Assembly: GCA_015039365.1 (NCBI GenBank)
Contig: WION01000039.1
Span: 186,001 to 250,000 of the forward strand
Length of the DNA stretch: 64,000 nt
Direction of reading: 5' to 3'
Source of the DNA: Amanita rubescens
Lineage: Eukaryota; Basidiomycota; Agaricomycetes; Agaricales; Amanitaceae
The notes beneath the pieces were generated by a model. The model was given only the letters and a program-made list of their open reading frames with translations. It did not search any database and was not told where the DNA came from. This document shows, piece after piece, positions 1 through 64,000 of the stretch (positions are counted from its first letter, which is position 1; every line of letters begins with the position of its first letter). The translations under genes were made by a program, and so were the position numbers.

Positions 1-1860
1 CCCATACTCCGCTGACAAGGGATTGATCACCTGCACCGCCTTGCCGACTTCAAACCGGCGATCCTGTTCCATTTCAAAATCGTCATAAGGGATAAGTTGC
101 CATGATTTCACGTCAAACTGTAATAGATTTAATATTTGCTGGGTACGGGCATGGAGTTCATACCTGTTCCTTTCGATCCTGGTCGAATACTTCAATTTGA
201 TCATCCTGGACCCCGATGACCAAACCTTGCTGGTTGATCATCGACGACCTAACGACCTTGACTCTATCTCCAAGCTGATAAAACCTTCTGACGGATCGGA
301 TACCGACTTCGAACTCCTCTCCTGTCTCGATCGTGCGCACGATCACTTTATCAAAGTGTATGTCCTGTATAACGCCTTGGGTAATCCCCATATTCGACTT
401 GACCTCCACCTTGTTACCGATTTTGACAGGAGCGGCTACATCATTCTCGTACGTCCACCTGAAGAATTCCGTGTGCGGAAAATCTAATTTCATTTCCTTC
501 GCTCCGATGGTCATCCCTTCCGCGAACAAGTTTAATTCTTTAAGTCTGGGCACCACGTCTGATGACTGTAATGCACTGACAGGTACATAGAATATCGCGA
601 ATGGCGGCACTAAATCGTCTCCATCTACTGTTCTCTTCTGGGTTTTTGGATTTACCAATTGGCACACGCCAGGCTTGATAGCCGCGAGGTCATAGAAGCA
701 CTTGGGATTCCACCACACGGTCGGATGCAAAGGATGCATTGTTTCTGTGCCCGGAGTCGGTTCAGAGATCGTATTGGGATGTAGAAGTCGTGGTAATCGT
801 TGCCTTCTTAGCTTCTTCCGTTCATCCAGATAATCGGCGGAACCCTGCCTTCCTACCTCAACCAATAACCGCGGGACCAGATAGATCAGGACCTTTGACT
901 CATTGAAAACCTCGTGCACGTAAGCGAGGTCATTGGCGTATTTTAGAAGTCTCTGGTCGATATTGTGGTCCTTGTCTAGCAAATCCCTGAGCTCTGACCT
1001 CTTCTTTATCCGGACCCACGACGGGGACTTGATGCGTGGCATAGTTGGACACCAAGTGATCCATTGTACACGTTGGTCCACAGGTACGAATAATACGTTG
1101 GGAGGTTGATAGACCGTGGACAGGTCTACACATAACTCAACCACGTTTTTGTGTGAAGTCGATTCGATGCATATCCAATTATCACTTCGCGGTGGCATAA
1201 AGACGGATAACGCTAACTGGGGACGTTTGCGCAAACGGTCGTGCATTACCCACAAAGTTTCTTCTACCGTTCCATTCTTTATATCCCGTATCCCATTCTC
1301 AGATGCTTGACGGCAAGAAAGAAAGACCACGGACTCACATATACGCTTACTATCCAAAAATTGGAATCCTGGGCCGTGGGCATTCGCATGGCACGTTCTG
1401 TCAACGAAGCGAGCACCTCGACGTCGGAGTGAGTTTTGCGCTCGTCTTGCCCGCCGTGGCCTTCACCCTCTGATGCATGAGCCTCGTATCGGCGAACAAC
1501 ACCCGCCATCCGATAATCCAATGCCGGTTCCGATTCATTGCGACCTTGTCCTATGTTGGAGGTATCAAACCCCGGGCTGGCTGTCATACCGTGAGTTAAC
1601 TCAAGTAGCAAAAGTTGAAATGGGAACCTACATTCACCGTCATAGCCTAGGTCATCCTCACTGGACTCTTCATCCTCAACTTCGATGTCCTGACCACCAT
1701 CCAAGTTCACTTCATCATCATCAATTAAGTCGTCGTAACGTCAGTTTAGCTTTCGCGAGTTTTGCACTTTTCGACTTACATCCCCTCGCAGGTCCTTCCA
1801 TCTCTTCGTCGCTCGAGCCACTGACCGAAGCTTCAACGTCCAAGAAGTCATTCAGTGCGA
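1..1860 (-). CDS. Spt5-like KOW/NGN-domain protein, 3' end outside window
   Basis: The longest exon (158-1357) resembles the transcription elongation factor Spt5. An NGN-like stretch around WICIESTSHKNVVELCVDL is followed by KOW1-like WVRIKK ending in LIYLVPRL, and then by two more KOW-type segments (VKIGNKVEVKSNMG and YQLGDRVKVV). A good intron (minus strand, about 110-168) leads into an exon continuing FEVGKAVQVINPLSAEYG, which runs off the left edge. Upstream, an acidic segment (VEDEESSEDD, 1640-1710) is joined by probable introns near 1310-1350 and 1580-1640, matching the acidic N-terminus of Spt5. The extreme 5' end (1710-1860) does not give a clean splice model, because an in-frame TGA precedes the acidic exon. 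Spt5 binds RNA polymerase II; this could be a diverged, lineage-specific paralogue rather than the housekeeping gene. The family call is inference from motif order. Confidence 0.6.
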
Positions 1861-2509
1861 CCTACGGATAGCGGACTTAGTCAAAGCGGTCATGACGAGT
1901 TAAGATCGACATTACCCTCTTTCTTTTCTTTCTACTTTTTTCATGTTCAGACGCGCGAATCCGTTTTCCTCGCTACCAACTGTATTGAGCTGATTCTAGC
2001 ATATAAGTCTATCTTTTTACCGACGCATCCATGCTTGACGTATTATTAGAATTTGGATCACTACGAGAAAGTTGATCAGCACAACTGCGCATCAGAGCGG
2101 CTCTCTTCCGTTATACAAAGAAGCATTTCTCTCATTCAGACTTACGAAGTGTATTACGACGATGTCAAGTTGCGGGCTTTGCCGCCCTACAGCTAAAAAG
2201 CTATGACTTTACTATGACACTTTTAACGAAGGATGCACACGAAACTAGCAAGAGTTATTTTAGACCCCGCGCCGTGGTGATGTACCCCGCGTCCTCCTGT
2301 TGTACTGGTGTTTGACCTAACTTACGCAAAGACAAGGAGGGCTGGTATTTAGCAGCGCACAAAGCCCGCGGAGCTTTCCTTCGCCCCCCATACCGCAATG
2401 GGGGACTATGCACAACTTAGCGATAGAATGCAATCAATATCTTATTCAACGCATTGTGTCAATGTTATATATGTCTATACATCCCTTTCCAAACGCACAA
2501 TCAGTCACT
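1861..2509. other. intergenic region, no supported gene
   Basis: Only short open frames occur here, with no motif or splice pattern that I can defend. The stretch lies between the 5' end of the Spt5-like gene and the 3' end of the next minus-strand gene, so it probably holds the promoter of the former. Confidence 0.5.
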
Positions 2510-3280
2510 GGAGCGGTTCTTTCCGTTCCCATCGACGGTGACGTTGATGGTGGATTTGAACCCAAAGACATGGAGATGAAGCTGTTAAGGTAGGCATCGG
2601 TTCACTGGTTTGAAGCATTTTGACTCATACTACATACCTCAGGCTCGCCCGCCTTGGCTGATAGCTTCTTTTTCTTGGTCTTTATGTTAGATCTTGCAGT
2701 CGCTGCCTTTTTGCGTTGATAGTACCTCGAGAGACGTTGCAGTCTGTTGTTTTGGGCTAAGGCAGGTAAGCCAAATCACTTATTTATTTGTTTCATTGAT
2801 AACTTACGGCGGTTACGCTGCAGCATGGGTGGATTATCCAATAACTCAACCTCCGGCGAAGATGATTTGCGAGACCCGGGGGCGGAACCATTCCTGTCCA
2901 CGTTCTGAGGGACGACCAGTGCATCTACATCCATTTCTGTGTCAGAACTCAGTGAAATATGGGACCGAGGTGGAGCTAAAAACAAAGTAGCGTTAAAGAG
3001 GGATCATTTACCACTGAAAACGAAATAGTTACTATCCCATGGCCGTGGCTGCCACGGGGGTGGGCTAGACGAATAAGTCCCAACGAAATCGAACGACTCG
3101 CTTTCGCTTTTGACGCTCGGGTTCGAGCTGGCGTCGAGTCCAACAGACCCGGTGTTGGAATGAGCGGGACACGGGATGATGCCCCCAGTCCTCTCGGACT
3201 TGTCTGTTCTTCCAAAAGAGAAAGCGTATAAGGAGGCATAGCGATGGAGGACGAAGTGGTTTGGAGGACAAAGTCACTAT
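2510..3280 (-). CDS. hypothetical multi-exon protein, serine-rich, model uncertain
   Basis: Three or four minus-strand blocks look coding and are joined by plausible GT-AG introns. The block at 3030-3280 contains SESESFDFVGTYSSSPPPW and ends at a GTAAAT donor. The next block, about 2815-2987, begins APPRSHISLSSDTEMDVD. A basic block, 2643-2750, contains LQRLSRYYQRKK, and the last exon contains VFGFKSTINVTVDGNGKN and stops near 2510. The first two blocks join in phase, and so do the last two, but the junction between the second and third does not fit with the visible donor. The gene may be degenerate or use another splice site. No start codon was identified. I do not recognise the family. It points the same way as the Spt5-like gene. 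Confidence 0.35.
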
Positions 3281-4013
3281 CGGTATATATACTTCTCTAC
3301 CCCTTACACCGAAGTAATATAATGTTGGATATACAGCTCCCGAGAATTGAGGATGGTCTGACAATGTGTGATACGCCCTGGAAACGGCATTCTAAGCGTA
3401 ACCACGTCTAGTGTGATACGCGCAATGAATACAGTACGCCATGGATTCTCACATCATATCTCGTAACCAGTGAGCGCATGAGCCATTTCTAATATCGCCC
3501 GTGTTTTTTTTTCACTAATTTATCTTGTACGGCAGGGAAGTGATTGGCGCTAAAGATGTGTTTACGGTATCGATGGCGGTTCCCTGAATCGCAAATACGC
3601 GTTCAATTCTCCGTGGGCCGGCTCGGTGAGTTCGAGTTCTTTGGCCGTTTCATTCCATCTGCCCATGGAAGAACTGACAGGTACCAATTTCAAAATAGAA
3701 AGAGTCCAAGACGGCCTTCCGTGAACAGTCAAGGTTCGCGTTCTTCTTCTAATGTTGTGCGGTGACTAACTCTAGCTTAGTGAATTATCAACTCGCGAAA
3801 GGCATTGATCGCCATTCTCACTCTTCTGGATCTGTCGCACGCGGGGATTAAGCTGAAGCCGGATAGCTCTGTTGCAAATTTTCTGTGATCTGTTTTGCCC
3901 TGTTGTGAAGCGATCGATACTACGACATCGGAGCCAGCTCATGCGTCGCCCAAACAGGGCCGGGTGGGGCGACTGCGGGAACTTAAATGTCGTCGGTCGC
4001 TTGCAAGCCTCTT
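3281..4013. other. intergenic region, no supported gene
   Basis: No convincing coding frame on either strand. This is the probable divergent promoter region between the minus-strand gene ending at 2510 and the plus-strand gene starting at 4014. Confidence 0.45.
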
Positions 4014-4025
4014 ATGCCCCCACGC

Positions 4026-4062
4026 CAGAAGACCCAGAAGACCCGGAAGACCCGGAAGACAA
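4026..4062. repeat. 9-bp tandem repeat, about 4 copies
   Basis: The unit is close to ACCCRGAAG. It lies in exon 1 of the split host gene and encodes a Lys-Thr-Arg repeat. Its period is a multiple of three, so length changes keep the frame. Confidence 0.8.
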
Positions 4063-5126
4063 GGGGACAAACCCCGGGAACGCCTCCCGGCGGAGAGCAA
4101 GAGGTTCGCTTCAGCCTCCCTCGTTTGATAATTCTGACTTTTTTACATCTCATTCAGGACGGCAATGCCAAAGAGACCAGGCCGTATGGGTTTCGGGAGT
4201 CGACATTGATTGCCCGCTCCGCTGAGCCGGGTCAACTCAATCCCACTCAAAACCGTCCCAATTCTCGCTCCCAAAACGCAGTAGACAAAACATCGAAGGA
4301 CTTCGTCAAGGGGGTCGCTCAACAACTACAAGAAACAGATGGGGATTCAGCGCCTAGTATGCCACCAGTTTCAAAGAGCAAAAATATGAGTAGCAGTGAC
4401 AACTCGGTGAATGCTGGCAGTAGGTACCTCCCCTTTCACGAGACCCTTACTCACCGTAAGAAAGCAATTGGGCTAGGAAATCCTTCCACTAGAGGAGATG
4501 TAGAAACGGTGCGGACTGCGAGTGGAGGAATCAAGCGGAATAGAGAGGGCGTGAGTGATGTTGACGACACCGCTCCGTAAGTACTATCTTAACATCCCTT
4601 TGATGTACCTGAAATCTGTATATCAGGGCTCGAAAGCTTATGCGCTCTGTGTCTCGCACTGGTTCCGACGAAGAAACTAATTCCTTGCGACAGTCAGTCA
4701 GCGGTACCAACATCGGCTGGCACGCTAATCCTATTTCAAGCTCATCTCAATCTCAAGAGCCAGAAGGCGACCATCCGCATGAAGATTCTGATAGTAAGAC
4801 CCCGCACTAACTTCAGTTACCACCAATTGATGAAGTTATGGTTCATGAAGCTGAAGGAAAAAGTTCATCTTCAGAATCGGATACAGACGGCTACGCGAGC
4901 GACCCAAACCACGGAGTCGTGATCAGACCCAAGGAAGGCCTCCCGGCAGCAGCGAAGGTAATTCCGTCGTTTCCTCTCACAACATAAGCTTACGTTTTTT
5001 AATGCAGACTCAGAGAGGTGCAACTAAGCCTCGTCAGTCGAATCAAGATTCGCAAAATGATGCTTCGGCTACAGAACACTCTCCCTCTAATTCCGAGGCT
5101 GCGGTCCATGACAGCCATCAACCTGC

Positions 5127-5188
5127 CCCCGCTGCCCCCCCCGCTGCCCCCCCGGTTGCCCCCCCCGTTGCCCCCCCCGCTGCCCCCG
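5127..5188. repeat. C-rich tandem repeat coding Pro/Ala
   Basis: Runs of 6-8 C separated by GCTG or GTTG encode a PAAPPVAPP-type stretch in exon 5 of the split host gene. Homopolymer C runs are prone to slippage, so exon 5 could differ between strains. Confidence 0.75.
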
Positions 5189-5878
5189 AGTCTCCACAAG
5201 GCGCATCAGCTGCAATGCGTATGATTTCCACTTCACTGCTAGAAGCACTCAACTAATACTTACCCAATGTTTACAGGAGTCCGAGGTGGTGGTGGCCCAG
5301 CGCAACGACCGGTAGGCTATTATGGCCGATCTGCAAGGGCTAAACGGCGGCAAGAACAAAGGGCTCAGAGTCAAGTGAGTTATGTGTTTCCCACGTACAT
5401 CTTTACTCATTCGGTCGTGACCCAACAGCCAAATCGCCCGTCCGGCGATGAGACTGGACGTTCAGGTGGAAATAAGACACATTGGACAATTAACGACCTT
5501 CCACCGGACACTGATCTCCATAAGTGGAATGTTTTCGTTGTCCCCCGCTTCCTTAAACATTTCGCGTGTTACGGCGAACCTTGGGATGCAAACGCTTATC
5601 TCGAGATCGCTCAAGCTTTGTGGAAAGATATTTTTCCAAGGTCTAAGCACGTTCCCGCACAAAAGGATGATGCAGTATATCCGCTCGTCCGTCATTTCCC
5701 TTTTTTTTCACATTCTTTAGATTCATTTTGCTATATTGTAGCTACGCCAACACATATATGACTTCCGCAGTGGCATGGCTGATCGTGCAGAGCGCGCCGT
5801 GGAAGACTTTTTCGGCCACTATTCCCTGTTTGGTTCTGCAGAAGGAATTAAGAAGTATGTTAACTGGGCGGTGCCTCC

Positions 5879-6332
5879 TGTTACAACACGGTACGGACTC
5901 CCGCATTATGCTTACATGATACGTCGGACATGTTTATTTCCTTTATGCATACCTTACTTGTCGCTCCCCTTATGCTCGATTCATACGGACTAACTCGTTT
6001 CTTTTATTATACCATCCCTTGTTCCACGTATGACGCCGTCCTTATACTTACTTTCGTACTTACCATTATTCACTAATTAGTACGTCTCTTTGTACTTGCT
6101 AGTATAAGTACCGCTTGTATTCTAGAGTCGAACCTTAAGTTCGACTTAGCTGTTTATTGTCGTCTGGCAATATAACTGTACTCTTTAAACTCATCTACCA
6201 CAATCGTCCTCAGATCCTAAGTCAACGTCTTGACTTAGTATTGAACTTATAATCTTAACGTTTGACTTAAGACTTGTAATCGTGACTAGAGTTGCCGCTG
6301 CAACTTAAGTTGAGATTAACGAGTTCGTAACA
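5879..6332 (+). repeat. 5' LTR of element A
   Basis: 454 bp, TGTTACAACACGG... to ...GTTCGTAACA. It holds the promoter: a TATA-like TATAAG at 6103 and, 33 nt downstream, the segment TAAGTTCGACTTA (6136-6148), which is complementary to the primer-binding site. U3 upstream of the TATA box contains several ATGs; the part downstream contains none. Confidence 0.96.
6103..6148 (+). promoter_or_regulatory. LTR promoter and putative transcript 5' end (self-primer)
   Basis: TATAAG at 6103 precedes TAAGTTCGACTTA (6136-6148) by 33 nt, a normal TATA-to-start distance. The 13-mer is exactly complementary to the sequence just after the LTR (6335-6347). It also sits in a near-palindrome (GTCGAACCTTAAGTTCGAC), so it could fold on itself. 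In Tf1-type elements the transcript 5' end folds back to prime reverse transcription; the same is inferred here. Confidence 0.7.
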
Positions 6333-6347
6333 ATTAAGTCGAACTTA
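6333..6347 (+). other. primer-binding site of element A, complementary to its own LTR
   Basis: It starts directly after the LTR CA terminus: AT and then TAAGTCGAACTTA (6335-6347), the exact reverse complement of LTR positions 6136-6148. I did not recognise a tRNA 3' end match. This supports self-priming rather than tRNA priming. Confidence 0.7.
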
Positions 6348-6423
6348 TCAATAAGCCTGAACATCGATTCATTGGCGTTTGATAACACACACTTCGACGA
6401 ACTTCCGGAAAGCCAGCCCGTAG

Positions 6424-7095
6424 GTTACTGGCCACGTTGTCAAAACGGATTGGAGAGCTCCACCGAATAGAGCTACACGAGATCGTAAAGGGAACTACGT
6501 TCTTGACGGATACTACGTCAGACTAAACGGTGCAAAACGAATCTGGGAAGATACAGGAGGAAATCCAGTTAAAGAACAAGAATTCTGGATACCACAAAAA
6601 GAAACTAGACCTCCGAACGAATCGTATTATTATTTTGCAGATTTATATCTTCAGGAACAGCACATCAGATTCGATCACCTCACAGAACGTTGGATAGCAT
6701 CCGAAACACAAGAATTTGTCCCTAACGAATACTTCAACACCCCCATTTGGATAAAGGGGACTGTTGACGCTCTACCAGAGAACTTAAGACCAAAAACTCT
6801 CCTTTCCATACAGACAAAAGGCAAAAAGAAAGCAAACTTTGGCCTAAACGATAGTGAATCCGAGAAAGAAGAAGAAACAGATCAAAAACCCGATCTATCT
6901 CTTGATTTTCTCAGTGACCTTTCAGTTGGAACGACACCAACACCTGCCCAACAACCGACCAATCCCGAACCAGGTCCTTCGAACCCTAAAGAAGACGAAG
7001 AAGACCCGTTTGACTCTGACAGAATCGAAGTAGACGAACCTAAACCCGATCCAACTCCACCACACAGAGATCCATCACCCCCACCATCACCAAGA
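6424..7095 (+). CDS. conserved N-terminal extension in frame with Gag, no ATG
   Basis: The frame of gag is open upstream of its first ATG, back to a TAG at 6421, and encodes about 224 residues. It includes APPNRATRDRKGNYVLDGYY, EFWIPQKETRPPNES, EFVPNEYFNTPIWIKG and a Pro/acidic tract. Element C, a diverged relative, has matching residues in the same position (PPNRATRGTRGHYYLDH, EFWIPQ..NRPPN, EFVPDDFFKGPKWIEG). Conservation at protein level argues that this is translated, yet there is no ATG in any frame from 6121 to 7095. Translation may begin at a near-cognate codon (ACG at 6445 is one in-frame candidate) or from an upstream spliced exon. An upstream frame, ELPESQPVG, just before the TAG is also shared with C. 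The extension would give a Gag of about 575 residues. Confidence 0.55.
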
Positions 7096-8154
7096 ATGTC
7101 TGGAGGAAGTACAGACCCTATACCCAACCCACGAACTCCTAGTCTCATCGGAGATCTCCCTGAATTTAAGGGGAAGCGAAAGGATGCCAATACGTTCATA
7201 GAAGATATTGAAATCTTCTTTGACATGAATCCTGAAAGGATGAATACAGACCGTTTAAAGATCCTTGCTGCCCTGAACAAGATCTCAGAAGGAGCTAGAC
7301 AGTGGAAAAAGAATAAATTAGCGGAGTTACGAAAATCACGCGCTACCGTTGAAGGAGGCGTCACAAGACCCGCTTTATTCGATGACTGGGAAGCATTCAA
7401 ACTATCATTCTTGACAGACTGGGGAGAAGTTGATCCAAGTGGAAATGCATACACGAAAATTCTCAATCTACAGAACAGATCGTCCATGAAAGGAAAGAAA
7501 CAAATGACCTTGCCTAATTACGTCAATCAGTTCAAGGAACAAATCACGAAAGCAGGAATCGAAGGAGAAGCAGCATTCCATATGTTCGGAAAAGGACTTA
7601 CAGCACCCGAGTTCGAAAAAGCAATGCTCATGAACCCAAAAACGTTACAAGATTGGTACGACATTGCTATCAAACTCGACAACATCCGAACCCGTTCATA
7701 CGCTTATTCTCCCCGATCTGGAAATGGTCATTCATCATCCTCTCACAACGACGAATCATGGGCTATGCAGATCGATCATAAATTTCTAGAACAAGAAGAA
7801 GACCCAGAACTAGAACTTATGATCAGATCTATGTCCAAAGAAGAAAGAGAACGCTACATCAAAGACGGTTTATGTTTTATCTGCGGAATCAAAGGACACA
7901 TGTCAGGGCAATGCCCGAAGAAGAAAAGAAACAAAGGGAAAGGCCGATTTAAAGGAGGGAGGAAAAGAGGATTCACGCCCAAACGTCACATTCGAGCCAC
8001 ATCAAATGATGGTGACGGAAATTGGGAAGAAGAAGAAGTCCGAGAGTCTAAACCAAATTACACCAAGAACATCCGAGCGCTGATGAAAGGGATGTCAACC
8101 GACGAAAAGAACGATCTATTACTATCTCTTGCCGATGATAACGAGGATTTTTGA
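7096..8154 (+). CDS. gag: Gag polyprotein, element A
   Basis: 352 residues from the first ATG of the inferred transcript. A retrotransposon Gag capsid-like region (FKGKRKDANTFIEDIEIFF through YDIAIKLDNI, residues about 20-200) is followed by one zinc knuckle, CFICGIKGHMSGQC (C-x2-C-x4-H-x4-C), and a basic tail that would bind RNA. Gag assembles the virus-like particle. The ORF ends ...NEDF with TGA at 8152, and pol starts in the -1 frame at the same place. The frame continues upstream without an ATG (see the extension at 6424-7095), so the true N-terminus may be longer. Confidence 0.93.
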   Translation: MSGGSTDPIPNPRTPSLIGDLPEFKGKRKDANTFIEDIEIFFDMNPERMNTDRLKILAALNKISEGARQWKKNKLAELRKSRATVEGGVTRPALFDDWEAFKLSFLTDWGEVDPSGNAYTKILNLQNRSSMKGKKQMTLPNYVNQFKEQITKAGIEGEAAFHMFGKGLTAPEFEKAMLMNPKTLQDWYDIAIKLDNIRTRSYAYSPRSGNGHSSSSHNDESWAMQIDHKFLEQEEDPELELMIRSMSKEERERYIKDGLCFICGIKGHMSGQCPKKKRNKGKGRFKGGRKRGFTPKRHIRATSNDGDGNWEEEEVRESKPNYTKNIRALMKGMSTDEKNDLLLSLADDNEDF

Positions 8155-8168
8155 CAGTGGGACTCATG
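8145..8168 (+). promoter_or_regulatory. gag/pol junction: T-run at the gag stop, -1 pol frame
   Basis: Gag ends GAT TTT TGA; pol is open in the -1 frame as TTT TTG ACA GTG. A P-site Phe tRNA could slip back one base on the five-T run at the stop codon. Element B has the same layout with TAA, and so does the relative C. A pol-frame ATG lies 12 nt after the stop, so termination and re-initiation is the alternative. Confidence 0.5.
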
Positions 8169-11100
8169 ACAGTGGATGAAGTCTCAGACACACCAGATTC
8201 AACTATCGATATATCTCATGTAACAGTACAATCTATTTCAAAACGAAGATTATCTGTCCCTATCAAAGTTGAAACTGAAAACAACACTGAAAATCTCGTT
8301 GCCCTTGTCGACTGCGGAGCCGAAGGGATATTTATCGACAAAAGAATAGCACACAAATGGAGAAAACGAAAAACTCAACGACCAATTAGAGTTTATAACG
8401 TCGATGGCACCATAAACAAAGAAGGAGAAATTGATGAACAATGTCTAATCACCTTCGAAATGAACGGAAAACGCATGACTGAATGGTTTTACGTATCAGC
8501 AATAGGAAAACAAACGGTTATACTGGGGCTTCCTTGGTTAGAGAAGCATAACCCTGACGTAAATTGGAGAGAAAAGACTCTAGAGTTCCGAGACTCTGAA
8601 CAGGACAAAATCAAGGCATCACTTCGGAGCATCTGTCAACAGATCGACAGAATAGCTATGCCTGAATGGGAAGAAAATCTCGTCATCGGATATTTGATGT
8701 CACACAAAGGATCACAGATGACAGATCACAGATGGAACACGCATACATTTGAGGATATAGGAAGCTGGTCAGAAGACGAATACGACCAAGTAACTATCGC
8801 ACGATATACACCAGCTCAACAAATGGAACACAAATACCATCAAACAGAGGAGGTTTACACGCTCCCTCCTGAATACTCGGCATGGAAAGATGTATTCGAG
8901 AAAAAAGCAAGTGAACGATTCCCGGAAAGCCGATCTTGGGATCACCAGATAGAACTTCGCGATGATTTCATACCAAAAAGAGGAAAAATCTATCCCTTAT
9001 CTCCGAAACAGCAGAACACACTGGATGAATGGATCAAAGAACATGTTGAAAAAGGCTACATCAGACCATCGAAATCGCCGCAGGCATCACCTTTCTTCTT
9101 TGTAGAGAAGAAAGAAGCACAAAAACTACGACCCTGCCAAGACTATCGATATTTGAACGAATACACTAAACCAAACGCATATCCATTACCCCTTATCTCC
9201 GATCTTATGATTAAACTCAAGGATTCGGAATACTTTACGAAATTGGATATCCGTTGGGGATATAATAACGTTCAAATCAAAGAATCTGACAGATGGAAAG
9301 CCGCCTTTATCACCAATCGAGGTTTATTTGAACCTAACGTCATGTTCTTTGGATTACGAAATTCACCAGCAACGTTCCAAGCTATGATGGACGATTATTT
9401 CAGGGATTTTACAGAAAAAGGATGGCTCGTCATCTACATGGATGACATGCTAATACACGCGCGCACTAAAGAAGAACTCGAGATTCGAACAAAACAAGTA
9501 CTTGAACGATTACAAAAACACGATCTTTACCTCAAGCTTGAAAAGTGTAAATTCGCTGCCAAAGAAGTTGATTTTCTAGGCACCGTCATATCCAAAAATA
9601 CAATAAAAATGGACCCGATCAAACTTGCCGGAATCAGGGACTGGCCAACCCCTTCTACCGTTAAACAGGTTAGATCCTTTTTAGGATTCGGAAATTACTA
9701 TCGAAGATTTATTTTCGGATTCGCCCATCTTGCACGACCCCTGCACGACCTAACAAAGAAAAACAAATTATGGACATGGACCGCAGAATGCCAAGTCGCA
9801 TTTGATCTATTAAAAGAACGCTTCACATCCGCACCTGTCTTAATGATGCCCGATGTTAACAAACCCTTCATTCTACAAACGGACGCATCAGACCGCGCTA
9901 TCGGAGCAGTTCTTATGCAGAAAGATGACAATGGCGACTTACACCCATGTGGATACCTATCCCACGCTTTAACACCGACTGAAACACGATGGCAAATCTA
10001 CGACCGAGAATTATTCGCCATTTACTACGCTCTTTACAACGAATGGAGATACCTGCTTGAAGGAGCAGAACACCCTGTCATTATTCATTGCGACCACAAG
10101 AACCTACTCTACTATCGAGAACCACAACGTCTTACAAACCGCCAAGCACGATGGTGGAACGACTTGTCTCGATTTAATATTAAATTAACGCATGTTCCTG
10201 GAACAAAACTAATAATAGCGGATGCTTTATCCCGCCGACCCGATCACATGACAAAAGATGAACCAGAAGAGTTAATAACAATGCTCCCAAAAGAACTCTT
10301 TGTTCGCACGATCGCCGAAGATCTCCGTGACAGAGCAATAGAAATAACTGTCAAAGATGAATTCGCTGAATCAATCAAGAAATGCCTAAAAGAAAAAGGA
10401 ACACCGCCTTTACGAACAGCCCTTTCTGATTGGACCCTCGACAACGAATTAATCCTATACAAAGGGAAATCTTTTATCCCTCCTAACACCGATCTTCGCC
10501 GAGATATTATTAGAGATTTTCATGAATCACCAACAAGCGGACACCCCGGTTTCTTCAAAACACTAGCCTTATTAAAGGAATATTACTGGTGGCCATTAAT
10601 GTCTAAAATGGTTAAACAGTTTATTGACGGATGCACGGCATGTCAACAAATGAAATCAAATACTCACCCTACCGCCGCACCCCTGATGCCAATCAAGTCT
10701 CACGCACACCGACCCTTCCAACAAATAACCATGGATTTCATAACCGACTTACCCATAAGTGACGGTTTTGATTCTATCTTTATCGTGGTCGATCAAGGAC
10801 TTACAAAGGGAGTAATTCTCATGCCTTGTAACAAAACTATCACCGCCGACGAAACCGCCGACCTCTACATTCGGAATGTATTCAAAAACTTCGGTTTACC
10901 CGACGTCATGATCTCCGATCGAGGACCACAGTTCGCATCACATGTCTTTAACGGCATAATGGACTCATTAAAAATCAAACACAAAATGAGTACCGCCTTC
11001 CATCCACAAACTGATGGACAAACGGAGTGATATAACGCCGAATTAGAAGCTTATCTCCGAATATTCTGTGCCTATGAACCAGATACTTGGAACAAGATGA

Positions 11101-11762
11101 TACCAATAGCACAATTCGCGCATAATTCACGCACTCATGAAGCATTGAAACAATCGCCCTTTCAATTGATGTATGGAACATCCCCGGTTGCACTTCCTCT
11201 TGTCTCAAACAAGACAAATACACCAACCGCCGATAACCGCATCAACTCCTTGTTCCGTGCACGAGAAGAAGCACTCGCCGCACATGATCTAGCACGAGCT
11301 AAGATGATGGAAAGAACAACGAGAAAGACTAAACCGTTCAAAGTCAATGACAAAGTATGGTTAGAGTCTAGGAACCTGAAGATTCCTTATCAGAGCAGAA
11401 AGCTCGCACCTAAACGAGAAGGTCCCTTTTCCATCAAAGAAGTCTTAGGACCAGTGACATATCGTCTCACGCTACCAAGACAATGGAAAATTCATAACGT
11501 ATTCCACGCCGCCTTACTAACGCCGTTCAAAGAAACTTCCTTTCACGGAATAACGGAAACAAGACCCCCTCCCGATCTGATCGAAGGAGAACAAGAATAC
11601 GAAGTGGAGGCACTGCTTGCACATCGCAAGTTTAGAGGGAAATTACAATTCCTAGTAAAGTGGAAAGGCTATGACACCAGCGAAAACACATGGGAACCAG
11701 AAAATAACTTGACGCATATGGAAGACCTCCTTCTAGAATATAAAAGACGAAGGAAACTCTGA
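8151..11762 (+). pseudogene. pol: Pol polyprotein, element A: one nonsense codon in integrase
   Basis: Domains in order: aspartic protease (LVDCGAEGIFID), reverse transcriptase (LDIRWGYNN, then YMDD in [11 protein letters not shown]), RNase H ([21 protein letters not shown]), integrase with an H-H-C-C zinc site ending CTACQQMK and core residues in TMDFITDLP, ISDRGPQF and TDGQTE, and a C-terminal chromodomain (YEVEALLAHRK to KWKGYDTSENTWEPENNL). The reading frame is open except for TGA at 11028-11030, where copies B and D read CGA: a single C-to-T at a CpG. All other positions look functional. Chromodomains are known in chromoviruses to steer integration to particular histone marks. Expression probably needs a -1 shift or re-initiation at the gag stop. 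Confidence 0.93.
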
Positions 11763-11763
11763 A

Positions 11764-13521
11764 ATGTCATTCACATACCAAGTTATTATGCAAAATGGAA
11801 ACGACACCACCGACGCCGTTCAGCACTTCCCCTGGTCTGAATTCTACGCTGGAGAGAACGCCGACACCCGACTCACCACTCTCACTGAACCCCACCGACC
11901 CCGACTCGTTCTTCATACCACCGACACCGACGAAGAAGACACTGACCCGAACGACTTCGTTGATGTTCCCTACAGATCTTCCGATCAGACCTCGTCTCAA
12001 ACGATCCCGATCACTCCCACCGAAACCCAGGAAACCCATCACGGAACATCAGAAACTCTGGCTGTACCTGGACGAATTACGGAAGATCGCAATAGCCGAC
12101 CGATCCCACCTAGAAACGCTGAAGATATTAGCGTTACCTTACATAGAGAGACGGTATCTGCCGGTCACGCTTCGACTCAATCTAATAACGAATCTATTCG
12201 AGGCAACGACCAGAGTCACGGTACAGATGGGACTAACCGCGATATGGCTGGCTCCATCATACGAACCACCCCCGATCTCTATCTCAGTTATCACGGAATT
12301 ACTACGTACACCAAGGTTAGAGACCGCGTCACTCTGATCTGTAACACCGCTAGATTACAGGTCGACGTATTTGACCAAGAAAGGATAGCTCGAGTTTGGC
12401 GACTTCTCATGGACTTCCGAACCGCCACTACCCTTGCCGGTCAAGCCCGAGATCAGTACAATTATCATTGTGCCGATTTAATCGAAACGTTTGTAAACGT
12501 TACGTCACTATACTGGGAAGACGTTCATCCGAAAGGAGGAAACCTGGATCAATTGGCAATAGATCTATTACGACGACTTCTCACAGCTGACATCGAGCGC
12601 TATATCATCCTTGCCATAGAAAGCATTGACGATCAAAGGTTTGGACTAAAAATACAGCCCCACGATCAGAATAACCGCATCGCTGTCAACCATTGGTTTC
12701 GCGCTACCGAAGCTACACCCGACCGACACCGAGCAACTAGATGCATTATGGAGACAGATCGTAAATCGAGAGAAATCTGGTGCCTCACCGGAAAGATCCG
12801 AGACCTCTTGTCTAGTATCCAAGGAGACACAGAATGGACTACAGCCGAATTCGCAGATGGAGTTCCCTTGCATCAACTCACTAGCGACCACATTGCGCAG
12901 ATCAATAATGCGATCAGCGATCTCGATCTTCATCGCCGAATCCGTACAACAGGCGATCTCATTGAGGAAGAACCGAAACGAGATAAGAAGGCTCCTCCTC
13001 CTCCTCGATCCGCATCACCCCCAACCACCACCGTTATTCGCCACGGAGTCTGGAATATTCCTGTCCCCACTACTCGACGACACGACACTCCGCCTGCTCG
13101 ACGACCTACGACCCGCAGTATGACAAATGCCACCAACCAACGCCCTCACCGTTACAACCGCTGCATCCACTGCCGAGGTAAACATGCCTCTGAGGATCAC
13201 CATCTTGCTACTGCAATTCCTCCTATGTCTACTCTACCTCCACGCGCTCCCACGCGCCGACGCGATCCGACGCCCGGTCCTTCCACTAAGAAGAAAGGAC
13301 GTTCTCGAATTACCACAGATGCCGCCAATACCCCCGCTTCCACTAGCCGCCGCCCTCATCAGCCGAAGAAGAAGGGAAAGAAGAAGGCACACCACGCGTC
13401 ACAGTGTCAGGCATGCGTCAACGGACGACAGTGCGACGGAGCCGACGACGACGCCTGCGATCTTTACGGCGACTACGGCTATCAGCACGACGACGACGCC
13501 ATGCACAACATGAACACTTGA
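11764..13521 (+). CDS. third ORF after pol (ORF3), element A, unknown function
   Basis: 585 residues, starting one base after the pol stop (TGA then A then ATG). It is present in the same place in B and D. An N-terminal part rich in Thr, Asp and Pro precedes a helical-looking middle (RVWRLLMDFRTATTLAGQAR, about residues 180-390), a Pro/Arg-rich linker, a knuckle-like CIHCRGKHASEDH and a C-terminal Cys cluster (CQACVNGRQCDGADDDAC). Comparison of A, B and D shows the middle (12310-13165) and the end (13400-13521) evolving mostly by synonymous changes in this frame. In about 12010-12275, and in a short part near 13220-13260, the +1 frame is the conserved one. Its position is that of env in some gypsy elements, but this frame has no signal peptide or membrane segment. 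I know of no family it matches. Confidence 0.75.
   Translation: MSFTYQVIMQNGNDTTDAVQHFPWSEFYAGENADTRLTTLTEPHRPRLVLHTTDTDEEDTDPNDFVDVPYRSSDQTSSQTIPITPTETQETHHGTSETLAVPGRITEDRNSRPIPPRNAEDISVTLHRETVSAGHASTQSNNESIRGNDQSHGTDGTNRDMAGSIIRTTPDLYLSYHGITTYTKVRDRVTLICNTARLQVDVFDQERIARVWRLLMDFRTATTLAGQARDQYNYHCADLIETFVNVTSLYWEDVHPKGGNLDQLAIDLLRRLLTADIERYIILAIESIDDQRFGLKIQPHDQNNRIAVNHWFRATEATPDRHRATRCIMETDRKSREIWCLTGKIRDLLSSIQGDTEWTTAEFADGVPLHQLTSDHIAQINNAISDLDLHRRIRTTGDLIEEEPKRDKKAPPPPRSASPPTTTVIRHGVWNIPVPTTRRHDTPPARRPTTRSMTNATNQRPHRYNRCIHCRGKHASEDHHLATAIPPMSTLPPRAPTRRRDPTPGPSTKKKGRSRITTDAANTPASTSRRPHQPKKKGKKKAHHASQCQACVNGRQCDGADDDACDLYGDYGYQHDDDAMHNMNT
11795..12337 (+). CDS. overlapping +1-frame ORF within ORF3 (ORF3a), element A
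   Basis: 180 residues from its own ATG (METTPPTPF), in the +1 frame of ORF3. It is open in all three copies: A, B (41908-42450) and D (46451-46993). The first half is Pro/Ser/Thr-rich; the second half looks like a folded helical domain (EHQKLWLYLDELRKIAIADR, LALPYIERRYLPVTLRLNL, VQMGLTAIWLAPSYEPP). Between A and D I count 11 substitutions in about 12010-12280: 10 are synonymous here and only 1 is synonymous in the ORF3 main frame. The pattern reverses near 12306. It could be a separate overlapping protein, or the true N-terminal region joined to the main frame by a -1 shift, for example near the C-run at 12269-12273. Confidence 0.6.
   Translation: METTPPTPFSTSPGLNSTLERTPTPDSPLSLNPTDPDSFFIPPTPTKKTLTRTTSLMFPTDLPIRPRLKRSRSLPPKPRKPITEHQKLWLYLDELRKIAIADRSHLETLKILALPYIERRYLPVTLRLNLITNLFEATTRVTVQMGLTAIWLAPSYEPPPISISVITELLRTPRLETASL
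13127..13513 (+). CDS. second overlapping +1-frame ORF at the ORF3 3' end, signal-peptide-like
   Basis: 128 residues, open in A and D (45275-45661) and shortened to 79 residues in B. It contains MPLRITILLLQFLLCLLYLH followed by ALPRADA, which has the layout of a cleavable signal peptide or membrane anchor, and then a Pro/Arg-rich tail. In 13215-13260 the substitutions separating A from D (GCA/ACA, ATG/GTG, CTA/TTA, CCT/TCT, CCA/ACA, CCC/TCC) are all synonymous in this frame while five of six change ORF3. Outside this short stretch the main frame is the more conserved one. Weaker evidence than for the first overlapping ORF. Confidence 0.35.
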   Translation: MPPTNALTVTTAASTAEVNMPLRITILLLQFLLCLLYLHALPRADAIRRPVLPLRRKDVLELPQMPPIPPLPLAAALISRRRRERRRHTTRHSVRHASTDDSATEPTTTPAIFTATTAISTTTTPCTT

Positions 13522-13548
13522 AGGTTTTGTTGTTGCGGTCAACAACGT

Positions 13549-13561
13549 AGGGGAGAGCTAG
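13549..13561 (+). other. polypurine tract of element A
   Basis: AGGGGAGAG followed by CTAG lies directly before the 3' LTR. It is the plus-strand primer site, shared by B and (inverted) D. Confidence 0.7.
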
Positions 13562-14015
13562 TGTTACAACACGGTACGGACTCCCGCATTATGCTTACAT
13601 GATACGTCGGACATGTTTATTTCCTTTATGCATACCTTACTTGTCGCTCCCCTTATGCTCGATTCATACGGACTAACTCGTTTCTTTTATTATACCATCC
13701 CTTGTTCCACGTATGACGCCGTCCTTATACTTACTTTCGTACTTACCATTATTCACTAATTAGTACGTCTCTTTGTACTTGCTAGTATAAGTACCGCTTG
13801 TATTCTAGAGTCGAACCTTAAGTTCGACTTAGCTGTTTATTGTCGTCTGGCAATATAACTGTACTCTTTAAACTCATCTACCACAATCGTCCTCAGATCC
13901 TAAGTCAACGTCTTGACTTAGTATTGAACTTATAATCTTAACGTTTGACTTAAGACTTGTAATCGTGACTAGAGTTGCCGCTGCAACTTAAGTTGAGATT
14001 AACGAGTTCGTAACA
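13562..14015 (+). repeat. 3' LTR of element A
   Basis: 454 bp. It reads the same as the 5' LTR throughout by eye, so the insertion is recent. It is followed by the second copy of the CCTCC target duplication (14016-14020). Confidence 0.96.
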
Positions 14016-14673
14016 CCTCCAGCTCAAGCCATAACCAATAGCAAGGGACGGAGACTCTTGGTGGAGGACCACGTATTCCCTTACATGTATAGGTACAACA
14101 ACAAGGATCCGATGCCAGGATCCATTGAGGTGGGTAGCCTTCTCTTTAAATGACCACTACCAATAACATATGCTTATTGCAGAAACTCAGAGGCGCATTC
14201 CAGCATGAATGCATTCTCAACACGCTTGCGCACTATATAGAAGCCATCGTACATTTACCAGATGAGCTGAGCGCAGACGAACCGCCACGCGCTGCGTTGG
14301 CCCTGGCCACAGTAGCTGTATGCATCATTTTTTCTACGATTCTTCAAGTTATTGACTTTCCTGCTGAAAGGTTGAGAGGGCACTCAAACAATGGTCAACG
14401 GGGGTGTATGTAGCATATCCAATCCATTTCTCCGCATCGGAATGGGCTGCAGAGACACAAGATTTACAGCTAGCTGTCGACAGACTTACTGAAGCCAAGT
14501 GGGAGAAGATCCTCGAGAGCTCCTTCGAGTCCATTGGAAAATACAAGCCAATTTCGGCATTTAAAGGAAACTATGCGCATAAAGCACTCAATGGACAGCG
14601 TTCAGGGCGCGCTAATATTATTATATCCGATGACGAGGAAGATGTAGATGGTACCACAGCCCCAGCCGCGTAG
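14016..14673 (+). pseudogene. 3' part of host gene split by element A (end of exon 8 to exon 10)
   Basis: After the duplicated CCTCC the reading frame resumes as AQAITNSKGRRLLVEDHVFP. Introns at 14130-14182 and 14318-14370 have clear GT-AG ends and keep phase. The exons encode KLRGAFQHECILNTLAHY, ALALATVA and VERALKQWSTGVYV, and end with an acidic tail (SDDEEDVDG) and TAG at 14671-14673. This is the C-terminal half of the gene starting at 4014. With the element in place the transcript would run into the LTR at 5879, which probably truncates the protein after exon 8. The family is abundant in Agaricomycetes and its function is unknown to me. Confidence 0.65.
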
Positions 14674-17600
14674 ATTGGTATTACAGCGAGTCAATACTAG
14701 GAACCATGAACTTAATACTATGCTATTTGTTTTTGTCTCGCACCCAATTAAACAAACGGACGGGTAGTATGTATTATATAATACCCAGTTGAAGCTGGCG
14801 CTGCATACTATCATTCTCGTATTGCCTCTTTCCCGCCGCGTGGTGCTCCGAACTTTGGTCCCTTCTCAAATTCGTCTTACTCAAGATCTTTGCCACTTTT
14901 ACCCTGTCCGCCCAACCACTTGGTTCGTTTTTTTCGCCACTCTCAGTAACGGTCGCTTACTAACTCGCCTTCAGTCAAAGAACTTGACTCGCAATCAATG
15001 ACGCTTGCCAAATGAATGGGAAATATCGCCTGGATCGGAAGGCCGGTTCGTCGTTTGGATCGTTCTCTCGATCTCCGCTTAGTAGGCCTCGGTATGACTA
15101 TGAATGACATCATCGAGCATCGTGGGTTAGGGTTCCGCTTGCTGTCAGTGAAATTCATATCTGAACACACCGCTCTTTGGCCTGTCAAAGTTGGCCGGCA
15201 GACAAATGCAAAGACCCCCGGGTCCCCATCATCCCATCATCCATGACCGGCAAACGCAAGACAAGAATGATAATATCTAGATGACCTTTTTTGCACCAAT
15301 CTTTCAGTCTACGACGACCGTAGCAAAAAACAGCCGAACACCCCTTTTCGACGTCCGCTTCCTAGTACAGCAGACCATGCGCACCATCGGGACCACCCAC
15401 AAAGCATCCTGCTTCCCAGACGACGCGATAAACTACCTCGCTCTTGCCTTGCGAGTGTCTTCAGGGCCTCGCCACCTCCATGATCGCCGCAGCCCAACAC
15501 CGTGCCTCCACCCACTGATTCGACCGCCCTGCCTCTTTATACACCGACAACCAGCCAAAGTTGTCTATCTCCATCTGTTCAGACGTCGCAAAATAGCTTG
15601 CGCTGATCGAAAAGGCTGATCGAAAAGGCTGAAAGGAAGGAAGAAACGAGAACGGAAGGAATGAGCCGAGTGGCATAAAACAATAACGCGGGGCTGGATC
15701 CTCAGCAGGCAACACTCTCGCGAGCGAGAGCAAGCATCGCGCTCGGCGATTCTGAGCGGAAAGACAGAGGGATCAATCTCCTTCAGCCAACCCATGCCAA
15801 ACCCTAACATACTCCATCCCCTACAATCTGGCAGGGTCGATCCTTTTAGTTTTTCCCTGCCAAGTCTCCAAGAAAGGCCCGTTTTCGGGGATACCTCACC
15901 GGCAACGTTTTCATTTAGCGTCGATGATACCCCTTCCTCCATGCATCACCAGTCAAGGCGTACCAACTTATTTTCAGTCGCGAACTAAAACCAAGACACG
16001 GGTGCGGAACTACAAAATTTGACAAGTCCGCTGGGTGAAATCCAAGATACGTTAGGCAGCGCTCTGGTAAGGCTCAGGTCTGAGATTTAATCCGCGAATT
16101 CTATGCTGACGCGAGCGCGTTTAGCCGCAGAATATACGTCCTCCACATTACACACTCCCTCCCTCCGTCTACCTCAGGCACCGCTGCAGCAACATCCGTT
16201 TCCTCCCACCGGAGGTCCTCCCCAGTCCCAACCTGCTGTCCCATCAGAAACATTATAATTGGAGACCTACACCCGGCTGCAGGACACTCAAACTTGGCTC
16301 GCTTCCCACCCACGTCGATAAGATCCGGGCCTTGGAGGAGCAGGAGACACTTAAGCGAGAGATGTGTGTCCTGCGCGATATGATGGTATCTCGCTTCTTG
16401 CTACTGCGCAGCGTGCAGAGGAAGCAGACAGGGAGAAGGACGATCATGCTTCGAGGATGCTTCGAGGAAGCCACGAAGCAACTTTGATGTTGATGACGCT
16501 CGAGCGTGGCGACGTTACTGTTAGGGAACTCGAGCGTATTGATGGGGAGGACGAAAACCGTCTGGAGCAGAAGAACCAGCATGATCCTGAGGAGATCTAG
16601 GACCAGGATGTTAAAACTGAAGAGAAGCTTCGACGCCGAGAACGCCCGAACTGAGTCCCCCCCTTCACTCCCCATCCAACTCAGAGAGGCGAACCATGAA
16701 GGGAATAGACGCGATGCTTGCCAGTCACGACAGTCATCCCCTTACTACTGCAATACGCATGTCCGCGAACGTGAGGAGCAGAGGTTGGCAGCATTGTTGA
16801 AGCAGGTGGGCGTGAAAGAGGAAGGTGATAATGACGACGAGCGGATGCTGGCCCTCCCTGGGGAGATCAAGGAATACATCCCTATGATCAACCCGAAAAG
16901 TCATTGACAGAGCTTGTCCCGACTTACACATCAAATTCTCGTTGCGACTTCCTTCTCGCGACAAGACCGATCTGGTTGACCTGCGTCACCATAATCATTC
17001 ACCTTATTTCAACAATCCTTCCCCTTTCCAATCTTCTCGTTCATCAAGTTCGTCTCGTGGGTCTTCTCAGCAGCCATCCTCATCATGCACCAAGCACAAA
17101 TGGCCGTTGCCCCAGAGAAGAGAGCATAGGTCTGGCTATGTCAATGCACTCGCCGGTAGTGTTGCCGAAGCTAGGCTAAGTTACCGGAGCCGATTTTCGG
17201 CTATGGCTAATATAGCCGAAGCGGCTCTAAGCTGGCCTAAGCGGCTTAGCCGTACTTTTTGTTGTCGTTCGCAGCGTAGGAGAGAGTGGATCAACCGCGT
17301 GAGGGCGGTTAAGGCAAATAGGTATGCTCTATCATTCCTCCCTGTAGTGCTACCACTGCCACGTCACCAGGACACCCTGGCGCTCTTTCACGAGGCCATG
17401 TTCACTTCCCTTGCCACAGCACGACCTCCCACACGTCTGCCTTGCATTTCCAGTGCCCCAAACTTGTCACCACCACTCAACAAAACTCAAATTGATGATT
17501 CCAGGCCATACAACACCCTGTGATGCTAAAACGGCCTTGCGCGCCCAACAACTTCTCACCGCCGCCCAATGAAGCTCCAACCGCCCACTGGAACCCCTCT

Positions 17601-19224
17601 AGGTCCGTTTGAGATTCATTTCGTACCCTGCGAGAGACTAATGATGCCCCACAAGCCCCCAAAACTCGCCACGCACCCCACGCATCCCTGGCATCCAACC
17701 CACACCGCCTGGAACCACCTACCCACCCTCAACCCATGCTCCGTACTTTTTCAAACCGCTCACGCACTTCCTGTGCGTCTTTGGCAACACCACCCATCCC
17801 TTGAAACCACCCTCGGGCCTTAACCGGTGCAGCCGCTTTCAACAGCTCCGACCCCATCAAACCTCCTTCAAGTAGCATCTTTCTGAACATCAACGACGAC
17901 TAATTAACCCATTCAAAAACCGCGAGCTCGACATCGAGCTCAACCCTGCTTCGGGGGAAGCACAAGCTAACCCGCCTACCCACATGATTGCTGTTTACTC
18001 GTCCTCCGCCGCTGCAGGGAAAACAAAAGTAACACTCTTTCCAGCTCACCAACTGGTTTTCAGCATCCACTACGCAAACCTACCCGCCCTACCCTCACCT
18101 TCAAAACCCCCCATATGAGAAAGGTCGCGCCGGATACCGGTTGTCCCGTTCCGCCTTCCGGTACCGGCTGTGTTCCCGTTACTCTATTCGTATCTCTACA
18201 CAAAACGCGCCGACGTGCTACTTGCTTCGTTGACCCCAGAACACGAGCAAGATATAGCGTCTCTAACGCTTCTAGCAGCCCTTATCCAGGGCCTATGGCA
18301 AAATACGTGTGTTCTGGGCGTCGTTGACTCAGTGTTGTATAACACATTGGATGACGCATGGTGTCACATTATGTCCTTACTGGAGAAAGCGCAGTCATGA
18401 TATTTTTCATTTCATCCTCTACTCGCATTGATAGATGTAAGCATATAGACAATACGGTACATATGAGTTCAAAACCTTAAAGGCCAGGCCCAGCTTGATT
18501 TATGACACGGTTATCGTCAATATTCATAATATTAATAATACTATATTTAATGTTGACTCTACTATGCCAAATGTGCGGTTTTTTGAATATATAAACATTG
18601 TGCAACGATTTCTGCAAGAGTAATCTCGAGCAAGCATCTATTAGTCTCAAACTTACCTACCCCCGCGAGCAAGCGTATCTACCAAGAACGTCGCCCTTCC
18701 CAGGCGCGCAAGATCGTGCCACCTGCTGGCGGGCCCAAGTATCCCAACCATCGAGGTTGCAGCTGTTCACGCTCCAGCAGGAGCTCGTTGTCTATCGACC
18801 TCGAAATCGCGTCGCCGCCATGCATTATGCCGCGTGCAGACCATCCAGACACGTCTTTGCGCCCGTTGTCACCAGAGCTCCGCAGAAGACGAATAAGTTT
18901 TCTGCTATGGTAACATCGGCAACTTGGCCATAACGGGAACTGGTATGTTCTTTTTTAACCACTCGGCCCGTCTCACCGTAATTTCTCTCAGCACATCTAC
19001 CTGCCAGTCGAAGGAAAATCTTCGAGAAATGGGGTGTCCTGCATGGCCGAACGTTACCTCTAGTATGAGGTATGTGTTACTTGCTTTGGGCCAAACTCCC
19101 TTACTAATAAAATATATAGAAGTTTCTGCAAAAAAGTGAAACGCGTTGAACGGAGACGAGTTGCAGCAACTTTCAGCCTCAAATTCACTTAGCAGTATCA
19201 GGGCTATCCATACAAGTACGCCCC

Positions 19225-19330
19225 ACAGGCTCGCAGGCCTCGTTCTTTAACAAAGGCGCGATTTCTGTCTGTGAAGGGATCGTCGGGTCACAGACCTTTT
19301 TTCGGCCTACCTGATCGCCTCGAAGGTGAT
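19225..19330. repeat. dispersed direct repeat, copy 1
   Basis: A segment around GCGCGATTTCTGTCTGTGAA with GGGATCGTCGGGT recurs in diverged form at about 20640-20725 in the same orientation. This suggests a duplicated gene fragment. Confidence 0.5.
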
Positions 19331-19961
19331 ATGAACTTGATTCCATGGCTTTCGGGAGGTGAGTCATCAAACTCGTCTTCATTACGTTCACTATAACTTG
19401 TTCCCCATACTAGGTAGCCTCCTCTAGCCCACAGTGCAACAGCCTGTCACTCCACAGCTGCAAAAAGATCCGTTTTACGGTCACGAATCTATCGCCCATC
19501 ATAGCGTGCACTTCATTACCGTATTCTCCTTCATACCTGTCCCAAGCATCCACCTTCCTCGCACACCCAACAGCAGAAGCTACCCCAAGGGCCAATTCAT
19601 CGTAGATGTGAACGGTCCGACTAAGCGAGAGAATACGCCTCGTAAAGACCATCGCTGAAGATCGGATTTTATCGATTACGGGTCGTGTAGCCCCCTTTGG
19701 ACAGTGAGCGTGGATGCTCGTTTCACAGCGTACAAGTCTCATCGTCAAAGCACGGACGGTGATAACGGGCCAAGCACCTTTGCCCTCCAATTCTTCACTG
19801 GCATCCCCTCCATAATCGTTACCCACATCGTCAGAACCTACAAACTCGTCAACCGCGCGGCCTCTTATTCATCATCATGTCCAATCAACGCTACTTGCTG
19901 CGCTACCTTGTCATAAGTCGTAATCGAATCGCCCAAGACTTTCTGCTCAACTCGCCTTGTG

Positions 19962-20110
19962 GAATGTGAGGAACGAAGTACCATTCCACGCCGAGCATCC
20001 GCTAACACTATCATAGCTCTCCATCTTGCGACGATTTGTGAAATGTGAAGAACGAAGTACCATTCCATGCCAAGCATCCGCTAATCATGTTATGCTCTCC
20101 ATCTCAAGAC
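19962..20110. repeat. two-copy tandem repeat, about 70-bp unit
   Basis: Unit 1 is 19962-20032 and unit 2 is 20041-20110. They share GAACGAAGTACCATTCCA and GCATCCGCTAA with a few C/T and A/G differences. Confidence 0.75.
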
Positions 20111-20639
20111 AAACCCCACCGTAAGTTCTTGATTGTTTTTCCCGTTTCCTCGATGATTGACCGTTTCCCATAGCTTTGTCTTATTTACGGACAACGAGAA
20201 GATTGCAGGGCACATCCATCCTTCTTCGCCAATGGCTCAATAGTCATTTGAATTTGGCTTAGGAAGACTGGGGAGTGCGGGAGTAGCGAGAAATAAACGG
20301 AGAAGAGGGTGGACTGTGTGAAGGCAGTCCCAGGACACTGGGTGAGTGTCCAATCTCTTCCGTCTCAGCTTTACTAACAGCATTGTGTAGGTGCTGTCAT
20401 TCTCTCATACGTGCACTGTGCACAAGTCGAGAAGACGCATAAGGTCTCGACTCCCTGAACGCTCTAGCAAGTGGACTTCCACGCGCTGCCACCTCACCGT
20501 CACGTCTCGCCTCCTTCAAGTATGGCCTCGAATGAGGCGTACTTGCTGCCACTGCAACTGTCACCTCCACATACGAGGTCTCTCCACCATGCAACAACCT
20601 GTCGCAGCAGTTTGTACCCTCCGCCTGTATCCAATTTTA

Positions 20640-20899
20640 CAGGCCAGGCACGATTTCTGTCCACAAAGGGATCGTCAGGTAATAGCTGATTTATTTCGGC
20701 TTACATGATCGCCCTAAATGTCGACAGCGATACCATGATGGTGCCCTTCAAATGCGCTGTGAAGAAGGACTTCTTTCAGCAGGAAGAATTGTATCGCATA
20801 GAAAGTTCCGGGATGTTACAGAATCTAATCAAGAACCAAGTTGGTAAGTTCTCGAATTCATGAGCCGTTTGACTCACCTGACCCTGATTCACAATCCAA
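20640..20899 (+). pseudogene. possible 5' fragment of the gene split by the Plavaka element
   Basis: A coding-like stretch reads MIALNVDSDTMMVPFKCAVK and ends LQNLIKNQVG at a GTAAGT donor (about 20852). A typical short intron ends CAAACAG at about 20898. Immediately after this the sequence turns AT-rich and CpG-poor (the Plavaka element), and gene-like sequence resumes at 26634. Assigning this exon to the dioxygenase-like gene at 26634-27158 is inference from position only. Confidence 0.3.
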
Positions 20900-21519
20900 A
20901 CAGCTGGTGAGTTGCTGTGCCTTTCAGATTGTTTCTGATCTGCTGATGTTCTCGCCAAGTGACCCTTTCTCAATGCTCGTGCATGTGCTGAGATCCTTGC
21001 ACCTCAAGTCTGCCACATATTATTTGCATCCAGAAGTACTAAATGATAAATCCTATCTAATTATCCTGTACTGTCATAGTACACACAAATTGCAATCTAA
21101 TATTTGTTGGTGGTATTTTCTCATGAGCAGTGATCATAGCTTGCTGTCCAATTTCATGGAGCAAAATATGGTAGCTGTGCCAAGGAATTGTAATAAGCCT
21201 GATCATCATATCACTGCACCAGGAACTTGGACATCACTGGCATCACCATGATCATGTGTATCACAGCACCGTGGGAACACCTCCTTTCCTTGTACTTAAA
21301 TAGTGTCTGTTTTGATGAAACTGTTTGTTCTCCCCCCAATCTCCTCCACTATTCACACCAGTGCCCATCCTCAGGCTGTTTCCCCTGGCTACTAGTACTA
21401 GTGCTACTAAGTTTTTACTGCCACCTGCATCCAACCTATATCATGTAAGCCCTTAGTACTACTAGTGGCATACTATGGCTTGAAATCAAAGGTTCATTTA
21501 GCTTCTTTTCTCAAGACAG

Positions 21520-24500
21520 ATGGCAACTCCTACTAGTACAACTCAGCAAATTCCCAGCAGGTATTATTGCTCCAATCCAGTCACTGATGCATGCAGGCTT
21601 GGTTTTGGCAGTCTGTCTGCATATAGTAAGCACAAAAAGATTGTGCACATTGCTCCAAAGCAACTGGGCAGGTCTAAACAAGATCTTCAAGGTGCATACT
21701 TCCAAAAGCACCCTGTGATAGATGGTGTGGCATAGAGTATTACTATATGATTCACTATTTATAGTAATTTATTACTTGCAGGCTCCCCTTGTCCACCCCC
21801 ACCTTCTGGTGGCCATGCAGACTCACAAAGTTCAAGTTGGGCACCTTTTGAAAATAGGGCTCAATTTGAATTAGCAGAATTTCTTTACAAGCACAACCAA
21901 ATGTCTGGTGGTAATATTGATAAGCTCATGCAGATATGGGCTGCCCTACACCCAAATGATGGAAGCCCATTTAACTCACATGATGGGTTATATGAAATGA
22001 TAGATTCCATTAAAGATGGTGATGCACGTTGGAGATCTTTTACTATCCATCATCCTGATGTTGATGATGCCAATGATCTTGAATATGATAATCTACCCTC
22101 TTGGAAGAGGCAGGAATATGAAGTTTGGTGTAGAGATCCTAAAATGGTCCTGCAAGCTCAACTGTCAAATCCAAAATTTAAAGATGGGATTGACTATGCA
22201 CCAAAGTTGGTATATAATGGAAAGAATGAGAGGGTATGGAAGGATTTTATGTCAGGGAATTGGGCATGGAACCAATGTGTAAGCTGATGCATATTAACTT
22301 GTTTCTTACAGTGGTCTGAGTGATCACATTTGCCTCAGAATATCCTGTCTGCAGACCCAAAGTGTCATGGGGCAATGTTTGTCCCAATCATTCTTGGCAG
22401 TGATAAAACAACAGTTTCTGTTGCCACAGGACAACATGATTACTACCCAATCTACATCTCAAATGGAAATGTTCACAATAACATACGCTGTCAACACAAT
22501 GGTGCTGTCAGCTTGCTAGGCTTTCTCCCTGTGCCAAAAGGTGTGTACTAGTAGAGAATAATCTCTTGGTCAGCATTGGTGTAGTAAAATTACAATAAGG
22601 AACTCGTGAAGATCAGAAGTCTCAGGAATTCCGCACATTCCGCCGAAAGCTTCTTCATTCAGCAATAGCAGAAATATTTAAATATCTTAAACCTGCTATG
22701 GAGAAGCCAGAGGTAATTAAATGTGCAGATGGCAAATACAGAAATGCTATATATGGCTTTGGTCCATATATTGCTGACTATCCAGAGCAGTGCATTGTAG
22801 CCTGCAATGTTCAAGGATGGTGTCCTATGTATGTAATATATTCAGTTTAATTTATGTGTTCACTTTTTGGTTGACATGCATTTCAGTTGCTTGGCAAATA
22901 GAGATGATTTAGATGGAGAAGGAAAAGAGCTTTCAAGGTCTGAGAAACTCAATGACTGGTGCAGGCAAGAACTTTCCAACAGAAAGGCATGGGAAGATTG
23001 GGGTATGGTTAATGAAGTAAAGGTATGGCAATGTCCAAATCATTGAACACACTGATCAGCATTATTGATACTACATCTACTAGCCTTTCACATCTGTATT
23101 CCCAAGAGCAGATATACATGAGCTTATAGCACCTGATTTACTCCATCAAGTTATTAAAGGCACTTTCAAAGATCATCTTGTGACTTGGGTTGAAAAGTAT
23201 CTTACACAAAAATATGGTGCTACATATGGGAAAGTTATGATGGATGAAATTGATCGACGGTGATACTACCAGTTTTATCAAGGGAAATTTTATTGTGCTA
23301 ACTTCATTTTAAATATTTGTGGGAATAGGATTGCTGCAGTGCCATCCTTTGTTGGCCTGAGAAAATTTTCTCAAGGGAGAAACTTTAAGCAGTGGACAGG
23401 TAATGATACAAAGGCTCTGATGAAGGTCAATTTGTTCTTGAACTTGATAACTATTAAGATATATGAAGCTAATCAAATCTTGAAAAGGTATTTTTACCAG
23501 CTATTGTTGGTCTGGTCCCAGGGGAAATGGTCAAAGCAATTTCAGCATTCTTGGATTTTTGTTATATTGTTAGGCAGCCCTCTTTGAATGAGGCAGACCT
23601 CAGAGCCCTTGATGATGCTTTGGAAAGGTTTTGCAGGCACCGTGATATATTTGTCACAACTGGCATCTGCCCAGATGGGATATCTTTGCCTAGGCAACAT
23701 TCACTTCAGCATTACCATAGGCACATTATGCAATTTGGTGCCCCTGAAGGACTATCTACATCAATAACTGAATCAAAACATATTGATGCTGTCAAGAAAC
23801 CTTGGAGGCGTACCAATCACTTTGAAGAACTTAAACAAATGCTTCTTATAAATCAACGAATGGACAAGCTTGCTGCCTTTCGTGCAAGGCTCTTGGGAGA
23901 GGGCTTATTGAATGTACCCCTTGTACCAGAGGGGACTGAAGCCATAGCAATGGACTCAGATTCTGGTGGGCTGGCACTGGACAGTGATAACTCAGCTTCT
24001 GAGTCAGAGGATGGCAGTGGCAGTGCTCAAGAATCAGATGTGCATCTTCAACTTGACAACTCAGGCACAGATGAAACTTATATTGAAGCAATTTTAATTC
24101 TTCCAGGGAAGCCAGGTGAGCATGGAAGCTTGATGGAATCAATGATTAGTACCAACTCATATGTCAATAGTAGCAAACAGTGGGAGATATGCTAATAATA
24201 TTGCCAAGGACATCTCTATTCCAAGGTTTCCTGATTTAGTAAAAGAATTCCTCCATCAGCAAGATGAGGATGCACTTGGAACTGATCATGATCTGGATGT
24301 TTCCTCCCTCAAGTTGAATGGTCCACTTTACAGAAAAATTCATGTGTACTCTTCTGGAACATGTGTATACAATGCACAGCATGACTCAAGTGGCAGAGTT
24401 GTGAGCTCAACAAAGGAAGTTATTCATTGTACAAAGTCATGGAAAAAAGGCCCACATCGTTATGACTGTGTCTTTGTCAATAGTAACCCAGATGCCTCTG

Positions 24501-24856
24501 GCTTTAGAGGCCTTTATGTTGGGCAGGTTTTGCTTCTATTTTCCATCAAATCTCCACGTGGTTCTAGGGTTCCAGATATACCTTGTGCTCTGGTTCAATG
24601 GTTTAAAGCAGTTGGTGAACAACCTTGTGACCTTACTGGAATGTGGATGGTAAAGCCAGAAGTTGATCAGAGGACAAAGCAGCGTGCCATGTCTGTCATT
24701 CATGCAGACACCATCATCCGACCAGCACATCTGATTCCTATTTATGGTAAACAGCATGTTCCTCATCATCTACATGCTGCAGATTCCCTGAATGCATTTA
24801 AGGGTTATTATGTAAACAAGTTTTCAGATTATCATGCATATTGTCTAGCCTTCTAG
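21520..24856 (+). CDS. Plavaka transposase, multi-exon
   Basis: Exon 1 encodes a C2H2-like finger (CRLGFGSLSAYSKHKKIVH). Later exons give the order known for Plavaka transposases: WKDFMSGNWAWNQC, then GAMFVPIILGSDKTTVSVAT, GNVHNNIRCQHNGAVSLLGF, GFGPYIADYPEQC, FPRADIHELIAPDLLHQVIK, IAAVPSFVGLRKFSQGR, FLDFCYIVRQPSLNEADLRA, LPRQHSLQHYHRHIMQFGAP and SITESKHIDAVKKPWRR. The C-terminal part contains CALVQWFKAVGEQPCDLTGM and ends YHAYCLAF. Candidate catalytic acidic residues are the D of GSDKTT, the D of PDLLH and the E of TESKH. About ten exons are separated by short introns. Two junctions (about 22282-22330 and 24110-24190) contain in-frame stops and need splicing that I could not settle. The enzyme moves the element by cut-and-paste; activity is uncertain. 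Confidence 0.8.
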
Positions 24857-25439
24857 TAGCACTAGTACTAAGATGAAATGAGATTGCATACTACTAGTAC
24901 TAGTAGTGTTACCTGCCAGCACTAACTAAATCTTCACCCAGTCACTCTTCTGTACTAGTAGTAGTAGTAATATTCAACTTGATATATACAACAATGCTAT
25001 TTATTGACTGCAGAAAATTACAAAGTAATATTAATCTATCACTGTAGTAAGAAGTATGTTTACCATTGCAAGAAGTCTCAAGGCAAGTTGAACTGATTTA
25101 CTAGTAGCACCATTGGAGCTTAAAAAATGGAGATTGTGAGCCATTACTACTCAGACAGATAGGATACTAGTAGTAGTACTACAGGCTGGATACTATCTGA
25201 AGGAGGCCCACACAGCCACATGTTGAGCCCAAGGGTCTACACCCATACTATCTGAAGTACTGTCTGCATCTCCCTCTCCAGAATATACTGTACCTGAAGC
25301 AGTTGGCTTATTTGTCAAAGAATCTTTGTAGCATTAATTCATGGTTGACAGTGACAACAATTTGATCCCTGGCAGTGTTACTGGGGAAAGTACTTGATCA
25401 GCAGTGTCAGCCAATAGCCAGCCTATCACCAATAGGACT

Positions 25440-26400
25440 GCCATTCTGAGAGGGACTATAGTATAATGTCTGCCAATTGTTTGAGAAGCACTATCATACA
25501 AGCTACCTGATTGTCTGATAGAGTCTGTCACACAATTGGTCTGAATGTGTGTTATCTGACAGATACTACTAGTACACAAATTGTCTGAGTTTCTAACTGC
25601 CCTGAGAGGCACTGTCACATATGTTGTCTGGCAGTCTGACAGTCTGAGAGCTGCTGCTAACCAAGTTATTTGATTAGCTGATAATCTGATTGCACAAGAG
25701 GTACTGACACACTGGTTGTCTGATGCTCTGATTGTCTGAGAGGCACTGTTACATAAGTTGTCTGACTCTCTGACTGGCTGAGAGACAAGTTGTCTGCCAG
25801 TCTGGTAGTCTGACAATCTGAAAATTGCTGCTACACAAGTTACCTGAATATCTAGTTGTCTGATTGATCAAGAGATACTGACATACTGATTGTCTGACTG
25901 TCTGATTGTCTGATAAATGCTTACCCAATAATTGTCTGACTGTTTGACTGTCTGAGAGGCTCTGTTCCATAAGTTGTCTGACTGTCTGATTGTCTGAGGG
26001 GCACTGTTCCATAAGTTGTCTGACAGTCTGATAGTTTGACAATCTTATTAATCAAGTTACCTGATTAGCTGGTTGTCTGATTGCCCAAGAGATACTGACA
26101 CACTAATTGTCTGACTACCTGATTGTCTGAGACACACTATTCCACAAGTTGTCTGATTTTCTGATTGTCTGATTGTCTGACACATGCTCACACACTAATT
26201 GTCTGACAGTCTGACTATCTGAGAGGCTCTGTTCCATAAGTTGCCTGACTGTCTGACTGTCTGAGGAGCACTGCTCCATAAGTTGTCTGACTGTCTGACC
26301 ATCTGAGAGACACTGTTGCATAAGTTGTGTGATTGTCTGATTGTCTGACTATCTGACAACATCTGCCTGTCTGACTATCTAGCTCTCTGAAGATCAGCCC
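25440..26400. repeat. subterminal repeat array, core TGTCTGA, partly 42-bp period
   Basis: Dozens of copies of TTGTCTGA, ACTGTCTGA and variants. Longer units AAGTTGTCTGACTGTCTGAC... recur every 42 bp (for example 26238, 26280, 26322). Clustered short motifs near an end are the usual transposase binding sites of CACTA-type elements. Long minus-strand open frames here (QTVRQLMEQ repeats) follow from the period being a multiple of three and are not called as genes. Confidence 0.75.
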
Positions 26401-26633
26401 AGTTCTGATGTTCTGACAAACTATAATTATATTGGTCCAAAAGTCTAATACAATCTGGATGTCAAATACTCTGAAGGTCTACTGCATCTGATGAATCTGG
26501 ACATATGAACTTATGAGAGTCTGAGTGACTGCATGGATCTGATGCACTGGTGGCTACTGCTGGTCTATTAAGCTTGTGAACTGACACAATAATCAGGTCT
26601 GATCAAGCATCAGATGAAATCAGATGTTGTCAG

Positions 26634-27158
26634 ACTTTTGCCCTGTTTGCTGATGAAGATGCAACCCATGGAACATATACAGTTAATATAAATGGCATCG
26701 AAATCGAATTTCACGACGCTCTTCTTGCACCACCATCTGGAGTGATGTCGACAAACTATTCCAGGTAAAGCCATTCAAACGATTAGAATTACAGTCCTGA
26801 CTTTGCCAATTTTATTAGAGTGATACATCGCGAAGATCAACCTCACAAATGGTCGATCTCATGGACAACCGAACGAACACGCGAGGACGACATAGGTGGA
26901 GCATTTTATGTTGCTCAATATGGTATACGAATTTCAGGTGCCAAGAATACTCTCATCGCTTGGCAACCGAATCATTTTCATGGTACAAGTCTGCAACTCT
27001 TCTCCCCTGACGACGATAATCCAGAATGCTGCCAAAGAGGCTTAGCGATCGTCACACCTAAGCGGCTACCATACGTTTGGAGCAAATACAAAGAAAAAGA
27101 GATTACCCGGCAAGAAGCGATGCGTACTATATACCGTGACGAGGAAATAGAGTATTAA
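26634..27158 (+). pseudogene. 3' part of a 2OG-Fe(II) dioxygenase-like gene, possibly TET/JBP-related
   Basis: An exon from about 26634 to 26764 (TFALFADEDATHGTYTVNI, EFHDALLAPPSGVMSTNYSR) joins across intron 26765-26818 to an exon ending TAA at 27156-27158. It contains VIHREDQPHKW, GGAFYVAQYGIRI, TLIAWQPNHFHGTSLQLF and QRGLAIVTPKRLPYVW. An H-x-E near the start, a GG turn and a distal His in HGTS fit the double-stranded beta-helix of 2OG-Fe(II) oxygenases. Such proteins, including TET/JBP-type 5-methylcytosine oxidases, are expanded in Agaricomycetes. The N-terminal part is missing or lies left of the Plavaka insertion. The domain call is from motif spacing only. Confidence 0.45.
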
Positions 27159-28759
27159 ATATACATGTAGCTCTTCCTAGTAGAGAAAAAGTATATAAAA
27201 CTTGTAGCGGCTCGTGCACTATTTGGTCCTGTTTTCCATCCCGCGCGTCGGTATTTGCTGCAACAGCTTGCGAAAACAATTCAACCATGAAATGAAAAAG
27301 AGTTTCCCAAAACTTATGAATCTCTAAATACGACCAGCTATAATCTATTATTAAATCTGTAGACCTATATGTATAATATTTGTGAGAACCAGATGCAAGT
27401 AACATCGGCAAAAAACATGGTGATTATTTTGTTTTTTTCAGAGGGCCTCGGCCATCATCGGCAACTTAAAGTGTTACAAAAAACATGAGCTTAAAAAAAC
27501 CAATTCCTCCTTATAGTCGGCCTCGGAATAACATTCTCGTCCGTCACGTTTGTGACTTGTGTCACATCAGGTGTGTGCTCGACCTCCAGTCGTTATCTCC
27601 TCCTCCTCCTCCTGCCATGCCAGTCTTCCCAGCCATGTTTTGACCAGCGTGGCTCCCATAGGATGTCACAAAGTACCTATCGTCGTCGTTGCGGACTGGC
27701 ACTCTTCGATTTCTCGCCGAACAACGAGGTTCATCAGAAGGTGCAGGCAGATAAGAGTCTGCAGGTGGAGTGCTGGACGTTTTATGGTAAGTCGCAGCTG
27801 TTTCCGGGGTTATCGAGGTCGCTGAATCCGATGTTGACGTCGGCGTAGCGCGAAATTTGATTGCGGATTGGCTAGAGCGCTTTGAAGCGTTTTCTCTCCT
27901 AGAAGATGAGCTGGCATCATGCCAGTGTTCCCTATGCCTCCAGAACGTTCAGGTGGTCCATTAGGATCGTCTCCATCGTCGTCACCATCGTTTGTCACAT
28001 CCAGAAGGTCTTGAAGGTCAACAGATGAGTCTGAGTCACATTCTGGCTCAATCTGCTCTGAGGTGTAATGATTATAAGCAGACAGAGGGGAAACATCACT
28101 TACTTCCTGTTATTAATGCAAAGAACTTTGTTGAGACTGTCTTTTTGATAATAGTATGTCACCAACTTTCTGTTGTTCATTGAGTTGCATATGTTTGATA
28201 AGCTGCACAAACATTAATGTTGCTTACTTTCTTTAAGCAGGTCAAGTGTGATGTGAAGCAGTGTTATATTACTCACTCCCTGTCCATGAGAAGCTGGATT
28301 GACAAGTTTGCTTGCAATGATAGATTAACTCACTTGCTGATGCACAATAAGATCATTTACCAAAAATCAAAATTGAATCATGTCACTCACTTCCTGTAGA
28401 TTATGGGACAAGTAGGGACAAGATTCCTGATCACAAAAGGAAGGATTTCTCACAAACTGTTGTCATGAAATGAGATGTGAGATCTATGCTAGTTCAATGT
28501 CACTCACCCACTGATATTAATGTCTTCAGATCCTGCCAGCAAGAAGAAGGTGACAACTCACCTGTGTTTCACTCAGTTGTTCATTGGCCATCTGAAACAT
28601 GATTAATCTTGTTCTCATGTGAGGGCATTTGAGTGTTACTTACCTCCCAATGAACTGTTACAAGTATTTATCATTCCATATAAGCCCACCTACCTCACTG
28701 TCCACCTATTGCCATTTAACCTTTCCAATGCTAATGTGCAGTTTAAAGAAAATGCATAC
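27159..28759. other. no complete gene; possible minus-strand exons
   Basis: 27159-27800 shows nothing defensible. At 27810-28060 (-) an acidic frame (SVDLQDLLDVTNDGDDDGDD) looks coding. Between 28080 and 28650 many ACTTAC and ACTCAC sites (minus-strand GTAAGT/GTGAGT donors) at 50-100 bp spacing suggest further small exons of the G-domain gene upstream on that strand. I could not chain them. Confidence 0.35.
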
Positions 28760-29544
28760 CCAGAGATGTGGAAATTTTGAGAAAACTATGAGAATGACAT
28801 CATCCCATGTCCAATGTTTATGTTTCAGAACATGTCTGAACAATGTTGATGTTAGTAAGTGACATGTTGAATGGGACCCTCACTGAAATGCAGATTTAAC
28901 ACAAAGGTCAAGATTATTCATCTGTGTTGAAACAAACAGCTGATGTATGCCGCCATCATCTATTGCATCAGCAGTTTGCTGAGTTAATTCAGCACAATTC
29001 TTCTCTGGTAAATCCATGTCTATGGAACAACATTACACCAATTTTTCATGAAGAAATAAACCCCCATCACTCTCACCTTCCAATCGCACATATGCCTTGG
29101 GAGGATATTTGGTATCCAAAACTTTAGGAAGATAAACTTTCTGAAAAGTGATTTCAGCAATTTCACTGGCTCTCTTCCACTTATCTTCATCCTTTGCATC
29201 AGGCAAGTTGACAAATTCAGTGGCTATTTGACCATCAAATTTAGTGAATATAACCACCAAAGCAACTGTAAAGGAAATATTTACTAGTCAGTACAAGTAG
29301 ATTTTGTGGCAAGTTGGCCAATGGAAAGGAGTTAACAGTAGTTAAGGGTAAACAATATCCCCAAAACCAACAAGTTACAAGATGAGATATGATAGGACTT
29401 GCCTCTGCCTGTCCCTTTATTGAAGAATTCAAGTTCTGCAGGTAGAATGGGACAAGGGCTGTCCATGGGTATACAGTACCTACAGAATGCCAGGTCAGAC
29501 AGTACTGTAAAGAGATAAAGCAAGATACCAAATTACATGCAACT
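28760..29544 (-). pseudogene. G-domain (GTPase-like) host gene cut by retroelement C
   Basis: Minus-strand exons with good splice sites: 29403-29504 (VLSDLAFCRYCIPMDSPCP), 29077-29265 (VVIFTKFDGQIATEFVNL to YPPKAYVRLE), 28884-29019 (DMDLPEKNCAELTQQTADAI to STQMNNLDLCVKSAF) and 28760-28835 (WTWDDVILIVFSKFPHLW). FTKFD matches the N/TKxD motif (G4) that reads guanine in P-loop GTPases. The first intron has a GC donor (GCAAGT). The P-loop half should lie upstream but is replaced at 29545 by the LTR of element C, so it would be beyond the right edge of the window. The exons are CpG-poor like the Plavaka element. Similar proteins are common in Agaricomycetes; the cellular role is unknown. Confidence 0.6.
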
Positions 29545-29804
29545 TGTTACAAACACGGTACGGACTCCTACATTATGATTACATGACACGTCGGACATGC
29601 TTACTTTTTCGTATATGCCTACCCCCTCGTCACATCCCCATTATGTTCATCAAACGGACTACCTCGTTCCCTTATCGATCCCCATTCCGTTTACCCTATG
29701 CCCAACCCCTTGTTCATACGCGTACCATCCCCTATGCCTCCTGTTTTACCTATACTTGCTATCGCCCTTGTTCTACTTACGATACGGCTGTGTTTCTGTA
29801 CATG

Positions 29805-29851
29805 TATATAAACCGATGTACTGTAAACGTCGAACCTTAAGTTCGACTTAA
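29805..29851 (+). promoter_or_regulatory. LTR promoter and self-primer segment of element C
   Basis: TATATAAA at 29805 and TAAGTTCGACTTAA at 29838-29851. The latter is the exact complement of the primer-binding site 30423-30436 over 14 nt. The 33-nt spacing equals that in A, B, D and E. Confidence 0.65.
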
Positions 29852-30263
29852 CTGTCTAGTTTGTCTTTGTCAATATCACATCTCATCTCACCTAAAGAAC
29901 GTCGTTTCTACTCCGTTCATTATCGCTTTCAAGGATAAGACTCCTTCTAGTCGTCTTATCACTTAACCTATTCGTTCACCTATTGTTTGACTTGTCCGTT
30001 GGACTTAGTCTACTTTGTCAAGCGCTCTTAGCGTGGACGCTGTAACAACGAAAGTGGAGGTGCAGTGTGCAACCTCCGACGTTCCGATGCGGCCGTGCGA
30101 GTTCGGCAGCACCAAAGGGTGCTCGTCCACTTCGGTCGCACTCGTCGGGGCTTGGAAAGATCAACTCAAGTGAGGGGAAGTAAACTTGTATATCAAACTA
30201 ACTACGACAATATATGTACTGTAGACCTCGTGTAAGCTACGTGTGTCCGACCCGAAACGGAAC

Positions 30264-30310
30264 TGTCGGAATGTGTCGGAATGTGTCGGAATGTGTCGGA
30301 ATGTGTCGGA
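30264..30310. repeat. 10-bp tandem repeat, four copies
   Basis: The unit TGTCGGAATG is repeated four times inside the block 30048-30421 of the element C LTR. Confidence 0.85.
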
Positions 30311-30422
30311 ACTGGCAGACGGTGGGGGAGACGTTCAGAATGCTGCGGAACGTGCTGCACAATGTAAACGGATTCCATCCGTTACAACGCATCGTAGGTG
30401 GAGATCGACGTGATCATAACAA

Positions 30423-30436
30423 TTAAGTCGAACTTA
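30423..30436 (+). other. primer-binding site of element C
   Basis: TTAAGTCGAACTTA, complementary to LTR 29838-29851, and placed as in A, B and D. Confidence 0.65.
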
Positions 30437-30499
30437 TCAAAACGATACCCGAGTATTACCTCGTTGGTGAAACACAAGATAACTATCGAACTTCCGGAG

Positions 30500-32139
30500 A
30501 ACCGGCCCGTAGGTTACCGGTCAGCCTGCAACAATTTCGGATCAACAGAGAACACCGCCTAATCGTGCTACAAGAGGAACAAGAGGACATTATTATCTAG
30601 ATCACATCGCTATCTACAACGACCCTAAGGATCACCTTTGGAAATATTCGAAAGACCACAGTCTCGTACCAACATCAGAGTTTTGGATACCACAGAGAGC
30701 CAATAGACCACCCAACAACGCATTTTATCATCGATTCAACGACAAATACTATCTCCTAGGATTTGAAGTCGAATTCGACGAAAATACCAAACGTTGGGGA
30801 GGATATAACCCAGGCCCTGAATCAGAACTCACATACGAATTTGTACCAGACGATTTCTTCAAAGGACCAAAGTGGATAGAAGGAAACCCAGATAACTTGC
30901 CCGAAAGCCTACAGCACAGAAGCGCAGTTTCTACACCGAAAGCAGCAGTCAAAGCCACACCAAAAGGTAAAACTTTTGGAGTAACAGAAGAAAGCGAATC
31001 AGGAACCGAATCAAGTGACGAAAACCCCGATCAGCAATTCGAAAGTTCCAGTGACCTTTCCGAGTCGGAAGACAAAGCTGTTCCAGACTTACTTAGCCCA
31101 ATCGATTTCAACCCGTTTGAAACAGAACAGGAGAAACCGAATTCCCCAGGACTTCAGTACATAGAAGTCGATCCTAAACCCGATCCTAGTCCAGGACCAC
31201 CAGTACCACCACAGAAACCGCCTACACCACCTCCAGAACCACCAATAGCCACAATGACGACGCCAGCAGTACAACCGATTCCTAGTCTCTTAGGAGAAAT
31301 CCCTACCTTTACAGGAAAGCGATCTCAAGCACAGGATTTCATAGATCGAATGGAGCTATTCCTAGATCTCAATCCAGGTCGCATCAACACGGACAGACTT
31401 AAAATCGGACTGACGTTATCTATGATAACCAACAAAGCTGAAAACTGGAGACGCAATCAAAATGACGATCTTAATGATGCAACAAAGACAGAAATAACAT
31501 GGAACAACTGGACAGGATTCAAAACCAGATTCCTCAACAATTGGCAAGAAATAGATTCACCCGGAAACGCGTACACAGAATTAGTACAGCTTCAGAAACA
31601 CAAAGACAAGAAAGGAAAACGAATCTCAATCCCAAAATACGTTGGTTTATTCAAAGAACTTATAAAGAAAGCTGGAATCACAGGCAGTGCCGCTACCCAC
31701 ATGTTCGGACAAGGACTCGACGCCAACACATACAGAGCAGTCGTAATGAGAGACCCCAAAACCTTGGACGAATGGTATGAAGGAGCACTCAGAGCATACA
31801 ACGCCGAAACATGTATTGGCATTCTAGCAACCAACAGAGGAGGAACATCGTCGCACAAACCCCCTCGAAACGAATGGGATATGGATCTCGATGCAATAAT
31901 TCTTGGCGCGTTATCAAAGGATGAACGAACCCGACATATCCGTGATGGACTTTGTTTCATATGTCATAAACCGGACCACATGTCAGGACAATGTCCAATG
32001 AGGAAGGATAAAGGATCTTACAAAGGGAAGAAGAAGTTTAATGGAAAGAAAGGAAAGAAATTCGCACACGGTCGTCATATTCGAGCAACCGAAAGAGATG
32101 ACGATGGCAGTAACTATGAAGACGTCGAAGAGTCTAGCC
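30500..32139 (+). pseudogene. gag: Gag of element C with ATG-free N-terminal extension, cut by hAT
   Basis: The first ATG in frame is 31254 (MTTPAVQPIPSLLGEIP), followed by a capsid-like region (FTGKRSQAQDFIDRMELFL) and a zinc knuckle, CFICHKPDHMSGQC. Upstream, the same frame is open back to about 30500 and encodes PPNRATRGTRGHYYLDH, EFWIPQRANRPPNNAFY and EFVPDDFFKGPKWIEG, conserved with element A; no ATG occurs in 30422-31253. hAT inserted after GTCTAGCC (32132-32139). Reading on into hAT gives a false tail ending at 32261. The true C-terminus resumes at 35778. Confidence 0.8.
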
Positions 32140-35100
32140 TAGGGAATGGGAGGGGTTTGGGAAACCCCGGGGTTTTTATGGAGGGTTTTGAAGGGGCAGG
32201 GGTAGGGGTTGGAGGTGCCCAACCCCTCCCAACCCTCCACCCCTCCGGGGGTTTTGCCTGATGCACAGCCACTCAAGTAGCTTACATAACATGTTACTTC
32301 CGAGATGATTCAGATAAAACATAGATATAGAGATAAACAACTTTTTCGTGACCGACAGTCCCTAATGAGCTCCAGCAAGGAAGCTCGCAAGCGTAAAGCA
32401 TCTACAAGGCTCGCTGAAAGTGACGAGGCCCTTGCAAAGAAGCTTCGCCATGCAGATAACGACAGGCTGGCACCTCCGTCACTGGCACCTCCGTCTCCAG
32501 CCTCAACTACATCTAACTTATCTCGACAAACATCTGCATCTTCCCTTCAATCTCATCATGCAACCCCACCCAGATCTCCTAGTCCTACCGAAGATGTTCG
32601 CGATGATGATGCCAAGGCACCTGATAACGATGCCGAGGATGATAACGACGATGGTGGGCAACCCAGAAACTTAGGGGACTCTCAAGACAAACTAGGTGCA
32701 TCATTATATCTGATATCGTGATCAACGTCAACTAAGTCCCGGTAGACAAGCTATATAAGACCTACAAATCTCCCATATACGTTTTCTTCCTACCACCCAC
32801 ATACGGGAAGGAGAATAAAAAGCGCTTCCACATTTTTGAATGTGCGGCAAAGGTTTGCCGGAATACAAAAGGCCGGTTGGTCAAGCGTAACATCGATTCC
32901 GCAAATGCGACATCTACGTCTAATTTGAAGGCTCACGCTACCCGGTGCTATGGTAAGGACATAGTAGATGCAGCCCTGACCGTGAAGAGTCTTGATCAAG
33001 CCCGAAATGTGCTGAAGGACAAGAATAATCTACGAAACGGGTCAATTGCATTGGCCTTTCAAAAAGCAGGGCAAGAGACCGTTACTTACCCAACAACTAC
33101 CCCTACAAATCTTGAAGTACGTGTAAACCACGTTAAATGGATATGCGAGAGTCAACGGCCTTTCGCGATCGTCAACGATAAGGGCTATCATCGTAATATG
33201 AAGACGGGGAGGCCTCACCAATACATTCCACCCGCCGATACTGTCTCCCGTGATGCACGATATGTCTTTGTTCGGGCCCGGGAGAAGATAGCAAAACTAT
33301 TAAAGGTAGGTTGTCGGTATATCACGTTTTTGAAGGCATCGGAAAATGACTCACCTCTGAGGAACACCATGGCGCGCTACATTTCGGCACCGACTGTTGG
33401 ACCTCACCTAATCGTCGTGCTTACATGGCCATCACGGTGCAATACGAGACTGATGGTATTGTCAGTGAGTGGTTGCTTGACATAGTAGAGGTGGGGAGGC
33501 GGCACTTTGAAAAGGTTCTAAATGATTTTGGTATCTCAAACAAGGTAAATCATAGTTCGGCTCGTAAGATAACACTCGGACTTACTGCCATATTTAGATT
33601 CTCGCGATAACGTGCGATAATGCCTCAAACAACGAAGTCATGGTCGAAGAACTCAGAGATAGACTAAGTTCCTTTGGTGGAGAGGCCTCACGAGTCCGAT
33701 GTTTTGCACACATCATTAATCTAGTAGCGAAAAGTGTCATTTCTCAGTTCGATACACCAAAAAAGAAGGGACAAAGCAGAAATCAGGCAAATCAAGATGA
33801 TGTTGCTGCAGCAGGTGGCGACAACGACTCCGATCTTCAAGATCTGCTGGCAGAAATCAGTGATCTGGCCGGTGATCACGGGGAGGATGAATTGGATGAG
33901 CTGGATGACTCGGAGGTACCGCCGGAAGATCGAGAGAAAGACAAAGATGACGGCTGGATTGATGAGCGGAGGAGCATGCTGAGCGAGGAGCTGAAAGCGT
34001 TGGAGAGAGACGTGCTGCCTGCGAGACGAATGTTAGTCAAGGTATGTACGTCCACATTTGGCATGCCAAGGCAATGTGCCCTTGTTGGTCCACATTTATG
34101 CGTTGTTGGTCCACGTTTGCATTAGCCTGTGCCGCACAGGCGCCGCTGGGTACCGGGTTCGACTAACGACCTCTCTAAATAGCTACGCAAAGTCGCCTAT
34201 GCACTCAAGAACTCACCAACTGTTGCTACTCCCCGTTGGAGGGAAATCTGCGAGACATGTGGCCTAGATGACAAGAACATGCCCCGGGATGTCAGCACCC
34301 GATGGAACTCAACTTATCAGATGCTCGAGTTTGCGATAAAGTACCGGACTGTCATCGACATGCTCACAAGCGAGCGCGCCCTGGATCTGAGAAAATATGA
34401 AGTGGATGACGAGGAATGGATCCTCGCTACGCAACTGTGCAAAGTGCTCAAGGTGAGTACAGTATTCAGTGCCGTGCGCTCAATGCACGCTCGAGAATAA
34501 TTAACTAACCGTTACTTAATAGGTATTCAATGATGCGACCGCTTACTTCTCAAGATCCAAGATCTCAAACATCACGAGCGTAATACCCGCAATAGACCAT
34601 TTCGATGAAGTCTTAGCATCGGCAATGGTATCAATTGAATACTCGGCAGCCATCCATGCAGCCGTTAGGATCGGAAAGCGCACGCTCAATCGCTACTACA
34701 GCAAAACTGACTATTCCGACGTGTACCGCATCGCAATGAGTACGCTAAATTACTTTCACTCACTTGGTACATTACTTACAAACCTAACATCAGTACTTGA
34801 TCCCCGGTACAAGTTATCATACTTTCGGAAGATGAAATGGGAAGAGAACTGGATAACTGAAGCCCAGAGACTCGTAAAGGAAGTACTAACAAAATATACC
34901 AACGACGATGCTCGCCATGACTCTGAAGATGACAACGATGTAATCATGGTGCGTGACTCTTTTATATACTATAGTATATTGTTTTTGTAATTGTACTGAC
35001 TTCAAAATCCTCGGTACCAGCTTGATAACCCCCAACTCCGCATTGAGCGCACCTCGGTTTCGGAGAATATGTTTGAAAAGTTCATCACGGAGACTCAGAC

Positions 35101-35769
35101 TAGCGGCGCACTGGTGGGACCATCATCAGAGCCACAGGACGAGCTGGCGCTGTACCTCAGCACCGATGTTGTGAGGCTTGATGATTCAAATAAGCCCGTC
35201 GATCTGTTCCGATGGTGGAGAGACCACCGCGACTCTTACCCGAAACTCTCGGCTATGGCAATGGACTATCTATGCATCCCCGGTAAGCTACTATGATCAT
35301 TCCTCAGCTCTTCTATCTTACAATGTTGCATAGGTTCGACAGTTGATGTCGAACGTGTGTTTTCTCGTGGCCGATTTGTTTTATCTTATGTCAGAAATCG
35401 GCTGAAAGTCCAGACTGTTAGGTCTGTCTTGTGCGTTGGGGAGTGGTTGAGGGCTGGTTTGATCCGGGATAAGGATATGCAAGCTTGGCTGAAGGGTCTG
35501 ACAGATGTGGAAATAGAGGATGAAAAGGATGTTGCGGAGGGGTGGGATACCATTCGTACGAGTACATAGTATTGAAATTTCTGCTGTGCTAAGTGATACA
35601 AGGGTAGAACCCCCGGGTTATTTCAACCCGCTGACCCTCTGTAAACCCCTTGTGGACCCTTGGGGTATGAGGGGTAAACCCCTTACCCCCTCATGAAGGG
35701 CAGGGGTTTTGAGGGGCAGGGGCAGGGGTGCCACCCCGAAAACCCGGGGGTGACCCCTCCCATTCCCTA
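32140..35769 (+). mobile_element. hAT DNA transposon, apparently intact
   Basis: 3630 bp with perfect 17-bp terminal inverted repeats, TAGGGAATGGGAGGGGT at 32140 and its complement ending at 35769. An 8-bp target duplication GTCTAGCC (32132-32139 and 35770-35777) is diagnostic of hAT. Subterminal regions (32150-32265, 35605-35755) are packed with G- and C-runs, including the hairpin AGGGGTTGG/CCAACCCCT. The single gene has eight exons, all in phase. It lies in the gag of element C. Confidence 0.96.
32365..35569 (+). CDS. hAT transposase, eight exons, 903 residues
   Basis: Exons: 32365-32695, 32746-33305, 33362-33544, 33598-34041, 34183-34452, 34523-34948, 35021-35282 and 35334-35569. All junctions are GT-AG and in phase, total 2712 nt. 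A Ser/Pro-rich N-terminus precedes a BED-type zinc finger (FECAAKVC ... LKAHATRC). The RNase H-like core has HFGTDCWTSPNRRAYM (first Asp) and ITCDNASNNE (second Asp); the third acidic residue was not assigned. DVSTRWNSTYQML and LDPRYKLSYF are typical. The C-terminal hAT dimerisation region reads WWRDHRDSYPKLSAMAMDYL then VERVFSRGR and ends with RNRL. An in-frame ATG at 32305 is an alternative start. No broken motif is seen, so the element may be active. Confidence 0.93.
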
Positions 35770-35777
35770 GTCTAGCC

Positions 35778-35896
35778 AGCATGAACAAGAAGAAGAAGAA
35801 GACACTAGCGACAGAACGATACGCGCTATGTTAAAGAAACTCTCTCCAGATCAACGTATCAACCTCCTTATCAACGCGGATAAACCGGATTTTTAA
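35778..35896 (+). pseudogene. gag: C-terminal end of Gag, element C
   Basis: After the duplicated GTCTAGCC the gag frame continues as an acidic stretch and then TIRAMLKKLSPDQRINLL to PDF and TAA (35894-35896). It matches the Gag end of element A (NIRALMKGMSTDEKNDLLL to NEDF). The junction to pol has the same T-run and -1 frame. Confidence 0.8.
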
Positions 35897-35978
35897 CAGT
35901 GGGACACATGTCAGTGGATGCCTGTCCCATAACTTCGGATTCAACTCCAAAAGACGATCTTTCGATATCACCTGTAAT

Positions 35979-36430
35979 TGTTACAACACGGTACGGACTC
36001 CCGCATTATGCTTACATGATACGTCGGACATGTTTATTTTCTTTATGTATACCTTACTCGTCGTTTCCCTTATGCTCGATTCATACGGACTAACTCGCTT
36101 CCTTACTTATACCATCCCTTGTTCCATATATGATGCCGTCCTTATACTTACTTTCGTACTTACCATTATTCATTAATTAGTACGTCTCATTGTACTTGCT
36201 AGTATAAGTACTGCCTGTATTCTAGAGTCGAACCCTAAGTTCGACTTAGCTGTTTATTGTCGTCTGGCAATATAACCTTACTCTTAACTCATCTACCACA
36301 ATCGTCCTCAGATCCTAAGTCAACGCTCTGACTTAGTATTGAACTTATAATCTTAACGTTTGACTTAAGACTTGTAATCATGACTAGAGTTGCCGCTGCA
36401 ACTTAGGTTGAGATTAACGAGTTCGTAACA
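35979..36430 (+). repeat. 5' LTR of element B
   Basis: 452 bp. TATAAG at 36203 is 33 nt before TAAGTTCGACTTA (36236-36248), which is complementary to the primer-binding site 36433-36445. The substitution at 36380 creates an ATG in the leader that is absent from the 3' LTR. Confidence 0.95.
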
Positions 36431-37205
36431 ATTAAGTCGAACTTATCAATAAGCCTGAACATCGATTCATTGGCATTTGATAACATACACTTCGACGAAC
36501 TTCCGGAAAGCCAGCCCGTAGGTTACTGGCCACGTTGTCAAAACGGATTGGAGAGCTCCACCAAATAGAGCTACACGAGATCGTAAAGGGAACTACGTTC
36601 TTGACGGATACTACGTCAGACTAAACGGTGCAAAACGAATCTGGGAAGATTTAGGAGGAAATCCAGTTAAAGAACAAGAATTCTGGATACCACAAAAAGA
36701 AACTAGACCACTGAACGAATCATATTATTATTTCGCAGATCTATATCTTCAGGAACAGCACATCAGATTCGATCACCTTACAGAACGTTGGATAGCATCC
36801 GAAACACAAGAATTTGTCCCTAACGAATACTTCAACACCCCTACTTGGATAAAAGGGACTGTTGACGCTCTACCAGAGAACTTAAGACCGAGAACTCTCC
36901 TCCCCACATCGACAACTACAAAAGGCAAAAAGAAAGCAAACTTTGGCCTAAACGATAGTGAATCCGAGAAAGAAGGAGATACAGATCAAAAACCCGATCT
37001 ATCCCTTGATTTTCTCAGTGACCTTTCAGTTGGAATGACACCAACACCTGCCCAACAACCGACCAATCCCGAATCAGGTCCTTCGAACCCTAAAGAAGAA
37101 AAGGACGACGAAGACCCGTTTGACTCTGACAGAATCGAAGTAGACGAACCTAAACCCGACCCAACTCCACCACGTAGAGATCCATCACCCCCACCATCAC
37201 CAAGA

Positions 37206-38264
37206 ATGTCTGGAGGAAGTACAGACCCTATACCCAACCCACGAACCCCTAGTCTCATCGGAGATCTTCCTGAATTCAAAGGGAAGCGAAAGGATGCCAA
37301 TACATTCATAGAAGACATTGAAATTTTCTTTGACATGAATCCTGAGCGGATGAATACCGACCGCTTAAAAATCCTTGCCGCCCTGAATAAGATCTCAGAT
37401 GGAGCTAGACAGTGGAAAAAGAATAAATTAGCAGAACTACGAAAATCTCGCGCCACCACCGAAGGAGGCATCACGAGACCTGCTTTATTTGATGATTGGG
37501 AAGCATTTAAACTGTCATTCTTGACAGACTGGGGAGAAGTAGATCCGAGTGGAAACGCATACACGAAAATTCTCAATCTACAGAACAGATCGTCTATGAC
37601 AGGAAAGAAACAGATGACCCTACCTAATTACGTAAATCAGTTCAAGGAACAAATCACGAAAGCCGGAATCGAAGGAGAAGCAGCATTCCATATGTTTGGA
37701 AAAGGACTTACAGCACCAGAATTCGAAAAAGCAATGCTCATGAACCCAAAAACGTTACAAGATTGGTACGACATTGCTATCAAACTCGACAACATCCGAA
37801 CCCGTTCATATGCTTATTCACCTCGATCTGGAAATGGTCATTCATCATCTTCTCACAACGACGAATCTTGGGCAATGCAGATCGATCACAAATATCTAGA
37901 AAAAGATGAAGATCCAGAATTGGAACTTATGATCAGATCTATGACCAAAGAAGAAAGAGAACGCTATATCAGAGACGGTTTATGTTTCATCTGCGGAATC
38001 AAAGGACACATGTCAGGGCAATGCCCAAAGAAGAAAAGAAACAAAGGGAAAGGCCGATTTAAAGGAGGAAAGAAAAGAGGATTCATGCCCAAACGTCACA
38101 TTCGAGCCACATCAGAAGATGGTGATAGAAATTGGGAAGAAGAAGAAGTCCGAGAGTCTAAACCAAATTACACCAAGAACATCCGAGCGCTGATGAAAGG
38201 AATGTCAATCGACGAAAAGAATGATCTATTACTATCTCTTGCCGATGATAATGAGGATTTTTAA
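37206..38264 (+). CDS. gag: Gag, element B
   Basis: 352 residues, nearly identical to A: capsid-like region and zinc knuckle CFICGIKGHMSGQC. The upstream frame is open as in A. An in-frame ATG at 37035 arose where A and D have ACG, so this copy could start there (409 residues). Stop TAA; pol follows in the -1 frame. Confidence 0.9.
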   Translation: MSGGSTDPIPNPRTPSLIGDLPEFKGKRKDANTFIEDIEIFFDMNPERMNTDRLKILAALNKISDGARQWKKNKLAELRKSRATTEGGITRPALFDDWEAFKLSFLTDWGEVDPSGNAYTKILNLQNRSSMTGKKQMTLPNYVNQFKEQITKAGIEGEAAFHMFGKGLTAPEFEKAMLMNPKTLQDWYDIAIKLDNIRTRSYAYSPRSGNGHSSSSHNDESWAMQIDHKYLEKDEDPELELMIRSMTKEERERYIRDGLCFICGIKGHMSGQCPKKKRNKGKGRFKGGKKRGFMPKRHIRATSEDGDRNWEEEEVRESKPNYTKNIRALMKGMSIDEKNDLLLSLADDNEDF

Positions 38265-41200
38265 CAGTGGGACTCATGACAGTGGATGAAGTTCCAGAAA
38301 CATCAGATCCAACTCTCGATATATCTTATGTAACAGTACAATCTATTTCAAAACGAAGATTATCTGTCCCTATCAAAGTTGAAACTGAAAACGACACTGA
38401 AAACCTCATTGCCCTTATCGACTGCGGAGCCGAAGGGATCTTCATCGACAAAAGGATAGCACACAAATGGAGAAAACGAAAAACTCCACGACCAATCAGA
38501 GTTTATAACGTCGATGGCACCATAAACAAAGAAGGAGAAATTGATGAACAATGTCTAATCACCTTCGAAATGAATGGAAAACGCATGACCAAATGGTTTT
38601 ACGTATCAGCAATAGGAAAACAAACGATTATACTGGGGCTTCCTTGGCTAGAGAAGCATAACCCTGACGTAAATTGGAGAGAAAAGACTCTAGAGTTCCG
38701 AGACTCTGAACAGGACAAGATCAAGGCATCACTTCGGAGCATCTGTCAACAGATTGACAGAATAGCTATGCCTGAATGGGAAGAAGATCTCGTCATCGGA
38801 TATTTGATGTCACACAAAGGATCACAGATGACAGATCACGGATGGAACGCGCATACATTTGAGGATATAGGAAGCTGGTCAGAAGACAAATACGATCAAG
38901 TAACTATCGCACGATATACACCAGCTCAACAAATGGAACACAAATACCATCAAACAGAGGAGGTTTACACGCTCCCTCCTGAATACTCGGCATGGAAAGA
39001 CGTATTCGAGAAAAAAGCAAGCGAACGATTCCCAGAAAGCCGATCTTGGGATCACCAGATAGAACTTCGCGATGATTTCATACCAAAAAGAGGAAAAATC
39101 TATCCCTTATCTCCGAAACAGCAGAACACACTGGATGAATGGATTAAAGAACACGTCGAAAAAGGCTACATCAGACCGTCGAAATCACCGCAGGCATCAC
39201 CTTTCTTCTTTGTAGAAAAGAAAGAAGCACAAAAATTACGACCCTGCCAAGATTATCGATATTTGAACGAATATACTAAACCAAATGCATATCCACTACC
39301 TCTTATCTCTGATCTTATGATCAAACTCAAAGATTTGGAATACTTTACGAAATTGGATATCTGATGGGGATATAATAACGTTCAAATCAAAGAATCCGAC
39401 AGATGGAAAGCCGCCTTTATCACCAATCGAGGTTTATTTGAACCTAACGTCATGTTCTTTGGATTACGAAACTCACCAGCAACGTTTCAAGCTATGATGG
39501 ACGATTATTTTAGGGATTTTACAGAAAAAGGATGGCTCGTCATCTACATGGATGACATGCTAATACACGCACACACTAAAGAAGAACTCGAGATTCGAAC
39601 AAAACAAGTACTTGAACGATTACAGAAACACGATCTTTACTACCTCAAGCTTGAAAAGTGTAAATTCGCTGCCAAAGAAGTTGATTTTCTAGGCACCGTC
39701 ATATCCAAAAACACAATAAAAATGGACCCGATCAAACTTGCCGGAATCAGGGACTGGCCAACCCCTTCTACCGTTAAACAAGTTAGATCCTTTTTAGGAT
39801 TCGGAAATTACTATCGAAGGTTTATTTTCGGATTCGCCCACCTTGCACGACCCCTGCACGACCTAATGAAGAAAAACAAATTATGGACATGGACCGCAGA
39901 ATGCCAAGTCGCATTTGATCTATTAAAAGAACGCTTCACATCCGCACCTGTCTTAATGATGCCCGATGTTAACAAACCCTTTATTCTACAAACGGACGCA
40001 TCAGACCGCGCTATCGGAGCAGTTCTCATGCAGAAAGATGACAATGGCGACTTACACCCATGCGGATACCTATCCCACGCTTTAACACCGACTGAAACAC
40101 GATGGCAAATCTACGACCGAGAGTTATTCGCCATTTACTACGCTCTTTACAACGAATGGAGATACCTGCTTGAAGGAGCAGAACACCCTGTCATTATTCA
40201 TTGCGACCACAAAAATCTACTCTACTACCGAGAACCACAACGTCTTACGAACCGCCAAGCACGATGGTGGAACGACTTGTCTCGATTTAATATTAAATTA
40301 ACCCACGTCCCCGGAGCAAAACTAATAATAGCGGATGCACTATCCCGCCGACCTGATCATATGACAAAAGATGAACCAGAAGAGTTAATAACGATGCTCC
40401 CAAAAGGACTCTTTGTTCGCACAATCGCCGAAGATCTCCGTGACAGAGCAATAGAAATAACTGTCAAAGACGACTTCGCTCAATCAATCAAGAAATGTCT
40501 AAAAGAAAAAGGAACACCACCTTTACGCACTGCCCTTTCTGATTGGACCCTTGACGACGAATTAATCCTGTACAAAGGGAAATCCTTTATTCCCCCTGAC
40601 ACTGATCTTCGCTGAGATATTATTAGAGATTTTCATGAATCACCAACAAGCGGACACCCCGGTTTCTTTAAAACACTCACCTTATTAAAGGAATATTACT
40701 GGTGGCCATTAATGTCTAAAATGGTTAAACAGTTCATTGACGGATGCACGGCATGTCAACAAATGAAATCAAATACACACCCTACTGCCGCACCTCTGAT
40801 GCCAATCAAGTCTCACGCACACCGACCTTTTCAACAAATAACTATGGATTTCATAACCGATTTACCCACAAGTAACGGCTTTGATTCTATCTTTATCGTG
40901 GTCGATCAAGGACTTACAAAGGGAGTAATTCTCATGCCTTGTAACAAAACTATTACCGCCGACGAAACCGCCAACCTCTACATTCGGAATGTATTCAAAA
41001 ACTTCGGTTTACCCGACATCATGATCTCCGATCGAGGACCGCAGTTCGCATCACATGTCTTTAACGGCATAATGGACTCATTAAAAATCAAACACAAAAT
41101 GAGTACCGCCTTCCATCCACAGACTGATGGACAAACGGAGCGATATAACACCGAATTAGAAGCTTATCTCTGAATATTCTGTGCCTATGAACCAGATACT

Positions 41201-41875
41201 TGGAACAAGATGATACCAATAGCACAATTCGCGCATAATTCACGCACTCATGAAGCATTGAAACAATCACCCTTTCAATTGATGTATGGAACATCCCCGG
41301 TTGGACTTCCCCTTGTCTCAAATAAGACAAATATACCAACCGCTGATAACCGCATCAACTCCTTGTTCCGCGCACGAGAAGAAGCACTCGCCGCACATGA
41401 TCTAGCACGAGCTAAGATGATGGAAAGAACAACGAGAAAGACTAAACCGTTCAAAGTCAATGACAAAGTATGGTTAGAGTCTAGGAACCTGAAGATTCCT
41501 TATCAGAGCAGAAAGCTTGCACCTAAATGAGAAGGTCCCTTTTCCATCAAAGAAGTCTTAGGACCAGTGACATATCGTCTCACGCTACCAAGACAATGGA
41601 AAATTCATAACGTATTCCACGCCGCCTTACTAACGCCGTTCAAAGAAACTTCCTTTCATGGAACAACGGAAACGAGGCCCCCTCCCAATCTGATCGAAGG
41701 AGAACAAGAATACGAAGTAGAAGCACTGCTTGCACATCGCAAGTTTAGAGGGAAATTACAATTTCTTGTAAAGTGGAAAGGCTATGACACCAGCGAAAAC
41801 ACATGGGAACCAGAAAATAACTTGACGCATATGGAAGACCTCCTTCTAGAATATAAAAGACAAAGGAAACTTTGA
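38265..41875 (+). pseudogene. pol: Pol of element B, four nonsense codons
   Basis: Same domain order as A: protease (LIDCGAEG), RT (YMDD), RNase H, integrase and chromodomain. Premature TGA at 39362-39364 (start of RT core), 40613-40615 (before integrase), 41171-41173 (integrase) and 41528-41530 (integrase C-terminus). Each sits where A has an arginine codon ending in CG-derived CGA (the first is CGT in A and CGA in D), so C-to-T change explains them. The 40613 stop is shared with D. A Tyr insertion gives LYYLKLEKC in RT. The copy cannot be autonomous. Confidence 0.92.
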
Positions 41876-41876
41876 G

Positions 41877-43634
41877 ATGTCATTCACATACCAAGTTACT
41901 ATGCAGAATGGAAACGACACTACCGACGCCGTTCAGCACTTCCCCTGGTCCGAATTTTATGCTGGAGAGACCGTTGACACCCAATTCACCACTTCCGCTG
42001 GACCCCACCGACCTCGACTCGTTCTTCATACCACCGACACTGACGAAGAAGACGCTGACCCGAACGACTTCGTTGATGTTCCCCACGGATCTTCCGATCA
42101 GACCTCGTCTCAGACGATCCCGATCACTCCCACCGAAACCCAGGAAACCCACCACGGAACATCAGAAACTCTGGCTGTACCTGGACGAATTACGGAAGAT
42201 CGCAATAGCCGACCGATCCCACCTAGAAATGCTGAAGACATTAGCGTTACCTTACATAGAGAGACGATACTTGCCGGTCACGCTTCGACTCAATCTCATA
42301 ACGAACCTATTCGAAGCAACGACCAGAGTCACGGTACAGATGGGACTAACCGCGATATGGCTAGCTCCATCATACGAACCACCCCCGATCTCTATCTCAG
42401 TTATCACGGAATTACTACTTACACCAAGGTTAGAGACCGCGTCACTCTGATCTGTAACGCCACTAGATTACAAGTCGACATCTTTGACCAAGAAAGGATA
42501 GCTCGAGTCTGGCGACTTCTCATGGATTTCCGAACCGCCACTACCCTTGCCGGTCAAGCCCGAGATCAGTACAACTATCACTGTGCCGACTTAATCGAAA
42601 CGTTTGTGAATGTTACGTCACTATACTGGGAAGATGTTCATCCGAAAGGAGGAAATCTAGATCAACTGGCGATAGATCTATTACGATGACTTCTCACAGC
42701 TGACATCGAGCGCTATATCATCCTTGCTATAGAAAGCATTGACAATCAAAGGTTTGGATTAAAAATACAGCCTCACGATCAGAATAACCGCATCACTGTC
42801 AACCATTGGTTTCGCGCTACCGAAGCTACACCCGACCGACACCGAGCAACTAGATGGATTATGGAGACAGATTGTAAATCAAGAGAAATCTGGTGCCTCA
42901 CCGGAAAGATCCGAGATCTCTTGTCCAGTATCCAAGGAGACACGGAATGGACCACAGCCGAATTCGCAGATGGAGTTCCCCTGCATCAACTCACTAGCGA
43001 CCACATTGCGCAGATCAATAATGCGATCAGCGATCTCGATCTTCATCGCCGAATCCGTACAACAGGCGATCTCATTGAGGAAGAACCGAAACGAGATAAG
43101 AAGGCTCCTCCTCCTCCTCGATCCGCATCACCCCCAACCACCACCGTTATTCGCCACGGAGTCTGGAATATTCCTGTCCCCACTTCTCGACGAAACGACA
43201 CTCCGCCTTCTCGACGACCTACGACCCGCAGTATGACTAATGCCGCCAATCAACGCCCCCACCGCTACAACCGTTGCATTCACTGCTGAGGTAAACATGC
43301 CTCTGAGGATCACCATCTCGCTACTACAGTTCCTCCTGTGTCTACTCTATCTACACGCGCTCCCACGCGCCGACGTGATCCGATGCCCGGTCCTTCCACT
43401 AAGAAGAAAGGATGTTCTCGAACTACCACAGATGCCGCCAATACCTCCGCTTCCACTAGCCGCCGCCCTCACCAGCTGAAGAAGAAGGGAAAAAAGAAGG
43501 CACACCACGCGTCACAGTGTCAGGCATGCGTCAATGGACGACAGTGCGACGGAGCCGACGACGACGCCTGCGACCTTTATGGTGACTACGGCTATCAGCA
43601 CAACGACGACGCCATGCACAACATGAACACCTGA
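41877..43634 (+). pseudogene. ORF3 of element B, two nonsense codons
   Basis: Homologous to 11764-13521, with TGA at 42687-42689 and 43287-43289 (both CGA in A). Comparison with A gives about 16 synonymous main-frame changes in 42450-42790, so this part was under protein-level selection before decay. Confidence 0.85.
41908..42450 (+). CDS. overlapping +1-frame ORF (ORF3a), element B
   Basis: 180 residues from METTLPTPF, still open although the main frame of this copy is broken downstream. In the A/B comparison of 12000-12260, 7 of 10 substitutions are synonymous in this frame and 3 in the main frame. The helical second half (KLWLYLDELRKIAIADRSHL) is almost unchanged. Confidence 0.5.
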   Translation: METTLPTPFSTSPGPNFMLERPLTPNSPLPLDPTDLDSFFIPPTLTKKTLTRTTSLMFPTDLPIRPRLRRSRSLPPKPRKPTTEHQKLWLYLDELRKIAIADRSHLEMLKTLALPYIERRYLPVTLRLNLITNLFEATTRVTVQMGLTAIWLAPSYEPPPISISVITELLLTPRLETASL

Positions 43635-43674
43635 ACGTTTTGTTGTTGCGGTCAACAACGTAGGGGAGAGCTAG

Positions 43675-44126
43675 TGTTACAACACGGTACGGACTCCCGC
43701 ATTATGCTTACATGATACGTCGGACATGTTTATTTTCTTTATGTATACCTTACTCGTCGTTTCCCTTATGCTCGATTCATACGGACTAACTCGCTTCCTT
43801 ACTTATACCATCCCTTGTTCCATATATGATGCCGTCCTTATACTTACTTTCGTACTTACCATTATTCATTAATTAGTACGTCTCATTGTACTTGCTAGTA
43901 TAAGTACTGCCTGTATTCTAGAGTCGAACCCTAAGTTCGACTTAGCTGTTTATTGTCGTCTGGCAATATAACCTTACTCTTAACTCATCTACCACAATCG
44001 TCCTCAGATCCTAAGTCAACGCTCTGACTTAGTATTGAACTTATAATCTTAACGTTTGACTTAAGACTTGTAATCGTGACTAGAGTTGCCGCTGCAACTT
44101 AGGTTGAGATTAACGAGTTCGTAACA
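43675..44126 (+). repeat. 3' LTR of element B
   Basis: 452 bp, preceded by the same purine tract as A. The GTAAT target duplication follows at 44127. Confidence 0.95.
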
Positions 44127-44773
44127 GTAATAGTACATTCTATTTCAAGCAATCGATTATCTATTCCCCTCGAAGTTGAAACCGAAGACAACACTGAATC
44201 AATGACTGCACTGGTCGACAGCGGTGCAGAAGGTTTATTTATCAATTCATCAATCGCGCACAAATGGAGAAAGAAGAAACTCGCAAGACCAATCCGAGTC
44301 AAGAACGTTGACGGCACATATAATACGAATGGAGAAATTTCTGACAAGTGTTTGATCACCATCGACATCAATGGAAAAAAGATGACCGAATGGTTCTTGG
44401 TCACTTTGCTTGGCGATCAAAACTTGATACTGGGGCTTCCATGGCTCGAGAAGCATGACCCAATTATAAGCTGGAGGAATAGAACTCTGGAGTTCCATAA
44501 CTCCAAAGAAGACGAATGGAAGGCATCAATACGGAGCATCTTGCATCGACTCGATGAAGAAGCAATGCCTAAATGGGAAGAAGACGTCGTAATTCGGTAT
44601 TTGTTGTCACACAAAGGACCAGAAGAGAAGAGTCTAAGTTGGAAACCACCATTTGAAGACATAGGAAGATGGACTGAAGAAGATTATGACGAGATCACAA
44701 TTAATCGCTACTCACCAGCTCAACAAATGGAACATAAGTACAACACCGATCAGAAGGAAATCACGCTACCTCC

Positions 44774-45226
44774 TGTTACGAACTCGTTAATCTCAACCTA
44801 AGTTGCAACGGCAACTCTAGTCACGATTACAAGTCTTAAGTCAAACGTTTAAGATTATAAGTTCAATACTAAGTCAAGGCGTTGACTTAGGATCTGAGGA
44901 CGATTGTGGTAGATGAGTTAAGAGTAAGGTTATATTGCCAGACGACAATAAACAGCTAAGTCGAACTTAGGGTTCGACTCTAGAATACATGCGGTATTTA
45001 TACTAGCAAGTACAATGAGACGTACTAATTAATGAATAATGGTAAGTACGGAAGTAAGTACAAGGACGGCGTCATATGTGGAACAAGGGATGGTATAAAC
45101 AAGGAAACGAGTTAGTCCGTATGAATCGAGCATAAGGGGAACGGCGAGTAAGGTATGCATAAAGAAATTAAACATGTCCGACGTATCATGTAAGCATAAT
45201 GCGGGAGTCCGTACCGTGTTGTAACA
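44774..45226 (-). repeat. 3' LTR of element D
   Basis: 453 bp, reverse orientation, next to the purine tract (minus strand GGGGAGAGCTAG). Nearly identical to 52466-52918. Confidence 0.95.
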
Positions 45227-45266
45227 CTAGCTCTCCCCTACGTTGTTGACCGCAACAACAAAACGT

Positions 45267-47000
45267 TTAAGTGTTCATGTTGTGCATGGCGTCGTCGTCG
45301 TGCTGATAGCCGTAGTCGCCATAAAGGTTGCAGGCGTCGTCGTCGGCTCCGTCGCACTGTCGTCCATTGACACATGCCTGACACTGTGACGCGTGGTGTG
45401 CTTTCTTCTTTCCCTTCTTCTTCGGCTGATGAGGGCGGCGGCTAGTGGAAGCGGGGGTATTGGCGGCATCTGTGGTAACTTGAGAACGTCCTTTCTTCTT
45501 AGTGGAAGGACCGGGCGTTGGATCATGTCGGCGCGTGGAAGCGCGTGTAGATAAAGTAGACACAGGAGGAATTGTAGTAGCGAGATGGTGATCCTCAGAG
45601 GCATGTTTACCTCGGCAGTGGATGCAGCGGTTGTAACGGTGGGGGCGTTGGTTGGCGGCATTAGTCATACTGCGGGTCGTAGGTCGTCGAGAAGGTGGAG
45701 TGTTGCTTCGTCGAGTAGTGGGGACAGGAATATTCCAGACTCCGTGGCGAATAACGGTGGTGGTTGGGGGTGATGCGGATCGAGGAGAAGGAGGAGCCTT
45801 CTTATTTCGTTTCGGTTCTTCCTCAGTGAGATCGCCTGTTGTACGGATTCGGCGATGAAGATCGAGATCGCTGATCGCATTATTGATCTGCGCAATGTGG
45901 TCGCTAGTGAGTTGATGCAGGGGAACTCCGTCTGCGAATTCAGCTGTAGTCCATTCTGTGTCCCCTTGGATACTGGACAGGAGATCTCGGATCTTTCCAG
46001 TGAGGCACCAGATTTCTCTTGATTTACGATCTGTCTCCATAATCCATCTAGTTGCTCGGTGTCGGTCGGGTGTAGCTTCGGTAGCGCGAAACCAATGATT
46101 GACGGCGATGCGGTTATTCTGATCATGGGGCTGTATTTTTAGTCCAAACCTTTGATCGTCAATGCTTTCTATAGCAAGGATGATATAGCGCTCGACGTCA
46201 GCTGTGAGAAGTCGTCGTAATAGATCTATCGCCAGTTGATCCAGGTTCCCTCCTTTCGGATGAACGTCTTCCCAGTATAATGACGTAACGTTTACAAACG
46301 TTTCGATTAAATCGGCGCAGTGATAGTTGTATTGATCTCGGGCTTGACCGGCAAGGGTAGTGGCGGTTCGGAAATCCATAAGGAGTCGCCAGACTCGAGC
46401 TATCCTTTCTTGGTCAAAGATGTCGACCTGTAATCTAGCGGCGTTACAGATCAGAGTGACGCGGTCTCTAACCTTGGTGTAAGTAGTAATTCCGTGATAA
46501 CTGAGATAGAGATCGGGGGTGGTTCGTACGATGGAGCCAGCCATATCGCAGTTAGTCCCATCTGTACCGTGACTCTGGTTGTTGCCTCGAATAGATTCGT
46601 TATGAGATTGAGTCGAAGCGTGACTGGCAAGTACCGTCTCTCTATGTAAGGTAACGCTAATGTCTTCAGCGTTTCTAGGTGGGATCGGTCGGCTATTGCG
46701 ATTTTCCGTAATTCGTCCAGGTACAGCCAGAGTTTCTGATGTTCTGTGATGGGTTTCCTGGGTTTCGGTGGAAGTGATCGGGATCGTCTGAGACGAGGTT
46801 TGATCGGGAGATCTGTGGGGAACATCAACGAAGTCGTTCGGGTCAGCGTCTTCTTCGTCGGTGTCGGTGGTATGAAGAACGAGTCGAGGTCGGTGGGGTT
46901 CAGCGGAAGTGGTGAATCGGGTGTCGATAGTCTCTCCAGCATAGAATTCGGACCAGGGGAAGTGCTGAACGGCGTCGGTGGTGTCGTTTCCATTCTGCAT
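45267..47000 (-). CDS. ORF3 of element D, open
   Basis: 577 residues from MQNGNDTTDAVQHF; the ATG used in A is ATA here. The same regions as in A are visible: helical middle, CIHCRGKHASEDH and the C-terminal Cys cluster. That this ORF is intact while pol of the same copy is damaged fits either its youth or separate selection. The overlapping +1 frame is also open. Confidence 0.75.
   Translation of the reverse strand: MQNGNDTTDAVQHFPWSEFYAGETIDTRFTTSAEPHRPRLVLHTTDTDEEDADPNDFVDVPHRSPDQTSSQTIPITSTETQETHHRTSETLAVPGRITENRNSRPIPPRNAEDISVTLHRETVLASHASTQSHNESIRGNNQSHGTDGTNCDMAGSIVRTTPDLYLSYHGITTYTKVRDRVTLICNAARLQVDIFDQERIARVWRLLMDFRTATTLAGQARDQYNYHCADLIETFVNVTSLYWEDVHPKGGNLDQLAIDLLRRLLTADVERYIILAIESIDDQRFGLKIQPHDQNNRIAVNHWFRATEATPDRHRATRWIMETDRKSREIWCLTGKIRDLLSSIQGDTEWTTAEFADGVPLHQLTSDHIAQINNAISDLDLHRRIRTTGDLTEEEPKRNKKAPPSPRSASPPTTTVIRHGVWNIPVPTTRRSNTPPSRRPTTRSMTNAANQRPHRYNRCIHCRGKHASEDHHLATTIPPVSTLSTRASTRRHDPTPGPSTKKKGRSQVTTDAANTPASTSRRPHQPKKKGKKKAHHASQCQACVNGRQCDGADDDACNLYGDYGYQHDDDAMHNMNT
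45275..45661 (-). CDS. overlapping +1-frame ORF with hydrophobic leader, element D
   Basis: 128 residues, homologous to 13127-13513. Its hydrophobic run (MPLRITISLLQFLLCLLYLH) is kept although the main frame differs from A at several residues. Confidence 0.3.
   Translation of the reverse strand: MPPTNAPTVTTAASTAEVNMPLRITISLLQFLLCLLYLHALPRADMIQRPVLPLRRKDVLKLPQMPPIPPLPLAAALISRRRRERRKHTTRHSVRHVSMDDSATEPTTTPATFMATTAISTTTTPCTT
46451..46993 (-). CDS. overlapping +1-frame ORF (ORF3a), element D
   Basis: 180 residues. Compared with A, the second half differs by two residues here but by about nine in the main frame, which is the key evidence that this frame is translated. Confidence 0.55.
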   Translation of the reverse strand: METTPPTPFSTSPGPNSMLERLSTPDSPLPLNPTDLDSFFIPPTPTKKTLTRTTSLMFPTDLPIKPRLRRSRSLPPKPRKPITEHQKLWLYLDELRKIAIADRSHLETLKTLALPYIERRYLPVTLRLNLITNLFEATTRVTVQMGLTAIWLAPSYEPPPISISVITELLLTPRLETASL

Positions 47001-47025
47001 AGTAACTTGGTATGTGAATGGTATC

Positions 47026-50000
47026 CTAGAGTTTCCTTCGTCTTTTATATTCTAGAAGGAGGTCTTCCATATGCGTCAAGTTATTTTCTGGTTCCCATGT
47101 GTTTTCGCTGGTGTCATAGCCTTTCCACTTTACAAGGAATTGTAATTTTCCTCTGAACTTGCGATGTGCAAGCAGTGCTTCTACTTCGTATTCTTGTTCT
47201 CCTTCGATTAGATCGGGAGGGGGCCTCGTTTCCGTTGTTCCATGAAAGGAAGTTTCTTTGAACGGCGTTAGTAAGGCGGCGTGGAATACGTTATGAATTT
47301 TCCATTGTCTTGGTAGCGTGAGACGATATGTCACTGGTCCTAAGACTTCTTTAATGGAAAAGGGACCTTCTCGTTTAGGTGCGAGCTTTCTGCTCTGATA
47401 AGGAATCTTCAGGTTCCTAGACTCTAACCATACTTTGTCATTGACTTTGAACGGTTTGGTCTTTCTCGTTGTTCTCTCCATCATCTTAGCTCGTGCTAGA
47501 TCATGTGCGGCGAGTGCTTCTTCTCGTGCGCGGAACAGAGAGTTGATGCGGTTATCGGCGGTTGGTGTATTTGTCTTATTTGAGACAAGGGGAAGTGCAA
47601 CCGGGGATGTTCCATACATCAATTGAAAGGGCGATTGTTTCAACGCTTCATGAGTGCGTGAATTATGCGCGAATTGTGCTATTGGTATCATCTTGTTCCA
47701 AGTATCTGGTTCATAGGCACAGAATATTCGGAGATAAGCTTCTAATTCGGCATTATATCGCTCCGTTTGTCCATCAGTCTGTGGATGGAAGGCGGTACTC
47801 ATTTTATGTTTGATCTTTAATGAGTCCATTATGCCGTTGAAGACATGTGATGCGAACTGTGGTCCTCGATCGGAGATCATGATGTCGGGTAAACCGAAAT
47901 TTTTGAATACGTTCCGAATGTAGAGGTCGGCGGTTTCGTCGGCGGTAATAGTTTTATTGCAAGGCATGAGAATTACTCCCTTTGTAAGTCCTTGATCGAC
48001 CACGATGAAGATAGAATCAAAGCCGTTACTTGTGGGTAAATCGGTTATGAAATCCATAGTTATTTGTTGAAAGGGTCGGTGTGCGTGAGACTTGATTGGC
48101 ATCAGGGGTGCGGCGGTAGGGTGAGTATTTGATTTCATTTGTTGACATGCCGTGCATCCGTCAATAAACTGTTTAACCATTTTAGACATTAATGGCCACC
48201 AGTAATATTCCTTTAATAAGGCTAGTGTTTTGAAGAAACCGGGGTGTCCGCTTGTTGGTGATTCATGAAAATCTCTAATAATATCTCAGCGAAGATCGGT
48301 GTCAGGAGGGATAAAAGATTTCCCTTTGTATAGGATTAATTCGTTGTCGAGGGTCCAATCAGAAAGGGCTGTTCGTAAAGGCGGTGTTCCTTTTTCTTTT
48401 AGGCATTTCTTGATTGATTGAGCGAATTCATCTTTGACAGTTATTTCTATTGCTCTGTCACGGAGATCTTCGGCGATCGTGCGAACAAAGAGTTCTTTTG
48501 GGAGCATTGTTATTAACTCTTCTGGTTCATCTTTTGTCATATGATCGGGTCGGCGGGATAAGCATCCGCTATTATTAGTTTTGCTCCAGGAACGTGCGTT
48601 AATTTAATATTAAATCGAGACAAGTCGTTCCACCATCGTGCTTGGCGGTTTGTAAGACGTTGTGGTTCTCGATAGTAGAGTAGGTTCTTGTGGTCGCAAT
48701 GAATAATGACAGGGTGTTCTGCTCCTTCAAGCAGGTATCTCCATTCGTTGTAAAGAGCGTAGTAAATGGCGAATAACTCTCGGTCGTAGATTTGCCATCG
48801 TGTTTCGGTCGGTGTTAAAGCGTGGGATAGGTATCCACATGGGTGTAAGTCGCCATTGTCATCCTTCTGCATGAGAACTGCTCCGATAGCGCGGTCTGAT
48901 GCGTCCGTTTGTAGAATGAAAGGTTTGTTGACATCGGGCATCATTAAGACAGGTGCGGATGTGAAACGTTCTTTTAATAGATCAAATGCGACTTGGCATT
49001 CTGCGGTCCATGTCCATAATTTGTTTTTCTTCGTTAGATCGTGCAGGGGTCGTGCAAGGTGGGCGAATCCGAAAATAAACCTTCGATAATAATTTCCGAA
49101 TCCTAGAAAGGATCTAACTTGTTTAACGGTAGAAGGGGTTGGCCAGTCCCTGATTCCGGCAAGTTTGATCGGGTCCATTTTTATTGTATTTTTGGATATG
49201 ACGGTGCCTAGAAAATCAACTTCTTTGGCAGCAAATTTACACTTTTCAAGCTTGAGGTAAAGATCGTGTTTTTGTAATCGTTCAAGTACTTGTTTTGTTC
49301 GAATCTCGAGTTCTTCTTTAGTGCGCGCGTGTATTAGCATGTCATCCATGTAGATGACGAGCCATCCTTTTTCTGTAAAGTCCCTGAAATAATCGTCCAT
49401 CATAGCTTGAAACGTTGCTGGTGAATTCCGTAATCCAAAGAACATAACGTTAGGTTCAAATAAACCTCGATTGGTGATAAAGGCGGCTTTCCATCTGTCA
49501 GATTCTTTGATTTGAATATTATTATATCCCCATCGGATATCCAATTTCGTGAAATATTCCGAATCTTTGAGTTTAATCATAAGGTCGGAGATAAGGGGTA
49601 ATGGATATGCATTTGGTTTAGTATATTCGTTCAAATATCGGTAATCTTGGCAGGGTCGTAATTTTTGTGCTTCTTTCTTTTCTACAAAGAAGAAAGGTGA
49701 TGCCTGCGGTGATTTCGATGATCTGATATAGCCTTTTTCAACGTGTTCTTTGATCCATTCATCCAGTGTGTTCTGCTGTTTCGGAGATAAGGGATAGATT
49801 TTTCCTCTTTTTGGTATGAAATCATCGCGAAGTTCTATCTGGTGATCCCAAGATCGGCTTTCTGGGAATCGTTCACTTGCTTTTTTCTCGAATACATCTT
49901 TCCATGCCGAGTATTCAGGAGGGAGCGTGTAAACCTCCTCTGTTTGATGGTATTTGTGTTCCATTTGTTGAGCTGGTGTATATCGTGCGATAGTTACTTG

Positions 50001-50620
50001 GTCGTATTCGTCTTCTGACCAGCTTCCTATATCCTCAAATGTACTCGTGTTCCATCCGTGATCTGTCGTCTGTGATCCTTCGTGTGACATCAAATATCCG
50101 ATGACGAGATCTTCTTCCCATTCAGGCATAGCTATTCTGTCAATCTGTTGACAGATGCTCCGAAGTGATGCCTTGATTTGTCCTGTTCAGAGTCTCGGAA
50201 CTCTAGAGTCTTTTCTCTCCAATTTACGTCAGGGTTATGCTTCTCTAGCCAAGGAAGCCCCAGTATAATCGTTTGTTTTCCTATTGCTGATACGTAAAAC
50301 CATTCGGTCATGTGTTTTCCGTTCATTTCGAAGGTGATTAGACATTGTTCATCAATTTCTCCTTCTTTGTTTATGGTGCCATTGACGTTATAAACTCTAA
50401 TTGGTCGTGGAGTTTTTCGTTTTCTCCATTTGTGTGCTATCCTTTTGTCGATAAATATCCCTTCGGCTCCGCAGTCGACAAGGGCAACGAGATTTTCAGT
50501 GTTGTTTTCAGTTTCAATTTTGATAGGGACAGATAATCTTCGTTTTGAAATAGATTGTACTGTTACATGAGATATATCGAGAGTTGAATCTGATGGTTCC
50601 AGGACCTCATCCACTGTCAT
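47026..50620 (-). pseudogene. pol: Pol of element D, two frameshifts and one stop
   Basis: Protease (50132-50620) ends early through a one-base deletion in an A-run near 50177. RT and RNase H (48537-50129; [14 protein letters not shown]) end through a one-base deletion in a T-run near 48558. TGA at 48286-48288 precedes the integrase and is the same stop as 40613-40615 in B. Integrase and chromodomain (47026-48189) are intact and read through the position mutated in A (TDGQTERYN). Confidence 0.92.
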
Positions 50621-50631
50621 GAGTCCTACTG

Positions 50632-51690
50632 TTAAAAATCCTCGTTATCATCGGCAAGAGATAGTAGTAGATCGTTCTTTTCGTCGGTTGACATCCCTTT
50701 CATCAGCGCTCGGATGTTCTTGGTGTAATTTGGTTTAGACTCTCGGACTTCTTCTTCTTCCCAATTTCCGTCACCATCATTTGATGTGGCTCGAATGTGA
50801 CGTTTGGGCGTGAATCCTCTTTTCTTTCCTCCTTTAAATCGGCCTTTCCCTTTGTTTCTTTTCTTCTTTGGGCATTGCCCTGACATGTGTCCTTTGATTC
50901 CGCAGATAAAGCATAAGCCGTCTTTGATGTAGCGTTCTCTTTCTTCTTTGGACATAGATCTGATCATAAGTTCTAGTTCTGGGTCTTCTTCTTGTTCTAG
51001 AAATTTATGATCGATCTGCATAGCCCATGATTTGTTGTTATGAGAGGATGATGAATGACCATTTCCGGATCGAGGGGAATAAGCGTATGAACGGGTTCGG
51101 ATGTTGTCGAGTTTGATAGCAATGTCGTACCAATCTTGCAATGTTTTTGGGTTCATGAGCATTGCTTTTTCGAACTCGGGCGCTGTAAGCCCTTTTCCGA
51201 ACATATGGAATGCTGCTTCTCCTTCGATTCCGGCTTTCGTGATTTGTTCCTTGAACTGATTGACGTAATTAGGTAAGGTCATCTGTTTTTTTCCTTTCAT
51301 AGACGATCTGTTCTGTAAATTGAGAATTTTTGTGTATGCATTTCCACTTGGATCAACTTCTCCCCAATCTGTCAAGAATGACAGTTTAAATGCTTCCCAG
51401 TCATCGAATAAAGCAGGTCTCGTGATGCCTCCTTCGGTGGTGGTACGAGATTTTCGTAGTTCTGCTAATTTATTCTTTTTCCATTGTCTAGCTCCATCTG
51501 AGATTTTATTCAGGGCAGCAAGGATTTTTAAACGGTCTGTGTTCATCCGTTCAGGGTTCATATCAAAGAAGATTTCGATATCTTCTATGAATGTGTTGGC
51601 ATCCTTTCGCTTCCCTTTGAATTCAGGAAGATCTCCGATGAGACTAGGGATTCGTGGGTTGGGTATAGGGTCTGTGCTTCCTCCAGACAT
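50632..51690 (-). CDS. gag: Gag, element D
   Basis: 352 residues with capsid-like region and zinc knuckle, as in A. The frame stays open upstream without an in-frame ATG. One out-of-frame ATG has appeared in the leader (about 52029) where A has GACG. Confidence 0.9.
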   Translation of the reverse strand: MSGGSTDPIPNPRIPSLIGDLPEFKGKRKDANTFIEDIEIFFDMNPERMNTDRLKILAALNKISDGARQWKKNKLAELRKSRTTTEGGITRPALFDDWEAFKLSFLTDWGEVDPSGNAYTKILNLQNRSSMKGKKQMTLPNYVNQFKEQITKAGIEGEAAFHMFGKGLTAPEFEKAMLMNPKTLQDWYDIAIKLDNIRTRSYAYSPRSGNGHSSSSHNNKSWAMQIDHKFLEQEEDPELELMIRSMSKEERERYIKDGLCFICGIKGHMSGQCPKKKRNKGKGRFKGGKKRGFTPKRHIRATSNDGDGNWEEEEVRESKPNYTKNIRALMKGMSTDEKNDLLLSLADDNEDF

Positions 51691-52450
51691 TCTTGGTGAT
51701 GGTGGGGGTGATGGATCTCTACGTGGTGGAGTTGGGTCGGGTTTAGGTTCGTCTACTTCGATTCTGTCAGGGTCAAACGGGTCCTCTTCGTCCTTTTCTT
51801 CTTTAGGGTTTGAAGGGCCTGGTTTGGGATTGGTCGGTTGTTGGGCAGGTGTTGGTGTCGTTCCAACTGAAAGGTCACTGAGAAAATCAAGGGATAGATC
51901 GGGTTTTTGATCTGTATCTCCTTCTTTCTCGGATTCACTATCGTTTAGGCCAAAGTTTGCTTTCTTTTTGCCTTTTGTAGTTGTCGGTGTGGTAAGGAGA
52001 GTTCTCGGTCTTAAGTTTTCTGGTAGAGCATCAACAGTCCCTTTTATCCAAGTAGGGGTGTTGAAGTATTCGTTAGGGACAAAGTCTTGTGTTTCGGATG
52101 CTATCCAACGTTCTGTGAGGTGATCGAATCTGATGTGTTGTTCCTGAAGATATAGATCTGCGAAGTAATAGTATGATTCGTTCGGAGGTCTAGTTTCTTT
52201 TTGTGGTATCCAGAATTCTTGTTCTTTAACTGGATTCCCTCCTGTATCTTCCCAGATTCGTTTTGCACCGTTTAGTCTGACGTAGTATCCGTCAAGAACG
52301 TAGTTCCCTTTACGATCTCGTGTAGCTCTATTTGGTGGAGCTCTCCAATCCGTTTTGACAACGTGGCCAGTAACCTACGGGCTGGCTTTCCGGAAGTTCG
52401 TCGAAGTGTATGTTATCAAGTGCCAATGAATCGATGTTCAGGCTTATTGA

Positions 52451-52463
52451 TAAGTTCGACTTA
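52451..52463 (-). other. primer-binding site of element D
   Basis: The minus strand TAAGTCGAACTTA is complementary to LTR positions 52649-52661. The TATA-like box TATAAATA (minus, 52694-52687) is 33 nt before that segment. Confidence 0.65.
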
Positions 52464-52465
52464 AT

Positions 52466-52918
52466 TGTTACGAACTCGTTAATCTCAACCTAAGTTGCAA
52501 CGGCAACTCTAGTCACGATTACAAGTCTTAAGTCAAACGTTTAAGATTACAAGTTCAATACTAAGTCAAGGCGTTGACTTAGGATCTGAGGACGATTGTG
52601 GTAGATGAGTTAAGAGTAAGGTTATATTGCCAGACGACAATAAACAGCTAAGTCGAACTTAGGGTTCGACTCTAGAATACATGCGGTATTTATACTAGCA
52701 AGTACAATGAGACGTACTAATTAATGAATAATGGTAAGTACGGAAGTAAGTACAAGGACGGCGTCATATGTGGAACAAGGGATGGTATAAACAAGGAAAC
52801 GAGTTAGTCCGTATGAATCGAGCATAAGGGGAACGGCGAGTAAGGTATGCATAAAGAAATTAAACATGTCCGACGTATCATGTAAGCATAATGCGGGAGT
52901 CCGTACCGTGTTGTAACA
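52466..52918 (-). repeat. 5' LTR of element D
   Basis: 453 bp. It contains the promoter TATAAATA and the self-primer segment (52649-52661). CCTCC follows at 52919. Confidence 0.95.
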
Positions 52919-53916
52919 CCTCCTGAGTATCTCGAATGGAAAGAGATATTTGAAAAACAAGCGTCAGAACGATTCCCGGACCGTAGATCATGGGATCACG
53001 CAATTGAACTTCGCGAAGATTTTATACCAAAGAAAGGAAAGATCTACCCAATATCACCATTACAACAAAACACGCTTGACAAATGGATCAAAGAACAACT
53101 AGCTAAAGGATATATACGACCATCCAAATCTCCACAGGCAGCGCCATTCTTCTATGTCGAAAAGAAGGATAGCAAAACACTCAGACCCTGCCAAGACTAC
53201 CGATACTTGAACGAACACACGAAACCAAACTCTTACCCCCTACCACTCATATCCGATCTGATGCTACAACTTAAAGGATCACAATACTTTACGAAACTAG
53301 ACATCAGATGGGGATACAACAATGTTCGTATCAAAGAAGGAGACGAATGGAAAGCCACATTTATCACGAATAAGGGATTATTCGAACCGACAGTTATGTT
53401 CTTTGGACTACACAATTCGCCCGCAACATTCCAAGCAATGATGGACGATTACTTCAGGGACTTCATGAACGAAGGATGGATCGCCATTTACATGGATGAC
53501 ATCTTAATACACGCGCGCAACAGACAAGAACTCGAGAAAAGAACAAAGCTAGTACTCGCAAAACTGAAAGAACACGATCTTTACCTGAAACTTGAAAAAT
53601 GCAAATTTGCTGCCAAAGAAGTGGACTTCTTAGGCATGATAATCACAAAAGACACGATAAAAATGGATCCAATAAAACTCGCTGGAATCAGAGACTGGCC
53701 CCCTCCGACAACAGTTAAACAAGTACGCTCGTTTCTTGGATTTGGAAATTACTACAGACGTTTCATATCCGGATTCGCGCACCTTGCACGACCCCTTCAC
53801 GATTTAACAAAGAAAAACAAGATATGGGAATGGACACTAGAATGTAGAGTCGCCTTCGACTCATTAAAGGAAAGTTTCGTAACAGCACCAGTACTAAAGA
53901 TGCCAGATGTCAATCA

Positions 53917-54621
53917 TGTTGAAACTAGGGGTAACAAGTCCCTAGCAAGCAGCGCAGTCTAGTACATGGAATGTACTACTTACCGAGTGTGGTGTGGAGT
54001 TGTTAAGAGCTTACTGGAGCTGGGGCTCAACAGTAGACAGTAGAGAGGATAATAGGATAAGGATTGACGCTATTAGAGTACAGTTTATATACTACTAAAC
54101 TACAAATAAGTACAAAGAGTCTTATCAGTATGAGTCAAAGGTATTTGACTCATAAGGCGTCATTCCACAGCAATGCACAGCTATTGTACAGCAATGCATA
54201 GCTTTGCGCAGTACTTGACTCATCAATTATATTGACTGACTCATCACATTATCAATCTTCAATGTGATAGGTCGATAACCATAACGTATATATGTCTTCT
54301 ATTCTCATGTCAACATATATTCACATCATCAATAGTTCCACTATTATGATTTGATGATCTTATGAGAATATCGCTAGGATATTCTCATGTCAGAATATGT
54401 TCTCATCATCAATCATCCACTATTATGATTGGTAGATGAGTATGAGAATATGTCGAATATATTCTCATGTCAATATATTATCTCACACTCAATCATCCAC
54501 TATTATGATTGGTTGAGAGACGAGTAAGTAACTGAGCGTTATTACATTAGTTAGTGTAAACTAATGATATCACTTATATTTACTATATACTGTATGTATA
54601 TCGTATATTATAAGTTCAACA
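53917..54621 (-). repeat. 3' LTR of copia F with internal 80-bp repeats
   Basis: 705 bp, from TGTTGAAACTAGG to AAGTTCAACA. Three tandem units starting at 54301, 54381 and 54461 (period 80) share ATTCTCATGTCA and CCACTATTATGATT. They may be enhancer-like repeats. Confidence 0.8.
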
Positions 54622-54636
54622 CTCCCCTTCGCTAAG
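54622..54636 (-). other. polypurine tract of copia F
   Basis: The minus strand GCGAAGGGGAG abuts the LTR start TGTTGAAC and lies just after the pol stop codon. Confidence 0.65.
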
Positions 54637-56192
54637 TTATTTATTAGCTTTCAAAAGGGTAGTCAATTTATCATTTTCTCTTTCATAGTATTTAAAGATT
54701 TCTTCAAGATATCCTCGCACTTCAAGATCTTGAATTCTTTCAAATATTTTACTATGTTGTCCTGGGGACTTATTAAGGGTTTTACTTTTAATATAATTAG
54801 CAAAAGTTTGTGATGCCTTAATATGATTTGTTAATGATATTTGACTATCATCAAGGATTAATCCCATCTTCATTTGGAATATTACAAATTTTGAATATGG
54901 TAGATTTTTGGTCATTATATCCGCAACTTGTTCATTGGTAGGAATGTATGTGAGTTTAACTTTCTCACTTTCGACACATTCTCTAATATAGTGGAATCTT
55001 ATGTCAATATGTTTTGAACGATGTTCTTGTGCAGGGTTACTGGCTAAGAACATTGCACCTTGATTGTCACAACATAAGAAAATAGTTTTAATTGGAAAAT
55101 CAAGTTCACTCATAAGTGACTCAATCCAAACTATTTGTCTTGATGTATCAGACATTGACATATATTCTGCTTCAGTTGAAGACAGTGCCACTACTTTTTG
55201 TTTTCGTGAAACCCATGATATAGCACCTCCTGCGAGTTTTACTATATATCCAGTGACAGATTTTCTTGTAATCTTGTCAGCACCCCAGTCAGCATCAGTA
55301 AAGGCTACAAAGCCTTCTTTGTTTAAACCATTATAAACTATTTTAGTTTGTACAGTAGTATTAACATAGCGTACTATGTATAATGCTTTCTGTATGTGTT
55401 CTTCATTTGGGTTTGCACAAAACTGAGACATTAATATTACTTGATAAGTAATATCAGGTCTTGTTCCTAATGCAAGATATAACAACGATCCTATTATTTG
55501 TTGAAAATAAGATCGCATTTCTGCTGTACATTCTTTTGTAGCAGCAGTTGGAATATATCCTGTTGGTAAAGGTGTACGAGTTGGTTTACAATTTTCTAAA
55601 CCAAATCTTGTTACAACCTTCTTAGCATATGCATGTTGATCAATAATAAGAGTACCCATGTTCTTATTGTAATTGATTTGCATACCTAAGTATTCTTTAA
55701 CTTTTCCAAGATCATGACATTCCCATTTCTTCATAAAAGCATTTTTTACTTTATGAATTTCTGGTGTATTGTCACCCATGAAAAGCATGTCATCGACATA
55801 TACTATACACACTATTATAGTGTCGTCTTCTCTTCTGACGTATACACCAGAATCAGATAAACAGCGTATAAATCCTAAATCCTCTAAGGATTTATTAGCT
55901 TGTTTATTCCAGGCATATGAGGCTTGTTTAAGTCCATATATTGCCTTTTTAAGTTGGTAAACTTTTTGTTCTTGGCCTTTGACTACATAACCTTCTGGTT
56001 GTTGCATATAGATATCCGCTTCGAGATCTCCGTACAAAAAGGCTGTTTTAACATCTAGTGCTTCAATATCCCATTTTTCTAGCACAGATATTGCTAACAA
56101 AAGGCAAATCGTTTCATATCTTGCCACTGGCGAAAACGTTTCATCATAGTCAAGTCCAGGTCTTTGAGAAAATCCTTTAGCGACAAGTCGAG
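54637..56192 (-). pseudogene. pol: copia Pol, RT and RNase H part, element F
   Basis: It starts inside RT at the E insertion: [20 protein letters not shown], then [20 protein letters not shown], the YVDD motif ([12 protein letters not shown]) and LGMQINYN. RNase H follows ([40 protein letters not shown]). The frame is open to its natural stop at 54637. Its first residues continue RT from 62483 onward, where the frame ends KCRWVYDIKSDGRKKAR. This domain order (integrase before RT) defines Ty1/copia. Confidence 0.92.
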
Positions 56193-56446
56193 TGTTAGGA
56201 GGTGATCCCGACACAATCACTAGGACACTCGAGACTAGAAACGCAGATGGGAAATGAGAATAAGATTGCGTCTATGGACGACAGAAACAATCATAAGACT
56301 AAGGGACATGTAACTATCGTTCAGGTATATATACTCGGACTCATTATTCACACGCCGTCGTTCCGCGGAATTCTTAAGTAAGCGTGGGAACTTCTTGTAA
56401 TTAAAAGAAAAGAAAATGAAATGAAATAAAAACGAAATCTCGACCG

Positions 56447-56451
<5 letters not shown>
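56193..56451 (-). repeat. 3' LTR of element E
   Basis: 259 bp. The pol stop codon (TAA, 56447-56449 on the minus strand) lies just inside it. Confidence 0.95.
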
Positions 56452-61992
<5,541 letters not shown>

Positions 61993-62210
61993 TTACAAGG
62001 TCTGCAACTCAAAGTTTAGAGCAGTCCCTGTTCTATCTCGTTAACCCTCGAGTCCGGGTTTATCAAGCGGTAGTGGATACGCGCAATGTGCAGCGTGAGG
62101 AGGTAGGTATATCTGAAGTGGGCTACTAGTGCTATCAAGCACAGTGACCGTCGAATGATTCGTGTGTCCGTTGTGGGCAACGACGGACGAACGAGTGTGG
62201 TAGTGTTAAG

Positions 62211-62222
62211 AGTCTTATGATT
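62211..62222 (-). other. primer-binding site of element E, complementary to its own LTR
   Basis: The minus strand AATCATAAGACT lies one base inside the 5' LTR. It pairs exactly with AGTCTTATGATT on the minus strand of the LTR (62331-62320). Confidence 0.65.
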
Positions 62223-62223
62223 T

Positions 62224-62482
62224 TGTTAGGAGGTGATCCCGACACAATCACTAGGACACTCGAGACTAGAAACGCAGATGGGAAATGAGAATAAGATTGC
62301 GTCTATGGACGACAGAAACAATCATAAGACTAAGGGACATGTAACTATCGTTCAGGTATATATACTCGGACTCATTATTCACACGCCGTCGTTCCGCGGA
62401 ATTCTTAAGTAAGCGTGGGAACTTCTTGTAATTAAAAGAAAAGAAAATGAAATGAAATAAAAACGAAATCTCGACCGTTACA
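62224..62482 (-). repeat. 5' LTR of element E
   Basis: 259 bp. TATATATA (62364-62357, minus strand) is 33 nt before AGTCTTATGATT (62331-62320), the self-primer segment. From there to the gag ATG the leader has no ATG apart from one inside the 12-mer itself. Confidence 0.95.
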
Positions 62483-64000
62483 TCGAGCCTTCTTTCGACC
62501 GTCAGATTTAATATCATATACCCATCTACATTTAATAGGTGTACGATTATGAGGTAATTCTGCAAGCTCCCAGATTTTTCTATCATTCAATGATTTCATT
62601 TCATCATTCATTGCTGTCTCCCATTGTTCATAAGATTTGGGATCAGTAATTTTGACTTTTTGAATATCTTTGTATTGATATTCTTTGATATTATCTCTTG
62701 AAATATCAATGGCAGGAATTGCTTGTGCGAGTAAGTAATTCAGAAAACCATTACCTTGCTCTTTAATGAGACATGACATTTCATTAATTTGAGCATTGTG
62801 TAATGTTGAATAAAGTAATTTAACTTTATCAATATGTTGTCGTATTTTAGATCTAAGAGAATATCTGATTGTGACATCAAGTCTTGGATCAGATTTATCT
62901 TTTTCTTTAAGATCTTGAATCAATTCTCGAACAACATCTTGTTCTTCTGTAATTTCTTTTTCAATTTCTAATGGTGTTTTATTACCATAAGCATTGTCTT
63001 TCTGTATAACCGGTTTTCTAGATCTTTCAGATCTTCGAGTAGGTTCTACAGGTTTTTTAGCAGTTCCTTTGCCTTTTCCTTTAGTTGGTTTATCTTTAAG
63101 ACTTTGTACAGGTAGATCTAATTCAACGCCTGTAGGTTGATCTAATTCAGCACCTTTGTCTTTTGAAGATGTATCTTTCTTTTCAAAGAAAGATTCTAAT
63201 TTATCATCCCATTTAGTGTCATCATCATCATCATCTGATGAATCAGAACTAGAATGATTTTCAAAGTTGAAATCAAAGAAATCATCATTTGAATGCTGCT
63301 GTTCAGATGAAATATCTCCTTCATTATCTGGTTTACCATCAGAGATATTTTTATCTGAGTTTTCAGAATTATCCTGCTCAATAGGCCTGATAGGGTCCAA
63401 GTTTTTTGTATAATTTTCATCTTGAGGTTTGGCTCTTGGAAATTTGGTTTCATCAAATTCAGCTTGGGTGGATACTCGAAGTTGATTTGTATTTGTCATG
63501 AAGCGGTATGCTTTTGCATTCGGTTCGTATCCAATAAAGGTCATTATTTCAGACCTTGGTGTTAATTTATTTTCGCGCGATTCATGTGGGATAAATACCC
63601 AAGCTTTAGATCCGAATATCTTAAAGTAAGAAACATCAGGTTTCTTTCCAGTAAGATTCTCAACAGGGGTCTTCCATTTGGTTCGTCTAAGTGGAGTACG
63701 ATTATAAACATGTACGGCAGTTTCGATCGCAAAGTTCCACCAAGATTGAGGGCATGAAGCATGTAATCTCAATGCTTCACTTTTCCCAAAGTGTTCTATT
63801 CATGCGTTCAACCTTTCCATTTTGTTGATGTATATATGGAGTAGATTTTTCATGAATGATTCCTACATCAGTTAAGTAATCTTGTATGTTTGTGGACATA
63901 AATTCGCCCCCTCGATCGGAACGAACGATTTTTATGTTATATCCATATTGGTTGTATATTTGTTTGTGCCAGCCTTCAAATACTACAGCGACGTTAGACT
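62483..64000 (-). pseudogene. pol: copia Pol, integrase to RT start, element F, frameshifted
   Basis: From the right edge: integrase core (IVRSDRGGEFMSTNIQDYL, QQNGKVERMNRTLWEK). A one-base loss in the run near 63781-63787 then breaks the frame, and it resumes SEALRLHASCPQSWWNFA, YNRTPLRRTKWKTPVENLTG and FKIFGSKAWVFIPHESR. A long acidic/Ser/Lys linker (about 62950-63450) leads to RT start (WELAELPHN, KCRWVYDIKSDGRKKAR), where E inserted. The 5' end is outside the window. Confidence 0.88.

Follow-up and report, generated by a model that had tools for sequence, protein, structure and literature searches.

Within the window, a stretch of 64,000 nucleotides of the Amanita rubescens genome (contig WION01000039.1, positions 186,001 to 250,000), lies an element that we assign to the Ty3/gypsy chromodomain LTR retrotransposons because of its Pfam pol domains (RVT_1, RT_RNaseH_2, Integrase_H2C2, rve and Chromo, all above the Pfam cut-off) and its identical LTR stretches (5879-6178 and 13562-13861, 300 nt reported). 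The pol domains are arranged in the order RT, RNase H, integrase and C-terminal chromodomain, and in this first window copy pol contains an in-frame TGA at 11028-11030. The gag-like ORF gave weak matches (Table 1); Ty3_capsid was found above the cut-off in the gag ORF of another element at 30513-32258. Directly after pol comes a third ORF, ORF3, which holds a long main frame and, overlapping it in the +1 frame, ORF-a, ORF-b and ORF-c. A Pfam search with the main frame and with each of these three gave no match.

ORF3 is present three times in the window, as copy 1 (from 11764), copy 2 (from 41850) and copy 3 (45267-47051, minus strand). The LTR stretches of the third copy (44774-45073 and 52466-52765) are identical across 300 nt, and this copy likely sits inside a related element (flanking pieces 44103-44801 and 52892-53962), as a recent nested insertion. 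An antisense ORF of 211-213 codons is found within gag of all three window copies, at 6882-7517 (minus strand), 36986-37627 (minus strand) and 51269-51910 (plus strand). Another element has ORFs inserted after its gag-like ORF, at 32736-34990; judged by eye, they presumably resemble a hAT-type transposase.

Table 1. Features of the element, with emphasis on ORF3 (window positions; counts and w values are for the family A copies)
Feature	Position	Strand	Evidence
gag-like ORF, 576 aa	6424..8154	+	zinc knuckle (zf-CCHC) E 0.0053, Ty3_capsid E 0.012; weak, both under Pfam cut-offs
pol: RT, RNase H, integrase, chromodomain	8142..11762	+	RVT_1, RT_RNaseH, Integrase_H2C2, rve, SH3_Tf2-1, Chromo above cut-off
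Paired start codons ATGCAAAATGG	11788..11798	+	main ATG 11788, +1 ATG 11795; both in 47/47 copies
Main-frame ORF3, 577 aa from ATG 11788	11788..13521	+	homologues P0001 and P0002 likewise start MQN
ORF-a, overlapping +1-frame ORF, 180 aa	11795..12337	+	intact in 46/47; +1 w 0.41 (0.29-0.57) over 11795-12303; homologue P0033
Predicted helical hairpin, ORF-a residues 84-152	12044..12250	+	AlphaFold2, 4-sequence alignment, pTM 0.35
Conserved helical domain, main frame	12304..12933	+	main w 0.14 (0.09-0.20); AlphaFold2 of 12295-12960, mean pLDDT 74.7
ORF-b, second +1-frame block, start uncertain	12908..13123	+	+1 w 0.32 (0.16-0.59) in 12934-13113, where selection is clear
Putative 60-nt intron GTATGA...GAG, would join ORF-b to ORF-c	13118..13177	+	GT and AG in 47/47 copies
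ORF-c, third +1-frame block	13184..13515	+	+1 w 0.29 (0.16-0.49) in 13184-13353; intact in 43/47
ORF-a, second window copy	41908..42450	+	translation
ORF-a, third window copy	46451..46993	-	translation

Methods

The genome searched comprised 75.7 Mb in 786 contigs. A search with the +1-frame protein returned 122 match rows, some of which are pieces of one copy. For the family of the window, here called family A, 74 sequences were matched; 8 partial sequences were excluded, and the 66 full ones reduced to 44 distinct sequences. Five divergent copies brought the set to 49, from which L080 and L082 were excluded as degenerate and frameshifted, leaving 47 copies that form part of the 122-row family. 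Mean pairwise divergence of these 47 ORF3 copies is 5.1%, with a maximum of 13.3%. Family B was represented by 11 places chosen from the main-domain match list; 66 match rows are listed for that family in all. The pol control was drawn from nearly the same copies as the ORF3 set (67 sequences, 45 distinct). Substitutions were mapped by parsimony onto the tree and classed per frame, and expectations were derived from the measured mutation spectrum, including CpG. Counts on terminal branches take in the decay of dead copies. Mapped changes numbered 1562 in the 1758 nt of ORF3 (11764-13521, 47 copies) and 271 in 870 nt of pol (10890-11759, 45 copies); change seems to be quicker in ORF3 than in pol, although the five extra divergent copies of the ORF3 set account for part of the difference.

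Results

The +1 ATG at 11795 follows the main ATG by seven bases and is flanked by A at position -3 and G at position +4. An earlier ATG at 11764 is present in 37 of the 47 copies only. An earlier note on this DNA, made from the window alone, had described the +1 ORF as open in all copies. This is nearly so: it is intact in all of the 47 but one, and of the 122 genome match rows 11 list a stop. The main frame, three times longer, is intact in 39. The length of ORF-a is not exceptional given the main protein, since shuffling the synonymous main codons gave an ORF at least as long in 72 of 2000 trials, and ORF length by itself is therefore weak evidence.

Substitutions between the window copies are unevenly spread over the two frames. 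In 12010-12280, copies 1 and 3 differ by 11 substitutions, 10 of them synonymous in the +1 frame and 1 in the main frame, and copies 1 and 2 by 10, with 7 and 3 synonymous, respectively; both recounts reproduce the figures first reported. Main-frame synonymy in 12306-12720, likewise reported there, applies to 18 of 21 differences between copies 1 and 3 and 18 of 24 between copies 1 and 2. Equal rates in the two frames would count against an overlapping gene, and among the 47 copies they are unequal: across 11854-12303, spectrum-corrected w is 0.33 in the +1 frame (bootstrap 0.22-0.48) versus 1.52 in the main frame (1.04-2.35). This region is under purifying selection on the +1 frame and under none on the main frame.

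The tree of the 47 copies gives the same preference on both kinds of branches. In 12010-12290, internal branches carry 39 changes, of which 31 are synonymous in the +1 frame and 4 in the main frame, and terminal branches carry 148, with 99 and 31. When the internal changes of 12001-12300 are sorted by their effect on the two frames, 31 are silent in +1 and change the main protein (11.9 expected), 3 are silent in main and change the +1 protein (12.7 expected), and 5 change both (12.1 expected). When every changed site enters the count a single time, the +1 third codon position, with a neutral share of 0.33, accounts for 19 of the 27 internal sites of 12001-12303 (P=6.7e-5); the corresponding value for internal branches across 11854-12303 is P=2.1e-5. 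Indels in the overlap among the 47 copies have lengths of 24, 6 and 3 bases. A hidden overlapping protein under selection, one of the two readings proposed in the earlier note, is strongly supported. The signal ends before the ORF does: over 12304-12333, the final 30 bases of ORF-a, there is no +1 selection, with 0 +1-silent and 6 main-silent changes, and such fading is expected if this end is free or spliced away.

That the +1 frame is the one selected holds across 11854-12303, but the main frame of the overlap is not idle. At 11794-11853, around a PWSEFYAG motif, main w is 0.24, and within the motif (11824..11853, plus strand) 25 changes are main-silent and +1-changing versus 3 of the reverse kind. 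P0002, a public protein, has the MQN start and the PWS..AG motif as well. Of the 232 +1-silent changes in 11795-12303, 5 create a main-frame stop against 20.3 expected (P=3.4e-5), and all 5 lie on terminal branches; on internal branches there are 0 of 63 (5.5 expected). In 12001-12303, openness of the main frame was the only constraint detected on it among the 47 copies, with no amino-acid constraint. Because of this stop avoidance, the main-frame selection at 11794-11853 and the motifs shared with P0002, both frames appear to be read. Beyond the overlap, in 12304-12933, the preference is reversed (main w 0.14, +1 w 1.33), and per-frame w in the 47 copies gives no sign of a hidden frame there. 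Nearer its end, the main frame carries a CX2CX3HX4H (CCHH) motif at 13162-13200, which recurs in P0002-P0010, and a cysteine cluster at about 13400-13470, both under main-frame selection.

A single +1 block had been described. That block is real, and family A has three, the others being at 12934-13113 and 13184-13353. For ORF-b there are two candidate starts, ATG 12908, found in 47 of 47 copies, and ATG 12857, lost in 10 of 47 through five T>C changes on the tree. Between ORF-b and ORF-c, at the CCHH motif, selection acts on the main frame only (13124-13183, main w 0.14). Main-silent variation is seen at 13179 and 13182 and is absent from 13183-13199, which implies that the constraint begins at ATG 13184. 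The N-terminus of ORF-c, MPLRITILLLQFLLCLLYLHALPRADA, is hydrophobic and signal-peptide-like, with a Kyte-Doolittle mean of 2.04 over residues 1-19 (hydropathy was computed for ORF-b and ORF-c only). Past 13353, ORF-c is without +1 selection (+1 w 2.32 in 13354-13521).

The only match to the family A ORF-a protein in the public protein set is P0033, known as a protein only, with 51% identity across 74% of the query and 48% in the alignment. AlphaFold2 places helices at residues 84-118 and 124-152, and 10-residue means of pLDDT are 85-91 over residues 81-150 and below 50 over residues 1-60. The protein is predicted to be disordered at its N-terminus and to form a helical hairpin over residues 84-152, and the predicted helices coincide with the DNA in which +1 selection is strongest. 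A comparison of the model with solved structures gave no significant match.

Family B, whose main ORF3 domain is 31-32% identical to that of family A, has the same layout, with paired ATGs seven bases apart (ATGAATCATGG), both present in 11 of 11 copies. In its block a (L072 685-1178), +1 w is 0.38 (0.25-0.57) and main w is 1.79, and none of 100 +1-silent changes creates a main-frame stop (6.9 expected, P=7.7e-4). As in family A, +1 selection is absent from the end of ORF-a (1299-1389; main w 0.06, +1 w 4.39). Stops interrupt ORF-a in 2 of the 11 copies used and in 16 of the 66 rows overall, leaving 50 of 66 without one. A divergent relative, L083, has a stop in its main frame and still encodes a +1 protein 51% identical to that of L072. 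Farther downstream, family B carries an ORF in the +2 frame (L072:1937-2311), coiled-coil-like by eye, whose ATG is kept in 11 of 11 copies and which is under strong selection (+2 w 0.15, 0.07-0.29, and main w 2.86 in L072 2019-2318). Homology between the ORF-a proteins of the two families was not detected by hhalign (probability 1.3, E 0.041) or BLASTP, and a protein search with the family B ORF-a gave no match at E<=1.

Several other explanations were weighed against a separately initiated +1 protein. Blocks a, b and c could be exons of an alternatively spliced +1 mRNA, which would encode a single larger hidden protein ending in the hydrophobic ORF-c. The +1 frame is common to all three blocks, ATG 12857 has been lost repeatedly, +1 selection weakens ahead of the ORF-a stop, and the in-frame 60-nt GT...AG segment at 13118-13177 matches the gap in which only the main frame is selected. 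However, 13179 and 13182 vary in the +1 frame and constraint starts at ATG 13184, present in 47 of 47 copies; the GT and AG are also within conserved main codons, and a GAG acceptor is of a rare type. An intron from a to b would measure about 570-585 nt, which is long for a fungus, and the downstream block of family B is in the +2 frame with an ATG of its own. We regard splicing as an unlikely account of the blocks, but one compatible with the best explanation, as ORF-a could be made both ways. More doubtful still is the fusion that the earlier note had offered as its alternative, widened here to include splicing and an upstream main frame that is junk: the ORF3 protein would begin with ORF-a as its N-terminal domain, and either a programmed -1 shift or a splice near 12270-12337 would lead into the main frame. 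It would account for the change from +1 to main selection around 12304, and one copy, L081, has ORF-a and the main frame in one 457-aa frame through an indel. This copy (C321:176800-179800) lies just upstream of the window; its indel is near the end of ORF-a and its fused frame then enters unrelated sequence, so that it probably represents decay. In the overlap, however, main-frame stops are depleted, and the main frame is selected at 11794-11853 and shares MQN and PWS..AG with P0002; since it must stay open, a frameshift or splice that discards it does not fit. The C-run that had been pointed out in the switch interval is unchanged in 47 of 47 copies, but it reads ACCCCCG, which is not a canonical slippery site, and the reference copy has no X XXY YYZ heptamer in 12150-12337. 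The favoured frame switches four more times downstream (near 12934, 13114, 13184-13204 and 13354), a pattern that one shift cannot explain.

An artefact of copy selection, of mutation bias (CpG decay) or of recombination is very improbable. Thirty loci (L009-L038) were ranked by likeness to the +1 protein, and C>T and CpG changes dominate. Nevertheless, a 35-copy subset not ranked in this way, consisting of the copies from the main-frame query, the window copies and the five chosen for divergence, has 28 +1-silent/main-changing versus 2 main-silent/+1-changing changes on the internal branches of 12001-12303. Neither query covers any of block c, and only 27 of the 180 bases of block b fall within the main-frame query, but the signal is present in both blocks, as it is in the second family, chosen from the main-domain list. 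The expectations already contain the measured spectrum with CpG, and the signal persists when each site is counted once. In the pol control (10890-11639, 45 copies), pol w is 0.06-0.13 and the other frames give 1.90-23.7 in five of five windows. Hardly any weight can be given to an antisense gene with its third codon positions on the same class of sites. Its silent count on the internal branches of 11854-12303 equals that of the +1 frame (60 of 91), but antisense stops stand at 12049 (44 of 47 copies) and 12139 (47 of 47) in block a, at 13015 (44 of 47) in block b, at 13234 (46 of 47) in block c, and at 2056 and 2083 of L072 in family B. Stops kept in 44-47 of 47 copies refute a single antisense ORF. 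The sense frame also fits better, with 21 versus 11 silent internal changes in block b and 34 versus 28 in block c.

Discussion

The best explanation, to which we give a probability of about 0.8, is that ORF3 is overprinted by the +1 frame at 11795-12337, which is conserved as code and likely encodes a separate small helical protein with a predicted start at the second ATG. Selection strongly supports an overprinted accessory gene in this retrotransposon; its expression is not proven. We infer that both frames may be translated from one shared mRNA, likely by dual initiation, in which some ribosomes would pass the main ATG at 11788 by leaky scanning and choose the ATG at 11795. ORF-b and ORF-c would repeat the overprinting downstream of ORF-a, and the hidden products are provisionally taken to be accessory factors of the element. 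The blocks show a division of labour between the frames, the hidden frame being informative where the main protein looks low-complexity, and absent or weak at conserved main motifs such as 12304-12933 and the CCHH motif at 13162-13200.

This kind of gene is known from viruses, and here it is in the ORF3 of a Ty3-type retrotransposon. Retroviruses have tat/rev/env overlaps, and in NB/NA of influenza B two ATGs seven bases apart open two frames, both products of which are proven. The paired ATGs of ORF3 resemble those of NB/NA, but the ORF3 products are predictions. In the available passages of PMC3542737, NB/NA is named only in a reference. Viral overprinted accessory genes, the subject of two reviews (PMC8227390, PMC3744397), share with ORF-a a second protein in a shifted frame, an accessory character and a place near the 3' end of the element; they differ in that the element here is a Ty3/chromodomain LTR retrotransposon with no env identified, and its overlaps are in a third ORF without assigned function. 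Competition between close start codons has precedents. In yeast, initiation is subject to competition between neighbouring AUGs in different frames when they are no more than about 17 nt apart, as described in the available text of PMC9743702, and initiation is likewise shared among close AUGs in different frames in the triple coding of SRD5A1 (PMC13352861, available in part); the former concerns a reporter library with no mobile element, however, and the latter a host gene.

Extra proteins beyond gag and pol have been described for other LTR retrotransposons. CERV is an accessory protein of Cer1, an LTR retrotransposon of C. elegans, and is the product of a spliced mRNA; no overlapping frame is mentioned in the abstract, the part of this source considered here (PMC10309623). 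Plant LTR retrotransposons may carry extra ORFs, in sense or antisense, in the interval from pol to the 3' LTR (PMC7264820, available in part). These occupy the same place as ORF3 and some are in sense, but in the passages available they are not described as two frames sharing bases, and the word 'overlap' has no hits in its text (PMC7264820). An antisense gene of Boty-like elements in fungi is mentioned in the reference list of the same article. Among the best-ranked literature matches, which leave most subscription literature uncovered, no title or opening of an abstract describes a fungal LTR retrotransposon with an overlapping gene in its third ORF, which is weak evidence that none has been reported.

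A broader reading, for and against which we see even odds, is that the ORF3 lineage is an overprinting nursery in which a new protein arises in another frame wherever the main protein is disordered. Of the three +1 blocks of family A, the first would then encode the helical hairpin protein and the third a small membrane protein of signal-peptide-like character, and family B would have a +1 protein at the paired ATGs together with an unrelated-looking, coiled-coil-like +2 protein. If this is true, a single gene of the transposon would supply several accessory proteins, much as in a virus. In viruses, overprinting is common and is a well-known route to new proteins, but the intermediates seldom survive. 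The genome studied here contains scores of copies in two families with graded divergence, and constraint and conflict between frames are therefore directly measurable. Annotation of LTR retrotransposons by the longest ORF may overlook the very frame that selection sees.
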